A DNA stretch of 64,000 nt, from NCBI RefSeq assembly GCF_013374115.1, contig NZ_AP022673.1, positions 1,330,501 through 1,394,500 on the forward strand, in the 5' to 3' direction. Source of the DNA: Sphingomonas sp. HMP9. Its GTDB lineage: Bacteria; Pseudomonadota; Alphaproteobacteria; Sphingomonadales; Sphingomonadaceae. Within the stretch, counting starts at the first letter, position 1. Every line of letters begins with the position of its first letter. Under the pieces are notes generated by a model. That model searched no databases, had not been told where the DNA came from, and was given only the letters and a program-made list of their open reading frames with translations. The translations under genes were made by a program, and so were the position numbers. This document shows positions 1-64,000 of this stretch, in pieces.

Positions 1-25
1 TAAGGGATAAAGTACGGCCCCCCTT

Positions 26-1507
26 TTAAGGCGCCACCGACTCCCCAAGCGCCGTCTTCAGCACCTCGTTCACCACGGCAGGGTTAGCCTTCCCCCCCAT
101 CGCCTTCATCGTCTGACCGACGAAGAACCCGAACAGCTTGTCCTTCCCGCCACGATAATCCGCGACCTTGTCCGCGTTCGCAGCCATCACGTCAGCGATG
201 ACCTTCTCGATCGCGCCCGTATCGCTGGTCTGCTTCAACCCGCGATCCTCCACGACCTTCGCCGCGCCGTCGCCGGTCTCGAGCATCACCTCGAACACCT
301 GCTTGGCAAGGCTCCCCGACAGCGTACCGTCGGCGATCAGCCCGAGCAGTTCCGCCGCCTGCGCGGGCGACACCGGCGAATTAGAAATATCCTTGCCCGT
401 CCGGTTAAGCGCGCCGAACAGTTCCGACGTCGTCCAGTTCGCCGCCGCCGCCGGCTTCACGCCCGCATCCAGCAACGCATCGAACCAGCGCGCCGCTTCG
501 ACCTCGGCAGTCAGCACGGTCGCCTGATACGCGGTGATTCCAAGCGCCTCGTACCGCGCGCGCTTCGCATCCGGCAGTTCGGGCAGCGACGCGCGGCATT
601 CCTCGAGGAACGCATCGTCGAGCACGAGCGGCAACAGGTCGGGATCGGGGAAGTAGCGGTAATCATGCGCATCTTCCTTCGACCGCATCGAGCGCGTCTC
701 GTTGCGATCGGGATCGTAGAGCCGCGTCTCCTGCTGGATCTTGCCACCCGCCTCGAGCACTTCGACCTGGCGCTTGGCCTCCTGCTCGACCACCGCCATC
801 ACGAAGCGCACCGAATTGACGTTCTTGGTTTCGGTCCGCGTGCCGAGTTCGTCGCCCTCTTTGCGCACGCTGACATTGACGTCGGCGCGCATCGAGCCCT
901 CTTCCATGTTGCCGTCGCACGATCCGACATAGCGCAGGATCGATCGCAGCTTCCGCAGGTAAGCCCCTGTTTCGGCAGGCGATGCGAGATCGGGCTTCGA
1001 CACGATCTCCATCAGCGCCACGCCCGAGCGATTGAGATCGACATAGCTCTGCGTCGGATGCTGGTCGTGCATCAGCTTGCCGGCATCCTGCTCGACATGG
1101 ATCCGCTCGACGCCGATCCGCTTGCCGGCCGCATCAGGGTTCTTGTCGTCAAGGCTGATGTCGATCGCGCCTTCGCCGACGATCGGATGATAGAGCTGGC
1201 TGATCTGATAGCCCTGCGGCAAATCAGCGTAGAAGTAATTCTTCCGGTCGAACCGCGACCATTTGTTGATCTGCGCCTCGATCGCCATGCCGGTGCGGAC
1301 CGCCTGGCGGATGCATTCGCGGTTCGGCACCGGCAGCATCCCCGGCATCGCCGCATCGACCAGCGAAACCTGCGTGTTCGGCTCCGCGCCAAACGCAGTG
1401 GCCGCGCCGGAGAACAGCTTGGCGTTCGACGTCACCTGCGCATGGACTTCGAGGCCGACCACGACCTCCCACTCGCCGGTTTCGCCCTGGATACGATAGT
1501 CGCTCAT
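26..1507 (-). CDS. gatB: Aspartyl/glutamyl-tRNA amidotransferase subunit B
   Basis: Subunit B of the GatCAB amidotransferase, which converts Glu-tRNA(Gln), and in many bacteria Asp-tRNA(Asn), into the correctly amidated tRNA in the cytoplasm. The 493-residue product starts [15 protein letters not shown], has the family's GLEVHAQV opening, a kinase-like GatB core and the C-terminal GatB/YqeY helical domain, and is of normal length. The open frame continues upstream to 1645 but only inside gatA, so I chose the ATG at 1507, which lies one base after the gatA stop. It is the last gene of a gatC-gatA-gatB operon and is probably translationally coupled to gatA. Very sure. Confidence 0.97.
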
Positions 1508-1508
1508 A

Positions 1509-2993
1509 TTACCACCAAGCCTCCGGCCGCGCCGTAAATCCTGCCCGCTGTTCGATCGCGAGGCCTGCGTTGAGCACGCCTTGCTCGTCGAGCGGCTTGC
1601 CGATGATCTGCAACCCGAGCGGCAGACCGTGGTGATCGAGGCCACCCGGCACCGACATCGCGGGCAATCCGGCCAGCGAGGACGGCACGGTGAAGACGTC
1701 GTTCAGATACATCGCGATCGGATCGGCCGACTTCTCGCCAAGCGCGAACGCCGCCGAGGGTGCGGTCGGAGTGAGCAGGACGTCGCACGTCTCCCACGCC
1801 TTCTCGAAGTCACGCGCGATGAGGGTGCGGACCTTCTGCGCCTGCGTGTAGTACGCGTCGTAGAAGCCGGCCGACAGCACATAGGTGCCGATCATGATGC
1901 GGCGCTTCACCTCGGGGCCGAAGCCGTCGGCGCGCGTCGCCGCGTACATGTCCTGCAACCCTGCCCCCGCCGGCAGGTCGCGGATGCCGTAGCGCACACC
2001 GTCATAGCGCGCGAGGTTCGACGACGCCTCGGCCGGCGCGATGATGTAATAGGCGGGCAGTGCGTATTTGGTGTGCGGAAGCGAGACCTCGACGATCGTC
2101 GCGCCGGCATCCTTCAGCCAGTCGATGCCCTGCTGCCAGAGCGCCTCGATCTCCTCGGGCATGCCGTCGACGCGATACTCCTTGGGAATACCGACGCGCA
2201 GGCCATTGAGATTGGAGGACAAACCCGCTTCCCATTTCGGCACGTCGAGCTGCAACGAGGTGCCGTCCTTGGCGTCGAACCCGGCCATCGCCTCGAGCAA
2301 AATCGCGCAATCCTTCACGTCGCGCGCCATCGGCCCGGCCTGGTCGAGCGACGAGGCGAACGCGATCGTCCCCCAGCGCGAGCAGCGGCCATAGGTCGGC
2401 TTGATGCCCGAGATGCCGGTGAAGGCGGCGGGCTGGCGGATCGAGCCGCCGGTGTCGGTGCCGGTCGCACCGGGGCACAGCCGCGCGGCGACCGCCGACG
2501 AGGAGCCACCCGACGACCCGCCCGGCGCGAGCGCGGCGTTGCCGCCGTCGTTGCGCTTCCACGGTGAGATCACGTTGCCGAACGCCGACGTTTCGTTCGA
2601 CGAGCCCATCGCGAACTGGTCCATGTTCAGCTTGCCGAGCATCCCCGCGCCTGCATCCCACAGGTTCTGCGAGACGGTCGACTCATAGGTCGGCGTGAAG
2701 CCTTCGAGGATATGGCTCGCCGCGGTCGTCGTGACACCCTTCGTGCAGAACAGATCCTTCATGCCGATCGGCACGCCGGCCAGCGGCTTGAGCGTCTCGC
2801 CGGCCGCGCGCGCAGTGTCTGCGGCGGCGGCGGCGGCGATTGCGTGTTCGGGCGTCTCGACCAGAAACGCGTTCAACGCCTTGGCTTGGCTGACTTTTAC
2901 GATGAACGCGTCGGCGACTTCGCGGGCTTTGAAGGAGCCGTCGCGCACACCGTCGCGAATGCCGGCGACGCCCAGATCAGTAAGGTCGGTCAT
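1509..2993 (-). CDS. gatA: Aspartyl/glutamyl-tRNA amidotransferase subunit A
   Basis: Glutaminase subunit of GatCAB that frees ammonia from glutamine for the GatB active site. The 494-residue amidase-signature protein shows the expected Ser-cisSer-Lys triad: Lys near residue 79 in [10 protein letters not shown], the cis-Ser near 160 in the Gly/Ser-rich GGSSGGSSS loop, and the nucleophile near 184 in GTDTGGSIR. The start [11 protein letters not shown] is preferred over a much longer open frame reaching 3659, because that extension overlaps gatC and a repeat region. Its ATG overlaps the gatC stop by one base. Very sure. Confidence 0.97.
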
Positions 2994-3295
2994 TATTCGA
3001 TCACCTTCGGCACGGCGAAGAATCCGTGTTCGGCCACCGGCGCATTGGCCAGCACCTGCTCGCGGATGCCGCCGCCGGTCAGCGGATCGGCGTTGACGAC
3101 GTCGTCGCGCAACCGCAGCGTGTTGGGGATGACGGCGGTCATCGGCTCGACGCCGGTCGTATCGACCTCGCCCAGCATCTCGATCCAGCCAAGGATGTTT
3201 CCGAGTTCCGGCGCCATGCGGGCGGCGTCCTCGTCGGTGATCGCGATGCGCGCAAGGCTCGCGATCCGCTTCACGGTTGCAGTATCTACGGACAT
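2993..3295 (-). CDS. gatC: Aspartyl/glutamyl-tRNA amidotransferase subunit C
   Basis: Small subunit that wraps around GatA and stabilises the GatCAB complex. The 100-residue product starts [19 protein letters not shown], has the GatC helical N-terminus and the conserved LRDD segment near residue 63, and is of typical length. It is the first gene of the gatCAB operon; its stop overlaps the gatA start by one base, so coupled translation is likely. The promoter should lie in the repeat-rich gap above 3295. Very sure. Confidence 0.95.
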
Positions 3296-3354
3296 GGCGC
3301 TCGGCTAGCACCGTGCGGCGCGGGGGCGCAATATGTTTCCCGTCCGAGATGCAA

Positions 3355-3474
3355 TCCTCCCCCGCCAGGGGGAGGTGGCGCGAAGCGACGGAGGGGGAGG
3401 AAAGGAAAACGCCCGTTCCGTGTCCTCCCCCTCCGTCTGGCAAGTGCCAACCACCTCCCCCTGGCGGGGGAGGA
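3355..3474. repeat. REP-like palindromic doublet
   Basis: A GC-rich palindromic pair. The unit TCCTCCCCCGCCAGGGGGAG near 3355 continues into a GCGAAGCGACGG spacer, and an inverted copy ends near 3474 with CCCCTGGCGGGGGAGGA. The same unit recurs in the array at 26.8-28.3 kb and beside the IS at 46.75 kb. It fills much of the 387-base gap between gatC and the DUF3089 gene, where I see no gene. Confidence 0.85.
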
Positions 3475-3504
3475 TCGATGGGAGCGGCAACCCCGCCCCC
3501 TCCA

Positions 3505-3594
3505 GTTCCCCCGCGGAGGCGGGGGCCCAGGATTACAGCCAGGATTACAGGCGGTATCGTTCGAGATCCTGGGCCCCCGCCTCCGCGGGGGAAC
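3505..3594. repeat. Long inverted repeat with 29-bp arms
   Basis: Two perfect 29-bp complementary arms, 3505-3533 and 3566-3594, both built around GGCGGGGGCCCAGGAT, are separated by 32 bases. This is a second intergenic repeat family, related to those near 16.95 and 18.4 kb. It could fold as a strong hairpin at the end of either flanking transcript. Confidence 0.85.
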
Positions 3595-3682
3595 AGCTTC
3601 CCTCGACGAACAAGAACGCGCCCGTTGCAACCGTCCCCAGCTTGCGGCACGGGAGCCACACCGCCTGCACGGAAGGTCCCGC

Positions 3683-4792
3683 TTGGCCCGCAAGTTCCTC
3701 TATTTCGTCGCCGCGATGATCGTTCTCGCGATCGCCGCGCTGCTCGCCTACCGCCTGTTCGGGACCGACATGATCCGCATGGCGATGGTTCCGCGCGCCA
3801 CGTTCGAGGCGCAGCGCGAAGCCCCGCGCAACATCTATGCGCGCAAGATCATGTGGCTCGCGCGCCCCGACGCGCCCGGCAACCCCGCGCTCTGGACGCC
3901 CCCCGGCTACACGCCCGGCCAGCGCGGCACCGGCGCGGCGATCTTCTTCATCCACCCGACATCGTACATCAACCGCGACCATTGGAACGCGCCGATCGAC
4001 GATCCGGAGACCAACGCACGCGCCGAACTCTTCCTCCGCGGCCAGGCGAGCGCGTTCAACGAGGCCGGCGACATCTGGGCGCCGCGCTATCGCCAGGCGA
4101 CGTTCGGCGCGTTCCTGACCAGCGCCGCCGAGAGCGAACGCGCGCTCGCGCTCGCCTATGGAGACGTATCTGCGGCGTTCGACCGCTTCCTGAAGGAAGT
4201 CGGCCCGACCCGCCCGATCATCCTCGCCGGCCACAGCCAGGGCGGCGCGCACCTGACCCGGCTGCTGCGCGACCGGATCGCGACCGACCCGAAACTGCGC
4301 GCGCGGATCGTGGCCGCCTATGTCGTCGGCTGGCCCGTCTCGCGCGCGACCGATCTGCCGCGCATGGGCCTGCCCGAGTGCCGCACCGCCGATCAGACCG
4401 GCTGCATCCTGTCCTGGGAGAGTTTCGCCGAGCCCGCCGATCCGTCGCTGATCGTCGACGCCTATGACGCGACGATCGGGTTCGACGGCCGGCCCCGCAA
4501 GGGCACGCCGATCGTCTGCACCAACCCGCTGACCGGCACCGCCGACGCCGCCGCGCCCGCGACCGCCAACCTCGGCACATTGGTCCCCGCCGCCGATCTC
4601 GCGACCGCGACGATGGCGGTCGGCAGCGTGCCCGCGCGCTGCGCCGACCGCGGCTTCCTGCTGATCGGCGACGGACCGAACCTCGGGCCGTACGTGCTGC
4701 CGGGCAACAACTACCACGTCTACGACTATAGCCTGTTCTGGGCGAACGTCCGCGCGGACGCCAACCGCCGCCTGAAGGCCTTCGCCCAATGA
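3683..4792 (+). CDS. DUF3089-family alpha/beta hydrolase
   Basis: Predicted membrane-anchored serine hydrolase of the DUF3089 family; substrate unknown. The 369-residue product has an N-terminal hydrophobic segment ([19 protein letters not shown]), then the DUF3089 features [10 protein letters not shown] near residue 90 and the nucleophile elbow GHSQGG near residue 183. The TTG start at 3683 is chosen because GGAAGG lies seven bases upstream and it keeps the basic residues before the membrane segment; ATG 3716 is the alternative. Its last codons overlap the start of ruvX, so the two form an operon. Confidence 0.8.
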
Positions 4793-5256
4793 TCACGCTC
4801 TCCGCCGCGCAGTTCCGCGACGCGCTCCCCGATGGCGGCCGGCTGATCGGCCTCGACGTCGGCACCAAGACGATCGGCACCGCGCTGTGCGACGCGGGCT
4901 GGAGCTTCGCGAGCCCCGCGCTGCTGATCCGCCGCACCAAGTTCCAGAAGGACAAGGCTGCACTCGCCGAGATCATCACCGCGCAGAAGGTCGTCGGCCT
5001 CGTCATCGGCCTGCCGATCAACCTCGACGGCAGCGAAAGCCCGCGCTCGCAATCCACGCGCGCGTTCGCGCAGAACCTCAAGGACATGGGGCTGCCGATC
5101 CTTCTCCAGGACGAGCGCTGGTCGACCGTCGCGGTGACGCGCACGCTGATCGAACAGGACGCCAGCCGCGCCAAGCGGGCCGAACTCGTCGACAAGATGG
5201 CCGCCGCCTACATCCTCCAGGGCGCGATCGACGCACTGGTGACCGCGCAAATCTAG
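4789..5256 (+). CDS. ruvX: RuvX/YqgF putative pre-16S rRNA nuclease
   Basis: Cytoplasmic RNase H-fold nuclease of the YqgF/RuvX family, implicated in processing the 5' end of pre-16S rRNA and historically called a putative Holliday junction resolvase. The 155-residue product has the signature [15 protein letters not shown] with the first catalytic Asp near residue 25, [11 protein letters not shown] in the middle and the DERWST motif near residue 109. It overlaps the upstream hydrolase by four bases, and its 3' end overlaps the convergent membrane-protein gene by four bases. Family assignment is secure. Confidence 0.93.
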
Positions 5257-6800
5257 CGCACCACCCGGTAGAGCGTCGACTCGCCGTTGGTCCAGGATAC
5301 GCGCAAGTCGGAAGCCTTCGCCGCGCCGGGCGGAAAGCCGATCGTCCACACATACGAAAACGCGTCGCGCGGAAAACGGGCGATGGCCGCGTCGAAATCG
5401 GATCCGAACGTGCGGCACAGCTTCGGCAACACGATCTGCGAGGGATCAGTAAGGTACGGCGCGGCCTGTACGTAACGGATGTGGAGGAGTTGCTGCCCCT
5501 CCAACGCCCATTGTGCATTGGTGAAGACATCGCGGCGGACGATCGCCATGCCCGGCAGCGCATCGCGTCGCAGATCCGACCAACTATTGCCACACGGTCG
5601 CTGGACCAGCGACAGGACTGCAGCTCCCTGCGGAATATGCGCGATCGCGGCGAGTTCGCGCTGCTGCTCGCCCGATCGCTCGACGAAACTGACGGTCGTG
5701 CCGACCAGCCGTAGCATCAGGAATGCGGTTCCGGCGATCGCCAGCGCTCTCGCGAATCGCAAGTCGCCGGTTGGCGGCAGGATGGCGAGAACCGCCAGCA
5801 TCGCGACCGCGGGGGCCATCCGCATATCGACATAGGCGCCGCCCATCATCAGTCGCGGCAGTATCGCGAACGCCGCAAGGCATGCGAGCGCCGGCCAACC
5901 GAGTACCGCGGAAAAACCCAGTTTCCGGCTACGTGCCGCAAGGTACAACACCGCGACCAACAGCATGGCCGAGGCGACGTCGAACAGCCGCCAGCGATCT
6001 CGCAGGATCGAGATCGCCCAGCGCAGCTTGGCCGTTCCGTCGAACCAGTCGGCCGCACCCAGCCCGGCCGCCCCGCCCCCGGCAGGTGCCTGCAATGCCG
6101 AGACGATCATGACGATCAATGGCAACGCCAGCGGCAGGCAGCGAACCGCCACCGTCACCAACGCGGCAAGCCAGCGCCGCCCGTCGCGCCGTAGCTGCGC
6201 CAGTTCCGCCGCTGCTGCCATCAGTCCGAGCATGCCCCAGCCGAAGCTGTGCGCGATCCACACCACGAAGGCGATCGGCATGAACAGGACCGCCCTCGGC
6301 AGCAACCGATCCTGTCGCCCGAGGCGTATCCACAGTGCGAACGCACAGAACGCCAACGCCTGCGACAGCGCGAAATTCACGAAGCCGAACTGGAACGGCC
6401 ATGCGTAGGCGAGCGGGAGCGCGAAGATCGCGGTCGGTGGTATCCGACCGTGCACTTCGCGCGCCGTCCACAGCAGTCCAGCGACGGTCAACATCGGGAT
6501 GGCGATCACCGCAAGCTTGGTCGCCGGTTCGAGGCCGAGCCATCGCGCCAGCGCCGGGACCAGCAGATCCATGCCGAGATTGGGCACGAGCGCCCAGTGA
6601 TAGGTGTAATAATGCTGGAGATCGGGGGACGTCGGCAACGCCGTGGCGATGTGCCAGCGGCCCATATGCCCCGGCAGGTCGCTAAGGGGTGGTAGCGCAG
6701 GCCACAGCAGCGGAGCGGCAGCGGAAAGGATTATCACCAGGGCAAACCACGGCGTTTCCCACCATCGGCGCTCTACCGTTTTCGCTCCCGCCTCGTACAT
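5253..6800 (-). CDS. Multi-pass membrane protein of unknown function
   Basis: A 515-residue integral membrane protein with about ten to twelve hydrophobic segments spread over residues 15-390, separated by short loops, and a C-terminal soluble domain of about 130 residues. The layout resembles glycosyltransferase-C type or polyprenyl-linked sugar transferases, but I see no diagnostic motif, so no function is given. The start MYEAGAK at 6800 follows AGGGGGAACG, a good ribosome binding site; a longer open frame to 6830 exists. The gene is convergent with ruvX and divergent from pyrB. Confidence 0.75.
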
Positions 6801-6923
6801 CGTTCCCCCTGTCCGCCGACGGCATCGCATGGCCGCGCTAAATTCGGGTTAACCATGCGGTTCGGCGCGAAGGATGGCGGGACGCTTGCCCCCTGCCCTC
6901 GCGGCCACTATCCCGCGGCTTTA

Positions 6924-7910
6924 ATGCGAACCTCAGATCACCGCCCCGCCACCCTTATCGAAGGCGGCGCCGTCTTCCCGCACCGGCATCTCACCGGCAT
7001 CGACGGGCTCCAGCCGCACGAGATCGCGTTCCTGCTCGACGAAGCGGAAACGTGGGTCGGCGCAAACCGCACGCACGCCACGCCCGACAAGCGGCTTGCC
7101 GGCCTCACGCAGATCAATGCGTTCTTCGAGAACAGCACGCGCACATTGCTGTCGTTCGAGATCGCGGGCAAACGGCTGGGCGCCGACGTCGTCAACATGC
7201 ACGCCGCGCAGTCGAGCGTGAAGAAGGGCGAGACGCTGATCGACACCGCCATGACGCTCAACGCGATGCGTGCGGATGTGATCGTGATCCGGCACATGTC
7301 GTCGGGCGCGGTGCGGTTGATCGCAGACAAGGTCGATTGCCCGGTGCTGAATGCTGGCGACGGGCGGCACGAGCATCCGACGCAGGCGCTGCTCGATGCG
7401 CTGACCATCCGGCGGCGGAAGGGCTCGATCGCGGGGCAGCGCGTCGTGATCTGCGGCGACCTGCTCCACAGCCGGGTCGCGCGATCCAACATCCTGGCGC
7501 TGACGGCGCTCGCCGCCGAGGTGCGCGTCTGCGCGCCCTCCACGCTGATGCCGCCGATGATCGAGCGGATGGGCGTGCGCGCGTTCACCGATTTCGACGC
7601 GGCGCTGGAGGGTGCGGACGTGGTGATGATGCTGCGGTTGCAGAACGAGCGGATGGATGGGGCGTACGTGCCCTCCACACGCGAGTATCGGCTTCGCTAC
7701 GGACTGACGCTCGACCGGTTGGCGAAGGCAGCGCCCGACGCGCTGGTGATGCACCCCGGCCCGATGAACCGCGGCGTCGAGATCGACTCCGCCGTCGCCG
7801 ATCACGCGCGGTCGGCGATCACCGAGCAGGTCGAGATGGGCGTGGCCGTCCGCATGGCGTGCCTCGACGTATTGACCCGCAGAGCGCGCGGCGTGGAGGG
7901 CTGGGCATGA
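6924..7910 (+). CDS. pyrB: Aspartate carbamoyltransferase catalytic subunit
   Basis: Condenses carbamoyl phosphate and aspartate in pyrimidine synthesis. The 328-residue product has the carbamoyl-phosphate loop [13 protein letters not shown] near residues 69-81, a KKGET loop, and [12 protein letters not shown] near 154. The start [11 protein letters not shown] at 6924 was chosen because the open frame to 6855 adds 23 residues with no family match. Its last codons overlap the next gene's ATG by four bases, as in the pseudomonad pyrB-pyrC' pair. Very sure. Confidence 0.95.
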
Positions 7911-9127
7911 TCCTCGCACTCACCAACGCGACGCTCGCCTGCCCGGTCGGCGGCCTGTCGAAGGGCAATGTGCTGGTTCGCGACGGCGTGATCGTCGCGA
8001 CCGGGATCGTCGATATTCCGGCCGATGCCGACATCGTCGACTGCGCAGGCAAGACCGTGGCACCGGGGATCGTCGATCTCGGCGTGGCGAAGGTCGACCG
8101 CGCCGCCTTCCGCGCTGGCGGGATCGTCCGGATCGGTCTCATGCCCGACCAGTCGCCGGTGCTCGACGACCCCGGGATCGTCCAGCGCGCCGCGTTGATC
8201 GGCAAGCCCGACCTCTGGATCCACCCGATCGCCGCCGCCACGCGCGGACTCGAAGGCCATGATCTCGCCGAGATGGCGATCTGCGTTTCGGCAGGTGCCA
8301 AGGCCGTCGGGACCGGCAAGCACTGGATCGCCGACAGCGGCGTGATGCGGCGCGTGCTGGCCTATGCGCGCGATCTCGACGTGACGGTGATCGCGCATGC
8401 CGAGGACGGCGGACTGACGGCTGGCGCGGTCGCGACCGAGGGTGAGACGGCGACGCGGCTCGGGTTGCCCGCCGCGCCTGCGGTTGCGGAAGCACTGGCG
8501 ATCGCGCGCGACCTGATGCTCGCCGAGGATACCGGCGCGCGCATCCACATCCGCCAGGTGACGACGGCAGCGGGGTTCGACCTCATCCGCGCCGCGAAAC
8601 GTCGCGGTGTACCCGTAACATGCGGCATCACGCCCGCGCATCTGCACCTGTCGGAAATCGCGGTCAGTGATTTCCGGTCGTTCGCCTTGCTGTCACCGCC
8701 ACTGCGGGCCGAAAGCGATCGCCGTGCAGCACTCGAGGCGATCGCCGACGGTACGATCGACGTGTTGTGTTCGGGTCACGAGCCGCGCGGACCGGAGGAG
8801 AAGCGGTTGCCGTTCACCGATTCGAGCAGCGGCATGGCGGGGGCGGAGACGTTGTTGCCGCTGTCGTTGATGCTGGTGCGCGACGCGTTGCTCACGCTGG
8901 AGCGGCTGTTCGCGCTGTTGGCGCGTAACCCGGCGCGCGTGCTGGGCTTGGATACGGGGACGCTGGAGGTGGGCAAGCCTGCCGACCTGATGCTGTTCGA
9001 CCAGCAGGCGCCGTGGCAGATCGTCGGGGAAGCGTTCCTGGCCGCGGCCGGGAATACCCCGTTCGACGGGCTGCCCGTGCAGGGCCGCGTGCTGCGCGTG
9101 TGGAAGGGTGGCCGCGAAGTTCGGTGA
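7907..9127 (+). CDS. pyrC': Dihydroorotase-like protein lacking the HxH metal site (PyrC')
   Basis: A 406-residue amidohydrolase-fold protein translationally coupled to pyrB. The fold is that of type I dihydroorotase: [11 protein letters not shown], the HAED segment, [11 protein letters not shown], and a C-terminal composite beta domain. The metal-binding DxHxH that should follow the APGIVD segment is replaced by DLGVAK, and the usual ATDHAPH is SGHEPRG. In Pseudomonas a non-catalytic PyrC' of this kind is a structural partner of PyrB in the ATCase holoenzyme. I infer the same role here, with active dihydroorotase encoded elsewhere. Databases may still label it dihydroorotase. Confidence 0.85.
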
Positions 9128-9135
9128 AGGCCGCA

Positions 9136-9159
9136 CCACCCCGGCCTGCACCGGGGTGG
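9136..9159. terminator. Bidirectional hairpin between convergent genes
   Basis: Perfect 9-bp arms CCACCCCGG and CCGGGGTGG around a 6-base loop, nine bases after the pyrC' stop and facing the convergent SPOR gene. There is no long T-run, as is common at this GC content. Confidence 0.6.
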
Positions 9160-9199
9160 CGTCTATCGAAGCGGTGAAACGAACACCGCCAGCCCTCCC

Positions 9200-10516
9200 C
9201 TACCGCGATGCCAACTGCATCCCAGGCTTGCGCACCCATTGCGCCATCGCATCGCCCGCATTCATCCGGACGAAGCAGGCGCCCCCCTGGGCGCGGTATT
9301 GGCGGCACATCGCATTCGCCGCCGAGCGACTGAACCCGCCGACCGAGAGGCGATAGAAATCCTCGCCCTTCGCCTTGAACGTCATGCCGTTCGGCGCATG
9401 GCCGGCGAGCATCGCGAACCGGCGCGAGGCGCGGCTCCAGGCGTCCTTCGCCACGCTCGCGCTGTCGAACGCGCCGAGCTGGACGTACCAAATGCCCGTC
9501 GCCCTTGCCTTCACCTCATAGGCCGCGGTCGCCATGCCGCGTCCTGACGACGCGGGACCGGCCGCGACCTTGACGGGCCCGACCGCGGGACGGATCATCA
9601 TCGCGGGCAACGCCTGGACGACTTCCTGCCGTTGGCCGAACGACACTTTCGAGACGCCGGCGACGGGCGCGGATGCGATCTCCACTGGAGCAGCGTTCGC
9701 CGGTGCGAAGACCGTATCCGCCACCGCCAAGGCTTGCTGCGGCGAACCCGGCGTCATCGGCGTGGCAGCATTCAGTGCCAGCGCCGCGGGTTGCCCCGCA
9801 TCCGCCACGGCCCGAACGCCGAGCAGGCTCGCGACCTGATCCGACGCCGTCGCCGGCTGTGCGAACGTCGCCCATTGCTCGAGGCGCGTATCGACGTCGG
9901 CCGGCGCCATGTCCGCCGCCGCGACCACGCGTGCCTCCTGCCACCGACCCGCGAGCGCGAAGCTCAGTGCTAGATTCTGCCGAACCTTGGCGCTCGTCTC
10001 GGGCGACCGCGCGACCTCGGTCAGCAGCGCGATCCCGCCCGCGGTATCGCCTGCCAGCGACAGCGCCAGGCCGCGATCCTGTGCCGGGATAATCGCAGCG
10101 TTAGCCTCCAGCGTACGCCGCGCCGCCTGCCAGTCGCCGGTCGCGACCTGCGCAAGCGCGAGGTTCAGCGCGGCCTTGCCGTTGGTCGGCGACAGGTGCA
10201 GCGTATCGGCGAACGCATGCGCGGCCGAGGCGAATCGCCCGCCCTGCAAATAGCTCTGGCCAAGCAGCATGCGATAGTCGGCTCGCTGTGAAACCAATGC
10301 CACCGCACGCTCTGCATAGCCGATCGCGACGGTGCCTTCGCGCCGGGCGAGCGCAGCCTGCGCCCTGCCCGCATCCGCGGCCGCATCCTTGGCCGCCAGC
10401 GCCCCGCTGCGATCGCTGGCCGAGGCGACGCTGCCACCGTTGGCCGCACAGCCGACCATCGTACCGCCGAGCAGGAGCGCGGAGATGCCGCCCACGAGAA
10501 GCGCGCGCGTGGTCAT
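9200..10516 (-). CDS. TPR-repeat lipoprotein with C-terminal SPOR domain
   Basis: A 438-residue predicted lipoprotein. The signal peptide MTTRALLVGGISALLLGGT leads to a lipobox-like MVGCAAN with Cys near residue 23. TPR-like helical pairs cover about residues 40-190, an Ala/Pro-rich linker follows, and a SPOR domain (WYVQLGAFDS to the C-terminus) occupies the last 90 or so residues. SPOR domains bind denuded peptidoglycan glycans, often at the septum, so a cell-envelope or division role is likely. The start at 10516 gives a proper signal peptide; the open frame extends to 10834. It is divergent from a second SPOR protein. Confidence 0.8.
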   Translation of the reverse strand: MTTRALLVGGISALLLGGTMVGCAANGGSVASASDRSGALAAKDAAADAGRAQAALARREGTVAIGYAERAVALVSQRADYRMLLGQSYLQGGRFASAAHAFADTLHLSPTNGKAALNLALAQVATGDWQAARRTLEANAAIIPAQDRGLALSLAGDTAGGIALLTEVARSPETSAKVRQNLALSFALAGRWQEARVVAAADMAPADVDTRLEQWATFAQPATASDQVASLLGVRAVADAGQPAALALNAATPMTPGSPQQALAVADTVFAPANAAPVEIASAPVAGVSKVSFGQRQEVVQALPAMMIRPAVGPVKVAAGPASSGRGMATAAYEVKARATGIWYVQLGAFDSASVAKDAWSRASRRFAMLAGHAPNGMTFKAKGEDFYRLSVGGFSRSAANAMCRQYRAQGGACFVRMNAGDAMAQWVRKPGMQLASR

Positions 10517-10728
10517 CGGGGTGATCCCTGTTTCAATGCAGACGCTCGAACGCACATAATCCCGACTCCCGGTGTTCGCGAACGAAGTGCCATGTCGGAT
10601 TGAAGAAGCGGTTAACGCGACTTCATAACGACTTAGCATTGGACGAGCGTGGACCGAACGAACGGTCATCCTTTGCCTTGCGCCGCGAACGGCGGCATGG
10701 TGGCGACGAGACGACATGGGGTACGGCG

Positions 10729-11754
10729 ATGACGGTTGGGCGTAAGCTTCTGGTGGGTGCGATCGCGGCGGGCGGGATGCTGGTTGCCGCGCCAGCGTTC
10801 GCCGATGTGAAGGCCGGCGTGGATGCCTGGGCAAAGGGCGAATATCCGCGCGCGGTCACCGAATGGCGGCCTCTCGCGGTGGCAGGGGATGCCGATGCGC
10901 AGTTCAACCTTGCGCAGGCGTACAAGCTGGGGCGCGGCGTACCGCTCGACACCGCGCTCGCCGAAAGCTGGTTTCGCAAGGCGGCGTTGCAGGGGCATCT
11001 TCAAGCCGCGGACAATTACGGACTGGCGCTGTTCCAGTCGGGCAAGAAGTCGGACGCACTGCCCTGGCTGCAAAAGTCGGTCGCGCGCGGTGAACCGCGG
11101 GCGCAGCTGGTGCTGGGAACGATGTTGTTCAACGGCGACGGCGTGCCGCGTGACTTTCCGCGCGCCTATGCCTTGATGTCCCGCGCATCGGCGTCCGGGT
11201 TGCAATCCGCATCGCAGACGCTGGCGCAGATGGATCAGTATATCTCCCCGACGGACCGCGAAAAGGGCACCGCGCTGGCCCAGCAATATGCGTTGCAGTC
11301 GACGCCGGATGCCCCACCGCGCTCCTCGTCGGGGCCGCGCTTCTCCGACCAGGCCACGGCGTCTCCTGTGCGTACCGTGGACAGGCCGCGTCCGGCGAAC
11401 CTACCGCCGAGTTCGCTACCCGCGCGTATCCCGGGACCGACGCGAGAGCCGGTGCCGAAGCAGGCGCAGTCGAAGCCGGCTCCCGTCAAGGCTGCGCCGG
11501 CCAGATCGGTCGCGGCAAAACCCGCGCCCGCGCGCGCCACGGGCAATTGGCGCATCCAGCTCGGGGCGTTCCGCGATCAAGGCAATGCCGAGACATTGTG
11601 GAACAGGGTCCGCGGCAAGCTGCGCGGCGCGCAACCTTATTATGCGAAGGTCGGCGCAGTAACGCGCCTCCAGGCGGGTGGCTTCGCCTCGAAGGCCGAC
11701 GCAAACCGTGCCTGTTCGACGGCAGGCGTGCCGTGCGTCATCGTCGCGCCGTGA
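10729..11754 (+). CDS. Sel1-repeat periplasmic protein with SPOR domain
   Basis: A 341-residue exported protein. The signal peptide MTVGRKLLVGAIAAGGMLVA ends near AFADVK. Four or so Sel1-like repeats follow (for example AQFNLAQAYKLGRGV), then a Pro/Ala/Lys-rich linker around residues 195-270, and a SPOR domain beginning WRIQLGAFRDQGNAETLW. The family is linked to peptidoglycan binding and septal or polar scaffolding. The ATG at 10729 is chosen for the signal peptide; the open frame begins at 10600. It forms a divergent pair with the SPOR lipoprotein at 9200-10516. Confidence 0.82.
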   Translation: MTVGRKLLVGAIAAGGMLVAAPAFADVKAGVDAWAKGEYPRAVTEWRPLAVAGDADAQFNLAQAYKLGRGVPLDTALAESWFRKAALQGHLQAADNYGLALFQSGKKSDALPWLQKSVARGEPRAQLVLGTMLFNGDGVPRDFPRAYALMSRASASGLQSASQTLAQMDQYISPTDREKGTALAQQYALQSTPDAPPRSSSGPRFSDQATASPVRTVDRPRPANLPPSSLPARIPGPTREPVPKQAQSKPAPVKAAPARSVAAKPAPARATGNWRIQLGAFRDQGNAETLWNRVRGKLRGAQPYYAKVGAVTRLQAGGFASKADANRACSTAGVPCVIVAP

Positions 11755-11778
11755 CCTGAATTCCAGAAAGGATTCGTG

Positions 11779-11991
11779 ATGCTGTTCCTGACCCTGGCCC
11801 TGCTGTCGACCGCGCCGACCTGCACCGACGTCCAGCAGCAATGCCGCGCATGTCCGACCAAAGGCAGCGTGCAGGGATGCTCAAGCGTTGGCATCGCCTG
11901 CCAGCCCCATCGTCGGATTTGCGAACCTGCGTCCCCAGCCAAGGGATCGGCGCGGCCGGACACCCGCAGCGTGGACAAGAAACCCCGCTAG
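11779..11991 (+). CDS. Small cysteine-rich exported protein, hypothetical
   Basis: A 70-residue open frame 24 bases after the SPOR gene. It starts MLFLTLALLSTAPTC, so it has a short hydrophobic N-terminus, then six cysteines within about 35 residues and a basic, Pro-rich tail. AGAAAGGA six bases before the ATG at 11779 is a convincing ribosome binding site, which is the main reason to call it a gene. No family is recognised. It overlaps no other gene and could be co-transcribed with the SPOR gene. Confidence 0.5.
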   Translation: MLFLTLALLSTAPTCTDVQQQCRACPTKGSVQGCSSVGIACQPHRRICEPASPAKGSARPDTRSVDKKPR

Positions 11992-12137
11992 CATCCGGGC
12001 TGCCGGGCCTCTGCACGCTATCCGGTGCGACGATTTTTCCGGCGCATCGTCAGCCACGAACGGGCTTCTGGCGCTGCGAACGGGATCGAACCGGCCGACT
12101 GGTCGTTTCGTTTCGACATCGACCGGGAGCTAGATGC

Positions 12138-12620
12138 ATGATTTCGAAGACCTTGGCGCTGGCACTTGCCGGCGCAACGCTGTTGGCCGCGTGTTCTGGC
12201 AAACAGCCTGCGACGACCAATACCGACTCATTGGCGGATAACGGTGTCTCGCTGCGCAACCTCGCCGAGACCGACGTTGCCGTGCCCAAGCCGGAGCAAC
12301 TGACGGTAAAGGGCCGGCTCATCCCGACCCCCTCGGACCCGACTTCGCGCCACTTCCTCCTGCGCGAGCGCAAAGCGGCAAGCGGCACGATCATCGCGAT
12401 CCTACGCCAGGAGCATGACGGCAAGGTTGCCTATGCGCGCACCGAAACCGATTGCGCCAACCGCCTGTTCCACGTCCTCGGCGTCGGCCCGAACCGCGCG
12501 CTGGTAGAAACCAACACCGCACATGACGGCCCGCTGCGCCCGATCAAGGGCCTGCCGCTGCGCGAGGAACTCGCGACGTACGTCTGCGAAGCAAGCGGTA
12601 CGCCGCTAACCAAGGGTTGA
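12138..12620 (+). CDS. Small lipoprotein of unknown function
   Basis: A 160-residue predicted lipoprotein: MISKTLALALAGATLLAACS has a basic start, a hydrophobic core and the lipobox LLAAC with Cys near residue 19. The mature part has no motif I recognise. GGGAGC lies before the ATG at 12138; the longer open frame from 11841 overlaps the preceding small gene and lacks a signal. A hairpin follows nine bases after the stop. Confidence 0.75.
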   Translation: MISKTLALALAGATLLAACSGKQPATTNTDSLADNGVSLRNLAETDVAVPKPEQLTVKGRLIPTPSDPTSRHFLLRERKAASGTIIAILRQEHDGKVAYARTETDCANRLFHVLGVGPNRALVETNTAHDGPLRPIKGLPLREELATYVCEASGTPLTKG

Positions 12621-12628
12621 GGCCATCT

Positions 12629-12656
12629 AATCGGCGTTCCTGAACTAACGCCGATT
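12629..12656 (+). terminator. Hairpin after the lipoprotein gene
   Basis: Perfect 10-bp arms AATCGGCGTT and AACGCCGATT around an 8-base loop, starting nine bases after the stop at 12620. It lacks a T-run, but its position fits a terminator. Confidence 0.55.
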
Positions 12657-12680
12657 CCCAGCATTGACGCATCATTCTAT

Positions 12681-12763
12681 CGTCATCTTGGGCTCGATCC
12701 AGGATCCAGAGCCACGCAGCATGGCGTCCGTGGCTCTGGAACCTGACTTTCGTAAGGATGACC
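12681..12763. repeat. Solitary copy of the GTCATCCTGACGAAAG inverted repeat
   Basis: An inverted repeat with outer arms CGTCATCTT and AAGGATGACC and inner arms CCAGAGCCACG and CGTGGCTCTGG. It is a diverged copy of the module found five times in the array at 26.8-28.3 kb. It lies in the convergent gap between the lipoprotein and serB. Confidence 0.7.
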
Positions 12764-12767
12764 GGCT

Positions 12768-13649
12768 TTAGTCCAAGACCCAGTGGCGCTTGGCGATACC
12801 TTGCGCATAGAGCAGCGCCGTCAAGTCGCCATGATCCACCCGCGCCGCCGCCGCCGCCGCCACGATCGGCTTCGCGTGATACGCCACCCCCAACCCCGCA
12901 GCCTCGATCATCGCCAGATCGTTCGCGCCATCACCCACCGCGAGCGACTCCTCCACCGCGATCCCCCGCTCTGCGATCGCCGCGTTGAGTGTCGTCAGCT
13001 TCGTGGCGGACCCGACGACCGGCTTCGTCACCGTCCCCGTCAGCACGCCACCCGCAACTTCGAGCACGTTCGCGATCGCGCGATCGAAGCCGATCGCCTT
13101 GGCCACCGGCTCCGCGAACCGCGTGAAGCCGCCCGACACCAGCACCGCCAGCGCCCCGCGCGACCGGATCGTCCGCACCAGCGGCTTGGCGCCCGGCATG
13201 ATCGTCACGCGCTCGGCGAGACAACGTTCGATATCGCTTTCCGCCAGCCCCTTGAGCAGCGCCACGCGCGCATCGAGCGCCGCCTCGAAATCGAGTTCAC
13301 CGCCCATCGCGCGTTCGGTGATCTCCGCGATTTGCGGCTTGATGCCCGCATAATCCGCGAGTTCGTCGATGCATTCGACGGTGATCATCGTCGAATCCAT
13401 GTCCGCGACCAGCAGCGTCTTGGTCCGCGTGAGGCTCGATTGCACGACCACGTCGGTGCCGGCGAACGCGCCCTCTAAAGCAGCCCGCGCCGCATCGGGC
13501 GCCATCCCGAAGATCAGGTCCGCCGCCTCGCTCTCGTCGATCCAGCCGCTGATGCCCGGCGCGCAGCCCGCATCGCGCAACCGATCCATCGCGGTCGAAA
13601 TATCGCCCGCGGTCAGCGTGCCCGAGGCTATAAGCGTTGCCGTGAACAT
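12768..13649 (-). CDS. serB: Phosphoserine phosphatase
   Basis: Last step of serine synthesis. The 293-residue HAD-family protein has an N-terminal ACT-like region (residues 1-75) and a SerB core with the catalytic DxDST motif VADMDSTMI (Asp near 83 and 85), LVSGGFTRF, and the metal-binding GDGANDLAM near residue 240. The ATG at 13649 (MFTATLIASG) is chosen; its first codons overlap the start of miaA on the other strand by eight bases, so each gene's leader lies inside the other's coding region. Confidence 0.94.
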   Translation of the reverse strand: MFTATLIASGTLTAGDISTAMDRLRDAGCAPGISGWIDESEAADLIFGMAPDAARAALEGAFAGTDVVVQSSLTRTKTLLVADMDSTMITVECIDELADYAGIKPQIAEITERAMGGELDFEAALDARVALLKGLAESDIERCLAERVTIMPGAKPLVRTIRSRGALAVLVSGGFTRFAEPVAKAIGFDRAIANVLEVAGGVLTGTVTKPVVGSATKLTTLNAAIAERGIAVEESLAVGDGANDLAMIEAAGLGVAYHAKPIVAAAAAARVDHGDLTALLYAQGIAKRHWVLD

Positions 13650-14571
13650 ATCGTATCTCCCGAAGGTCGCGCTCATCGCAGGGCCGACCGCGAGCGGCAA
13701 GTCCGCGCTCGCGCTTGCCATCGCCGCGCGCCACGACGGCGTCGTCATCAACGCCGATTCCGCGCAGGTCTACGCCGATCTCCGCATCCTCACCGCGCGC
13801 CCCTCGGCCGAAGAGGAGGCGAGCGCCCCGCACCGCCTGTTCGGCCATGTCGACGCCGCCGACGCGACCTATTCCGCCGCGCGCTGGGCTGCCGAGGCGA
13901 CACACGCGATCGACGCCACGGTTGCCGAGGGCAGACTGCCGATCCTGGTCGGCGGCACCGGCCTCTATGTCCGCACGTTGCTCGACGGCATCGCCCCCGT
14001 CCCCGCGATCGCCCCGGACCTTCGCGAGCAGATCCGCGCGCTTCCCGTCGCCGAGGCGCATGCAGCCCTAGCGCTGCTCGATCCGCCCGCCGCCGCGCGG
14101 CTCAACGCGGCCGACACGACGCGCGTCGCGCGCGCGCTCGAGGTCGTCCGCGGCACTGGTCGCACGCTCGCCGACTGGCAGACCGAACGGGGGGGCGGGA
14201 TCGGCAACCGCCTCGACGTCCGCGCACTGATCCTCATCCCCGACCGCGACTGGCTGAACGCCCGCATCGGCCAGCGCTTCGCCGAGATGGCCGAGACCAG
14301 CCGAGCCGAAGTCACCGCGCTTCTAGCCCGCACCGACATCCCGCAGGACGCGCCGATCCGCCGCGCGATCGGCGTCCCCGAGATCGCCGCGCTGGTCCGC
14401 GGCGAAACCTCCATGACCGACGCGATCGCGGCCGGATCGCTCGCCACGCGACGCTACGCCAAGCGCCAATATACATGGCTCCGACACCAGCCCCCGGCCG
14501 CCTGGACCCGCACGGACGCGCTCAATTTTCCAACGCGCTTGCAGCAATTTGAAACTATATTGCTCAAATGA
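13642..14571 (+). CDS. miaA: tRNA dimethylallyltransferase
   Basis: Adds the dimethylallyl group to A37 of tRNAs reading codons that start with U. The 309-residue product has the P-loop GPTASGKS near residues 14-21, the NADSAQVYADL segment, the LVGGTGLYVR motif near 102, and the C-terminal RRYAKRQYTWLR signature. The GTG at 13642 is the earliest sensible start, directly before the P-loop strand; the longer frame to 13369 reads inside serB. It is divergent from serB with overlapping 5' ends. Confidence 0.93.
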   Translation: MNISYLPKVALIAGPTASGKSALALAIAARHDGVVINADSAQVYADLRILTARPSAEEEASAPHRLFGHVDAADATYSAARWAAEATHAIDATVAEGRLPILVGGTGLYVRTLLDGIAPVPAIAPDLREQIRALPVAEAHAALALLDPPAAARLNAADTTRVARALEVVRGTGRTLADWQTERGGGIGNRLDVRALILIPDRDWLNARIGQRFAEMAETSRAEVTALLARTDIPQDAPIRRAIGVPEIAALVRGETSMTDAIAAGSLATRRYAKRQYTWLRHQPPAAWTRTDALNFPTRLQQFETILLK

Positions 14572-14650
14572 TGTTTGACACGCATCTTTTATATCGGTAG
14601 CCGGCCCCTCCACGAGGCGCTAAAGGCTGCCCGTTCGCAAAGGAATAGAC

Positions 14651-16414
14651 GTGATGACCGAGAAGAGTGGAGCCGATATCCTGATCGAGGCGCTGTGCGA
14701 TCTCGGCGTGGAGGTCGTGTTCGGCTATCCGGGTGGCGCCGTGCTGCCGATCTACGACGCGCTGTTTCGCCACAATGCGGACGGCGGCCGGATCAAGCAC
14801 ATACTGGTGCGCCACGAACAGGCGGCGACGCACGCGGCGGAGGGCTATGCCCGCTCGACCGGCAAGCCCGGCGTGGTGCTCGTGACATCGGGGCCCGGCG
14901 CGACCAACGCGGTCACCGGGATCACCGATGCGCTGATGGACTCGATCCCGATGGTCGTGATCACCGGCCAGGTGCCGACCGCGCTGATCGGTACCGACGC
15001 GTTCCAGGAAGCCGATACCGTTGGCATCACGCGCCATTGCTCGAAGCACAACTACCTCGTGAAGGATCCCGCCAAGCTCGGCGGTGTGATCCACGAGGCG
15101 TTCCACATCGCCACCTCGGGGCGTCCGGGGCCGGTGGTCGTCGACATTCCCAAGGACGTGCAGGTCGCCACCGCGCGCTACACCAAGCCGGGTCCGATCC
15201 AGCACAAGACCTATCGCCCGCAGGTGAAGGCCGACCAGTCGCAGATCGAGCAGCTCGTCGACATGCTCGCCGCGGCCGAACGTCCGATCCTGTATACCGG
15301 CGGCGGCATCATCAATTCGGGCCCGGCCGCGAGCCAGTTGCTGTGCGAACTCGTCCGCATCACCGGCGCGCCGGTGACGTCGACGCTGATGGGCCTCGGC
15401 GCCTATCCCGCGTCGGGTCCGCAATGGCTCGGCATGCTCGGGATGCACGGCACGTACGAGGCCAACATGGCGATGAACCAGGCCGACCTCGTCGTCGCGC
15501 TCGGCTCGCGCTTCGACGACCGCGTGACGGGGCGGCTGGATGCGTTCAGCCCGAACTCGCGGAAGGTCCATATCGACATCGATCGCTCGTCGGTGAACAA
15601 GACCGTGCGCGTCGACCTCGGGATCATCGCGGACGTCGGCCATGCGCTCGAGGACATGATCCGGATCTGGAAGAGCCGCCAGCATCCCAAGCCCGACACG
15701 ACCGAGTGGCAGGGCCGGATCGCCGAGTGGCGCGCGAAGAAGTGTCTCGACTTCCCCGAGACCGACCCGAACGCGATCATGCCGCAGCGCGCGATCCGGG
15801 CGCTGTTCGACGCGACGCACGCCCAGTCGCCGATCATCACGACCGAGGTCGGCCAGCACCAGATGTGGGCCGCGCAGCATTTCGGCTTCGAGAAGCCGAA
15901 CAAGTGGCTGACCAGCGGCGGTCTGGGCACGATGGGGTACGGCCTGCCCGCCGCGATCGGCGCGCAGCTCGGCAACCCGAACGCGCTGGTGATCGACATC
16001 GCCGGCGAGGCGTCGATCCAGATGAACATCCAGGAGCTGGCAACCGCGTCGCAATACCGGTTGCCGGTGAAGATCTTCATCCTCAACAACCAGTATATGG
16101 GCATGGTCCGCCAGTGGCAGGAGCTCACCTATGAGAGCCGCTATGCCGAGAGCTATTCGGATTCGCTGCCCGATTTCGTGAAGCTGGGCGAGGCTTACGG
16201 CTGGAAGGGCATCCTGATCGAGACGCGCGACCAGCTCGACAGCGGGATCGCGGATATGCTCGCCCATGACGGGCCGGTGATCGTCGACTGCCGCGTGTCG
16301 CAGCTGACCAACTGCTTCCCGATGATCCCGAGCGGCGCGGCGCATACCGACATGATCCTGCAGGCGAACGAAGTGTCCGGCACGATGGACGACGAAGCGA
16401 AGGCGCTGGTTTGA
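14651..16414 (+). CDS. ilvB: Acetolactate synthase large subunit
   Basis: Thiamine-diphosphate enzyme that makes acetolactate or acetohydroxybutyrate for valine, leucine and isoleucine. The 587-residue product has the catalytic Glu in VRHEQAATHAAEGYA near residue 57, a central FAD-binding domain, and the ThDP segment near residue 455. There it reads IAGEASIQMN, with Glu where the classical motif has Asp. AAAGGA precedes a GTG (14651) and an ATG (14654), so either may be used. The stop overlaps ilvN. I found no leader peptide rich in branched-chain codons upstream. Confidence 0.95.
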   Translation: MMTEKSGADILIEALCDLGVEVVFGYPGGAVLPIYDALFRHNADGGRIKHILVRHEQAATHAAEGYARSTGKPGVVLVTSGPGATNAVTGITDALMDSIPMVVITGQVPTALIGTDAFQEADTVGITRHCSKHNYLVKDPAKLGGVIHEAFHIATSGRPGPVVVDIPKDVQVATARYTKPGPIQHKTYRPQVKADQSQIEQLVDMLAAAERPILYTGGGIINSGPAASQLLCELVRITGAPVTSTLMGLGAYPASGPQWLGMLGMHGTYEANMAMNQADLVVALGSRFDDRVTGRLDAFSPNSRKVHIDIDRSSVNKTVRVDLGIIADVGHALEDMIRIWKSRQHPKPDTTEWQGRIAEWRAKKCLDFPETDPNAIMPQRAIRALFDATHAQSPIITTEVGQHQMWAAQHFGFEKPNKWLTSGGLGTMGYGLPAAIGAQLGNPNALVIDIAGEASIQMNIQELATASQYRLPVKIFILNNQYMGMVRQWQELTYESRYAESYSDSLPDFVKLGEAYGWKGILIETRDQLDSGIADMLAHDGPVIVDCRVSQLTNCFPMIPSGAAHTDMILQANEVSGTMDDEAKALV

Positions 16415-16929
16415 TGCATATTTCCCAGGAAAAGGCCGAGCGGCATACGCTCGCCGTGATCGTCGACAACGAGCCGGGCATCCTCGCCCGGATCGCCGGC
16501 CTGTTCACCGCGCGCGGCTATAATATCGAGAGCCTGACCGTGTCGGAGATCACCGCCGACAAGGCGGTCAGCCGCATCACGATCGTCACCAGTGCATCGC
16601 CCGCGACGATGGAGCAGATCCTAGCGCAGCTCGACCGGCTCGTCCCCGTCCACAAGGTCACCGACCTGACCGCACAGGGCGCGCACGTCGAACGCGAGCT
16701 GGCGCTGGTCAAGGTGCGCGGCACCGGCGACCACCGCATCGAGGCGCTGCGGCTCGCTGACGTCTACCGCGCGCGCGTGGTCGATGCGACGACGTCGAGC
16801 TTCGTGTTCGAGGTCACCGGCGGGATCGACAAGATCGACAAGTTCGTCGAACTCATGGGCGAAGTCGGTCTGATCGAAGTCGCCCGAACTGGCATCGTCG
16901 CGATCGCCCGCGGCAAAGAGCCGGCGTAA
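16414..16929 (+). CDS. ilvN: Acetolactate synthase small (regulatory) subunit
   Basis: Regulatory subunit that activates IlvB and gives valine feedback control. The 171-residue product (the long IlvH type) has an N-terminal ACT domain (LAVIVDNEPGILARIAGLF near residues 12-30) and a C-terminal ACT-like domain. Its ATG overlaps the ilvB stop in a TGATG junction, so translation is coupled. The gene symbol could equally be ilvH. Confidence 0.94.
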   Translation: MHISQEKAERHTLAVIVDNEPGILARIAGLFTARGYNIESLTVSEITADKAVSRITIVTSASPATMEQILAQLDRLVPVHKVTDLTAQGAHVERELALVKVRGTGDHRIEALRLADVYRARVVDATTSSFVFEVTGGIDKIDKFVELMGEVGLIEVARTGIVAIARGKEPA

Positions 16930-18071
<1,142 letters not shown>

Positions 18072-18167
18072 GGCCGGCACGACGGAGCCCGCCCATAGGG
18101 CGCGGCTTCGCCGTGGCCGACGGGCGGGCGTGGGGAATATGCTTCGGTTTGCCCCACACCCTTCACT

Positions 18168-18271
18168 CCACCCCGGCGAAGGCCGAGGTCCAATTGAAAA
18201 GGTCGTAGTAAAGGAGGACAATCCTCCGTTACCGCCGCCCCTCAATTGGGCCCCGGCCTTCGCCGGGGTGG
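18168..18271. repeat. Inverted repeat with 29-bp arms
   Basis: Arms at 18168-18196 and 18243-18271 built on CCACCCCGGCGAAGGCC and its complement, with a few mismatches and CAATTG at the inner ends. Intergenic palindromic element in the ilvC-yceI gap. Confidence 0.75.
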
Positions 18272-18395
18272 TGGCGTTTTGGGGGTAAGCGCTCCTATCA
18301 ACAGCCACTCCTCCTACACCACTCCCGTTCCCTGCTACCCTCGCTCTCGCTCTCGCTAATCTCGCTCCCGCTACCCTCTTCCCCCAGCCACTCTA

Positions 18396-18472
18396 GTTCC
18401 CCCGCGAAGGCGAGGGCCCAAAATTCCGGGCGGTGATCGTGGTTTAGCCGGGCCCCCGCGTCCGCGGGGAAC
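18396..18472. repeat. Inverted repeat of the GTTCCCCCGCG family
   Basis: Outer arms GTTCCCCCGCGAAGGCGAGG and a diverged complement ending CGCGTCCGCGGGGAAC. It is related to the palindrome at 3505-3594 and lies upstream of yceI. Confidence 0.7.
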
Positions 18473-18597
18473 AACAGCGAGCGTGGCTTCCCCCAAAAGC
18501 TCCCCACCGACCCAAATCCGAAACACAGCGTTGGCATAACGCCGTTTGACGCAACGCAGCCGCTCGGCCAGCATCGCGCATCAAACAGGAGACTCCC

Positions 18598-19203
18598 ATG
18601 CGCCTAGTCCTAGCCACGATTCTCGCCCTCACCGCAGCGCCCGTATTGGCGCAGACCGCCGCCGTCCCCGGCGCCCCCGTCAAGGCCCGCGTTGCCGACG
18701 GCACCTATGCCGTCGACCCCAACCACACGCAGGTGACGTGGCAGGTCAACCACATGGGCTTCTCGATGCTCGAAGGGCAGCTCGGCGCGTCTGGCGGCAG
18801 CATCATGATCGACCCGGCCAAGCCGAATGCGACCAAGGTCGAAGTCTCGTTCGCGATCGACCAGCTTTCGGTCACCTCGGCACCATTCGCGGGCCATCTG
18901 AAGTCGAAGGACTTCTTCGACGCCGCGACCTACCCGACCGCCAAGTTCGTCTCGACCAAGGTCGTTGCGACAGGCGACAAGGCGACGATCACGGGTAACC
19001 TCACGCTCAAGGGCGTCACCAAGCCGGTCGTGCTGCAGGCGACGTTCGTCGGGGCGGGCGACAACCCGATGAACAAGAAGCTGAACTTCGGCTTCCGTGC
19101 GACGACCTCGATCAAGCGCAGCGATTTCAACATCGGCGCTTATGCCCCCGTAGTGTCCGACAAAGTCGACCTGACGATCAACGCGGCCTTCGCTGCGCAA
19201 TAA
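18598..19203 (+). CDS. YceI-family periplasmic protein
   Basis: A 201-residue exported lipocalin-like protein of the YceI family, which binds isoprenoid-type lipids; its exact role here is unknown. The signal peptide MRLVLATILALTAAPVLAQ is clear. The YceI fold runs from GTYAVDPNHTQVTWQVNH near residue 37, through the MIDPAKPN and FDAATYPTAKF segments, to the C-terminus. It stands alone, between a repeat region and the leuA leader. Confidence 0.9.
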   Translation: MRLVLATILALTAAPVLAQTAAVPGAPVKARVADGTYAVDPNHTQVTWQVNHMGFSMLEGQLGASGGSIMIDPAKPNATKVEVSFAIDQLSVTSAPFAGHLKSKDFFDAATYPTAKFVSTKVVATGDKATITGNLTLKGVTKPVVLQATFVGAGDNPMNKKLNFGFRATTSIKRSDFNIGAYAPVVSDKVDLTINAAFAAQ

Positions 19204-19216
19204 TACCTATGCGTAC

Positions 19217-19360
19217 CCTATCGCGCTGGACATTGAGCGTGTCCGCGCGATAGGAAAGACGCAATGACTCACGGTCGCCTCCTGCTGCTTCGACTTACGC
19301 GCCCTTAGGCGCGCCGATCGTTTGCGTGGTGGCCAGCCCCCGCGCCTCGCGCCTAAGGGC
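19217..19360 (+). promoter_or_regulatory. Candidate leucine-responsive leader of leuA
   Basis: The 5' region of leuA holds three elements. A perfect hairpin CCTATCGCGC/GCGCGATAGG (19217-19226 and 19245-19254) comes first, followed by a leucine-rich leader peptide at 19264-19308. A second hairpin has perfect 13-bp arms GCCCTTAGGCGCG (19301-19313) and CGCGCCTAAGGGC (19348-19360). A shorter competing pairing, GGCGCG at 19308 with CGCGCC at 19341, is also possible. The layout resembles amino-acid attenuators described for leu operons. The second hairpin has no T-run and the leader stop codon lies inside its left arm, so the exact mechanism cannot be read from the sequence. Confidence 0.6.
19264..19308 (+). 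CDS. Leucine-rich leader peptide upstream of leuA
   Basis: A 14-codon open frame, MTHGRLLLLRLTRP, with five leucines of which four are consecutive. It is preceded by AGGAAAG five bases before its ATG, a good ribosome binding site that sits at the foot of the upstream hairpin. It ends 88 bases before leuA. Leader peptides rich in the regulated amino acid are the hallmark of transcription attenuation, and leuA is a leucine-pathway gene. I infer a sensor of charged tRNA-Leu. Confidence 0.65.
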   Translation: MTHGRLLLLRLTRP

Positions 19361-19396
19361 TGACCCGAACGCTCCCGATCACGAGAGACACGAGCC

Positions 19397-21055
19397 ATGC
19401 TGCGCGACCCATCGACCAAGTACCGACCCTTCCCGCAAATCGACCTGCCCGATCGCCAATGGCCGTCGAAGACGATCGTCAAGCCGCCGCGTTGGCTGTC
19501 GACCGATCTTCGCGACGGCAACCAGGCGCTGATCGATCCGATGGATGCCGAAAAGAAGACTCGTTTCTTCGACCTGCTCTGCAAGGTCGGGCTCAAGGAA
19601 ATCGAAGTCGGCTTCCCAAGCGCCGGCGCGACCGAATTCGATTTCATCTCCGGCCTGGTAAAGACCGGCCGGATCCCCGACGACGTATCGATCCAGGTGC
19701 TGACACAGTCGCGCCGCGACCTGATTGAGACGAGCTTCGCCAGCCTCGTCGGCGCGAAGACCGCGATCGTCCACCTCTACAACGCGGTCAGCCCGGCGTG
19801 GCGCAAGATCGTGTTCGGGATGGACCGCGCGCAGGTGAAGCAGATCGCGATCGACGGCGCCAAGGTGCTGCGCGACGAAGCGGCCAAGCAGCCGAACGTC
19901 CGCTGGCAGTTCGAATACAGCCCCGAGACCTTCTCGACCGCCGAACTCGATTTTAGCCTCGAGGTCTGCGAGGCGGTGATGGACGTCCTGATGCCGACGC
20001 CCGACACCCCGATCATCTTCAACCTGCCCGCCACCGTCGAGTGCGCGACGCCGAACATCTATGCCGACCAGATCGAATGGTTCGGCCGCCACATCCGCAA
20101 TCGTGACGCGGTCGCGATCAGCCTGCACACGCATAACGATCGCGGCACCGGCGTCGCCGCCGCCGAACTCGGCATGATGGCGGGCGCGGACCGGGTCGAG
20201 GGCTGTCTGCTCGGCAATGGCGAGCGCACCGGCAACTGCGATCTCGTGACCGTCGCGCTCAACATGTACACGCAGGGCGTCGACCCGAAGCTCGACCTGT
20301 CGGACATCGACGGCGTCGTGAACACGGTAAACTATTGCACCAACATCCCCGTCCATCCGCGCACGCCCTACGCCGGCGACCTCGTCTTCACCGCGTTCTC
20401 GGGCAGTCACCAGGACGCGATCAAGAAGGGCTTCGCGGCGCAGGAGGCGAAGAACGACACGCTGTGGGAGGTCCCCTATCTCCCGATCGACCCCGCCGAT
20501 CTCGGCCGCAGCTACGAAGCGGTGATCCGCGTCAACTCGCAGTCGGGCAAGGGCGGCGTCGCCTGGGTGATCGAGCAGGACAAGGGGCTCAAGCTCCCCA
20601 AGCGCCTCCAGGCCGATTTCAGCCGTCACGTCCAGGCCTATGCCGACGAGACCAGCCGGGAACTGAACGCGGCGGATATCTGGAGCCTGTTCGAGCGGAC
20701 CTACATGCCGCAGGCGGACGATCGCGTCGAATTGCGCGACTATGAGGAAAGCGGCACCGCCGGACAGCGTGTCTTCATAGGTCGCGTCGCGATCGACGGC
20801 GAAGAGCGCTCCATCTCGGGCCGCGGCAACGGTCTGATCTCTGGCGTGATCGCAGCGATCGCGGAGTCGACCGGCCCGACGCTCGACGTCGTGGACTATA
20901 ACGAGCACGCGATCGGCCACGGCGCGGACGCGCAGGCCGCAGCCTATGTCGAATGCCGGACCGGAGCTGGCAAGACGGTCTTCGGCGTCGGCATGGACAC
21001 CGACATCGCGACCGCCTCGGTCCGCGCCGTCCTCAGCGCCGCCAACCGCGCCTGA
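19397..21055 (+). CDS. leuA: 2-Isopropylmalate synthase
   Basis: First committed step of leucine synthesis (2-oxoisovalerate plus acetyl-CoA). The 552-residue protein is of the longer form with an N-terminal extension. It has the metal-binding [12 protein letters not shown] motif near residue 36, the HTHNDRGTG metal site near 242, and a C-terminal LeuA regulatory domain (about residues 440-550) that normally carries leucine feedback inhibition. The ATG at 19397 follows GAGAGACACGAGCC. It is probably controlled by the leader at 19217-19360. Confidence 0.96.
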
Positions 21056-21067
21056 CACCGAAACGAG

Positions 21068-21092
21068 CGGCCACCGGTCAAGCCGGTGGCCG
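21068..21092. terminator. Bidirectional terminator hairpin
   Basis: Perfect 10-bp arms CGGCCACCGG and CCGGTGGCCG around a 5-base loop, followed by TTCTCTC. It lies between the convergent leuA and PfpI-like genes. Confidence 0.75.
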
Positions 21093-21097
21093 TTCTC

Positions 21098-21778
21098 TCA
21101 GGCGAGCTTAGCCAGCAGCGTCTTTGCCGCTTCTTCCGACGAAGCGGGGTTTTGCCCGGTGATCAGCAAGCCGTCCTCGACGACGTGCACGCCCCAGTCC
21201 GCCGTCTTCGAATAACGGCCACCCTGCTGCGCGAGCATGTCCTCGACGAGGAACGGCACGATATCGCTGAGCCCGACGGCCGCCTCTTCGGTATTGGTGA
21301 AGCCCGTGACCGTCTTCCCCTTCACCAGCGGCGAGCCATCGGCCGCCTTTACGTCGCGGAGCACGCCGGGCGCATGACAGACCAGCGCGACGGGCTTTCC
21401 CGCGCTGATGGTCGACTCGATCAGCGCGATCGATGCCTTGTCGTTGGCTAGGTCCCAGAGCGGGCCGTGTCCGCCTGGATAGAACACCGCGTCGAAGTCG
21501 GCGATCTGCATCTCGGAAAGTTTCCGCGTGTCGGCGAGTGCCGCGCTGGCCTCCGTATCCCCTTCGAACCGGCGCGTAGCATCGGTCTGCGCGTCGGGCT
21601 TCGCGCTGCTCGGATCGAGCGGTGGCTGGCCACCGGCGGGCGAGGCGAGCGTGATGGTCGCGCCGGCATCCTTGAACACGTAATAGGGCGCGGCAAGCTC
21701 CTCGAGCCAGAAGCCGGTCTTGCGGCCGGTATCGCCGAGATCGGCATGCGAGGTTAGGACGACGAGAATGTTCACCAT
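21098..21778 (-). CDS. DJ-1/PfpI-family protein (class I glutamine amidotransferase-like)
   Basis: A 226-residue member of the DJ-1/PfpI superfamily, closest in outline to Hsp31-type glyoxalase III or chaperone proteins. It has the nucleophile elbow ALVCHAPGVL with Cys near residue 130, the upstream Glu region near residue 15-30, and the FYPGGHGPLWDL segment near residue 98. The exact activity (glyoxalase, deglycase or chaperone) cannot be settled from sequence. The gene is monocistronic, convergent with leuA, and starts at ATG 21778. Confidence 0.85.
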   Translation of the reverse strand: MVNILVVLTSHADLGDTGRKTGFWLEELAAPYYVFKDAGATITLASPAGGQPPLDPSSAKPDAQTDATRRFEGDTEASAALADTRKLSEMQIADFDAVFYPGGHGPLWDLANDKASIALIESTISAGKPVALVCHAPGVLRDVKAADGSPLVKGKTVTGFTNTEEAAVGLSDIVPFLVEDMLAQQGGRYSKTADWGVHVVEDGLLITGQNPASSEEAAKTLLAKLA

Positions 21779-21881
21779 AAGTCTCCGGATGGGGGGGGAT
21801 ATGGGGAGGGAACGAACCGGCTCCAGGATCGGCGCCGCTCACGGGAACCAAATGCGCCCGGCCGTGGGACTATCGCCCCGA

Positions 21882-22238
21882 CTAGACGAGGCGTTGCCGC
21901 ACGATCCGACACCCGATCGCGGCATCCGGATAGATATCGGTCTTCATCGTCTCGATCTCGACCCGTCTCACCCGTTCGTCACCCAGGCAAAGCGCGGCGA
22001 TCGCCTCGCACAGCGTCTCTTGCAACGCGAACGGACGCTCCGCTGCCATCGCCAGGATCCCCGCGCGGACGAAATCATAATCGAGCACTTCCCCGATCGC
22101 GTCCTCGCCGAGCGGCCCGGGATACACCACGGTCATCTCGACCGAGACGACCACGCGCTGCGGCGCCACCTCATGCGGGTGAATCCCGAGCCGCATCATC
22201 ACCTCGAGCCCGTCGAGGATCGTCGTGAACTCAGCCAT
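21882..22238 (-). CDS. folB: Dihydroneopterin aldolase
   Basis: Converts dihydroneopterin to 6-hydroxymethyl-dihydropterin in folate synthesis. The 118-residue product (start MAEFTTILDGLEVMMRLGI) is of normal length and has the FolB T-fold pattern with LDYDFVRAGI near residue 55 and a conserved EAIA helix. The ATG at 22238 lies eight bases inside the preceding reductase gene. It is the third gene of a folE-folM-like-folB operon. Confidence 0.9.
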   Translation of the reverse strand: MAEFTTILDGLEVMMRLGIHPHEVAPQRVVVSVEMTVVYPGPLGEDAIGEVLDYDFVRAGILAMAAERPFALQETLCEAIAALCLGDERVRRVEIETMKTDIYPDAAIGCRIVRQRLV

Positions 22239-22989
22239 GTCGCCCCTCGAACATAACGTCGCCATCGCGCGTCAAAAACCGCTGCCCGCAATCGACGAAC
22301 AGATTTTGCCCCGTCACCCCCTGCGCGGTCAGCAACCACGCGACCGCGTCCGCGACCGCCTCCGCACCGACCGGTCGCTTGAGGAGATTGTCGCTCGCGA
22401 CCGCCGCAAAATCCGCCTCGCTCTGGTCGCCACTCGGCAGCGTCAGTCCCGGCGACACCGCGTTGACCGCAATGCGTGGTCCCAGCGCCTGCGCGAGCAT
22501 CGTCGTCGCCCCCTCAAGCGCGATCTTCCCGCAGCTGTACGAGAAGAAGTCCGGGTTCAAATTGGCCACCTTCTGGTCGAGCACATTGACCACCGCGCCC
22601 TTCGTCACATCGTCCTGCGAGGCGAGCGCAGAGGCCAGCAGCACCGGCGCCCCGCAATTGATCGCGCCCAGCTCGGCAAACAGCACCGGATCGACGCTCG
22701 GCGGACGATCGAACGCGAACCGCGAGGCGCAGTTTACCAGCCCGTCGATCGGTCCGCCGATCGCGCCCCGCGCTGCCGCGAATAGGTCGCCGATCGCCGC
22801 CAGGTCGCCCAGGTCGCCCGCGACCGCCGCGGCACGCCCGCCCTCGCCGACGATCTCGCCAACCAACGCGTCCGCCTCGTCCGGCGAGTGCCCCTGGTGC
22901 ACGACCACCGCATGCCCGTCAGCCGCCAGCCGCCGGACGATCGCCGCGCCCAGCCGCTTCGCCCCCCCCGTGACCAGCACGGTCCGCAT
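22231..22989 (-). CDS. Short-chain reductase, FolM-like (dihydromonapterin/dihydrofolate reductase)
   Basis: A 252-residue SDR-family oxidoreductase with the pteridine-reductase type cofactor loop VTGGAKRLGAAI near residues 6-17 and the catalytic YSCGK (YxxxK) near residue 156. The TGGAKRLG signature is typical of the PTR1/FolM group, which reduces dihydrobiopterin, dihydromonapterin or dihydrofolate. Placement between folE and folB with overlapping start and stop codons strongly supports a pterin or folate substrate; the exact one is inferred. Confidence 0.85.
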   Translation of the reverse strand: MRTVLVTGGAKRLGAAIVRRLAADGHAVVVHQGHSPDEADALVGEIVGEGGRAAAVAGDLGDLAAIGDLFAAARGAIGGPIDGLVNCASRFAFDRPPSVDPVLFAELGAINCGAPVLLASALASQDDVTKGAVVNVLDQKVANLNPDFFSYSCGKIALEGATTMLAQALGPRIAVNAVSPGLTLPSGDQSEADFAAVASDNLLKRPVGAEAVADAVAWLLTAQGVTGQNLFVDCGQRFLTRDGDVMFEGRHG

Positions 22990-23627
22990 CAAGCGCCGCG
23001 CCCCATCAGCGACAACACTTCCTTGCGGCTGCGCTCGTCGTCGCGGAACACGCCCATCATCCGGCTCGTAACCATCGTCACGCCGGGCGTCCGCACGCCG
23101 CGCGCCGTCATGCAGGCATGGCTCGCCTCGATCACCACCGCGACGCCTTGTGGCTTGAGGTTTTCCCAGATGCAGTCCGCCACCTCCGCGGTCAGCCGCT
23201 CCTGCACCTGCAACCGCCGAGCGAAGCCGTGCAGCACGCGCGCAAGCTTCGAAATCCCGACGACATGGTCGCGCGGCAGGTACGCGATGTGCGCCTTGCC
23301 GATGATCGGCGCCATGTGATGCTCGCAATGCGACTGGAACGGGATGTCCTTGAGCAGCACGATCTCGTCATAGCCGCCGACTTCCTCGAACACGCGGTCG
23401 AGATGCTGGGCCGGATCATCGCCATAGCCCGCGCAATATTCCTTCCACGCACGTGCAACACGACGCGGCGTGTCGAGCAGCCCCTCGCGGGTGGGATCGT
23501 CCCCCGCCCAACGGATCAGCGTACGGATCGCGGACGCTACGTCTTCGGGCACAATCACCTTGCCGTCGGGACCCAGCATATCCTTGCCGACCGGCTGCCC
23601 CTCGGACCCATCCAGTTCATCCCGCAT
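22989..23627 (-). CDS. folE: GTP cyclohydrolase I
   Basis: Opens and rearranges GTP to dihydroneopterin triphosphate, the first step of folate synthesis. The 212-residue product carries the zinc-binding [10 protein letters not shown] segment near residue 112 and a second Cys in [11 protein letters not shown] near 183. The ATG at 23627 (MRDELDG) has AAAGGG eight bases upstream; ATG 23654 is an alternative that adds nine residues. First gene of the pterin operon; its stop overlaps the reductase start by one base. Confidence 0.95.
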
Positions 23628-23736
23628 CGCAACACCCTTTATCAGCATACCCAAACATCAGAACATGGGTCCTTATTTGCAACTGTTTCATTTCAGCAAC
23701 GCGGCGTAAATCCCCGTAATCGGGACTTCAAAAGCG

Positions 23737-23765
23737 TTGACGGTTGATTTTTTTGGTCGTTACTT
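23737..23765 (+). promoter_or_regulatory. Candidate sigma-70 promoter of the TonB receptor
   Basis: TTGACG at 23737-23742 and TTACTT at 23760-23765 with a 17-base spacer containing a T7 run, about 65 bases before the receptor ATG. The -35 is good, the -10 weak. Confidence 0.35.
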
Positions 23766-23829
23766 CGCCATACCTGAAAAACGAAATCGTGAATCGGCAT
23801 AGACCGGCACGATCGGGGAGAGGACTGAC

Positions 23830-26790
23830 ATGGCAAAGTTCGAATTGCTCGCCGCATCGGCGATGATACTCCTGTCGATTGCGCCGGCAATGGCACAGAC
23901 TGCCACCACGACATCGGCTGAAAACACCGCCCCGACCAACGGGCCCGGCCGGGAAGCCCCTTCGACGCAGACGACGCAAGCCGACACGCCCGCCAGCGCC
24001 TATGCGTCGCAGGATATCGTGATTACCGCGCAACGCCAATCGCAGCGTTTGCAGGATGTTCCGATTGCTGTGAGCGCTTTCACCGCTGACAACCTCGCCA
24101 AACAGCAGATCGTCAACCCGAGCGCGCTCCAGCAGTCGCTGCCCAACATCACCTTCACCAAGACCAACTTCACCACGTCGAGCTTCACGATCCGGGGGAT
24201 CGGCGATCTGTGCACCGGCGCGACCTGCGACACCGCGACCGCGATCCACGTCAACGACATGCCGCTGGTGACGACGCGCCTGTTCGAGAGCGAGTTCTTC
24301 GATCTCGAGCGGATCGAAGTGCTGCGTGGGCCGCAGGGCACATTGTTCGGCCGCAACGCGACATCGGGCGTGGTCAACTTCATCTCGGCCAAGCCCGACC
24401 TCACCGGGATCCATTCGGCCGCCGAGTTCGAATACGGCAATTACGATTCGAAGCGCGTAAAGGCGATGTTCAACCTGCCCTTCACCGACACGCTGGGCAT
24501 CCGAGTCGCGGGCACCTATCTCAACCGCGACGGCTATACCAAGAACCTGTATGACGGCCGCGACATCGATGGCCGCGATCTTTATTCGGTCCGCGGCACG
24601 CTGTCCTGGGAGCCGACCAGCGCCACCCGGATCGACCTGATCGGGTCGTATTTCCGCGAGAAGGACGATCGCTCGCGGTTGCAGAAACAGCTGTGCCACC
24701 GCGACCCGACCGGGATCCTCGGCTGCCTGCCCGACCGGCTTGCGAACGAAACCGCGAACGGCAATTCGACGCTCGCCGCCGTGCTCAGCTCGAGCGAGTT
24801 CTTCGCGGTCAACAACCCCGCGCTCGCGCGCTTCGGCCTCCAGAGCCTGTACGGCCAGGATACCTATACCGGCGTCGTCAATCCCGCCGACGTGCGTACC
24901 GTATCGCTGGACTACAGCCCGACCTATTTCGCCGAAGAAGAACAATATACCGCCAAGATCTTCCATGATTTCGGCCCGGTCAGCCTGAACTTCACCGGCG
25001 GCTATACGCGCAACGTCGTCGACAGCGGCACCGACTATAATCTCGCGGTAGAGAACCCGCTGACCAACAATGTCGGGCTCGCCACGCTCAACGCGCTCGC
25101 GCGCACCGGATCGCCGTTCGCCTTCCTCAGCGGGGTGCGGCAGACGTTGATCCCCAACGGTCCGGCAGGCGGCGCGTGCCAGTCCACGGCCGATCCGAAC
25201 AATGTCGGCATCTATGGCGGCAACTCGATCGGCTGTTACCCGCAAAGCCTCGACTTCGATCGCTCGCGGCAGAAGAACCGCCAGTATTCGGCCGAGGCGC
25301 ATCTCGACAGCAGCTTCGACGGGATGTTCAACTTCCTGCTCGGCGGCATCTATGTCGACAGCAAATCGACCAACACCGATTATTTCGTCAACGCGTTCGG
25401 GCTCGATTACGCCTCGGGCATCCTCGGCTCGGCGAACGCGGCGGGGCTCGGGCTGCCCGCGGGCAACGGCTATTTCCTGTCGACGCCGTTCTATCGCAAC
25501 AGCGATACCGAGTTCCGCCTGAAATCCTACGGGATCTTCGGCGAGACCTATTTCAAGTTCACCGACAAGCTGAAGCTGACCGTCGGCTTGCGCTACAATC
25601 ACGACAAGAAGACCGACGAGGCGCGCAACCTCGCGCTCAACGTGCTGACGCCGATCGGCGCCACGGGCATCGAACAGGGTCTGAACTACGGCACGGTCGA
25701 TTTCGACCCGAACCTGCCGGGGCGCCAGGAGTTCGCCAATGCGCAGGTCAGCTTCTCGCGGCTTACCGGGCGCGCGGTGCTCGACTACCGGATCACCGAG
25801 AACAATCTGCTCTACGCCTCCTATTCGCGCGGCTATAAATCGGGCGGGATCAACCCGCCGCTCCTGCCGATGTTCAACGTCAGCAGCACGTTCCTGCCCG
25901 AGCAGGTCAACGCGTACGAGATCGGCTCGAAGAACACATTTGGCGGCGGCCAGTTCAGGCTCAATCTGACGGGCTTCTATTACCAGTACAAGAATCTGCA
26001 GCTGAGCCGGATCGTCGCGCGCACCTCGGTCAACGACAACGTCAACGCCGATATCTACGGCGTCGAGGCCGAGGCGATCATGAGCCCGATCCCGGCGTTC
26101 GTGGTCAACATGAATGCGAGCTATTTGCATTCGAAGGTGTCGAGCGACAAGTTCCTGGTCAACCCGCGCGACGTGTCGGGCGGGCGTGCGGACGCGGTGA
26201 TCATCAAGGACATCACCAACGCATCGAACTGCGTCGTCGTGCCCAACGTGGCGGGCAACGCGGCGCTGTCGAACGGCTACGTCGCGGCGGTCAATAGCGC
26301 AGTCGGGCTACGCGCGCCGACCGCGATCCCGACGGTAGGGGCGACCGGCGCGTTCGGCATCTGCTCGGCGCTGGGCGCGAACGCGGCGGCGAGCGGCGTG
26401 TCGGTGCTCGACGGCGTGACCACCAACATCCGCGGCAACCGCCTGCCCCAGGCGCCGACCTATAAATGGTCGGTCGGCGCGCAGTACACGATCGACTTCG
26501 CCAACGGCATCAGCCTCGTTCCGCGTGCCGACCTCAACTATACCGGCGGGTTCGCGGCGAGCATCTTCAACACCGCGATCGACCGCATTCCGGGCTATGC
26601 CGTGGTCAACATGCAGGTCCAGCTCAACGCCCGCGAAGACCGCTTCTACGTCCGCGGCTTCGTGCAGAACCTCGCCAACAACAATGCGATCACCGGGCAA
26701 TATGTCACGGATCAGTCTGCCGGCCTGTTCACTAACATCTTCACGATCGAACCACGGCGCTACGGCGTAGCGGCCGGCTTCAAGTTCTAA
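23830..26790 (+). CDS. TonB-dependent outer-membrane receptor
   Basis: A 986-residue TonB-dependent receptor. The signal peptide MAKFELLAASAMILLSIAPA precedes a low-complexity Thr/Ala stretch, a TonB-box-like DIVITAQR near residue 60, the plug domain (VPIAVSAFTADNLAKQ, then FTIRGIG near 122), and a large beta-barrel ending in the terminal aromatic GVAAGFKF. This class imports siderophores, sugars, vitamins or aromatic compounds, and sphingomonads carry very many. No neighbour identifies the ligand. GGGGAGAGGACTGAC precedes the ATG. Confidence 0.92.
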   Translation: MAKFELLAASAMILLSIAPAMAQTATTTSAENTAPTNGPGREAPSTQTTQADTPASAYASQDIVITAQRQSQRLQDVPIAVSAFTADNLAKQQIVNPSALQQSLPNITFTKTNFTTSSFTIRGIGDLCTGATCDTATAIHVNDMPLVTTRLFESEFFDLERIEVLRGPQGTLFGRNATSGVVNFISAKPDLTGIHSAAEFEYGNYDSKRVKAMFNLPFTDTLGIRVAGTYLNRDGYTKNLYDGRDIDGRDLYSVRGTLSWEPTSATRIDLIGSYFREKDDRSRLQKQLCHRDPTGILGCLPDRLANETANGNSTLAAVLSSSEFFAVNNPALARFGLQSLYGQDTYTGVVNPADVRTVSLDYSPTYFAEEEQYTAKIFHDFGPVSLNFTGGYTRNVVDSGTDYNLAVENPLTNNVGLATLNALARTGSPFAFLSGVRQTLIPNGPAGGACQSTADPNNVGIYGGNSIGCYPQSLDFDRSRQKNRQYSAEAHLDSSFDGMFNFLLGGIYVDSKSTNTDYFVNAFGLDYASGILGSANAAGLGLPAGNGYFLSTPFYRNSDTEFRLKSYGIFGETYFKFTDKLKLTVGLRYNHDKKTDEARNLALNVLTPIGATGIEQGLNYGTVDFDPNLPGRQEFANAQVSFSRLTGRAVLDYRITENNLLYASYSRGYKSGGINPPLLPMFNVSSTFLPEQVNAYEIGSKNTFGGGQFRLNLTGFYYQYKNLQLSRIVARTSVNDNVNADIYGVEAEAIMSPIPAFVVNMNASYLHSKVSSDKFLVNPRDVSGGRADAVIIKDITNASNCVVVPNVAGNAALSNGYVAAVNSAVGLRAPTAIPTVGATGAFGICSALGANAAASGVSVLDGVTTNIRGNRLPQAPTYKWSVGAQYTIDFANGISLVPRADLNYTGGFAASIFNTAIDRIPGYAVVNMQVQLNAREDRFYVRGFVQNLANNNAITGQYVTDQSAGLFTNIFTIEPRRYGVAAGFKF

Positions 26791-26819
26791 GCCTCACACT
26801 CTGCGGGCTGCGGCCCTGA

Positions 26820-28270
26820 CAATCCTCCCCCGCCAGGGGGAGGTGGCGCGAAGCGACGGAGGGGGAGGACACGCAACGGGGGTTTCCCTACCCGCTCCCT
26901 CCGTCTGGCAAGAGCCAGCCACCTCCCCCTGCCGGGGGAGGGTCTCACGCTGCCGCAATCATTCCCAAAAGCAACCAAGCGCCATCTGCGTCCTCCTCGA
27001 GGTAAAGGCTAGCACGTCCCCTCAGTCCGTCCGTCATCCTGACGAAAGTCAGGATTCAGGGTTACACACGCTACACTGCTTGGCTCTGGATCCTGACTTT
27101 CGTCAGGATGACGAAGCGGGCGGGCGCAACCGTCCAGACCGCCAACGCCCCCCCCCGGGGGAGGTGGCGCGAAGCGACGGAGGGGGAGGACACGCAACGC
27201 AGGTTTCCCTCCCCTCCCCCGCCGTCTGGCAAGAGCCAGCCACCTCCTCCTGACGGCAGAGGATCTCACGCCGCCGCAATCATTCCCAAAAGCAACCAAG
27301 CGCCATCTGCGCCCTCCTCGAGGGAAAGGCTCGCGCATCCCCTCAGTCCGTCATCCTGACGAAAGTCAGGATCCAGGGTTTACACACGCTACGCTGCTTG
27401 GCTCTGGATCCTGACTTTCGTCAGGATGACGAAGCGGTCGAGCGCAACCGTCCAAGCCGCCAACAATCCTCCCCCGCCAGGGGGAGGTGGCGCGAAGCGA
27501 CGGAGGGGGAGGACACGCAACACAGGTTTCCCTACCCTCCCCCTCCGTCTGGCAAGAGCCAGCCACCTCCTCCTGGCGGGGGAGGATCTCACGCCGCCGC
27601 AATCATTCCCAAAAGCAACCAAGCGCCATCTGCGCCCTCCTCGAGGGAAAGGCTCGCGCATCCCCTCAGTCCGTCATCCTGACGAAAGTCAGGATCCAGG
27701 GTTACACACGCTACGCTGCTTGGCTCTGGATCCTGACTTTCGTCAGGATGACGAAGCGGTCGACCGCAACCGTCCAGACCGCCAACGATCCTCCCCCGCC
27801 AGGGGTAGGTAGCGCGAAGCGACGGAGGGGGAGGACACGCAACGGGGGTTTCCCTACCCTCCCCCTCCGCCTGGCAAGAGCCAGCCACCTCCTCCTGACG
27901 GGAGAGGATTTCACGCCCCTCCCGTCATCCTGACGAAAGTCAGGATCCAGGGTTACACACGCTACACTGCTTGGCTCTGGATCCTGACTTTCGTCAGGAT
28001 GACGAAGCGGTCGAGCGCAACCGTCCAAACCGCCAACGATCCTCCCCCGCCAGGGGGAGGTAGCGCGAAGCGACGGAGGGGGAGGACACGCAACACAGGT
28101 TTTCCTACCCTCCCCCTCCGTCTGGCAAGAGCCGGCCACCTCCTCCTGACGGGAGAGGATTTTCACGCCCCCCCCGTCATCCTGACGAACGTCAGAATTC
28201 AGGGTTACGCAGGCTGCGCTGCTTGGCTCTGGATCCTGACTTTCGTCAGGATGACGGAGTGGGAGGGGGC
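26820..28270. repeat. Compound tandem array of palindromic intergenic repeats
   Basis: About 1.45 kb without a gene. Five units begin near 26820, 27147, 27467, 27787 and 28036; the first three are about 320 bases and the last two about 250 because they lack a middle segment with GCAATCATTCCCAAAAGCAA. Each unit joins the TCCTCCCCCGCCAGG palindrome (also at 3355) to an inverted repeat GTCATCCTGACGAAAGTCAG with a loop containing TTACACACGCTAC. The frames open across this array have repetitive products, so I do not call any of them. Confidence 0.9.
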
Positions 28271-28320
28271 AACCGGAAAACGGGCCACGGCTCCCTCCAG
28301 CCCCTCAACGAGACCCGACG

Positions 28321-29154
28321 CTACCCCAACCGCTCGGCATGCCAGGCGACATGATCACCCATGAACGTCGAGATGAAGTTGTAGCTGTGATCATACCCCG
28401 GCTGCATCCGCAGCGTCAGCCCGATGCCCGCTGCCGCGCACGCCTCCGCCAGCAACGCCGGCTTCAGCTGCTCGGCAAGGAAGCCATCCGCATCGCCCTG
28501 GTCGACCAGGATCTCCCCCACCCGCGCGCCATCCGCGATCAACGCGCACGCATCGTACGCCCGCCAAGCCATCCGATCCGGCCCAAGATACCCGCCAAGC
28601 GCCTTCTCGCCCCAGGCGCACTGCAACGGCGCCACGATCGGCGCGAACGCCGAGACACTCCTGAACCGATCCGGATTGCGCAGCGCGGTCGTCAGCGCGC
28701 CGTGCCCGCCCATCGAATGCCCCATGATCCCCTGCCGGCCCATATCCGCCATCGGAAACTCCGCCGCGATCAGCGCGGGCAGTTCGTCCTCGACATAGGA
28801 CCGCATCCGGAAATTGGCCGCCCAGGGCTCCTGCGTCGCATCGACGTAGAAGCCCGCGCCCTTGCCAAAGTCGTACGCCTCGTCATCGGGCACGTCGTCG
28901 CCGCGCGGCGAGGTATCGGGCGCGATCAGGATCACGCCGAGCTCGGCGCAGGCGCGGCGATACTCGCCCTTGTCCATGACGTTGGCATGCGTGCAGGTCA
29001 GCCCCGACAGGAACCACAGCACCGGCAACCGCGCGCCGCCGTCATGCGGCGGCACGTAGACCGCGAAGGTCATGTCGGTGCCGGTCGCGGTCGAGGCGTG
29101 GCGGTACACGCCCTGGACGCCGCCATAGGCCTTGCTGGTGGAGACGGTCTCCAT
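28321..29154 (-). CDS. fghA: S-formylglutathione hydrolase
   Basis: Hydrolyses S-formylglutathione to formate and glutathione in formaldehyde detoxification. The 277-residue esterase-D family protein has the nucleophile elbow GHSMGGHGAL near residue 145, an acid residue in DQGDADGF near 222, and the catalytic His in GYDHSYNFISTF near 257. Its ATG overlaps the stop of the VOC gene. It is the last gene of an adhC-VOC-fghA operon. The longer open frame to 29301 is not used. Confidence 0.94.
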   Translation of the reverse strand: METVSTSKAYGGVQGVYRHASTATGTDMTFAVYVPPHDGGARLPVLWFLSGLTCTHANVMDKGEYRRACAELGVILIAPDTSPRGDDVPDDEAYDFGKGAGFYVDATQEPWAANFRMRSYVEDELPALIAAEFPMADMGRQGIMGHSMGGHGALTTALRNPDRFRSVSAFAPIVAPLQCAWGEKALGGYLGPDRMAWRAYDACALIADGARVGEILVDQGDADGFLAEQLKPALLAEACAAAGIGLTLRMQPGYDHSYNFISTFMGDHVAWHAERLG

Positions 29155-29537
29155 CACGCGACCCGGTGCAGCGCGCAGATCTTGTTGCCCGACGGATCGC
29201 GCAGATACGCCAGATACAGCTTCCGCCCGCCGGTCGCCTCGCGCACGCCGGGGGGATCCTCGCAGGCGGTGCCACCATGCGCGAGGCCGGCCGCGTGCCA
29301 CGCATCCGCCGCGTCGGTCGAGGCCGCCGCGAACCCCATCGTGCTGCCATTCCCGTGGCTGGCGGGGTGACCATCGATCGGCTTGGTCAGCAGGAATCGG
29401 CCCCCGTCATGCGCGTAGATCACCCGCCCCCAGTCATCGACGACGCCATCGGGCACGCCGAGTGCGCCCAGCGCCGCGTCGTAGAACGCCTTCGATGCCG
29501 CGATATCGTCGGCGCCGAGCATGATGTGCGTGAACAT
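29154..29537 (-). CDS. VOC-family (glyoxalase/bleomycin-resistance-like) protein
   Basis: A 127-residue single-domain VOC-fold protein starting MFTHIMLGADDIAASKAFYD, with the ending YLAYLRDPSGNKICALH typical of the family. VOC proteins bind a metal through His and Glu residues and act on glutathione adducts, dioxygen substrates or antibiotics. Lying between adhC and fghA with overlapping junctions, it may handle a glutathione adduct in the same pathway, which is inference. I cannot assign a specific reaction. Confidence 0.88.
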   Translation of the reverse strand: MFTHIMLGADDIAASKAFYDAALGALGVPDGVVDDWGRVIYAHDGGRFLLTKPIDGHPASHGNGSTMGFAAASTDAADAWHAAGLAHGGTACEDPPGVREATGGRKLYLAYLRDPSGNKICALHRVA

Positions 29538-29546
29538 GGCCGCTCC

Positions 29547-30653
29547 TCAGTAGATCACGACGGAGCGGATGCTCTCGCCGGCGTGCATCAGGTCGAAACC
29601 CTTGTTGATCTCGTCGAGCGTCAGGCGGTGCGTGATCATCGGGTCGATCTCGATCATGCCGTTCATGTACCAGTCGACGATCTTGGGCGTATCGGTCCGC
29701 CCCCGCGCGCCGCCGAATGCGGTGCCGCGCCAGTTGCGCCCGGTGACGAGCTGGAACGGCCGCGTCGAGATTTCCTTGCCCGCCTCGGCCACGCCGATCA
29801 CGATCGACGTGCCCCAGCCGCGATGGCAGCATTCAAGCGCCTGCCGCATCACCGTCGTGTTGCCGGTCGCATCGAACGTATAGTCCGCGCCGCCGTCGGT
29901 CAGCGCGATGATATGCGGCACGATGTCGCCCACATCCTTGGGGTTGGCGAAATGCGTCATGCCGAAGCGCCGGCCCCACTCCTCGCGGTCGGGGTTGATG
30001 TCGACGCCGACGATCATGCCCGCGCCTGCGAGCTTGGCGCCCTGGATCACGTTCAGCCCGATCCCGCCGAGCCCGAACACGACGACGGTATCGCCCGGCT
30101 GGACCTTGGCCGTGTGCACGACCGCGCCGACCCCCGTCGTCACGCCGCAGCCGATATAGCAGCTGGTATCGAACGGCGCGTCCTCACGGATCTTGGCGAC
30201 CGCGATCTCGGGCAACACGGTGAAGTTCGAGAAGGTCGAGCAGCCCATGTAATGGAAGATCGGTTGGCCCTTGTAGCTGAACCGCGTCGTGCCGTCGGGC
30301 ATCAGCCCCTTCCCTTGCGTCGCGCGGATCGCGGTGCACAAATTGGTCTTGCCGCTGAGGCACGACTTACACTGGCGACATTCGGGGGTGTAGAGCGGGA
30401 TCACGTGATCGCCGACCGCGACGCTGGTCACGCCCGCCCCGATCTCGCGCACGATGCCGGCGCCTTCATGGCCCAGCACGCTCGGAAACAACCCTTCCGA
30501 ATCAAGCCCGTCGAGCGTGTAGGCGTCGGTGTGGCAGATGCCCGTCGCCATGATTTCGACGAGAACTTCGCCGGATTTCGGTCCCTCGAGGTCGAGTTCG
30601 ACGATCTCGAGCGGTTTTTTTGCCTCGAACGCAACGGCGGCGCGGGTCTTCAT
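29547..30653 (-). CDS. adhC: S-(hydroxymethyl)glutathione dehydrogenase (class III alcohol dehydrogenase)
   Basis: Oxidises the formaldehyde-glutathione adduct to S-formylglutathione. The 368-residue zinc alcohol dehydrogenase has the catalytic-zinc ligands in [10 protein letters not shown] and GHEGAGIV, the structural-zinc cluster [15 protein letters not shown] near residue 94, and the cofactor loop GLGGIGLNV near 195. It starts [20 protein letters not shown], as class III enzymes do. First gene of the operon, divergent from the DUF2945 gene. Gene symbol frmA is also used. Confidence 0.95.
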
Positions 30654-30772
30654 CGGTCGGTCTCCTTGATTGCCGCCCTGATGCCTCGCGCCTCGCCCCT
30701 CCGCAACCCGCCGCCGATGCAACCAATCGCGCATTCCCGCGGTTGATCGTTGCAAATCAAGGAGATGGCGCG

Positions 30773-30976
30773 ATGAAGGATCCGAAGAAGGGCGACGAGG
30801 TGACCTGGAAATCGCACGGCGGCGAAGCGCACGGCACCGTCGAAAAGAAACAGACCAGCGACACAACGATCAAGAGCCACACCGTCAGGGCCTCCAAGGA
30901 AGACCCGCAATACATTGTAAAGAGTGACAAGGGCGGCAAGGCAGCGCACAAGGCGGACGCGCTCACCAAGGCGTGA
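30773..30976 (+). CDS. DUF2945 (hypervirulence-associated TUDOR-like) small protein
   Basis: A 67-residue lysine-rich protein starting [20 protein letters not shown], with the GDEVTWKS and [14 protein letters not shown] segments of the DUF2945 family. Function is unknown; the family is small and often found with stress or DNA-binding genes. GGAG eight bases before the ATG at 30773 supports this start over a longer frame from 30620. It directly precedes the SWIB gene and may share its transcript. Confidence 0.8.
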
Positions 30977-31023
30977 CCACGCGCGCAGTGCCCAACGCAC
31001 GCACGCAACAGGAAGGAATGCTT

Positions 31024-31284
31024 ATGGCTACAGCTCCCAAGACCGGCGGCATCCACGCCCCCGTCCAGCCCTCTCCCGAGCTCGGCGAGATCGTCGGCAA
31101 CGACCGTCTGCCGCGCAGCGAAGTGATCAGCAAGGTGTGGGTCTATATCAAGGCCAACAACCTCCAGAACCCTGAGAACAAGCGCGAGATCCTCGCGGAC
31201 GAGAAGCTGAAGAAGGTTTTCGGGCGTGACAAGTGCACGATGTTCGAGATGAACAAGTACATCTCGCAGCACGTCAAGGCCTAA
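31024..31284 (+). CDS. SWIB/MDM2-domain protein
   Basis: An 86-residue protein made almost entirely of one SWIB domain (from GEIVGNDRLPRSEVISKVW to FEMNKYISQHVKA). In eukaryotes the domain is part of chromatin remodellers; in bacteria small stand-alone forms occur, for example with chlamydial histone-like proteins, and their role is not settled. AGGAAGGA lies at the right distance from ATG 31024; ATG 31018 is too close to it. Its neighbour encodes another small basic protein. Confidence 0.88.
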   Translation: MATAPKTGGIHAPVQPSPELGEIVGNDRLPRSEVISKVWVYIKANNLQNPENKREILADEKLKKVFGRDKCTMFEMNKYISQHVKA

Positions 31285-31455
31285 CAGCCAGCACTGCACG
31301 GCAAGCGGCGGCGGGGATTCAAGCGATACCCGCCGCCCTTGATCGAACTCAGTCGGTGGTTCGATTACCGCCATTGCCGCAACGCTATGGCGTACGGCCG
31401 GACACTAGCCCCGAGCTTGATCGTCCCACCCAACCGGCGTAATGCCCCAGCCGAT

Positions 31456-31532
31456 GCCCCCGTAGCTCAGCCGGATAGAGCGACGGTTTCCTAAACCGTA
31501 GGCCGCGTGTTCAAATCTCGCCGGGGGCACCA
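31456..31532 (+). tRNA. tRNA-Arg (anticodon CCT)
   Basis: Seventy-seven bases including an encoded CCA. The acceptor arms GCCCCCG and CGGGGGC pair, the D-arm contains GTAGCTCAGCCGGATAGAGC, the anticodon stem ACGGT/ACCGT encloses loop TTCCTAA with anticodon CCT, and the T-loop TTCAAAT is standard. The gene is intact, and no element is inserted at its 3' end. Confidence 0.95.
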
Positions 31533-31568
31533 GCTTTTCCTTCGCAGGCGATTGCCGGTTTCCGCGCC

Positions 31569-32234
31569 TTATCCGCAGCACCGTTTGGATTTCCTGCCCG
31601 AGCCGCATGGACACGCGTCGTTCCTGCCGACCTTCGTCGACGGAGCGGGTGTCGGCGTCCCGGCTGATGCCTCCATATTTCGCGCATGAGCAGCATGGAG
31701 TTGCAGAACGGCGGCGACGATCCGCGCAGGTGCGTCTGCGTCGACCGCGTTGATCTCGACACTGTCGAGCGTGGTTTCGTTGGCGACAATCGCGATCAGC
31801 GACAGGATTTGCGCCACGGCACCCGCAGTCTCGGGATCGGTATCGTCACCCATCGCGGTCCAGCTGTCCGGCCTGAGCGCCACCGCTTCGGCGAAACCGT
31901 CGATCCAGGCCTCCCAGAGCACGTCGCCATTGCGGTCGTCGATATCGAAGATCGGCTGGGGCTTGCCACGGGTCAGGTCGCGGACGATCTCGGCATAGCG
32001 CGCCATCACCGCATCGACGAACCACCGGACGTCGGCGGGATCGTCGAACGGCGGATTGTCGCTGTCGTCAGAGCCCCAGATGCACTGGAGCCACTCGCCC
32101 TGCGGGATCGTATCGGGGCTGACCGCCAAGCCGGTCAGGAAGCCGTCGAGTTCGGTCAGCAGCATCGGCTCTTCGAGCGGCAGATCGGCGAGCGCGCCGT
32201 CGAGACGTCGGAAACGGGAGGGAAGGTTTTTCAT
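31569..32234 (-). CDS. YecA/UPF0149-family protein with C-terminal SEC-C zinc motif
   Basis: A 221-residue protein with an N-terminal UPF0149 (YecA-like) helical domain (MLLTELDGFLTGLAVSPDTI near residues 24-43) and a C-terminal SEC-C motif, GRNDACPCGSGRKSKRCCG, whose Cys residues bind zinc. SEC-C motifs are shared with SecA and often mediate protein or ribosome contacts; the cellular role here is unknown. It ends 37 bases from the tRNA on the opposite strand. Confidence 0.88.
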   Translation of the reverse strand: MKNLPSRFRRLDGALADLPLEEPMLLTELDGFLTGLAVSPDTIPQGEWLQCIWGSDDSDNPPFDDPADVRWFVDAVMARYAEIVRDLTRGKPQPIFDIDDRNGDVLWEAWIDGFAEAVALRPDSWTAMGDDTDPETAGAVAQILSLIAIVANETTLDSVEINAVDADAPARIVAAVLQLHAAHARNMEASAGTPTPAPSTKVGRNDACPCGSGRKSKRCCG

Positions 32235-32416
32235 CGGTTTGGGTCGGCTGCCTTGGAAAGATCCGTTGCGTCATAGCCTGGAGGTGACGTGCGCTGCCAG
32301 CAACGAGTGGTGCCACGCCTCCCCGCACCGGACGAGAGCGGAGTCGCGTGCCGCTTGCCTCGTCCGGCGGATCCGCTCATGGCGGCGGGATCGCCGACCA
32401 GACCGGGAATCCGCAC

Positions 32417-34006
32417 GTGATCAGAGCCCTTTGCCGTTTTGCCGCGCTGGCATCGATCGCAACGATGGCGCCTGCCCAGACCACCCCGTCCTCGTCCGTA
32501 CGATCGCCCGCCGACCTTTACGGACCGCTGTTCGACGCCGTGCAGCACGGCCATGTGTTCGCCGACGGGAAGACGTTCGTGGATGCCGTACCCAAGCGGG
32601 CGACGGAGGCGATCATGGCGGAATATGCGCGGGCGAAGCCCCGCGATGCCGCGGCGCTGAAGGCGTTCGTGCTCGCCAATTTCGTCGTGCCCGGCGAGAA
32701 TGATCGCGGCGCGGGCGATCTCAGGACGCATGTGCGCACGCTCTGGCCGCAGCTCGTGCGCCAACCGGCGGAACCGGTCGCGGGCAGCTCCGCGCTGCCC
32801 TTGCCGGCACCCTATGTGGTCCCCGGCGGGCGCTTCCGCGAAATCTATTACTGGGACAGCTATTTCACGATGCTCGGGCTGAAGGTCGATGGCCAGCAGC
32901 CGCTCGTGGAGTCGATGCTGGAAGATTTCACCAGCCTGATCGAGCGATACGGCCATATCCCGAACGGGACCCGGACCTATTATCTCAGCCGCTCGCAGCC
33001 GCCTTATTATGCGCTGATGCTCGATCTCTCGACCAACACAGACCCCGCGGTGACGAAGCGCAGGCTGGCTGCGCTGCGGGCCGAACATGGCTTCTGGATG
33101 AAGGGCACGACGTGCCTCGCGAGGCGAACCGCCTGCCTGCGCGTGGTGCGGATGCCCGATGGCAGCGTGCTGAACCGCTATTACGACGACCGCGATACGC
33201 CGCGGGACGAATCCTATGCCGAGGACGTCGAGACCGCGGCCAAGGCGGCGCCCCGGCCCGCAGCGGACACGCAACGCAACCTGCGTGCGGGTGCGGAAAG
33301 CGGATGGGATTTCAGCTCGCGCTGGCTCCGCGATCCGCGGTCGCTGGCGACGATCCACACCACCGACATCGTACCCGTCGATCTCAACAGCCTGTTATGG
33401 GCGATGGAGCGCCGAATCGCCGAACGCTGTCGTACGGCGCACGACAGCGCTTGCGCGACCGCGTTCACGACGCTGGCGACCAAGCGGAAGACCGCGATCG
33501 ACCGCTATCTCTGGCAGGCCGATACCGCACGCTACGCCGACTGGGACCTGTCCACGCGCACGCCGACCGCGAGCGTCAACGCCGCGATGGTGCACCCGCT
33601 GTTCGTCGGCCTTGCGTCACCCGCCCAGGCAAAGGCCGTCGCGGCGACGGTGCGCACCTCGCTGGTGGCGGAGGGTGGATTGCGGACGACCACGCTGAAC
33701 ACCGGGCAGCAATGGGACGAACCCAATGGCTGGGCGCCGCTGCAATGGGTGGCGATCGCCGGACTGGAGGCGAACGGCGAACCGCTGCTCGCCAGGGATA
33801 TCGCCAAGCGCTGGCTGGGCACGGTCGGTGCGGCCTATGCCGAGACCGGCAAGATGCTCGAAAAGTATAATATCGAGCAACGTACGCCGGGCGGCGGCGG
33901 CGAATATCCGGTGCAGGACGGCTTCGGCTGGACGAACGGCGTCACCAGCGCGATCCTCGATCGCTACCCCGACCTTGCACGCCAGGCCCCGCGTCCGGCG
34001 CAGTAG
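32417..34006 (+). CDS. treA: Periplasmic trehalase (GH37)
   Basis: Hydrolyses trehalose to two glucose units in the periplasm. The 529-residue product carries both trehalase signatures, PGGRFREIYYWDSYF near residue 139 and QWDEPNGWAPLQW near 434, plus the Gly-rich GGGGEYPVQDGFGWTNG ending. I chose the GTG at 32417, which gives the signal peptide VIRALCRFAALASIATMAPA; an ATG at 32348 adds 23 residues without signal character. The glucose it releases could feed the sugar-acid genes at 36-44 kb, which is inference. Confidence 0.92.
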   Translation: MIRALCRFAALASIATMAPAQTTPSSSVRSPADLYGPLFDAVQHGHVFADGKTFVDAVPKRATEAIMAEYARAKPRDAAALKAFVLANFVVPGENDRGAGDLRTHVRTLWPQLVRQPAEPVAGSSALPLPAPYVVPGGRFREIYYWDSYFTMLGLKVDGQQPLVESMLEDFTSLIERYGHIPNGTRTYYLSRSQPPYYALMLDLSTNTDPAVTKRRLAALRAEHGFWMKGTTCLARRTACLRVVRMPDGSVLNRYYDDRDTPRDESYAEDVETAAKAAPRPAADTQRNLRAGAESGWDFSSRWLRDPRSLATIHTTDIVPVDLNSLLWAMERRIAERCRTAHDSACATAFTTLATKRKTAIDRYLWQADTARYADWDLSTRTPTASVNAAMVHPLFVGLASPAQAKAVAATVRTSLVAEGGLRTTTLNTGQQWDEPNGWAPLQWVAIAGLEANGEPLLARDIAKRWLGTVGAAYAETGKMLEKYNIEQRTPGGGGEYPVQDGFGWTNGVTSAILDRYPDLARQAPRPAQ

Positions 34007-34078
34007 GGGCCCCGCCACACGCGATCGTTCCGACGGCGATGGTTGCTTACGGCACCCGGCGCCACATATGGACCTGCA

Positions 34079-34963
34079 ATGCTCGACCCCACGCCCGCCA
34101 GCCTACCCGACGACGCCGCCATGCTGTCACCCGATTTCGTCGTCATCGACGTCGAGACGGCATGCTCGCGCGTCAGCAGCATCTGCCAGGTCGGGATCGT
34201 TGGGTTTTGCGACGGCCGCGAGATCTTCGAATATGAGACGCTGGTCGATCCCCGCGACGAGTTCAACATCTTCAACACGCGCATTCACGGGATCACGGAG
34301 CATCACGTCACGGGTAAACCGTGCTTTGCCGACATTCACGGCATCGTCGACGGCCATTTGTCGGGCCGGACGACGGTGGCGCATTCCTATTTCGACAAGG
34401 GCGCACTCGCCGCCGCCTGCCGTATCCATGACCGCCCCCCGATCGAGACGGTCTGGCTCGACAGCGTCCGCGTCGCGCAGCGCGCATGGCCCGATCTGAC
34501 GAGCCACCGACTGGGCGGCCTCGCGCAATATCTCGGGATCGCGCACAAGCATCACGACGCGTTGAGCGATGCGCGCGCCGCCGGCTGGGTGATCGTCAAG
34601 GCGATCGACCATACCGGCATCGCGCTCGACGAATGGCTCATGCCACCGCGCAAACCCGGCCCTGCCCCACGCCCCGCTGCTGCCGGACCGCTCAGCGGCG
34701 AACGTATCGCGCTCCTCGGTGAGCCGCGTGACGGGCGGCTTGCAAGTGCGATCGCCGCGCTTGGCGGACGTATCGTCTCCGCGGTCGGCAACACCACGAC
34801 GATGCTCGTCATCACCGGGCGCGCGCCGTTCAGCTATTCGGTGCGCAACAGCGGTGCGTATCGCCGTGCCGAGCAGTATCGGCGGCTCGGCGGGACGATC
34901 CGCGTGGTTTCCGAGGTCGAACTCGACCTGCCGGCTCTCGCGGCCGGCTCTGCCGCCGCCTGA
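34079..34963 (+). CDS. DEDDh 3'-5' exonuclease fused to a BRCT domain
   Basis: A 294-residue protein. The N-terminal exonuclease domain of the DnaQ/RNase T type has the first acidic motif FVVIDVETA near residue 21, and the His-Asp motif HKHHDALSDARAAG near residue 160. A Pro-rich linker leads to a BRCT-like domain (LSGERIALLGEPRDGRLASA to the C-terminus). It is probably a DNA-repair or proofreading-like nuclease whose BRCT binds partner proteins or DNA ends. ATG 34079 is preferred over a TTG at 34043. Confidence 0.83.
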   Translation: MLDPTPASLPDDAAMLSPDFVVIDVETACSRVSSICQVGIVGFCDGREIFEYETLVDPRDEFNIFNTRIHGITEHHVTGKPCFADIHGIVDGHLSGRTTVAHSYFDKGALAAACRIHDRPPIETVWLDSVRVAQRAWPDLTSHRLGGLAQYLGIAHKHHDALSDARAAGWVIVKAIDHTGIALDEWLMPPRKPGPAPRPAAAGPLSGERIALLGEPRDGRLASAIAALGGRIVSAVGNTTTMLVITGRAPFSYSVRNSGAYRRAEQYRRLGGTIRVVSEVELDLPALAAGSAAA

Positions 34964-35094
34964 CCAGGCACAGTATCTCCTCGAATAGCTGAGCACCGAC
35001 GCGTTTCCGGCCGCATGCCGCCGAACCGCGCGCGCCGCCTTGGCAAATCCCGGACAAGGTGCGACCATCGTCGCAGGCGACAGCGGAGGACGAT

Positions 35095-36714
35095 ATGCGG
35101 TTGGCGACTTGGGGAATGACGGTCGGTCTGCTCGCCGCACCGGCAACGGCGCAGCGCGTGCAAGTCGCGAGCGGCGCACTTGAAGGCACGCATGTTGCGA
35201 CCGTCGCGACGCCGGTCGATGCGTATCTCGGCATCCCCTATGCGGCGGCACCGATCGGCGCGTTGCGGTGGCAGCCACCGCGACCGGCTGCGCAATGGAC
35301 CGGCGTGCGTAAAGCCGACCGGTTCGGCGCGCGCTGTATGCAACAGCCTCTGTTCGCCGACATGAAGTTCCGCTCGCCGGGGATCAGCGAGGATTGTCTG
35401 ACGCTGAACGTCTGGGCGCCGGCCGGTGCGAAACCGGGCGCGCGGCTGCCCGTGCTGTTCTACATCCACGGTGGCGGCGCGATCGCAGGCGACGGGTCGG
35501 AACTGCGCTATGACGGTGCGGCGATGGCGCAGAAGGGCATCGTCGTCGTGACGATCAACTATCGGCTCGGCGCGTTCGGATTCCTCGCGACCAGCACGCT
35601 GGCCGCGGAGTCACCGACGCATTCCGCCGGAAATTACGGCCTGCTCGATCAGGCTGCGGCGCTCGCCTGGGTCCGCCGCAACGCCACCGCCTTCGGAGGC
35701 GATCCGGCGCGGATCACGATCGGCGGCGAGAGTGCGGGATCGATGTCGGTCAGCGTGCTGATGACCTCACCGCTCACCCGCACGCACTTCGGAGGGGCGA
35801 TCGGCGAGAGCGGTGGCGTCCTGCCGCCGACCTTCCGTCCAAAGCCGCTCGCGCAGGCGACGAAGGACGGCGACGCGTTCGCGACCACGGCTGCGGCGGG
35901 CGCCGGGGCTGCGGCGAGTGCCGGGGTTGGGGCTGGCGCGGAGCCGCCGTCGCTCGCCGCGCTGCGCGCGATGCCGGCCGAGGCTTTGCTCGCGGCACAG
36001 GGTGCGCAGCGATTCCGCGCGGACTTCATCGTCGACGGACAGTTCCTGACCGAGCCGCCGATCGATACCTACACGGCCGGGCGCGCGGCGCGCGTGCCGT
36101 TGCTGGTTGGCGCGAACTCGCAGGAGGGCAGCTGGACGAGCATTCTTGCCGGGCAACCTCCGACGGTGGCGAACTATCGCGCGGGCGTCGCCAAGCTCTT
36201 TGCCGATGCGGATGCACTACTCGCACTGTACCCGGCGACGACGGACGCCGACGTGCCGGTCGCAGCGACGGCGCTGGCGAGCGACGCGTTTCTCGGCGCG
36301 TCGACATGGCAGTGGTTCGACCTCCAGCGTCGGACGCGTCAACCGACCTATTATTATCATTTCGCGCATCCCCGCCCGGCCGCGCTGCCGCCGCTCACCA
36401 ACCCCGATGTTCCACCGATCGGGGCAGTGCACAGCGCCGAGATCGAGTATGCGCTGGGCAACCTCGACACGAACCCGGCCTATGCCTGGACGCCGGAAGA
36501 CCGCCAAATTTCGGCGGTGTTCCAGGGGTATTTCACCGCCTTCGTCAAGACCGGCAATCCGAACGCAGCGGGCTTGCCGGCGTGGTCGCCTGCCCCGTCC
36601 GCGGGGGGTGTCATTCCGCGCCAGGTCGTCGACGTCCGGACGCGCTCTGAACCGTTCGTCGAACAGGCCCGCTACGTGGCGGCGACGCCGCTGCTCGAAC
36701 GCCGGGTGCCCTGA
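35095..36714 (+). CDS. Type-B carboxylesterase, exported
   Basis: A 539-residue alpha/beta hydrolase of the carboxylesterase type-B family. The signal peptide MRLATWGMTVGLLAAPATA is followed by GIPYAAAPIGALRWQPP, the oxyanion-hole HGGGA, the signature EDCLTLNVWAP near residue 98, and the nucleophile elbow GGESAGSMSV near 211. An Ala/Gly-rich stretch around residues 265-280 looks like a flexible insertion. GGAGGA precedes the ATG. Substrate unknown; the neighbours suggest plant or sugar esters. Confidence 0.9.
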   Translation: MRLATWGMTVGLLAAPATAQRVQVASGALEGTHVATVATPVDAYLGIPYAAAPIGALRWQPPRPAAQWTGVRKADRFGARCMQQPLFADMKFRSPGISEDCLTLNVWAPAGAKPGARLPVLFYIHGGGAIAGDGSELRYDGAAMAQKGIVVVTINYRLGAFGFLATSTLAAESPTHSAGNYGLLDQAAALAWVRRNATAFGGDPARITIGGESAGSMSVSVLMTSPLTRTHFGGAIGESGGVLPPTFRPKPLAQATKDGDAFATTAAAGAGAAASAGVGAGAEPPSLAALRAMPAEALLAAQGAQRFRADFIVDGQFLTEPPIDTYTAGRAARVPLLVGANSQEGSWTSILAGQPPTVANYRAGVAKLFADADALLALYPATTDADVPVAATALASDAFLGASTWQWFDLQRRTRQPTYYYHFAHPRPAALPPLTNPDVPPIGAVHSAEIEYALGNLDTNPAYAWTPEDRQISAVFQGYFTAFVKTGNPNAAGLPAWSPAPSAGGVIPRQVVDVRTRSEPFVEQARYVAATPLLERRVP

Positions 36715-36729
36715 ACGCGCGGACGCAGG

Positions 36730-37842
36730 CTAGATCTGGCCGACGAACACCGCGCCCGGCACCGTCACAGTCTGTCCGGTGGCGGTCAGTCGGCCATCGC
36801 GTTCGATCCGGAATATCGCCAAATTGCCGGACCGTTCGTTGCCGACCATGACGCGGCGCTGTGCTTCGAGAACCAGCAGGAAGCGCGGCCAGTTGCCGCC
36901 GCTGGGGATATGCTGGAGCAGGCTCGGCACGCCCGACGCATCGAGTGCGAAGACGGCGACGCTGTCATGCCCGCGGTTCGAGACGTAGAGCCGTCGTCCC
37001 GTTTGGTCGATCGCGATATGCGCGGCCTGCGACGCGCCCTCGTATCCGCACGGCAGCGTCGAGATCGTGTGGCGGGTCGTAAAGCTGCCGTCCGGGCGCG
37101 CGTCGAGCAGGATGACCGCGTTGGACAGTTCGCACACCACATAGGCAAGCGGGCGGCGTGGATGGTGGACGAGGTGGCGCGGCCCTGCGCCCGGCGGCGC
37201 ACGCCACGCAGCGACCGGCTCGGCCAGCGTTCGCGCCTGCGGATCGAAGCGATAGGCGAAGATCGTGTCGGTCCCCAGATCGACTGAATGTAGCCATCGG
37301 CGATCGGGGCTGAAGCCGACCCAGTGCGCATGCGGCCCCTCTTGCCGGGCTTTGTCGGGGCCGTGGCCTGTGTGGCGGAAGATGACGGGTTCGCCTGGCG
37401 TACCGGTACGCGCGTCCAGACGGTGGAACGCGACGCTGCCGCTCGAATAATTGGCGACCGCGAGACACGCGCTGGCGCGGTCGATCGTGACGTAACACGG
37501 GTCGGCGCCGGCCGTGGCGGCGGTGCCGCGGTGCGACCAGTCGGGCGCATAGGCCGCAATCTCGCCCGCGGCCTTCTCGCGGACGAAATAATACGCGCCG
37601 CCCGGACCGCCACCCACTCCGAACGAGGCGTCATCGATGCCGGATACGGGCGTGCCGACCTGCCAGGTGTCGCGACCAGGGTCGAACGCGATCGGGTACA
37701 CCCCTTTGCCGCCCTCACGCGCGTAGGTGCCGGCGATCAGCCGAACCATTCGACTGGCACCGCCCGCTGCCATCGCCGGGAAGGCGATCGTGGCCGTCAT
37801 CGCGGTCAGGGCCGACCGTCGTGTTATGGTCCAGTCGGTCAT
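36730..37842 (-). CDS. Tat-exported seven-bladed beta-propeller lactonase
   Basis: A 370-residue lactonase of the YbhE/6-phosphogluconolactonase (Pfam Lactonase) family. A twin-arginine type signal (TITRRSALTAMTATIAFPAM) indicates export, so a periplasmic sugar lactone such as gluconolactone is a likelier substrate than 6-phosphogluconolactone. Propeller-blade repeats include LYVSNRGHDSVAVFALD near residue 290. It lies near gluconokinase and a GFOR-like gene, a set that could take glucose through gluconolactone to gluconate. It is convergent with the esterase. Confidence 0.85.
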   Translation of the reverse strand: MTDWTITRRSALTAMTATIAFPAMAAGGASRMVRLIAGTYAREGGKGVYPIAFDPGRDTWQVGTPVSGIDDASFGVGGGPGGAYYFVREKAAGEIAAYAPDWSHRGTAATAGADPCYVTIDRASACLAVANYSSGSVAFHRLDARTGTPGEPVIFRHTGHGPDKARQEGPHAHWVGFSPDRRWLHSVDLGTDTIFAYRFDPQARTLAEPVAAWRAPPGAGPRHLVHHPRRPLAYVVCELSNAVILLDARPDGSFTTRHTISTLPCGYEGASQAAHIAIDQTGRRLYVSNRGHDSVAVFALDASGVPSLLQHIPSGGNWPRFLLVLEAQRRVMVGNERSGNLAIFRIERDGRLTATGQTVTVPGAVFVGQI

Positions 37843-37908
37843 GCCCGTTCCTTCGCTGCTATCGGCGGTGTCATGCGTCAGCGGCTCGGCCGAGGCAACG
37901 AACCCCGC

Positions 37909-40900
37909 TCAGGTTTCGACCGCGTAGAGCGCGTGGTGCGTCAGGATGAACAGGGTGCGTCCGGTCGTGCCGCCGAAGATCAGTTGCAGCGGGCGCGCGG
38001 GAACGTCGATCCGTGCCGTCTCGCGGCCGTCGGCGTCGTGCACGAACACCTGGCCGTTGGCGATATAGACGCGGCCGTCCGGTCCGACCGCGACGCTTTC
38101 GCCGCCGCGGTTGGCGAACGGCTTCAGGTCGGTGACGCTGCCGCCTGCGCCGACCACCCCGCTATAGGTCTTGGCTTCGGAGCCGTTGCTCACGAACACG
38201 CGCTCACCGATTTTGGTCTTCACGAAGCCATAGGTGTCGAGGGCGTCCGAAAAGCGCCAGCCGAGATGGTTGGGTGGCCCCTGCTGGACGGTGCGATAGG
38301 CGGGCAGCACCAGCGACCCGTCGGGCGAGACATACTCGCGGGGCTTCGGCACGGCCATGTCGCGCACGAACATCTCGCCCAGCGTCGTGAACCGGTACGT
38401 CGCCGAATCGATCTGGTCATTGAACTCGCCATTGACCCAGAAATTCCCCGGCACCACCACCCCAGAATCGCGGTGCGCGGCGACCGGCGTGGAAGCGATC
38501 ACGGCGATGCTGTCGGGGTCGCCCGGCTTGATGCTGTAGACCGTCCCCGCCGCGCCATCGGACGATAGCACCATGAGGGTACCCGAGCGATCGACCGCGA
38601 GATTGACCGGCGCGACGGGCGCGTCCGCAGCGACAGACAGCCCATCGCCCGCCGTCCAGCCGTAGATACGATGCGTATCGTGCTCGACGAAGTAGAGCTT
38701 GCCCTTAGCGTCTACCGCAGCGCCTGCAATCGAGTAGAACCCGTCTTCCAGCTTGCGAACGACCGGACCGGTAGCGGTGGCGGTGGCGATCGGCGTAGCG
38801 CGGCGCTTCACGTCCAGCACCGCAAACTCGCGCTCGCGGACCTCCTGCCCGCTGGTCATGTCCTGGACCGCGTTCTCGTACGGGAATTTGCTCGCGCGGA
38901 GATCGGTGCCGCAGCCGTCCGCATCGCAAAACGCCAGCCCGCTCTCGCCGTTCACGTGCACGTTGCGAAAGCGGATATCGTCCGAATTGTAGATCCGTAC
39001 CGCCGAGGGCGCAGGCTGGAGCGACCGCGTGACGCGGTAGGCGTGATAGTTGGCGAACAGGATGTTGCTCGAATTGCGGACCTCGAGCGACACCGCGTTG
39101 CGGCTTTCTCCCGCCTCTTCCTCGGTCTGCGGCGCGAGGAACTCCCAGTTCTTCACGCCGTCCAGAACGATCTCGGCGCGCGCGTGATGCTCCGCGGACA
39201 TCTCATACACATGGCCCGGCGTGCTGGTGTTCGAGACGTGGAGGCCGGCGGCAGCGAAGGTGTTGGGGGTCCACAGGTTGCTGAACGTGCCGCCGCCGCC
39301 ATCGGTGACCGAGAGGCTCGCATATTGCCCGTCCCAAAGCTTGCGCGGATCGGCGTCGCCGGTGTGGTTTGCGTTGTACGGGTCGATCCGGCTGCCGTCG
39401 GCGCGACTTGTGCCATGGCCGCCGTGGAAGCGGACGTCGTCGACCAGCGAGTCCGCGCCGGCCTTCCATAGCAACGCGGTCGCGCGCGGATTGATGCCGC
39501 CGGTCGTCAGGCCGATGCCGGAGACGATCGCGGCGCCACCCTTGGCGCTTTCGATAAGGCCTTTGACAGGACCCATGCCGCGAAAGGCGGGCGTGTCGTC
39601 GGCAAGCACGATCTGGGTCATGTCCGGATGCAGGCCTATTAGCACCGTGTCGGGCCGCAGCGTCAGCGTGTCGGAAACGCGGTAGAAGCCGGTCGGGAAA
39701 TAGACCACGCGGTGCGCGTCGATCGCGCGCTGGATCGCGACGGTATCGTCGGTCGCGTCGTCACCCTTCGCACCCGTGCTCCGGACGTCGAACCATTGCG
39801 CGACGGGCGGCAACGACCGGATCGCAGGCGATATACGCTTGGGCATCGCGGATATCGGCGCGGCGTCGACGCGCGTCTCGTACTTTCCGGTCGCACCGAG
39901 ACCCGGCAGCGTCAGGCCGTAGGTAAACGCCTTGACCCGGTATCTCGCCCCCTGACCGGCCACGGTCTTCCCGCTGTCGCGGAACCGCGCGAAGATCGGC
40001 ACGGCGTTGGCCACGGCGTTCTGGAAACCGATCTGCGTGTAGACGTTGTCCTCGTTGCTGATGACGATAGCGGCATCCGAGACGTTCTCGAACCGGACAT
40101 CGCGGCCCCATAGCCAGTCGCCATAACCGCGGTCGATCTCGATCCCGACGGGCACGTTGCGAATGCTGGTGTTGAGGAGCGTCAGCCCGGCCTCATGCTC
40201 GCGGATCGCGGCGTCGCGCTGGCCTTCGAAGGACGAATCCAGCAACGTATATTGCCATGCGGGCGAGGTCTTCTCGCTGAGGATGCCGTACCGCCCGCCG
40301 AAGAAGCGCAGATCCTGCCCGACATTGCCGACCTGATAGACGCCCGCCAGCCCCGAACCGATATGGAAGTCGACATGGCTGAGATACGCGTGCTGCGCCA
40401 AGTGGAACCGGACCGCAGTGGCAGCTGGGTTACCGTCGCCGATCTCGAAATCGACGTTGCTGAGTGCCGAATAGAACGTCCCAGAATTGGCATCGGCGAT
40501 GGTGGTGTCGAACGGTACGCTGGTCCGCGGCGGCACCGGGACCTTTGGCGGTGCGCTGCGACTGTCGGCACGCGAGCCGGTGAAGAACAGCATGTTCGCC
40601 ACCCCGGCCTGGAAACCGGGGGTCGCGTCGCCCAGCGTTATGGTGGGTCGCGTCTTGCCGATCCCGAACACGCGCACGCCAGGCCAGACGAAGATCGTCC
40701 GCGAGATGCGGTAGCGGCCGGCTGGCAGGAAGACGATGCCCTCGCCGCCGTTCGCGCTTGCCGCGCGATCGATCGCGGCCTGGATCGCAGCGGTATCGTC
40801 GGCGCGACCGTCCCCGCGCCCTCGTACCGTTACCGCACGCGGATCCGCCGGCGCGATGACGAACGCGGACTGGGACGAAGACTGGGACGAAGATTGCGAC

Positions 40901-40986
40901 GAAGACTGGGAGGGCGAGGCCGAACGCGGTGCTGCCAGTGCCGGGGCGGTCGTCCCGAGAAGAGCGATCGCTAGTGTCAGTTTCAC
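37909..40986 (-). CDS. Exported double beta-helix (pectate-lyase-3/GH55-like) protein with C-terminal beta-propeller
   Basis: A 1025-residue exported protein. The start VKLTLAIALLGTTAPALA is a signal peptide, followed by an (SQSS)n low-complexity stretch near residues 28-42. Two right-handed beta-helix domains follow, beginning near residue 50 (GDGRADDTAAIQAAIDRA) and 410 (GDDATDDTVAIQRAIDA). The last 290 residues or so repeat IAGAAVDAKGKLYFVEHD-type blades of an SMP-30/NHL-like propeller. The helices suggest a polysaccharide lyase or glucanase and the propeller a lactonase-like partner. I cannot name the substrate. The GTG at 40986 is chosen for the signal; the frame reaches 41040. Confidence 0.75.
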   Translation of the reverse strand: MKLTLAIALLGTTAPALAAPRSASPSQSSSQSSSQSSSQSAFVIAPADPRAVTVRGRGDGRADDTAAIQAAIDRAASANGGEGIVFLPAGRYRISRTIFVWPGVRVFGIGKTRPTITLGDATPGFQAGVANMLFFTGSRADSRSAPPKVPVPPRTSVPFDTTIADANSGTFYSALSNVDFEIGDGNPAATAVRFHLAQHAYLSHVDFHIGSGLAGVYQVGNVGQDLRFFGGRYGILSEKTSPAWQYTLLDSSFEGQRDAAIREHEAGLTLLNTSIRNVPVGIEIDRGYGDWLWGRDVRFENVSDAAIVISNEDNVYTQIGFQNAVANAVPIFARFRDSGKTVAGQGARYRVKAFTYGLTLPGLGATGKYETRVDAAPISAMPKRISPAIRSLPPVAQWFDVRSTGAKGDDATDDTVAIQRAIDAHRVVYFPTGFYRVSDTLTLRPDTVLIGLHPDMTQIVLADDTPAFRGMGPVKGLIESAKGGAAIVSGIGLTTGGINPRATALLWKAGADSLVDDVRFHGGHGTSRADGSRIDPYNANHTGDADPRKLWDGQYASLSVTDGGGGTFSNLWTPNTFAAAGLHVSNTSTPGHVYEMSAEHHARAEIVLDGVKNWEFLAPQTEEEAGESRNAVSLEVRNSSNILFANYHAYRVTRSLQPAPSAVRIYNSDDIRFRNVHVNGESGLAFCDADGCGTDLRASKFPYENAVQDMTSGQEVREREFAVLDVKRRATPIATATATGPVVRKLEDGFYSIAGAAVDAKGKLYFVEHDTHRIYGWTAGDGLSVAADAPVAPVNLAVDRSGTLMVLSSDGAAGTVYSIKPGDPDSIAVIASTPVAAHRDSGVVVPGNFWVNGEFNDQIDSATYRFTTLGEMFVRDMAVPKPREYVSPDGSLVLPAYRTVQQGPPNHLGWRFSDALDTYGFVKTKIGERVFVSNGSEAKTYSGVVGAGGSVTDLKPFANRGGESVAVGPDGRVYIANGQVFVHDADGRETARIDVPARPLQLIFGGTTGRTLFILTHHALYAVET

Positions 40987-41073
40987 AGGCTCACCCGAGA
41001 TTGGTGTGGAACGCGCCGGACGACGTCCGCCCGTCTCCACCGCAGGTAATCCCCGACACGACCTTCGGCGATC

Positions 41074-41099
41074 ACGACCAAGGTCGTAGTAGGCGATCC
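41074..41099. promoter_or_regulatory. Candidate operator upstream of gluconokinase, copy 1
   Basis: The palindrome ACGACCAAGGTCGT, followed by AGTAGGCGATCC, lies between the divergent beta-helix and gluconokinase genes. An inverted half-site ACGACCTT sits 16 bases upstream. A second copy of the same 26 bases, with a few changes, lies at 41756-41781. Confidence 0.4.
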
Positions 41100-41156
41100 C
41101 GCGTGCACGGACGATAGACGGTGACGAACCGACCGCGCCCAGCTTATGGAGAGCCC

Positions 41157-41771
41157 GTGCCTCCTTCCCCCGAACCCACCCGAAATCCGTCCAACGACGC
41201 GCCGCGCGTTGCCGTCCCGCCCTATGCGGTCATCGTGATGGGCGTTAGTGGCAGCGGGAAGTCGACGCTGGGGGCCGCGCTTGCGCGACACCTTCACTGC
41301 GATTTCCTCGAAGGCGATTCCTTCCATAGCGCCGAGAGCGTCGCGAAGATGCGGTCGGGCCAGCCGCTCGACGATCAGGATCGCTGGCCCTGGCTCGACC
41401 GGATCGCGGCAGGGTTGGGCGATGCGGCCCGGACGGATGGCGCCGCCGTTGCCGCATGTTCGGCGTTAAAACGCGCCTATCGCGATCGCCTGGCGGAGGC
41501 GGTCGGCATGCCGTTGCTGTTCGTGTTCCTCGATACGAAGGACAGCGGAGAACTCGCGAGACGGCTGGTCCACCGCACGGACCATTACATGCCAGCCACC
41601 CTGCTCGCGAGCCAGCTCGAGACCTTGGAAGAACTCGGTCCCGACGAGCGCGCCATAACGCTCGATGCGGAGGATGCACCCGATCGGCTCGCCGCCGAAG
41701 CGCGTGCGTGGATCGGACACGAGATGGCCGACGCTGCCGATGCACCGGAACACGCACGACGAAGGTCGTAA
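41157..41771 (+). CDS. gntK: Gluconokinase
   Basis: Phosphorylates gluconate to 6-phosphogluconate. The 204-residue product has a Pro-rich N-terminus and then the GntK core: P-loop GVSGSGKST near residue 29, FLEGDSFHSAESVAKM with the gluconate-binding Asp, and CSALKRAYRDRLAEA near residue 101. GGAGAG precedes the GTG at 41157; GTG 41121 is an alternative. It sits between putative operator copies and among lactonase and GFOR-like genes, consistent with a periplasmic glucose-to-gluconate route feeding the Entner-Doudoroff pathway. Confidence 0.9.
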   Translation: MPPSPEPTRNPSNDAPRVAVPPYAVIVMGVSGSGKSTLGAALARHLHCDFLEGDSFHSAESVAKMRSGQPLDDQDRWPWLDRIAAGLGDAARTDGAAVAACSALKRAYRDRLAEAVGMPLLFVFLDTKDSGELARRLVHRTDHYMPATLLASQLETLEELGPDERAITLDAEDAPDRLAAEARAWIGHEMADAADAPEHARRRS

Positions 41772-41781
41772 TAGCCAATCC
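41756..41781. promoter_or_regulatory. Candidate operator upstream of the esterase-GFOR-cupin operon, copy 2
   Basis: ACGACGAAGGTCGT followed by AATAGCCAATCC, spanning the gntK stop and ending about 60 bases before the next gene. It matches the 26-base element at 41074-41099, so the two transcription units may share a regulator. No regulator gene is seen nearby. Confidence 0.4.
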
Positions 41782-41842
41782 GGCGGACATGGCCGACACT
41801 CGCGGCCAGTAAGCGCACCGGTGTGCGGTTCGAGGATCGTTG

Positions 41843-42727
41843 ATGTCACGACGCGGTGCTTTCGCCCTGATGCTGGTCGCAGCGCCCGCCGCCGCGCAAC
41901 AGGCGCCGATAGTCATGCTCTGGCCCAACGGCGCGCCTGGGTCCGAAGCCCGCCGGACCGAAGCCGAGACGGTGAAGGACAGCTATGTCAGCAACGTCCA
42001 CGCCCCATCGCTGACGATCTACCGCCCCGCCCCGAGCCATGCCAACGGTGCCGCAGTGATCGTGGCGCCCGGTGGCGGTCACCGCATGCTGGTATGGATC
42101 AACGAGGGCGAGGTGCCGGCAAAGACGCTCAACCGCTACGGCATCACGACGTTCGTGCTGAAATATCGCCTCGCGCGTGATCCCGGCTCGCCTTACGAAA
42201 TCGAGCGCGACGCGGCAGCCGATCTGCGCCGCGCGATCCGGTGGGTCCGTTCGCACGCGAGCGACTATGCGATCGATCCTGCCCGGATCGGCGTGATGGG
42301 CTTTTCGGCAGGCGGCGAACTCGTGTCTCTGGTCACGGACAACCCACCGCCGACCCAGCCGCCGGCGGATGCGATCGACCGCGTGAGCGCACGTCCGGAC
42401 TTCCAGATCCTGGTCTATCCGGGGCCGCTCGGGACGCCGGCCAGGGCTCCCGCAGGGGCACCGCCCGCGTTTCTTGTTGCAGGGTCGCTCGACCAGTGCT
42501 GCGCGACATCGGCGATGACGCTCTATTCGCAACTTCGCAGCGCGGGCGTTTCGGCCGAGCTGCACCTCTACGCCGATACCGATCACGCGTTCAATCTCGG
42601 CACGCGATCGGAGCGCATCTCGATCCAACATTGGCCCGATCGGCTCGCGGACTGGCTCGCCGATGGGGGCTGGCTCATCCCGCGTGGATCGAGGAAGATC
42701 CCCCCAGTCGCTCGAAAGGAACCCTGA
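41843..42727 (+). CDS. Exported alpha/beta hydrolase (acetyl-xylan-esterase/BD-FAE-like)
   Basis: A 294-residue serine hydrolase. After the signal peptide (MSRRGAFALMLVAAPAAA) come LTIYRPAPSHANGAAVIVAPGGG with the oxyanion hole, the nucleophile elbow GFSAGGELV near residue 153, and the catalytic His in DTDHAFNLG near 250. It resembles esterases that deacetylate plant polysaccharides. GAGGAT precedes the ATG at 41843. It is the first gene of a three-gene operon with overlapping junctions to the oxidoreductase and cupin. Confidence 0.85.
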   Translation: MSRRGAFALMLVAAPAAAQQAPIVMLWPNGAPGSEARRTEAETVKDSYVSNVHAPSLTIYRPAPSHANGAAVIVAPGGGHRMLVWINEGEVPAKTLNRYGITTFVLKYRLARDPGSPYEIERDAAADLRRAIRWVRSHASDYAIDPARIGVMGFSAGGELVSLVTDNPPPTQPPADAIDRVSARPDFQILVYPGPLGTPARAPAGAPPAFLVAGSLDQCCATSAMTLYSQLRSAGVSAELHLYADTDHAFNLGTRSERISIQHWPDRLADWLADGGWLIPRGSRKIPPVARKEP

Positions 42728-43824
42728 TGGAATTTGGCAGGCGTGATCTCCTGGTCGCCGCGGCGACGCTGGCCGCCACGTCGAGCGGCGTGGCCTGCGC
42801 GGCGCCCGATCGAAAGCTTGGCTATGCGGTCGTCGGTCTCGGCTATTACGGGTTGCAGACGATCCTGCCCCAGTTCGCCAATTGCGCGCATTCGCGCGTG
42901 ACCGCGCTGGTCAGCGGCGACCGGACCAAGGCGCTAGCGACCGCAGCCAAATACGGCGTGCCCGAGCGTTCGATCTATACCTACGCCGATTTCGACCGCA
43001 TCCGCGACAATCCCGACGTCGACATCGTCTATGTCTGCCTGCCCAATTCGATGCATGCCGAATACACCATCCGCGCCGCCAAGGCCGGCAAGCACGTGAT
43101 GTGCGAGAAGCCGATGGCGATCTCGGTCGCCGAATGCGAGGCGATGATCCGCGCGTGCAAGACTGCGGGCAAGAAGCTGATGATCGGCTATCGCTGCCAT
43201 TTCGAGCCATTCAACCTGGAGGCGATGCGGCTGGCCAAATCCGGTGCGGCGGGCAAGATCCGCTACGTCCGTTCGGAACACGGTTTCGTCCAGGGGGATC
43301 CGAACAAATGGCGGCTGAAGCGCGCGCTGTCGGGCGGCGGCTCGCTGATGGACATGGGCATCTACAGCCTGCAGGCCGCGCGCTACATGACCGGCGAGGA
43401 GCCGATCGCGGTCACCGCACGCGAATCCACCGACCGTCGCGATCCGCGCTTCCGCGAGGTCGAGGACATGATCGAATGGACGCTCGAATTCCCGTCGGGG
43501 GCAATCGCCGGCTGCCAGTCGATGTACAGCGCCAACCAAAACCATATCCTGCTGATGGGCGACAAGGGACGCATCGAGCTGGAGCCGGCGACGCGCTATG
43601 ACGGTAACCATATGTGGACCGGCCGCGACGGTCGCGAGACCGCGATCACCAGCCCCCCGCCCGGCCCCGGCAAGACGCAGTTCGCGGGGCAGCTCGATCA
43701 TCTGGCGGAGTGCATCCTCGATGGACGCGAACCGATCGTCTCCGGTGAAGAGGGACTGCGCGACATGCGGATCGTCGAGGCGATCTACCGGTCCGTGCGC
43801 GAAGGTCGGACGGTGAAGCTGTGA
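42727..43824 (+). CDS. Gfo/Idh/MocA oxidoreductase, glucose-fructose-oxidoreductase-like
   Basis: A 365-residue oxidoreductase with a twin-arginine type signal (FGRRDLLVAAATLAA). The Rossmann loop is YAVVGLGYYGLQTILPQF near residue 37, the family motif AGKHVMCEKPMA (catalytic Lys) is near 124, and MIGYRCHFEPFN and GGGSLMDMGIYSL follow. These segments strongly resemble periplasmic GFOR of Zymomonas, which couples glucose oxidation to gluconolactone with fructose reduction to sorbitol using bound NADP. A plain sugar dehydrogenase is possible. It overlaps its neighbours by one base on each side. Confidence 0.85.
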   Translation: MEFGRRDLLVAAATLAATSSGVACAAPDRKLGYAVVGLGYYGLQTILPQFANCAHSRVTALVSGDRTKALATAAKYGVPERSIYTYADFDRIRDNPDVDIVYVCLPNSMHAEYTIRAAKAGKHVMCEKPMAISVAECEAMIRACKTAGKKLMIGYRCHFEPFNLEAMRLAKSGAAGKIRYVRSEHGFVQGDPNKWRLKRALSGGGSLMDMGIYSLQAARYMTGEEPIAVTARESTDRRDPRFREVEDMIEWTLEFPSGAIAGCQSMYSANQNHILLMGDKGRIELEPATRYDGNHMWTGRDGRETAITSPPPGPGKTQFAGQLDHLAECILDGREPIVSGEEGLRDMRIVEAIYRSVREGRTVKL

Positions 43825-44315
43825 TGCGGCCGTTGCTTGCCTTGGCCGTTGCGCTCGTTGCCGCCTCCGCCCTACCAGCGCAGACCGCGAACGACCCCAC
43901 GAGCTTTGCTGCATCGGCGGAGATCGGCCCGCGGATCGTTGCGCTCGAAAAGACGATGAAGCCGGGGCAAGGGTTCGCCTACGCGCCGCTGGTTCAGGCC
44001 GACGGGACGAGCGCCGCGCTCGAATATTGGAAGGCACCGGGCAAGCCTGCGGTGCATCCGGACGAGGCCGAATACGCGACCGTGATGGCGGGTTCGGGGA
44101 CGCTCGTGTCGGGCGGTACGCTGGTCGCGCCCAAGCTGCGCTTTCCAGGGCTGGTCGAAGGCGACCAGATCGAGGGTGGGACGACGCGGAAGCTCGCGGT
44201 CGGCGACGTCTTCCTGATCCCCGCGGGGGTGCCGCACTGGTTCGGCATCGATGGCAAGCTGGTCCTGCTTGGGACCAAGATCAGGACGTCAGGTCAGCGG
44301 AAGCCCAACCAGTAG
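43824..44315 (+). CDS. Exported cupin-domain protein
   Basis: A 163-residue protein with a signal peptide (MRPLLALAVALVAASALPAQ) and one small-barrel cupin: HPDEAEYATVMAGSGTL supplies the first metal-ligand motif and IPAGVPHWFGI the second. Cupins bind metals or sugars; no specific reaction can be given. Its start overlaps the oxidoreductase stop, and its 3' end overlaps the convergent DUF979 gene by 22 bases. Confidence 0.85.
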   Translation: MRPLLALAVALVAASALPAQTANDPTSFAASAEIGPRIVALEKTMKPGQGFAYAPLVQADGTSAALEYWKAPGKPAVHPDEAEYATVMAGSGTLVSGGTLVAPKLRFPGLVEGDQIEGGTTRKLAVGDVFLIPAGVPHWFGIDGKLVLLGTKIRTSGQRKPNQ

Positions 44316-45235
44316 AGCAAGCCGATGTTGACGGCGAGAAGAGGCAGCGCGGTCGGTATCTGCGCGCGAATGACGGCGTTCTTGTTCTTCAGCTCGAGCA
44401 AGGCGGCGGGGACGAGGTTGAAGTTCGCCGCCATCGGCGTCATCAGCGTGCCGCAGAACCCGCTGAGCATCCCGATCGCCGCCACGACCGCCGGGTCGCC
44501 GCCATAATGGCGCACGAGCAGCGGGATACCGATCGCCGCGGCCATCACCGGGAACGCGGCGAATGCGTTGCCCATGACCATCGTGAACAGCGCCATGCCG
44601 AGCGTATAGGCAAGGACCGCGCCGATCAGGCTGCCCTCCGGGATCGCATGGCCGGCGAGGCTGCCGACGACGTCGCCGACGCCGGCGAGCGCGAAGACGG
44701 CGCCAAGGCTGGCGAGCATCTGCGGAAGGACGGCGGCCCAGCCGATCGCGTCCATCAGCCGAACACCCTCCGCGAGCGGCGTGGCGATGCGAGGGCGAAA
44801 CCAGACCTGCAGGACGAGCAGCGCGATCAGGACGCCGCAGGTCAGCGCGACGAGCGTTGCCTGTTTCGGGTCGACGAGGCTCGGAACCGCGCGGAAGAGC
44901 GCTGTACCGCCCAGTGCCGCGGCGGGGATGATCAGCGCGGGCAGGAATATCCGGTTACCGAACCGGGCGGCTTCGTCGCGTCGTTCGTCGGGCGTGGTAG
45001 TGGCGCGTCCCCCGCGGCCCACCGCACCCGAGCCGGCGATCGCGACGAGAATGAGGACCAGGACGCCATTGCCGACGTCGCCGATGCTGTTCCCGAACGC
45101 GAAACTCATCGCCAGCACCGCGTAGAAGGCCGCATTGCCGAAGCGTTTCGGGTTGGCACGATCGGTAGCACTCAGGATCGCGAACGCGGCGAACATGATG
45201 CTTGCGACGGCGTAGATGAAGCCCGTGCCGATCAC
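44294..45235 (-). CDS. DUF979 membrane protein (5-oxoproline transporter family subunit)
   Basis: A 313-residue integral membrane protein with about nine hydrophobic segments, including FIYAVASIMFAAFAIL at the start and the conserved GMLSGFCGTLMTPMAANFN near residue 262. DUF979 proteins are encoded next to DUF969 proteins, and the pair is annotated in protein-family databases as a 5-oxoproline transporter. Here the two genes overlap by four bases. No oxoprolinase gene is adjacent, so the substrate is uncertain. Confidence 0.85.
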   Translation of the reverse strand: MIGTGFIYAVASIMFAAFAILSATDRANPKRFGNAAFYAVLAMSFAFGNSIGDVGNGVLVLILVAIAGSGAVGRGGRATTTPDERRDEAARFGNRIFLPALIIPAAALGGTALFRAVPSLVDPKQATLVALTCGVLIALLVLQVWFRPRIATPLAEGVRLMDAIGWAAVLPQMLASLGAVFALAGVGDVVGSLAGHAIPEGSLIGAVLAYTLGMALFTMVMGNAFAAFPVMAAAIGIPLLVRHYGGDPAVVAAIGMLSGFCGTLMTPMAANFNLVPAALLELKNKNAVIRAQIPTALPLLAVNIGLLYWLGFR

Positions 45236-45885
45236 CGCGCCCGCGCCAGCCGGCGATCAAGCAACCAGAGGCGGAAGCCGTGGATCAGCAACGCGGCGAT
45301 CGCGGTGGGTATCGCCCATATCGAGAGGTGAAGCGGCTGGATGACGATGCCGTAGCCCTCCAGCACGCCCTTCATCAGCAGGATCGAACCGATCGCGATG
45401 AAGATGTCTTCGCCGAAGAAAAGTCCGATATTATCGGTTGCCGCAGCCATGGCCGGGATGCGGTCGCCTCCAGGCGCGATGCCTTGCGCTTCGGCAGCGG
45501 CCTCTGCCATCGGCGCGACCAGCGGGCGGACTGTCTGCGCCGGACCGGCGATCGAGGTCAGGCCGAGCGCTGCGGTAAGCTGGCGAAACAGCAGATAGCC
45601 GATCAGCAGCCGCCCCACCGTTGCGCCCCGGAGCTTGCCTATCGCGAGCCTTGCGCGTTCCTGAAGCCCGTGGCGTTCCAGCATCCCGATCACCGGCAGC
45701 ACGATGTAGATCACCGTCACGTAACGGTTCTCGTTAAACGCTTTCCCGAACGCAGCGAGGATCGCGAGCGGTGTGATCCCCGCGGCCAGGCCGGTGACGA
45801 GCGCGGACACCGCGACGACAAGCAGCGGATTGAACCGGAGCAGGAACCCCGCGACGATCACCGCGATGCCGCACAAGACCAGCAT
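45232..45885 (-). CDS. DUF969 membrane protein (5-oxoproline transporter family subunit)
   Basis: A 217-residue membrane protein with about six hydrophobic segments, starting MLVLCGIAVIVAGFLLRFNP and containing YIVLPVIGMLERHGLQERA and GLFFGEDIFIAIGS, both typical of DUF969. It is the partner of DUF979 and is linked to it by an ATGA overlap. The ATG at 45885 lies five bases after the stop of the metallo-beta-lactamase-fold gene, so the three genes form one operon. Confidence 0.85.
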   Translation of the reverse strand: MLVLCGIAVIVAGFLLRFNPLLVVAVSALVTGLAAGITPLAILAAFGKAFNENRYVTVIYIVLPVIGMLERHGLQERARLAIGKLRGATVGRLLIGYLLFRQLTAALGLTSIAGPAQTVRPLVAPMAEAAAEAQGIAPGGDRIPAMAAATDNIGLFFGEDIFIAIGSILLMKGVLEGYGIVIQPLHLSIWAIPTAIAALLIHGFRLWLLDRRLARAR

Positions 45886-45890
45886 TCGGT

Positions 45891-46727
45891 TTAGCGTGAC
45901 TGCTTGGCGAGATCGGTGTCGAACGCGACCTTGGCCTTCGCCACGATCTTCGGGAGCAAGGTCGGATCGACAAACGCGGTCATGTCCCCAGCCGCACGGC
46001 GCTTGCCGCGGGCGATCACGTCGGCGAGTTCGGGGTGCGACGGGAGGACGATGTCGGCGTGCAGCGTGCCGAGCATCGCGATGCTGCGGCGATAATCGGC
46101 GACGATGCCGGGATAGGCGCGGTTGCCGATCAGGCGATTGCCGGCGACGCTGACGCTGCACGGGAACACGACGTCGAGCGGACGCGGCCTGGCGGGGATC
46201 CGCATCGTCCAGGTCGTGCAGCCGGGCGTGTGGCCGGATGTTGCCCGCGCGGTCAGCGTGGTGGTGCCGAGGGTTACCGTCTCGCCATCGCGTACCCCGC
46301 GATCGACGGGGACGGGCGGGAAGCGGATGACGCCGTAGTTGGTTTCGCCCGGTGGCACGCCGGTTTCGAGGGCGCGGACGTCGCGCGTGCCGGCGATGAC
46401 GCGCGCGCCGGTCGCCCGCTTGAGCGCAGCTACGCCGGCGGCATGATCGGCATGGGCGTGGGTAACGAGGATCAGCTTCACGTCGCGCAGGCGGACGCCC
46501 GCTGCGGCGATGTTGCGCTCGATCATGCCGGCATTCTCGGCGAGCGTGCCGTCGATCAGGATGGCACCGGCGCTGGTGTTGATGAGGTAGGCCGCGATGC
46601 CTTCGCTACCGACATAGGTGATCGGGCCGGCGACGGCGAACGGCGCCTGCGGGCGCGTCCAGGCCGGCGGATCCGCCGCTCCGAGCAGGAGCGGTGCGCC
46701 GGCGGCTATCGCCAGCGCACTGGCCAA
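45891..46727 (-). CDS. Subclass-B3-like metallo-beta-lactamase-fold hydrolase
   Basis: A 278-residue exported MBL-fold protein with all B3-type zinc ligands visible: THAHADHAAG (HxHxDH) near residue 89, SGHTPGCTTWTM near 164, and PSHPEL near 228. Such proteins hydrolyse beta-lactams in some sphingomonads, but others act on different substrates. The only plausible start is TTG at 46727, which removes the basic end of the signal peptide; upstream codons (LRAKS) that would restore it run straight into a REP sequence. The 5' end may therefore be damaged. It is operonic with DUF969/DUF979. Confidence 0.8.
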   Translation of the reverse strand: MASALAIAAGAPLLLGAADPPAWTRPQAPFAVAGPITYVGSEGIAAYLINTSAGAILIDGTLAENAGMIERNIAAAGVRLRDVKLILVTHAHADHAAGVAALKRATGARVIAGTRDVRALETGVPPGETNYGVIRFPPVPVDRGVRDGETVTLGTTTLTARATSGHTPGCTTWTMRIPARPRPLDVVFPCSVSVAGNRLIGNRAYPGIVADYRRSIAMLGTLHADIVLPSHPELADVIARGKRRAAGDMTAFVDPTLLPKIVAKAKVAFDTDLAKQSR

Positions 46728-46750
46728 GGATTTCGCGCGAAGGCTCAGCG

Positions 46751-46769
46751 ATCCTCCCCCGCCAGGGGG
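46751..46769. repeat. REP half-unit at the IS boundary
   Basis: TCCTCCCCCGCCAGGGGG, half of the palindrome seen at 3355, abuts the left end of the IS256-family element and covers the region where the lactamase-fold gene should have its ribosome binding site. Confidence 0.65.
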
Positions 46770-48166
46770 GAGCTATGTTGGAAAATGGGTGACGGTGGAG
46801 GATTGAAGGCGGCGTATCGAGGCGGGTGATGAGCCTGCCGGAACCTCTCAAGGAGAGCGATACGCCATGACCGATACTACCAACGTCGTTCAATTTCGCC
46901 AGCCCGATGATGTCGACGATCCGTTGACCGAGGTGCTGCGTGCCGGAGCTCGCCGGCTGCTTGCGCAGGCGGTGGAACTGGAGGCCGAGGCGTTCCTGGC
47001 GGCGCGAGACGACCTGCGACTACCCGATGGACGGTCGCGCCTGGTGCGCCACGGGCACGGGCCAGAGCGTCAGGTCCAGACCGGGATTGGCCCGGTGCCG
47101 GTGTCGCGCGTGAAGATCCGTGATCGCGGGGGGGCCGAGGAAGGGGAGCGTGTGCGCTTCTCGTCGGCAATCCTGCCGCGCTGGGCACGGCGGACCAAGA
47201 GCCTGGATGCGCTGCTGCCGGTGCTGTATCTGCGCGGGGTTTCGACCGGCGATTTTCAGGAGGCGCTCACGGCGCTCCTTGGCAAGGACGCGCCCAACCT
47301 TTCGCCGGCGGTGGTCGGTCGGCTCACCGCTGAATGGCAGGTCGAATACGAGCACTGGCAGGCGCGCGACCTATCGGCCCGCCGCTACGTGTATGTGTGG
47401 GCGGACGGCGTCTACCTGCAGGCGCGGATGGAGGATCATTCCGAGTGCATGCTGGTGCTGATCGGCGCCACGCCTGAGGGCAGGAAGGAACTGGTCGGCT
47501 TCCAGGTGGGCGTCCGTGAAAGCGCTCAGAGCTGGCGCGAGCTGCTCGTCGAGGTGAAACGGCGCGGCCTCGCAATCGCACCCGAGATCGCGGTGGGCGA
47601 TGGCGCACTCGGCTTCTGGAAAGCGCTCGACGAAGTCTGGCCCAGCACGCGCCACCAGCGCTGCTGGGTGCACAAGATCGCCAACGTACTGAACAAGGTG
47701 CCCAAGTCGGTGCAGCCTGCAATAAAAGCTGACCTGCGCGAGATATATAGCGCGCCTGAGCGCGCAGCGGCGGAGAAGGCGATCGCCGTCTTTGTCGAGA
47801 AATATAGCGCGAAATACACCAAGGCCGTCGAATGCCTGACCAAGGATCGCGAGAGGCTGCTCACCTTCTTCGACTTCCCCGCCGAGCACTGGGACCATCT
47901 GCGGACGTCGAACCCGATCGAGAGCGTGTTCGCGACCGTGCGCCACAGGACGGTGCGTACCAAGGGCGCGCTGTCACCAAAGACGGCACGCCTCATGGTC
48001 TTCAAACTCGTCATCGCCGCGTCCAGGAAATGGCGCCGGCTGAAGGGCGAGAACCAGTTGCCCAAAGTCGTCGCTGGTGTCACATTCCGTGACGGCACCG
48101 AAGTCGTCGACGGCCAATCAACCCGCGCCGCCTGATCGCCTCGTCACCCAAATTTCGGCATAGCTC
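46770..48166 (+). mobile_element. IS256-family insertion sequence
   Basis: About 1397 bases bounded by 25-bp inverted repeats, GAGCTATGTTGGAAAATGGG at the left and GAGCTATGCCGAAATTTGGG as the complement at the right, both ending GTGACG; 20 of 25 positions agree. It holds one transposase gene. The 8 bases outside each end (CCAGGGGG and TATGGGAG) differ, so there is no target duplication. A gene is cut off at the right end. The element marks the border between the core-like region and the accessory DNA. Confidence 0.88.
46867..48135 (+). CDS. IS256-family (Mutator-type) transposase
   Basis: A 422-residue DDE transposase. Visible catalytic context: YVYVWADGVYLQAR (first Asp) near residue 180, EIAVGDGALGFWKALDEV (second Asp) near 243, TRHQRCWVHK near 261, and NPIESVFATVRHRT (Glu) near 352. 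CAAGGAGAG before the ATG is a clear ribosome binding site. The gene is full length, so the IS may be active. Confidence 0.95.
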   Translation: MTDTTNVVQFRQPDDVDDPLTEVLRAGARRLLAQAVELEAEAFLAARDDLRLPDGRSRLVRHGHGPERQVQTGIGPVPVSRVKIRDRGGAEEGERVRFSSAILPRWARRTKSLDALLPVLYLRGVSTGDFQEALTALLGKDAPNLSPAVVGRLTAEWQVEYEHWQARDLSARRYVYVWADGVYLQARMEDHSECMLVLIGATPEGRKELVGFQVGVRESAQSWRELLVEVKRRGLAIAPEIAVGDGALGFWKALDEVWPSTRHQRCWVHKIANVLNKVPKSVQPAIKADLREIYSAPERAAAEKAIAVFVEKYSAKYTKAVECLTKDRERLLTFFDFPAEHWDHLRTSNPIESVFATVRHRTVRTKGALSPKTARLMVFKLVIAASRKWRRLKGENQLPKVVAGVTFRDGTEVVDGQSTRAA

Positions 48167-48396
48167 TATGGGAGGGCGAAGGACGCTCATTCCGATACCC
48201 TGTCACCTACATCCGCGACGGCAAGGAGGAGAAGCGCAAGTCGCGCGTCGATGATCTCGAGCCCGAAGCGCTGATCACCGGCCACTACAAATTCGGCGCC
48301 AACGAACTAAGCATCCACCGCGCCCTGGTTCGTATCGTCGACATGCTGAAGGCCGATTATGGCCTGACGATTCCCGCACCCGAGGATCCCGCATGA
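48167..48396 (+). pseudogene. 3' fragment of an unknown gene truncated by the IS
   Basis: An open frame runs from the IS end to TGA at 48394-48396, giving about 75 residues such as RYPVTYIRDGKEEKRKSRVD and YKFGANELSIHRALVRIVD, clearly protein-like. There is no start codon; the IS256 right end replaces it. The stop overlaps the ATG of the SNase-like gene, so the two were probably co-translated before the truncation. No family is recognised. Confidence 0.7.
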
Positions 48397-48830
48397 TTGC
48401 GGCGCGCCGTGTGCTGAGCCCACCAGCGTTCATCCTCTGCGCCTTTGCCTTCTCGGTGATGGCGACGCCCGCCCGGGCGGACCCCTGCGAAGGTCGCCTG
48501 CCATCTCAGCCGGGGCAGCAGTTTTCGGGAACGGTCCGCTATGTCGGTGACGGCGACGGGCTGTGCGTTGGCAATTCCAGCGATCCAAACACCTGGATCG
48601 AAGTGCGCTTGGCGGACTTTGACGCGCCCGAACTTCACTCCCCTGATGGCCGCCTGTCCAAATCGCTCCTCGAGCGGGTTGCGTTCGGTCAGAATGTAAC
48701 TTGCGAGGCGCGGCGCGGGCGGCGTGGCCGCGTGATCGTTTTCGACCGGGTGATCGCCGTCTGCCGCGTCCATGGCCGCTCGATCGGCGATCTACTCCGC
48801 GCGCGGCACGCGCCAGAAGGCGGCAACTGA
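48393..48830 (+). CDS. Exported SNase-like (thermonuclease-family) protein
   Basis: A 145-residue protein with a signal peptide (FILCAFAFSVMATPARA) and a staphylococcal-nuclease-like OB fold: GTVRYVGDGDGLCVG near residue 46 and EVRLADFDAPELHS near 70, where the nuclease family has its Asp and Arg residues. Such proteins are common in conjugative elements of alphaproteobacteria. Some catalytic Arg/Glu positions are not obvious, so activity is uncertain. Its start overlaps the upstream truncated gene. Confidence 0.78.
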   Translation: MIAARRVLSPPAFILCAFAFSVMATPARADPCEGRLPSQPGQQFSGTVRYVGDGDGLCVGNSSDPNTWIEVRLADFDAPELHSPDGRLSKSLLERVAFGQNVTCEARRGRRGRVIVFDRVIAVCRVHGRSIGDLLRARHAPEGGN

Positions 48831-48963
48831 TCGTCGAACCTCGATCAGGAATGGTCTGAGTCCGAGGGGGGAATGCCTTCCCCTGCGGTCGAGCCGAACG
48901 TCTCGTCCGACCCCTTCTGCGGGGAGCACCCCGCAACGCCCCCGCGGTGACAACCAATCCTGA

Positions 48964-49437
48964 CGGTGGAATCCATTCGCAGCAACATGCGTTGTCTCTG
49001 ACCGTCAGAATGAGACTCACGCGACGAAACCCACGCTTCAGGCACATCTGCTCGAACGCGCCGCGAGTTTCCTCGTCATGGCCGATCACGTCGCCGAACC
49101 TGAAGCCCGGCTTTGCGGAGAACCGCTTTTACAGAATGTCGGCTATGCGCTCGAACTCGGGCTCAAAGCGCTCCTTGTTGAGCGGGGATGGGACGACGAT
49201 CGCTGCCGCATCGAGGTGCGGCATGACATCGCCAAGGCCCTCGGCGAAGCCGCGAAGGTCGGATTTGTACCAGCGCATCCCGACCTTGCCGCCCTGATCG
49301 CCACTATCAGCCCCTAATACAAGCGGCACGGACTGTCCGAATTGGTGGCCACCGGCGGCTTGGCGATGTCGCCCGATCAGGTCTTGGCCGTGACGCGGAG
49401 CCTGCTTGATCAGGTCCGCGTGTCGGTCACTAGGTAG
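48964..49437 (+). pseudogene. HEPN-like gene with an in-frame stop
   Basis: One reading frame stays protein-like from about 48964 to 49437 but is broken by a TAA at 49315-49317. The first part contains LLQNVGYALELGLKALLVER and a following RHDIAKALGEAAK, resembling HEPN-domain proteins; the part after the stop continues YKRHGLSELVATGGLAMSPD. No ATG, GTG or TTG is found in frame before 49078, so the 5' end may also be lost. A 79-residue protein from ATG 49078 is the only intact product. Confidence 0.5.
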
Positions 49438-49485
49438 CTGACGGATCCGCCGGCCCACATAAGAGGGAGAGGGCTGCGGCTGTCG

Positions 49486-49536
49486 CCGTGACGGGTTTTG
49501 AAGGTCGAGAGAGGTTTTCTGGCCGGCCCGTCGCGG
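49486..49536 (+). promoter_or_regulatory. Hairpin leader with GGTCGAGAGAG loop, upstream of ardC
   Basis: A stem CCGTGACGGG/CCCGTCGCGG (10 pairs with one G-U) encloses a 31-base loop containing GGTCGAGAGAG. The right arm runs into the GGAG ribosome binding site of ardC (ATG 49546). Matching hairpins precede the parB-like gene and sno. Confidence 0.6.
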
Positions 49537-49545
49537 AGATACGCG

Positions 49546-50280
49546 ATGACACGCCCAGCTTCCAAAGGCCATGCCCGAGTCCAGCGCTCGAACATCTACG
49601 ACGAGATCACCACCAAGATTATTGCCGAGCTGGAGGCAGGCCGCCTCCCCTGGGTCCAGCCCTGGGGCTCGAGCACGGTATCGGCGCCACTTGCTATGCC
49701 GCGGAACGCCGCGACCGATCGTGGCTATTCCGGCATCAACGTCCTGATCCTCTGGGGCGCGGTGGTCCAACATGGCTTCGCCACGCAAGGCTGGCTCACC
49801 TTTCGCCAAGCTATGGGGCTGGGCGGCAATGTCCGCAAAGGCGAACACGGCACCACCGTCGTCTATGCCGATCGCTTCATCCCCGATGACGAGCGTCGCC
49901 GGGCACAGGACAATGGTGACGATCCAGCCGCCATTCCCTTCCTCAAGCGCTTTACCGTATTCAATGTCGCCCAATGTGAGGGCTTGCCCGACGGGCTATC
50001 GGCGCCGCCCCCACCCATTCCCGAAGGTCTGATCGTGCCAGAGGTCGAGGCGCTCATTCGTGCCAGCGGCGCCGACCTGCGTCTGGGCGGAGACAAGGCC
50101 TTCTATGCACCGGGTCCCGATTTTATTCAGATCCCCAGGCCCGAGGCCTATTTCGAGCCGATCAACTGGCATCGCACGGCCCTGCATGAGCTGGGGCATT
50201 ATGCCGCCCGCCGGATTATGCCGCATGGCTGTGCAGAACGGCAGATTCTTGCGGCAGAACCATGCGGCAGGTCGGCATAA
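49546..50280 (+). pseudogene. ardC: ArdC antirestriction protein, 5' part, split by a RIT element
   Basis: N-terminal 218 residues of an ArdC-like protein: a DUF1738 single-strand-DNA-binding domain (YDEITTKIIAELEAGRLPWV near residue 19, GINVLILWGA) and the start of a zincin-like metallopeptidase domain. The frame enters the inserted element immediately after HELGH (residues 214-218), so the present product gains a 27-residue tail encoded by the inverted repeat and stops at 50280. The missing part resumes at 54862. ArdC proteins protect incoming plasmid DNA from restriction. The split protein keeps its DNA-binding half. Confidence 0.88.
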
Positions 50281-50282
50281 TC
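50197..50282 (+). repeat. RIT left terminal inverted repeat
   Basis: 86 bases starting CATTATGCCGCCCGCCGGAT and ending CGGCATAATC. It contains three ATTATGCCG or CGGCATAAT half-palindromes, likely recombinase-binding sites, and encodes both the chimeric ardC tail and the stop of the third recombinase. Confidence 0.9.
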
Positions 50283-51276
50283 AGAGGGCTTCGAGCCAGG
50301 CGAGCAGTTTGTCGTCTGGCCGGAAGCGACCTGGGCGGGTTTCGGGTGTGGCGACGCTGGCCAATGCTTTTTCCTTGAGCCGCATATCGGCATGGATGTA
50401 GATTTGCGTCGTCTCGACGGATTCGTGTCCGAGCCAGAGTGCGATGACCGACTGGTCAACGCCATGATGGAGCAGTTCCATCGCCGTGCTGTGGCGCAGG
50501 GTATGCGGGCTCACCCGTTTCCCGACCAAACTCGGGCATGAACGCGCGGCGGTCAGGCAGTGCTTGCGGACCAGATGTTCCAAGGCATCGCGAGAGAGCG
50601 GATCGCCGCGGATAGACGGGAACAGTGCACCATCATCGTCACCGCGCCGTTCCTTCAACCAGTTGTGCAACGCCTTGGCCGTATCGCGACGAAGCGGTGT
50701 GCAACGTTCCTTCCTGCCCTTGCCTAGGCAGCGGATGTGCGCACCGGTGCCCAACTGGACATCCCTGCAGCGCAGCCCGATCAGCTCCGATGCCCGGAGG
50801 CCAGTTTGCACGGCTACGAGCAACAGGATGTGATCTCGACGACCAGTCCAGGTCGATCGGTCGGGCGCGGTCAGCAATGCCGTAATCTCCGCCCCATCGA
50901 GGAACGTGACCGTCCGCTTAACGTAACGTTTGTCCGGTAGGGTGAGGATCCTTTGACAGTGCAGCAACCACTCGGGTTCGTTCATAGCGACGTAACGGAA
51001 GAAGGATCGGATCGCGGCGAGCCGGGTGTTGCGGCTTCGCGCCCCGTTACCTCTCGATGTCTCGATATGGACGAGGAAGTCGCCGATCACCTGTACGTCA
51101 AGGTCAGCGATGCCGAGCTTCGTAGGCGATTTCCCCGAACGTGCGCTCGCAAAGCGGATAAGCAATCGGAACGTGTCTCGATATCCCGCGATCGTGTGAT
51201 GGCTTGCCTCCATCTGGGTGCAAAGGCGGTCAGTGAAGAAGCGCTGGAGCAGCGCCGCGAACGTCATGCTGGTCAT
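50281..51276 (-). CDS. RIT tyrosine recombinase, third gene
   Basis: A 331-residue tyrosine recombinase with an N-terminal SAM-like core-binding domain (about residues 8-95) and a catalytic domain. Visible catalytic residues are Arg in QTGLRASEL, Lys in CLGKGRKER, the HxxR of SPHTLRHSTA, His of LGHESVETT and the Tyr nucleophile in TQIYIHAD. Last of three co-directed recombinase genes; its start overlaps the middle gene's stop by four bases. The three proteins probably act together at the element ends. Confidence 0.93.
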   Translation of the reverse strand: MTSMTFAALLQRFFTDRLCTQMEASHHTIAGYRDTFRLLIRFASARSGKSPTKLGIADLDVQVIGDFLVHIETSRGNGARSRNTRLAAIRSFFRYVAMNEPEWLLHCQRILTLPDKRYVKRTVTFLDGAEITALLTAPDRSTWTGRRDHILLLVAVQTGLRASELIGLRCRDVQLGTGAHIRCLGKGRKERCTPLRRDTAKALHNWLKERRGDDDGALFPSIRGDPLSRDALEHLVRKHCLTAARSCPSLVGKRVSPHTLRHSTAMELLHHGVDQSVIALWLGHESVETTQIYIHADMRLKEKALASVATPETRPGRFRPDDKLLAWLEAL

Positions 51277-52217
51277 GACCGCACCTCCCCATCATGACCG
51301 TCGGCGATCCGGGATGACGCGAGTTCCAAGAGTTCCGGAACGGCCTCGATGTACCAATAGGTGTGTTCTGGATTGGAATGGCCAAGCAATGTGGTCAGCT
51401 TGAACATCTCGCGTGCGGGATCCTTGCCGGACCTGTACCAGTCGATCATTGTTTGCGCGGCAAAGCTGTGCCGCAGGTCGTGGATACGGGGGCCGTGGCC
51501 ATGGCGCCCCTCGACCTGAGGCTCGCGCAGGCCGATTCGCTGACAGACCTGTGCAAAGTTATAGCGGGCACCGCAGTCGCCGAGCCGTACTCCGTCGCAC
51601 TTGACGAAGAACGGAACCGGCGTCCTGCCGAGCAACCGATCCCTTTCCGCAGCAAAGAAGCGCAGCCGCACGGTAGCACTGTCGTGAACGGGAACCAGGC
51701 GTTCCTTGCCGAGCTTTCCAAAGCGGATATGGACGATACCGGTATCGAGATCGACGTCGCCGGTGTCGAGGCTCAGCGCTTCATTGATCCGCATGCCCGT
51801 CACCGCGATCAGCCCGAACAGGGTCGAGCAGGTCAAGCCACGCATGCCGTATATCGAGGGAAGTCGTGCAGCTTCTTCGACGATGGCGATGATCTGCGCA
51901 TCGGTGAAGATGTAGGGGTGTGTTCTACAATAACGGTAAGGGATCAGGCCACGGGGTAGCACTTCGTGGGCGGCATCCAGGCCATGCAGCCATTGGCTGA
52001 ACAGGCGCACCATGATGAAGCGTGCGCCCCACGTCGAACGCCGGGCCTGGCCGAACACCGCCTGCCAGCGCAGGAACAGATCGACGGTGACATGAGTGGC
52101 GCCCTGACCATCGGCATATTGTACGAAGCGGCGCAGTACCCGTTCAGCCGTTGCGAGATCATAGCCCAGGCTGCGTCTGACGCTGATATAACGGTCGAGT
52201 TCATGAGCGAGAGTCAT
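51273..52217 (-). CDS. RIT tyrosine recombinase, second gene
   Basis: A 314-residue tyrosine recombinase starting MTLAHELDRYISVRRSLGYD. Catalytic set: Arg in VTGMRINEAL, Lys in FGKLGKERLV, HxxR in IHDLRHSFA, His in LLGHSNPEHT, and Tyr in TYWYIEAV. The N-terminal domain has the extra YRYCRTHPYIFTD segment typical of RIT middle recombinases. Its ATG overlaps the first gene's stop by one base; the frame to 52241 is not used. Confidence 0.93.
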   Translation of the reverse strand: MTLAHELDRYISVRRSLGYDLATAERVLRRFVQYADGQGATHVTVDLFLRWQAVFGQARRSTWGARFIMVRLFSQWLHGLDAAHEVLPRGLIPYRYCRTHPYIFTDAQIIAIVEEAARLPSIYGMRGLTCSTLFGLIAVTGMRINEALSLDTGDVDLDTGIVHIRFGKLGKERLVPVHDSATVRLRFFAAERDRLLGRTPVPFFVKCDGVRLGDCGARYNFAQVCQRIGLREPQVEGRHGHGPRIHDLRHSFAAQTMIDWYRSGKDPAREMFKLTTLLGHSNPEHTYWYIEAVPELLELASSRIADGHDGEVRS

Positions 52218-53428
52218 CACGCTTCTCCCGCCGTCGGCCAAGGCTTCGCAATCGACCGGAGGCCGTCGATATCGAGCTTCGCATAGATCATCGTCGATGC
52301 GCGCGACCGGTGCCGCAGCATGTCGCCTATCTCATCAAGGGATGCGCCGTTGCGCACCATGTTTGTCGCCAGGCTGTGGCGCAGGACGTGCGATCCTACG
52401 TAAGGACCCGGTGGCGTAACACCGGTCGCGGCGAACGCATCCTTCAGGATATCGTTGATGACCTGGCCATTCTTGAACGGACCGTTCGGCGCCCGCAACG
52501 AGACGAACAATGTCCGCGATGCCGATACACGCTCCTGGCGGATATAGCGCGCGACCGCTTCCCCGACGTCCGATGGGATTGGCAGACGATCATGGCGGTG
52601 CCCTTTGCCTCGCACCAACAACTCACCGGCTCGCCAGTCGATATCCTCGAGCCGGACGGCGATCACCTCAGGCGCCCGCAGCCCGAGCCTGGCCATCAGC
52701 AGAAGCATCGCATGATCGCGCAGCCCATGTTTCGGATTGTCGCGGACACACGCCAGAAGGGCCTCGATCTGCTCCGGCGACAGGAAGCGTGGCAGTCTCG
52801 TATCCCAGCGATGGGCGACAGTCGGTACGCTCAGCGCAAGGTTGGTTCCCGTGACACCCCGCTGGAACAGATATTGGAAGAACGTCCTCAAATGCGTGGC
52901 GGCGCTCTTGTCGCGATAGGGTGCCTTTCTACCGACCAGATGTTGAAGGAAGGACACCACATCAGTCGGGCTGATCGCCGCCAGATCCGTTTCGCGGTCA
53001 CTGAACCGGTGGTCGAGGAACCGGTCGGCGAAGCGCCAGCAATGATAGATCGTGCGTGGACTCAATCCCCGTTGCCGTAGCAGATAATCTTCGTAATCGA
53101 AGCGCAACGTTTCACGAGCGATCTGCCCCGGTGTCGCGATCGGCGCTGGAACCACTCCGCTCTCGATCAGATGGGTAACGAAGCGCCGCGCGATATTCTG
53201 GCACTTGTTCGGTTCGCGCCGCTTGCGCTCGTCGCTGCGGACCAGATCGGCCGCCCGTTCTACCGCTATATCCGCTAACGATATCCCGGCTGCCTCGATC
53301 AAGGATACCAGACGGTTCAGCAAGACCCGATAGGTCTTCATCGTTCGTGGCTTGTAATTTTCGGCGGCCAGCCGGACCATGAACGTCCCAATATGGTGGT
53401 CGAGTGAAGCGTGGGTGATTTTTGGCAT
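52217..53428 (-). CDS. RIT tyrosine recombinase, first gene
   Basis: A 403-residue tyrosine recombinase, the largest of the trio, with about 160 residues before the catalytic core (MPKITHASLDHHIGTFMVRL at the start). Catalytic set: Arg in RLGLRAPEV, Lys in VRGKGHRHDRL, HxxR in SHVLRHSLA, a further His/Arg in LRHRSRAST, and Tyr in MIYAKLD. GAGGAG nine bases before ATG 53428 decides the start. It is divergent from the passenger genes across a 121-base gap containing ATGATCAT palindromes. Confidence 0.93.
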   Translation of the reverse strand: MPKITHASLDHHIGTFMVRLAAENYKPRTMKTYRVLLNRLVSLIEAAGISLADIAVERAADLVRSDERKRREPNKCQNIARRFVTHLIESGVVPAPIATPGQIARETLRFDYEDYLLRQRGLSPRTIYHCWRFADRFLDHRFSDRETDLAAISPTDVVSFLQHLVGRKAPYRDKSAATHLRTFFQYLFQRGVTGTNLALSVPTVAHRWDTRLPRFLSPEQIEALLACVRDNPKHGLRDHAMLLLMARLGLRAPEVIAVRLEDIDWRAGELLVRGKGHRHDRLPIPSDVGEAVARYIRQERVSASRTLFVSLRAPNGPFKNGQVINDILKDAFAATGVTPPGPYVGSHVLRHSLATNMVRNGASLDEIGDMLRHRSRASTMIYAKLDIDGLRSIAKPWPTAGEA

Positions 53429-53549
53429 TTGGCGTGCTCCTCGGTGTGGAAACACGATCCGACCCTTGCCGCCGCCCCGGCCGCAAGATTATTGATATGC
53501 TGTCGTCGTCCGATCACGGCATGATGATCATGATTTTTGTTCTGCCGGG

Positions 53550-54200
53550 ATGGATATGAAGAAGGCGACCACGACACCGAGCAATAGAAACGCGCAGGCG
53601 CTGCTGGAGAAGCACCGGTCTCCGGTGCCGTTCCACGAGGTGCGCACGCGTTTCCTGGGTAATATCGCAACCCCCGCGATGTCCGTCGCGCCATTGCAGG
53701 TCATCAAGAATCTATGGGGCGGCGAACTTCCGGCCTTCGACAGTATCGACGAAGTCAACGAACTGCTCGATGCGCTGGTCCAGGGGCTCTGGAACGACCT
53801 GACCCGGCATCAGAAGCGCGGTCAGCCGTTTCGACTGACCCGGATGCCCGCGGAGCCAACCGCAGCTAATCTGGGTCGACACGGTCTCGTTCGTATCCAG
53901 GAACTGGACGGCTTCATCGAAGGGCTGTTCAATGGCGAGGACGCCATCGATCTCCCCGAGCGGGCACATGAGGCCGTCCGCCATCTTGCCGAACTGCGCG
54001 CCATGATGGCAGGGATCTGCGAGCTGGTATCCCGCGACCCTGTGGCCGATGACCGGAACCAACTCGACATAACCTTCAGGCATTTGCGCGAACTGACGCG
54101 AATCATGGAGACAGAGATCCACGAGGCGGTGCTATCCTGCACGCGCGCGCGCCGCCAGATGCTGGACGGTATCTTCACCGAGAAGCCGACGGTGCACTGA
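53550..54200 (+). CDS. RIT passenger protein 1, unknown function
   Basis: A 216-residue mostly helical protein with no family I can name. Segments such as RIQELDGFIEGLFNGEDAID and a following ERAHEAVRHLAELRAMM suggest amphipathic helices. It is read divergently from the recombinases and lies five bases from the next gene, so the two form a cargo operon inside the terminal repeats. ATG 53550 or 53556 may be the start. It could be cargo or an accessory of transposition. Confidence 0.65.
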   Translation: MDMKKATTTPSNRNAQALLEKHRSPVPFHEVRTRFLGNIATPAMSVAPLQVIKNLWGGELPAFDSIDEVNELLDALVQGLWNDLTRHQKRGQPFRLTRMPAEPTAANLGRHGLVRIQELDGFIEGLFNGEDAIDLPERAHEAVRHLAELRAMMAGICELVSRDPVADDRNQLDITFRHLRELTRIMETEIHEAVLSCTRARRQMLDGIFTEKPTVH

Positions 54201-54205
54201 CGCTG

Positions 54206-54643
54206 ATGCAGCCCGAAGACCAACTCCGCGACAAGCTGCGCAAGATCGAAGCCCTCTACGCTGGCGCCAAAACCGCCGGTGAGAAGTCAGCGGCCGGTGC
54301 TGCTGCAGAACGCATCAGGCTTAAATTCGCGGATGCCAGCAAGACGGAACGGGTCGAGGAGTTCAAATTCTCGATCCCCGATCCATGGTCCCGCCAGCTC
54401 TTCACCGCCTTGTGTCGTCGCTATGGCATCAAGCCCTTCCGCTACACGCGGATGCACCGCCAGACTGTTATCATCCGTGCCCCGGCCAGCTTCGTCCAGA
54501 TGACGCTTTGGCCCGAGTTCGAAGAACTGAGCGGCGCACTCACCGCGCATCTTCACGAGATCACCACGAAAATCATCCGCGAGGAGGTGCATGAAGCCAC
54601 TCAGGATGCCGAAGAGATGAACGAACCGCGCCAGCTGGGGTGA
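54206..54643 (+). CDS. RIT passenger protein 2, DUF2786-like N-terminus
   Basis: A 145-residue protein. Residues 5-40 (DKLRKIEALYAGAKTAGEKS, then AAAERIR) resemble the DUF2786 helical motif found in phage and plasmid proteins. The C-terminal 90 residues (FSIPDPWSRQLFTALCRRYG) are not recognised. Five bases after passenger 1, inside the element. Function unknown. Confidence 0.7.
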   Translation: MQPEDQLRDKLRKIEALYAGAKTAGEKSAAGAAAERIRLKFADASKTERVEEFKFSIPDPWSRQLFTALCRRYGIKPFRYTRMHRQTVIIRAPASFVQMTLWPEFEELSGALTAHLHEITTKIIREEVHEATQDAEEMNEPRQLG

Positions 54644-54750
54644 GAGCTTTGCGCTCAGGTGCCAATGCTACCCGATCATGAGCGCTGCAAAGCTGTCCGG
54701 CAAGAATTCACCTTGGCCGATCGTTACCAAGTCCGTGACGCGACGCCTTT

Positions 54751-54836
54751 GATTATGCCGGAATGCGGCGTGGTTCTGCCGCAAGAATCTGCCGTTCTGC
54801 ACAGCTATGCGGCATAATCCGGCGGGCGGCATAATG
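54751..54836 (-). repeat. RIT right terminal inverted repeat
   Basis: Complement of the left repeat, with six differences in 86 bases, five of which cluster near the inner end. The outer 29 bases are identical to the left copy. Confidence 0.9.
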
Positions 54837-54839
54837 GAC

Positions 54840-54861
54840 GTTATGCCGATATCGGCATAAC
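54840..54861. repeat. Perfect 22-bp palindrome at the RIT-ardC junction
   Basis: GTTATGCCGAT followed by its exact complement. It shares the TTATGCCG core with both terminal repeats and lies directly before the resumed ardC frame. It is a good candidate for the crossover or recombinase-binding site; the left end has no such copy. Confidence 0.75.
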
Positions 54862-55155
54862 GGCCATTGGTCGGGCCATCCCGGACGCCTCGCGCGCGAC
54901 CTGAGCGGTGGCTTCGGGTCGAAGGCCTATTCGCGCGAGGAGCTCGTCGCCGAAATGACGTCGGCCTTCTGCTGCGCGAGCCTCGGCATCGCGCCGACCG
55001 TGCGCCATGCCGATTACATCGGCGCCTGGCTCGACGTCCTGCGCGAGGACAATCGCGCCATCGTGCGCGCGGCGAGCGCGGCCTCCAAAGCGGCGGACTA
55101 CCTCCTCGCCTTCGCGCCCAGTGCGGCACGGGAGGAGGATCGGCAAGCGGCGTGA
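54862..55155 (+). pseudogene. ardC: ArdC antirestriction protein, 3' part
   Basis: The frame resumes with GHWSGHPGRLARDLSGGFGS, then YSREELVAEMTSAFCCASLG containing the third zinc-ligand Glu region of the peptidase, and ends in a helical tail SAASKAADYLLAF. Together with 49546-50199 it gives a complete ArdC of about 313 residues. It now lacks its own start; an internal ATG at 54955 could give a short fragment. It confirms that the RIT inserted within the HELGH zinc site. Confidence 0.88.
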
Positions 55156-55217
55156 CCTCGCCCGCTGCGCGCCAGCTCGGCCGGAGTTCAGGAGAGTAAG
55201 AGGGTCGAGACGGACTT

Positions 55218-55263
55218 CGTGACGGGTCAGGGTCGAGAGAGAGGCTCCCGGCCGCCCGTCACG
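55218..55263 (+). promoter_or_regulatory. Hairpin leader with GGTCGAGAGAG loop, upstream of the parB-like gene
   Basis: Perfect 9-bp stem CGTGACGGG/CCCGTCACG with a 28-base loop containing GGTCGAGAGAG. The right arm touches the GGAG ribosome binding site eight bases before ATG 55275. A TAAGAGGG block further upstream is also shared with the ardC leader. Confidence 0.6.
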
Positions 55264-55274
55264 GAGAACATCCC

Positions 55275-57380
55275 ATGACCCAGGCTTCCCAGAAAATCGT
55301 CCTGTCCCCCTCGCGGGACATCCCCTTCAACAAGCTCGTGCTGAGCCAGTCCAATGTGCGCCGGATCAAGTCCGGCGTCTCGATCGAAGATCTTGCCGAG
55401 GACATTGCACGACGGACCCTGCTCCAAAGCCTCAACGTCCGCGCGGTCGTCGATTCCGAAGGCAATGAAACCGGCATGTTCGAGGTGCCGGCCGGAGGTC
55501 GGCGCTATCGTGCGCTCGAACGGCTCGTGAAACAGAAGCGCCTGTCGCGGACAGCACCCGTGCCCTGCGTCATCCGCGAGAGCGCGGACATCTCGGCCGA
55601 GGAGGATTCGCTCGCCGAAAACAGTCAACGTGAGCCGCTGCATCCGCTCGACCAGTTTCGTGCCTTCCAGACCCTGCGCGAACAGGGTCAAGGCGACGAG
55701 GCAATCGCGGCGCGCTTCTTCGTCACGCCGGCCATCGTTCGCCAGCGCCTCAAGTTGGCGTCCGTATCCGACCGGCTGCTCGCCCTCTACGCCGAGGACG
55801 AATTGACCCTGGACCAGCTGATGGCCTTCACCGTCACCAACGACCATGCGCGCCAGGAACAGGTCTGGGAGGCGCTCGCGCGCAACCCCTACAAGGAAGC
55901 CTATCAGATCCGGCGCATGTTGACCGAAGGCGCCGTGCGCGCTTCCGATCGACGTGCACGTTTCATCGGCGCGGAGGCTTATGAAGCCGCAGGCGGCGAC
56001 ATCTTACGTGACCTCTTCCAGACCGATGACGGTGGGTGGTTTCAGGATCCGGCGCTTCTCGACCGTCTGGTCTCAGAAAAACTCGCGGCGGCTGCGGAGA
56101 CCGTCGCCGCCGAAGGCTGGAAGTGGATCAGCGCCGACGTCGGTTTCGATTACGGACACACGCGCGGACTCCGCGTCTTGCCCTCCACCAGCTCGCTGAC
56201 CGATCAAGAACACGCGACCTACGAGGCGCTCAGCCAGGAGTATGCGGCGCTTGAGGAGACCTACGCCGAGGCCGAGGAGCTGCCCGACGAGGCCGACCAG
56301 CGCCTTGGAGAAATCGAGGCCGCGCTCGAAGATCTCCAGAACCGACCGGCGCTGTTCGATCCGGCTGACATCGCGCGGGCGGGCGCCTTTGTCAGCCTCG
56401 ACAGCTCTGGCAGCCTCAAGACCGAACGCGGGTTTGTGCGACCGGAGGACGAAGCAGAAGCCGAGCCGGATGCCACCCGTGGCGATACGGATGATGTCGT
56501 CGAGCCTTCCGAGCCCGATGCCGGCATCCAGCGCGCCGTCATCACGATCGGCGGTGCAGCCCAGCCCGCCGGCGAAATCGACGAGGATGACGACACCATC
56601 AAGCCGCTGCCCGAGCGGCTGATGACCGAACTGACTGCGCATCGGACGCTGGCATTGCGCAACGCAGTGGGTGCCGACCCCGCCACGGCCTATCTCGCCG
56701 TCCTTCATGCCCTCGCGTTGAAGACGTTCTACCGCTTCAGCACCGCGACGTGCCTGGAGATCGAAGCCAAGCACTCCGCCTTTGGTCACCAGGTGCCTGG
56801 CCTCAACGACACAGCGTCGGCGCAGGCGATCACCGCGCGCCATGCGAGCTGGTCGGATCAGCTGCCTCAGGACCCCGGTGCCTTGTGGCAGACGTTGACG
56901 ACCTTCGATACGGATCGACGCGGGGGACTGTTCGCCCACTGCGTCAGCTTCAGCATCAACGCCGTCCACCAGTCCTGGAACCAGGGCGACAGGATGAAAC
57001 ATGCTGACGCTTTGGCGCAGGTCGTCGATCTCGACATGGTCGCGGCAGGCTGGACCCCGACGGTCGAATCCTACCTCGGCCGCGTCACCAAGCCGCGCAT
57101 TCTGGAGGCTGTTCGCGACGGCAAGGGTGATCGCGAGGCCCAGCTCATCGAGCACCTCAAGAAGGGCGATATGGCCAAGGAGGCCGAACGGCTGCTGGCC
57201 GGTTCAGGCTGGCTGCCGGAGCCGTTGCGCACCGCAACCGATCAACCCGTCTTGCTCGAACCGGACGGATCGGAGCCCGAAGCGCTGCCGGCTTTCCTGA
57301 CCGCTGACGAGGATGACGAGGCCGGAGCCTCCGACCCCGAGCCGGCTGCAGGGTTTGAGCACGCCATCGCCGCTGAATGA
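55275..57380 (+). CDS. ParB/RepB-like nuclease-domain protein of a mobile element
   Basis: A 701-residue ParB-family protein. The N-terminal ParB/sulfiredoxin-fold domain (residues 18-125) contains VPAGGRRYRALERLV and the ENSQREPLHPLDQFRAF segment, followed by a helix-turn-helix type region (IAARFFVTPAIVRQRLKLA near residue 150). A long acidic region (about residues 310-440) and a C-terminal domain of unknown type complete it. Such proteins are common on sphingomonad plasmids and integrative elements, in place of a short partition ParB. It has a hairpin leader and its own terminator. Confidence 0.85.
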   Translation: MTQASQKIVLSPSRDIPFNKLVLSQSNVRRIKSGVSIEDLAEDIARRTLLQSLNVRAVVDSEGNETGMFEVPAGGRRYRALERLVKQKRLSRTAPVPCVIRESADISAEEDSLAENSQREPLHPLDQFRAFQTLREQGQGDEAIAARFFVTPAIVRQRLKLASVSDRLLALYAEDELTLDQLMAFTVTNDHARQEQVWEALARNPYKEAYQIRRMLTEGAVRASDRRARFIGAEAYEAAGGDILRDLFQTDDGGWFQDPALLDRLVSEKLAAAAETVAAEGWKWISADVGFDYGHTRGLRVLPSTSSLTDQEHATYEALSQEYAALEETYAEAEELPDEADQRLGEIEAALEDLQNRPALFDPADIARAGAFVSLDSSGSLKTERGFVRPEDEAEAEPDATRGDTDDVVEPSEPDAGIQRAVITIGGAAQPAGEIDEDDDTIKPLPERLMTELTAHRTLALRNAVGADPATAYLAVLHALALKTFYRFSTATCLEIEAKHSAFGHQVPGLNDTASAQAITARHASWSDQLPQDPGALWQTLTTFDTDRRGGLFAHCVSFSINAVHQSWNQGDRMKHADALAQVVDLDMVAAGWTPTVESYLGRVTKPRILEAVRDGKGDREAQLIEHLKKGDMAKEAERLLAGSGWLPEPLRTATDQPVLLEPDGSEPEALPAFLTADEDDEAGASDPEPAAGFEHAIAAE

Positions 57381-57385
57381 AAATC

Positions 57386-57455
57386 GCGGGGCGGCGTTCG
57401 GCCGCCCCGCTCCATTCCCACCTTTCGGCCCGCCTTCTGCCGGGCCTTTCCTTTG
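57386..57455 (+). terminator. Two hairpins after the parB-like gene
   Basis: GCGGGGCGGC/GCCGCCCCGC (57386-57410) begins five bases after the stop. GGCCCG/CGGGCC (57427-57446) follows and is trailed by TTTCCTTT, which makes the second a good intrinsic terminator. Confidence 0.7.
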
Positions 57456-57468
57456 TCAGGAGCTTGCC

Positions 57469-57711
57469 ATGCCGATCCCCGACCATGCCTCCCGCAATTT
57501 CCAGACCCTGCTACAGGCCGCCCGCAATGATGATCTGGCCCTGATGGAATGCTTAGACGCCGAGACGCGCGAGCTGCGCTACGTCCTTTGCGCCGTAGGC
57601 CGAGACGGCGAAGACTATGTCTTCACGCCGTTCGGCCATCTCGCGCCCGGCAATCCGTTCGACGCCTATCTGCCTCCGGCCGATGGCGGCGGCTTTGCCG
57701 AAACAGAGTGA
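57469..57711 (+). CDS. Small DUF6117-like protein
   Basis: An 80-residue acidic protein starting MPIPDHASRNFQTLLQAARN and ending with a PFGHLAPGNPFDAYLPP segment. I recognise it as the small protein usually found between the ParB-like and strawberry-notch genes of such elements (DUF6117 in family databases, from memory). CAGGAG precedes the ATG. Function unknown. Confidence 0.75.
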   Translation: MPIPDHASRNFQTLLQAARNDDLALMECLDAETRELRYVLCAVGRDGEDYVFTPFGHLAPGNPFDAYLPPADGGGFAETE

Positions 57712-57727
57712 GAGGGGGGCCGGGAGG

Positions 57728-57771
57728 GGGCGAGCCGGTGCGGTCGAGAGAGAGCGCCGATCGGCTTGCCC
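57728..57771 (+). promoter_or_regulatory. Hairpin leader with GGTCGAGAGAG loop, upstream of sno
   Basis: Stem GGGCGAGCCG/CGGCTTGCCC (10 pairs, one G-U) with a 24-base loop containing GGTCGAGAGAG. An outer CCGGGAG/CTCCCGG pairing may extend it to within 11 bases of ATG 57799. The arm sequence differs from the other two leaders while the loop is the same. Confidence 0.58.
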
Positions 57772-57798
57772 TCCTCCTGCTCTCCCGGATGACCCGCC

Positions 57799-60700
57799 AT
57801 GACATCAACCGCACTCGCGTCCCCAACGCTCACCGTGACAAGCCGCGCGCCGGCCAATCGCGCCCTGGCGCTCCACCGCGCCGCTCTGGATCTCCTTCCC
57901 ACCCTGATCGCGGGCACGGCGCTCAATGCCCGCGCCCTTCGCACCACTATGGAGGCAGCGTTTGGCGGATCGGACGCCCAAGGGCTGTGGACCTGGAAGG
58001 ACGCTTATGAGGCGTGCGAAGCGGCGCAGATCGCGTTCCTGCACCGATTTGGACCGGCGCTGTGCGGCCGTCCGGCCAGTTCGCAGCTTGCCGTGGTCAG
58101 CAAGATTGCCGGCCTGCTCCCCACCCACACCCGACGCTCAATCGAAAGCGAGGCGCTCCAGCAATTCTCGACGCCCTTGCCCCTTGCATGGGTCGCGGCA
58201 CGCGCAGCCATGATCACGCGGGGTGATCTTGTTCTGGAGCCATCAGCCGGGACCGGATTGCTTGCCATCTTCGCTGAGCTTGCTGGTGCCGAAGTGGCGC
58301 TTAATGAATTGGGCGAAACCCGCGCTGACCTTCTCGGTCATCTCTTTTCGACCACGGTCGTCACCCGGTTTGACGCCGCCCACATCCATGACCATCTCGA
58401 CGCCGGGCTGCTCCCGAGCGTCGTCCTCATGAATCCGCCCTTCTCGGTCGCCGCGCAGGTCGAAGGCCGCGTCGCCGACGCGGCCCTCCGGCACATCAAC
58501 TCCGCCCTGGCCCGTCTCGCCGAAGGCGGTCGCCTGGTCGCCATCACTGGGGCGAGCCTGTCCCCCTACGATGCAGCATGGCGCGATGCGTTTATCGACC
58601 TTCAGGCGCGGGGCCGAATCGTCTTCTCCGCCGCGATCGACGGCCGTGTCTATGCTCGGCATGGTACAACGACCGAAACGCGCCTGACCGTGATCGACCG
58701 TCTCCCGGCCGATGACCCATCATGCTTCCCCGTCACACCCGGCATGGCGTCCAGTACGACCGAGCTTCTGGCCTGGGTCGACAATGCGATTCCCGCGCGC
58801 CTGCCCATGAGCGCCGCTTTTACGCCGAGCCGCGTCTCCGCAAAGCCGGCTATGCGGAAATCCGTTGCGTCACCTGCACGATCTGCGTCGCAATCGATCG
58901 ACCCCGCCGCCGTGCCGCTGCGCTATTCCGTGGTGGACTGGTCCCAACCCGCAGCCGATCGGATCACCGAGGCTCTCTATGAAGGCTACGGACTGCAATC
59001 AGTGGCCATCGATGGAGCTTGCCCCCATCCGACGCCGCTCGTGCAGTCCGCGTCCATGGCTTCTGTTTGCCCACCGAAGCCGAGCTATGTTCCGCTTCTG
59101 CCTGAGGACCTGGTCGAAGCCGGCCTTCTATCCGATGCCCAGCTTGAAACCGTCATCTATGCGGGCGAAGCCCATGATGGCCAGTTGGCAGGCGCCTGGA
59201 CAGTCGATGCAACCTTCGACCAGATCAGTGCCGCGCCTGAAAATGCCAACGGCATGGTCCGATTTCGCCGAGGCTTCATGCTCGGCGATGGGACGGGCGC
59301 GGGCAAGGGCCGCCAAGTCGCCGGCGTCATTCTCGACAATTGGCTAAAGGGCCGTCGACGCGCGCTGTGGGTCTCGAAATCCGACGCGCTCCTTGAGGAC
59401 GCCCAGCGCGACTGGTCGGCCCTCGGCCAGGAACGGCTGTTGGTGACGCCGCTCTCCCGCTTTCGCCAAGGTGCGCCCATCCGACTGGAGGAAGGCATCC
59501 TTTTTACCACCTATGCCACGCTACGGTCCGACGAACGCGAGGGGAAGGTTTCACGCGTCCGACAAATCGTCGACTGGTTGGGCTCCGATTTCGACGGGGT
59601 CATCGTGTTCGACGAATCCCACGCCATGCAGAATGCCGCAGGCGGCAAGGGCGAACGCGGCGAGCAGGCCGCGTCGCAGCAGGGCAAGGCTGGCTTACGC
59701 CTGCAACATGCGCTTCCCGATGCCCGCGTACTCTACGTCTCGGCGACCGGCGCGACGACGGTTCACAACCTCGCTTATGCCCAACGGCTCGGCCTGTGGG
59801 GTGGCGACGACTTCCCGTTCGCCAGCCGCGCCGAGTTCGTGCAGGCAATCGAGGCCGGCGGCGTCGCCGCGATGGAAGTGCTCGCCCGCGACCTCAAGGC
59901 GCTCGGCCTCTATGCCGCTCGCTCGCTGTCCTACGAAGGGGTCGAATATGAGATCGTCGAACACCGGCTGACAGCCGAGCAAACCGGCATCTATGACGCC
60001 TACGCCGGCGCGTTCGAGATCATTCACAACAATCTGTCGGCCGCGCTTGAAGCCTCCAACATCACAGGTGCTGGGCCGGATGGTGGAACCAAGACGCTGA
60101 ACGCTCAGGCCAAGTCCGCAGCGCGGTCTGCCTTTGAGAGCGCCAAGCAGCGATTCTTCAATCACCTGATTACCGCCATGAAGACCCCGACGCTGATCGC
60201 GGCGATCGACCGTGACCTTGCCGAAGGTCACGCCTGCGTCGTCCAGATCGTCTCCACAGGCGAAGCCTTGCTCGAACGGAGACTCGCCGACATTCCGACC
60301 GAAGAATGGGGCGATATCGCCGTCGACATCACCCCGCGCGAATATGTCCTGGACTATCTGGCGCACTCGTTCCCAACCCAGCTCTTCGAACCCTATACCG
60401 ATGGCGAGGGTAACCTGTGCTCGCGGCCGGTGATGCGCGATGGCCAGCCCGTGCAATGCCGCGATGCGCTCGAACGCCGCGATCGTCTCATCGAGCATCT
60501 CGGCGCACTGGCTCCGGTGCAAGGCGCGCTCGATCAGATCGTCCAGCGGTTCGGCACCGAGCAGGTCGCCGAAGTCACCGGACGGTCCCGCCGCGTCGTC
60601 GCCCGCATCGGCGCGGACGGCGAACGGCGTCTGTGCGTGGAAAATCGTGCGGGCAGCGCCAACCTGGCGGAGACCGCTGCGTTTCAGGACGATGACAAGC

Positions 60701-61482
60701 GCGTCCTCGTGTTCTCCGACGCGGGTGGCACGGGCCGGAGCTATCATGCCGACCTTGGCGCCAGGAACAGGCGGCTGCGCATTCACTATTTGCTCGAGGC
60801 AGGCTGGAAGGCGGACACGGCCATCCAGGGGCTCGGGCGCACCAATCGCACCCACCAGGTTCAGCCGCCCATCTTCAGGCCGATCTCGACCGACGTGAAA
60901 GCGGAAAAGCGGTTTCTATCGACCATTGCGCGCCGGCTCGACACGTTGGGCGCGATTACCAAAGGACAGCGGCAGACCGGCGGACAGGGTCTGTTCCGTG
61001 CCGAAGACAACCTCGAAAGCGCCTATGCCAAAGCGGCTTTGCGCCAGCTCTACACACTGCTCCTGCTCGGCAAGGTGCCGGGCTGTACGCTGCAACGGTT
61101 CGAGGACGCCACGGCCCTCAAACTAACCGATCGCGACGGCACCCTGCGCGAGGAACTGCCGCCAATCACGCAATTTCTCAACCGGATGCTGGCACTGACC
61201 ATCGACCTGCAAGGCACAATCTTCGACGTGTTCGAAGGTTTGCTCCGCGCCAAGATCGAAGGTGCGATCGCCGCCGGCGTCTATGATCGCGGCGTCGAGA
61301 CCATCACGGCGCACTCGCTCCGCGTCACCGAGCGCCGCACGCTTTATACCCACCCTGCGACAGGCGCCGAGACCCAGGTCTTTACGGTCGTCGAGCGAAA
61401 CCCGACCCGGCCGATTTCACTTGCCGAAGCGGTTGAGCGCGGTGCCGACCGCGACTGCCGCTTGTTGATCAACCACTGTTGA
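57799..61482 (+). CDS. Methyltransferase-strawberry-notch-type helicase, 3' end truncated by IS21
   Basis: A 1227-residue protein. The N-terminus has an adenine-methyltransferase-like domain with VLEPSAGTGLL near residue 147 and the NPPFS motif near 212. A strawberry-notch type SF2 helicase follows: Walker A in LGDGTGAGKGRQ near 496, the DESH box VFDESHAMQN near 604, and a SNO C-terminal domain. The last codons (CTGTTGA) come from the IS21 left end, so the true C-terminus is missing. Such proteins are large conserved genes of alphaproteobacterial plasmids and integrative elements; their role is unknown but suggests DNA modification or defence evasion. Confidence 0.85.
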   Translation: MTSTALASPTLTVTSRAPANRALALHRAALDLLPTLIAGTALNARALRTTMEAAFGGSDAQGLWTWKDAYEACEAAQIAFLHRFGPALCGRPASSQLAVVSKIAGLLPTHTRRSIESEALQQFSTPLPLAWVAARAAMITRGDLVLEPSAGTGLLAIFAELAGAEVALNELGETRADLLGHLFSTTVVTRFDAAHIHDHLDAGLLPSVVLMNPPFSVAAQVEGRVADAALRHINSALARLAEGGRLVAITGASLSPYDAAWRDAFIDLQARGRIVFSAAIDGRVYARHGTTTETRLTVIDRLPADDPSCFPVTPGMASSTTELLAWVDNAIPARLPMSAAFTPSRVSAKPAMRKSVASPARSASQSIDPAAVPLRYSVVDWSQPAADRITEALYEGYGLQSVAIDGACPHPTPLVQSASMASVCPPKPSYVPLLPEDLVEAGLLSDAQLETVIYAGEAHDGQLAGAWTVDATFDQISAAPENANGMVRFRRGFMLGDGTGAGKGRQVAGVILDNWLKGRRRALWVSKSDALLEDAQRDWSALGQERLLVTPLSRFRQGAPIRLEEGILFTTYATLRSDEREGKVSRVRQIVDWLGSDFDGVIVFDESHAMQNAAGGKGERGEQAASQQGKAGLRLQHALPDARVLYVSATGATTVHNLAYAQRLGLWGGDDFPFASRAEFVQAIEAGGVAAMEVLARDLKALGLYAARSLSYEGVEYEIVEHRLTAEQTGIYDAYAGAFEIIHNNLSAALEASNITGAGPDGGTKTLNAQAKSAARSAFESAKQRFFNHLITAMKTPTLIAAIDRDLAEGHACVVQIVSTGEALLERRLADIPTEEWGDIAVDITPREYVLDYLAHSFPTQLFEPYTDGEGNLCSRPVMRDGQPVQCRDALERRDRLIEHLGALAPVQGALDQIVQRFGTEQVAEVTGRSRRVVARIGADGERRLCVENRAGSANLAETAAFQDDDKRVLVFSDAGGTGRSYHADLGARNRRLRIHYLLEAGWKADTAIQGLGRTNRTHQVQPPIFRPISTDVKAEKRFLSTIARRLDTLGAITKGQRQTGGQGLFRAEDNLESAYAKAALRQLYTLLLLGKVPGCTLQRFEDATALKLTDRDGTLREELPPITQFLNRMLALTIDLQGTIFDVFEGLLRAKIEGAIAAGVYDRGVETITAHSLRVTERRTLYTHPATGAETQVFTVVERNPTRPISLAEAVERGADRDCRLLINHC

Positions 61483-61587
61483 TTTCCACTGAGAGCTGAC
61501 CCGGAGAAGGCATAAATTTCCACCGAGAAGTGACCCGTGTCTCAACCTCACCCCGGCAGGCTGTCGGGGGATCAAGGAGTGATAGAC

Positions 61588-63111
61588 ATGGCGTTACTGA
61601 GCGTGATCCGGCGCTGGGCATTCCGGGACGGGATGTCGATCAGGGAGATAACCCGACGTACGGGGCTGTCGCGTAACACGATCCGCAAATACCTGCGGTC
61701 GGACGCGGTGGAGCCGAAGTTCGAAGTGGTCGACCGGCCGAGCAAGTTGGATCCGTTCGCCGACCGGCTATCGGGATGGTTGAAGACGGAAGCTGGCAAA
61801 TCGCGCAAGCAACGGCGTACGGGCAAGCAGATCCATACCGACCTGGTCGTGCTGGGCTATGACGGGTCCTACAGTCGGGTAGCGGCCTTCATCCGGGCGT
61901 GGAAGGCCGACCGTCAGGTCCAGGAGCAGACGACGGGCCGGGGCACGTTCGTGCCGCTGGTGTTCATGCCCGGCGAAGCCTTTCAATTCGACTGGAGCGA
62001 GGACTGGGCCATCCTGGGCGGCGAACGGGTGAAGCTGCAGGCAGCGCACACCAAGCTGTCGCACAGCCGGGCGTTCATCGTGCGAGCGTATCCGCTCCAG
62101 ACCCACGAGATGCTGTTCGATGCGCACCAGCATGCCTTTCGGGTGCTGGGCGGAGTGCCGCGGCGCGGGATCTACGACAACATGAAGACCGCGGTCGACC
62201 GTATCGGCACGGGCAAGGCGCGGCAGGTCAACGCGCGGTTCGCGGCGATGGCGAGCCACTATTTGTTCGAACCCGAATTCTGCAATCCGGCATCGGGCTG
62301 GGAGAAAGGTCAGGTTGAGAAGAACGTCCAGGATGCGCGTCGCCGGCTGTGGCAGCGACTGCCCGAACTTTCCGACATTGCTGCGCTCAACGCATGGCTG
62401 GAAGAGCAGTGTATCGCACAGTGGGCACAGATTCCGCACGGCAACCTTCCCGGCACCGTTGCCGAGGTATGGGCGCAAGAAGTGGCGGACCTGATGAAAC
62501 CGGGGCGCCCGTTTGATGGCTTCGTCGAACATACCAAGCGGGTATCGCCGACCTGCCTCGTGCATTTCGACCGCAACCGTTACAGCGTCCCGGCTTCCTT
62601 CGCGAACCGGCCGGTGAGCCTGCGGATCTACCCTGAGCGCATCGTCGTGGTCGCGGAAGGGCGCAGGGTGTGCGAGCACGCCCGGGTGATCGACCGGGCG
62701 CACAGCTCGCCAGGACGGACTATCTACGACTGGCGCCATTATCTGGCGGTGGTTCAGCGCAAGCCGGGTGCCATGCGAAATGGTGCGCCCTTTACCGAAT
62801 TGCCCGACGCCTTTCGGAAATTGCGCGAGCGATTGCTCAAGCACGCGGGCGGCGACCGGGAGATGGTCGATATCCTGGCACTGGTGCTCCAGCACGACGA
62901 ACAAGCGGTGCTGTGCGCGGTCGAACTAGCGCTCGAGGCCGGCGTCGCCACTAAAACCCACATTCTCAACATCCTGCATCGGCTGGTCGACGGCAAGACC
63001 GCCAGCGTCACGCCCATCGATGCCCCACAGGCGCTCGTCCTGCGACGTGAACCCCAAGCCGATGTCGGCCGCTACGACACGCTTATGAAGGAGGTGCGCC
63101 ATGCGTCATGA
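61588..63111 (+). CDS. istA: IS21-family transposase IstA
   Basis: A 507-residue DDE transposase: an N-terminal helix-turn-helix ([20 protein letters not shown] near residue 16), then the catalytic residues in [23 protein letters not shown] and [11 protein letters not shown], and a C-terminal SH3-like region. AAGGAG eight bases before ATG 61588 decides the start against the longer frame from 61537. It overlaps istB by 11 bases. Intact. Confidence 0.95.
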
Positions 63112-63880
63112 TCCCGCCAGCGCCGCGGTCGTTGTCATGCTGCGCGATCTTCGCATGTACGGCATGGCCCAGGCCGTAGGCGACCTCATCGAACAAGGCG
63201 CGCCTGCCTTCGATGCGGCCGTTCCCATCCTGTCTCAGCTGCTCAAGGCCGAGATGGCGGAGCGCGAAGTCAGATCCATCGCCTACCAGATCAAGGCTGC
63301 AAAGCTGCCGGCGTACAAGGATCTGACCGGCTTCGATTTTACCTCCGCCGAAGTCGACGAGACCATGGTTCGCCAACTCCATCAGGGCGATTTCATCGAC
63401 GGCGCCGATAACGTCGTCCTGATTGGTGGCCCCGGCACCGGCAAGACGCACATCGCTACCGCGCTCGCTGTGCAGGCCATCGAGCACCGGCGCCGGAAGG
63501 TCCGGTTTTTTGCCACCGTCGACCTGGTCAACGCGCTCGAGCAGGAGAAAGCCATGAACAAGGCCGGGCAGCTCGCCGAGCGCCTGCTTCGCCTCGATCT
63601 CGTCGTCCTCGACGAGCTGGGCTACCTGCCGTTCAGTTCCTCGGGCGGCGCCATGCTGTTCCACCTGCTCAGCAAACTCTACGAGCAGACCAGCGTCATC
63701 ATCACCACGAACCTCAGCTTCAGCGAATGGGCCGGCGTCTTCGGCGACGCCAAGATGACAACCGCGCTCCTCGACCGCCTTACCCACCATTGCCACATCG
63801 TCGAGACCGGCAACGACAGCTTCCGGTTCCGCGTCCGGTCCGAGGCCGACAAACCGAAAAAGGACAAAGCCTCACCTTGA
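63101..63880 (+). CDS. istB: IS21-family helper ATPase IstB
   Basis: A 259-residue AAA+ ATPase that assists IstA in target choice. Walker A is [15 protein letters not shown] near residue 108, Walker B is [13 protein letters not shown] near 164, and [17 protein letters not shown] follows near 206, as in the IstB/DnaC group. It starts within the end of istA and is full length. Confidence 0.96.
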
Positions 63881-64000
63881 CCCGCAACCCCGCGGGCATG
63901 ACATGAACCCTTCGACGCGGGTCACTTCTCGATGAAAACTCCGGGTCAACTCTCAGTGAAAATCAACAGTTATGCGCCTTGGATCGCTTCATGCGCTCCT

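Follow-up and report, generated by a model that had tools for sequence, protein, structure and literature searches.

Comparison of homologues shows that two related, covarying classes of leader, predicted to fold better on the mRNA strand than on its complement and ending at the start codon, mark the same genes across Alphaproteobacteria. We consider it likely that these leaders are structured RNAs that act where translation of a shared set of genes begins, and they probably control the translation of anti-restriction and plasmid-establishment genes together. We found no description of the leader mechanism in the literature. Three of the leaders lie in the window, the whole 64,000-nucleotide stretch of Sphingomonas sp. 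HMP9 DNA that was analysed (NZ_AP022673.1, positions 1,330,501 to 1,394,500).

The 11-mer GGTCGAGAGAG occurs on the + strand of the window at 49503, 55231 and 57742, as an earlier, sequence-only reading had reported. These three are the only exact copies on both strands of the 4.0-Mb genome, and the reversed control pattern gave none. Allowing one mismatch, we found 4 copies in the window alone, which is not unusual because 9 of 100 shuffles held at least 4. Since the count in the window is unremarkable, the case rests on how many copies the whole genome holds, on where they lie and on the homologues. Strong folds were confirmed just before the starts, upstream of the ATG codons at 49546, 55275 and 57799. 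The fold z-scores of the ardC, parB and sno hairpins were -4.0, -4.0 and -2.6 in short constructs and -3.2, -3.3 and -3.3 in longer ones.

The class 1 leader of ardC (49461-49548, + strand) runs from the model start to the ATG at 49546-49548 and scores 73.9 bits with model R1 and 65.1 bits with R2. The class 1 leader of the parB-like gene (55192-55277, +) ends on the ATG at 55275-55277 and scores 88.2 and 86.5 bits; both leaders were in the alignments of both models. The class 2 leader of sno (57704-57801, +; R1, R3 and alignment A8) ends on the ATG at 57799-57801. It scores 21.6 bits (E 0.0013) with R1, which was built without it, and 94.2 bits with R3, which was built with it. Each leader begins with a purine box, namely AAGAGGGAGAGGG at 49461-49473 (+; position conserved in alignments A5 and A8), GAGAGTAAGAGGG at 55192-55204 (+; position conserved in A5) and CAGAGTGAGAGGG at 57704-57716 (+; A8). 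According to the ORF list and Pfam, a DUF6117 gene lies upstream of sno, and its stop codon (57709-57711) falls within the sno box.

The ardC hairpin (49486-49536, +), whose homologues covary, has an outer helix that runs into the Shine-Dalgarno (SD) sequence and an apical helix with GGTCGAGAGAG (49503-49513). The parB hairpin (55216-55265, +) likewise has an outer helix, which pairs into GGAG, and an apical helix with GGTCGAGAGAG (55231-55241). The motif had been placed in a loop of 24-31 bases. This does not hold for ardC and parB, where GGUC and the greater part of GAGAG make up the 5′ side of the apical helix and the loop is 3-5 nt. In the sno hairpin (57723-57775, +; class 2 pair counts), most of GGTCGAGAGAG (57742-57752) lies in the apical loop region with 7 of its 11 bases unpaired, and the supposed shared loop is mainly a loop in class 2 only. 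The outer arms, said to differ, do so in sno alone; those of ardC and parB are near-identical (GTGACGGG / CCCGTCRCGG).

The downstream genes, all on the + strand, were identified by Pfam domains. The ardC gene (49546-50280; ArdcN and MPTase-PolyVal) is shortened, ending at 244 aa against 313-335 aa in relatives, and adjoins three phage-integrase-type genes. The ParB-like protein has 701 aa and a ParB_N domain (55275-57380). The sno strawberry-notch helicase gene (57799-61482; AAA_34 and Helicase_C_4) encodes 1227 aa against 1422-1470 aa in relatives, and an IS21 pair follows at 61537. With its short ardC and sno, integrase-type genes and IS21, the mobile element in the window looks decayed.

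The two classes divide the genes between them. Class 1, about 87 nt long, precedes ParB-like, ArdC and DUF932-type genes, and class 2, about 99 nt long, precedes sno. Both share the 5′ purine box GAGAGkGAGAG, an apical GAGAGAG and a 3′ end on the start codon. The shared element is this box, which had been overlooked, together with the apical purines, and not the loop as such. The 80 named loci are those with the closest ParB-like relatives. There, class 1 stands before 79 of 79 testable parB-like genes, 57 of 59 ardC genes and 10 of 10 DUF932 genes. It was found before none of the toprim (0/61), DUF2493 (0/53) and DUF6117 (0/16) genes of these loci. Class 2 precedes sno in 72 of 72 cases there, and it stands before none of their parB-like, ardC, DUF932, toprim, DUF2493 or DUF6117 genes. 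The proposed association with ardC, parB-like and sno genes is thus borne out. Antirestrict (PF03230), RadC, DUF6878 and AlpA genes also carry a leader. In 235 of 237 strong matches, and in 76 of the 77 class 2 matches in the named loci, the last bases are a start codon that opens a frame of 60 codons or more; since the ATG is part of the leader models, the independent element in these tallies is the open frame alone.

A single element can carry several leaders, in front of ArdC, ParB-like, DUF932, sno and other genes, and the leaders are found on plasmids and in chromosomal copies across alphaproteobacterial mobile DNA. Plasmid pCHQ1 of the soil strain Sphingobium indicum UT26S carries one parB/sno/ArdC set with leaders and a paralogous set without a match at E up to 1. 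No leader match was obtained in 16 of the 39 genomes that gave a ParB-like match, mostly those with more distant proteins. Typing bears out a link to conjugation only in part, since 84 of the 144 plasmid records matched by one leader were typed non-mobilizable (50 were conjugative). Two weak R1 matches (G010 and G178; E 0.003 and 0.005) had no clear gene and are counted only within the 29/385 tally. As controls, an E. coli F-like leading region gave no significant leader (best R2 9.9 bits, E 3.9), and neither did a Shinella plasmid whose ParB-like protein is 35% identical (best R2 15.8 bits, E 0.12). Phages gave one weak blastn match (E 2e-3), and two IMG/VR contigs were matched, one of which (L205) encodes a ParB-like gene after its leader. 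The class 2 pattern had no match in the phage searches.

Pairing is kept while the arms change, as had been suggested, in class 1 (A5, A7) and in class 2 (A8); the sequence-only reading had named, as results that would speak against it, a lack of covariation in homologues or a loop explained by coding or a DNA site, and on the first point, the one examined here, covariation is present. In A5 (59 class 1 leaders), 93.0% of cells were paired, and pairing fell to 36-49% when the partner was slid. Doubly changed cells numbered 88 against 26.4 in shuffles, and the covariation was 0.349 against 0.207 (0 of 500 shuffles); these controls, like the swap controls below, leave relatedness among the leaders in. 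A7 comprises 150 leaders from the named loci, 140 of them distinct, aligned by fitting to the model; it had 166 doubly changed cells against 52.9. Compared with this strong signal, covariation in class 2 is moderate. A8 held 32 doubly changed cells against 11.3, and 8 pairs of the hand-drawn structure had double changes, a number that shuffles reached in 43 of 500 cases. RNAalifold returned 12 pairs from 15 class 2 leaders and 3 pairs from the 56-sequence alignment; since R3 took the latter structure, it is close to a sequence model. A MAFFT alignment of the window leaders misplaced sno.

The mRNA strand is better formed than its complement, which agrees with the earlier proposal of an RNA structure. 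The z-scores were -3.54 against -2.36 in class 1 and -2.42 against -1.38 in class 2, and the complement folds worse under RNA and DNA parameters alike; this test rules out the complementary strand only, and mRNA-sense single-stranded DNA would pass it. In A5 we counted 161 G-U cells (shuffle mean 176) and 27 A-C cells (shuffle mean 60).

Because the class 1 helix passes through the SD in the direction of the AUG, full-length RNA is predicted to have a closed ribosome site. An arm had been said to touch the ribosome binding site in two cases; this is incomplete, as the SD lies inside the class 1 stem. Bases -13 to -6 are paired at 0.78 in class 1, compared with 0.61 for a set of 66 other starts (p 9e-8). 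The linker/post-SD pairing is stronger within than between leaders (-9.24 against -8.34 kcal/mol, 0 of 1000 swaps; in A7, -9.46 against -8.59, 0 of 1000), and the mean MFE of class 1 leaders is -40 kcal/mol. The class 2 SD, paired at 0.52, is not above the controls and thus open, so occlusion of the ribosome binding site is not the principle common to both classes. An SD-pairing helix with covariation, as in an SD-sequestering cis-regulatory RNA, was found in class 1 and not in class 2.

With 45 of the 80 named loci covered, a loose box pattern gave 90 sense copies. Of these, 54 fell in class 1 leaders, and about 3 of the remainder lay away from any leader. The same search gave 11 antisense copies, several within sno coding sequence. 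Ribosome standby is not supported for the box. It can pair with an assumed alphaproteobacterial 16S tail better than the SD region does, yet no better than shuffled box letters; pattern searches of the own genome for this tail gave no match. An alternative fold that joins the box to the 3′ arm of the apical helix is not favoured either, since that arm varies with its own 5′ arm and the box is near-constant. For class 2, pairing between the box and a conserved CUCUCC before the SD is conceivable; those columns hardly vary and speak neither for nor against it. A common ligand, protein or small RNA had also been proposed, and here the searches came back empty: a perfect reverse-strand copy of the 11-mer, as an antisense RNA would supply, is absent from the own genome, and no partner gene was identified.

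The closed SD of class 1 would also suit a hairpin that silences long upstream transcripts, like the IS10 hairpin against read-through transcripts, with the real transcripts beginning or being cut inside the hairpin so that the SD is free. The mean class 1 MFE implies a silent default, and upstream transcripts are expected at sno, where the box overlaps a stop codon. However, such an insulator leaves the conserved box, the apical purines and the open SD of class 2 unexplained, and no sigma-70-like promoter was found in 49000-58200. We regard it as unlikely. A DNA operator for a regulator such as the ParB-like protein seems very improbable to us. The class 1 outer arms do form a DNA inverted repeat (CGTGACGGG...CCCGTCACG), and the ParB-like protein, plus AlpA in one locus, is encoded alongside. 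Yet the arms change together with pairing kept, A-C cells are depleted and G-U cells much less so, class 2 lacks this inverted repeat, and the place of the leader relative to the start codon is fixed.

A single-stranded DNA element, with a hairpin in the transferred strand acting as DNA in the recipient as an Frpo/ssi promoter or other ssDNA site, is a further alternative. The ArdC- and ParB-like genes resemble leading-region genes, an E. coli relative of the ParB-like gene adjoins ssb and psiB, and hairpin ssDNA promoters precede leading-region anti-restriction genes in other plasmids, as our leaders precede theirs (PMC8744291, PMC11541004; available in part). Those promoters are described there as longer (F Frpo 328 bp), with -10 and -35 boxes and acting as DNA. 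With the sigma-70 consensus, the only one used, 49000-58200 held no -35/-10 pair, in a stem or elsewhere (shuffle mean 1.7). A promoter read from the template strand needs the complement to fold, but the complement folds worse, and A-C cells, which are G-T on the complement, are depleted. The class 1 helix with the SD, ending beside the start codon, is explained by mRNA function and not by DNA. According to the available part of PMC8708921, the transferred strand of pLS20 is the non-template strand; if so here, a sense ssDNA fold passes the strand test, and for this reason we rate the ssDNA reading slightly higher and the structured RNA leader slightly lower. We still hold an ssDNA element to be improbable.

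No named motif had been recognised, and Rfam agrees: at gathering scores Rfam 15 found tRNA alone in the whole window, and with E values up to 1 there was nothing in 46000-64000. As in class 1, a helix covers the SD in SD-sequestering thermometers (ROSE, FourU) and in IS10-type read-through hairpins. Unlike them, the leaders have no Rfam match, very stable class 1 folds, a conserved box and apical sequence, and a shared mobile-element gene set. In its repetition before several establishment-type genes of one element, the structured leader resembles EGeRS1 of pLS20-family Bacillus plasmids, a conserved inverted-repeat region before several establishment genes, including pLS20 ardC. In the part of PMC8708921 available, EGeRS1 is predicted to fold as ssDNA or RNA, its authors describe the mechanism as unknown and consider an ssDNA promoter highly unlikely, and no placement on the SD or start codon like that of the leaders is described. 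The likeness is one of description. EGeRS1 spans 400-600 bp in Bacillus and the leaders 87-99 nt. The STAXI motif, a candidate RNA found close to genes for antirestriction, SSB and topoisomerase, raised the same RNA-or-ssDNA question; it consists of tandem pseudoknot repeats (PMC2864571, available in part). The leaders do not belong to it by our data, having no Rfam match and predicted single hairpins at the start codon, from a fold method that cannot show pseudoknots.

We propose that the leaders are a family of cis-acting RNAs that would govern the translation start of anti-restriction and establishment-type genes on alphaproteobacterial mobile elements. In class 1 the SD helix is predicted to close the ribosome site of the full-length RNA. 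A single trans-acting factor, probably an element- or host-encoded RNA-binding protein, may recognise the conserved purines of the box (GAGAGkGAGAG) and of the apical GAGAGAG and would set the translation of the entire gene set as activator or repressor. Most plausibly the genes would be quiet in a settled element and produced on DNA entry into a new cell; taken alone, this entry-coupled switch is a tentative suggestion. Equally speculative is a class-wide post-transcriptional establishment regulon, in which two RNA leader classes and one RNA-binding factor sensing a settled or just-entered element, and not ssDNA promoters or a DNA repressor, would time the anti-defence and establishment proteins of alphaproteobacterial conjugative elements.

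Early expression of anti-defence genes helps determine conjugation success. In the sources available, such genes are described as controlled by ssDNA promoters or by a DNA repressor, and EGeRS1 stands as one case of unknown mechanism. The leaders bear on the RNA-or-ssDNA question of EGeRS1 and STAXI. As a marker, a leader makes the uncharacterised gene behind it a candidate for an establishment or anti-defence role. A compact RNA element that marks the same kinds of gene across a bacterial class would thus offer a testable form of establishment control at the RNA level.

Exact copies of GGTCGAGAGAG lie at 49503, 55231 and 57742 of the window; these are the only ones in the whole 4.0 Mb genome, whose other strand holds no exact copy. 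A strong hairpin surrounds each copy and precedes, respectively, ardC, a parB-like gene and sno, the strawberry-notch helicase gene (gene families by Pfam). The sequence-only reading took the motif for a loop shared by all three leaders. This held for the sno leader, where the motif is mostly unpaired loop, but not for the ardC and parB leaders, where it is chiefly the 5′ strand of the apical helix. A second common element, the purine box (GAGAGkGAGAG), opens the leaders at 49461, 55192 and 57704. Searching the same genome with the later covariance models (E up to 1), we found no leader beyond these three. Three adjoining Phage_integrase-family genes occupy the cut end of ardC (50281-53455, minus strand), and an IS21 pair follows the shortened sno (61537-63880, plus strand). 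The window's element thus looks like a decayed remnant.

The ParB-like protein is present in 39 of 385 alphaproteobacterial genomes (E up to 1e-20), and the leader is plainly conserved upstream of its closer relatives. These leaders (class 1, about 87 nt) precede ParB-like, ArdC and DUF932-type genes; a class 2 leader of about 99 nt precedes sno. Run on the same 385 genomes, the class 1 model R1, made from 23 leaders, matched 29 (E up to 0.01), two of them weakly. Among the 29, 23 also carried the ParB-like gene and six did not; 16 of the 39 ParB-bearing genomes gave no R1 match and mostly carried more distant proteins. A second model, R2, made from 59 leaders, matched 25 of 299 phylum-drawn genomes, all from the same class or closer, in a sample whose other-class share is not given.

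Class 1 leaders fold into two helices separated by an asymmetric internal loop: an outer one (UYCGUGACGGG / CCCGUCRCGGA) and an apical one of at most 9 bp, which a short AGAGG-type loop closes. In an alignment of 59 class 1 leaders (A5), doubly changed cells occur at 15 of 20 pairs and number 88, compared with 26.4 in shuffles; the covariation score is 0.349 against 0.207 shuffled, with none of 500 shuffles as high. An alignment of 150 matches fitted to the model (A7) is in line with this, with 166 doubly changed cells against 52.9. For class 2, three hand-drawn helices pair 84.9% of cells, and doubly changed cells number 32 against 11.3. Eight class 2 pairs show double changes, which 43 of 500 shuffles equal, so the covariation support is weaker for this class. 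The RNA structure proposed from the three hairpins is therefore borne out by covarying pairs in homologues, less strongly in class 2.

We then examined named loci, the best 80 of 500 ParB-like relatives from a GTDB genome scan, which are close relatives only (59-97% identity). Their titles are mostly alphaproteobacterial, Sphingobium, Caulobacter, Mesorhizobium, Bradyrhizobium, Methylobacterium, Gluconacetobacter and Tistrella among them. Some are unresolved MAGs, and one module lies on a MAG contig titled Acidimicrobiaceae (L198), probably a binning error. R2 gave 154 matches (E up to 0.05), including two class 2 leaders, all on the parB strand. Class 1 preceded parB in all 79 loci that could be tested (L180 has no DNA upstream; a contig end cuts the leader in L120, L124 and L169), ardC in 57 of 59 (exceptions L148 and L151) and DUF932-type genes in 10 of 10. 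It was absent at toprim (0/61), DUF2493 (0/53), DUF6117 (0/16) and DUF6878 (0/12). With the class 2 model R3 we obtained 77 matches, spread over 74 loci and covering all 72 sno genes with a located start, 41 of whose leaders were in R3's alignment and 31 outside it; inspection by eye and by sequence pattern gave 71 of 73. R3 placed none at toprim, DUF2493, DUF6117, DUF6878, parB or ardC. The proposed association with ardC, parB-like and sno genes is thus supported in these loci. DUF6878 genes of other elements, by contrast, have class 2 leaders, so the gene set differs from element to element. Further class 2 leaders, at 182-275 and 6244-6341 of L131 and 14497-14591 of L182, stand before the gene of a 123-aa protein (MxxTSxxFDFR...) whose family is unknown, which makes it another candidate for the gene set. 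Small genes lying between parB and sno, DUF6117 and DUF6878 among them, frequently have a leader of another kind, which combines a terminator-like GC-rich hairpin and a U-rich stretch with CAGGAG immediately 5′ of ATG (window 57427-57468; relatives in L120-L199).

Matches counted as strong if they reached 40 bits with R1 or R2, belonged to A7, or reached 38 bits with R3; their totals are partly non-independent, as some genomes are both sampled genome and named locus (Tistrella, G260 and L129). In the other sets plus A7, 235 of 237 ended on the start codon of a frame 60 or more codons long, as did 76 of the 77 class 2 matches at the named loci. The targets in the 237-match set were ParB-like (111), ArdC (70), DUF932-type (21; an NCBI annotation name for a protein that Pfam assigns no family) and sno (17), with RadC, Antirestrict (PF03230), DUF6878 and AlpA as smaller families. 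A CCCCGCAACGCCCC-like sequence lies upstream of 37 of 205 leaders, about 15-110 bases 5′ of the ardC or DUF932 leader (L078, L080, L087, L088, L156 and others). In most cases it closes a conserved stretch made up of several small hairpins (GGGGAAAGCCTTCCCC ...), whose upstream part gives way at a few loci to other sequence, resembling a recombination junction.

Leaders occur on plasmids typed conjugative (pRCCGE531a, pCHQ1, pEJ01, pYP1), on plasmids typed non-mobilizable and on chromosome-sized contigs, the window's own included. Performing blastn with one class 1 leader, we retrieved 144 plasmid records, of which 84 are typed non-mobilizable, 50 conjugative and 10 mobilizable. Two IMG/VR contigs classed as viral (L205, L206) have class 1 leaders; L205 also encodes the ParB-like protein and could therefore be a piece of a plasmid or integrative element. 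pCHQ1 (L207) carries at 592-9075 a second ssb/toprim/sno/parB-like/ArdC-like set in a different gene order; neither leader class was matched ahead of the sno, parB-like or ArdC-like gene of this set (E up to 1). The leader is therefore not an obligatory partner of these protein families.

Which strand acts was weighed from base-pair types and folding. G-U cells numbered 161 against a shuffle mean of 176 in A5 and 344 against 427 in A7, while A-C cells were halved in A5 (27 against 60) and fell to 45 against 130 in A7; for class 2 the difference was small (G-U 80 against 91.5, A-C 30 against 37.8). Relative to shuffles, the mRNA strand folded better than its complement in both classes: z was -3.54 against -2.36 for class 1 (ahead in 51 of 59 leaders) and -2.42 against -1.38 for class 2 (43 of 56). 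These results count against a function of the complementary strand. Single-stranded DNA of mRNA sense would fold alike, and strand folding alone does not tell it from mRNA; the Shine-Dalgarno (SD) sequence and start codon within the helix do, and make action as such DNA improbable. Positions 49000-58200 of the window show no sigma-70-like promoter pair (sigma-70 consensus only).

The mRNA reading draws on the ribosome site. The class 1 helix extends past the SD in both directions. Within a leader, the linker and post-SD segments paired better than they did after swapping, at -9.24 against -8.34 kcal/mol (58 distinct, 0/1000 swaps) and -9.46 against -8.59 kcal/mol in A7 (125 distinct, 0/1000), with kinship among leaders left in. 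Positions -13 to -6 of class 1 have a pairing probability of 0.78, compared with 0.61 at 66 other starts on four plasmids. The class 2 SD is not closed (0.52). Both classes share the purine box, the apical GAGAGAG and their position but differ in occlusion geometry, which points to a trans-acting factor that would read both.

Full-text literature, partially covered, gave no account of such a leader among the matches listed. The nearest elements among them are EGeRS1 of pLS20-type plasmids, STAXI and Frpo. We conclude that the leaders are a real, strongly conserved and apparently not yet described family of structured mRNA leaders, which marks anti-restriction/establishment-type genes of alphaproteobacterial mobile elements. 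On the best reading of the modelled structure, the class 1 helix over the SD would control translation of the genes behind it.
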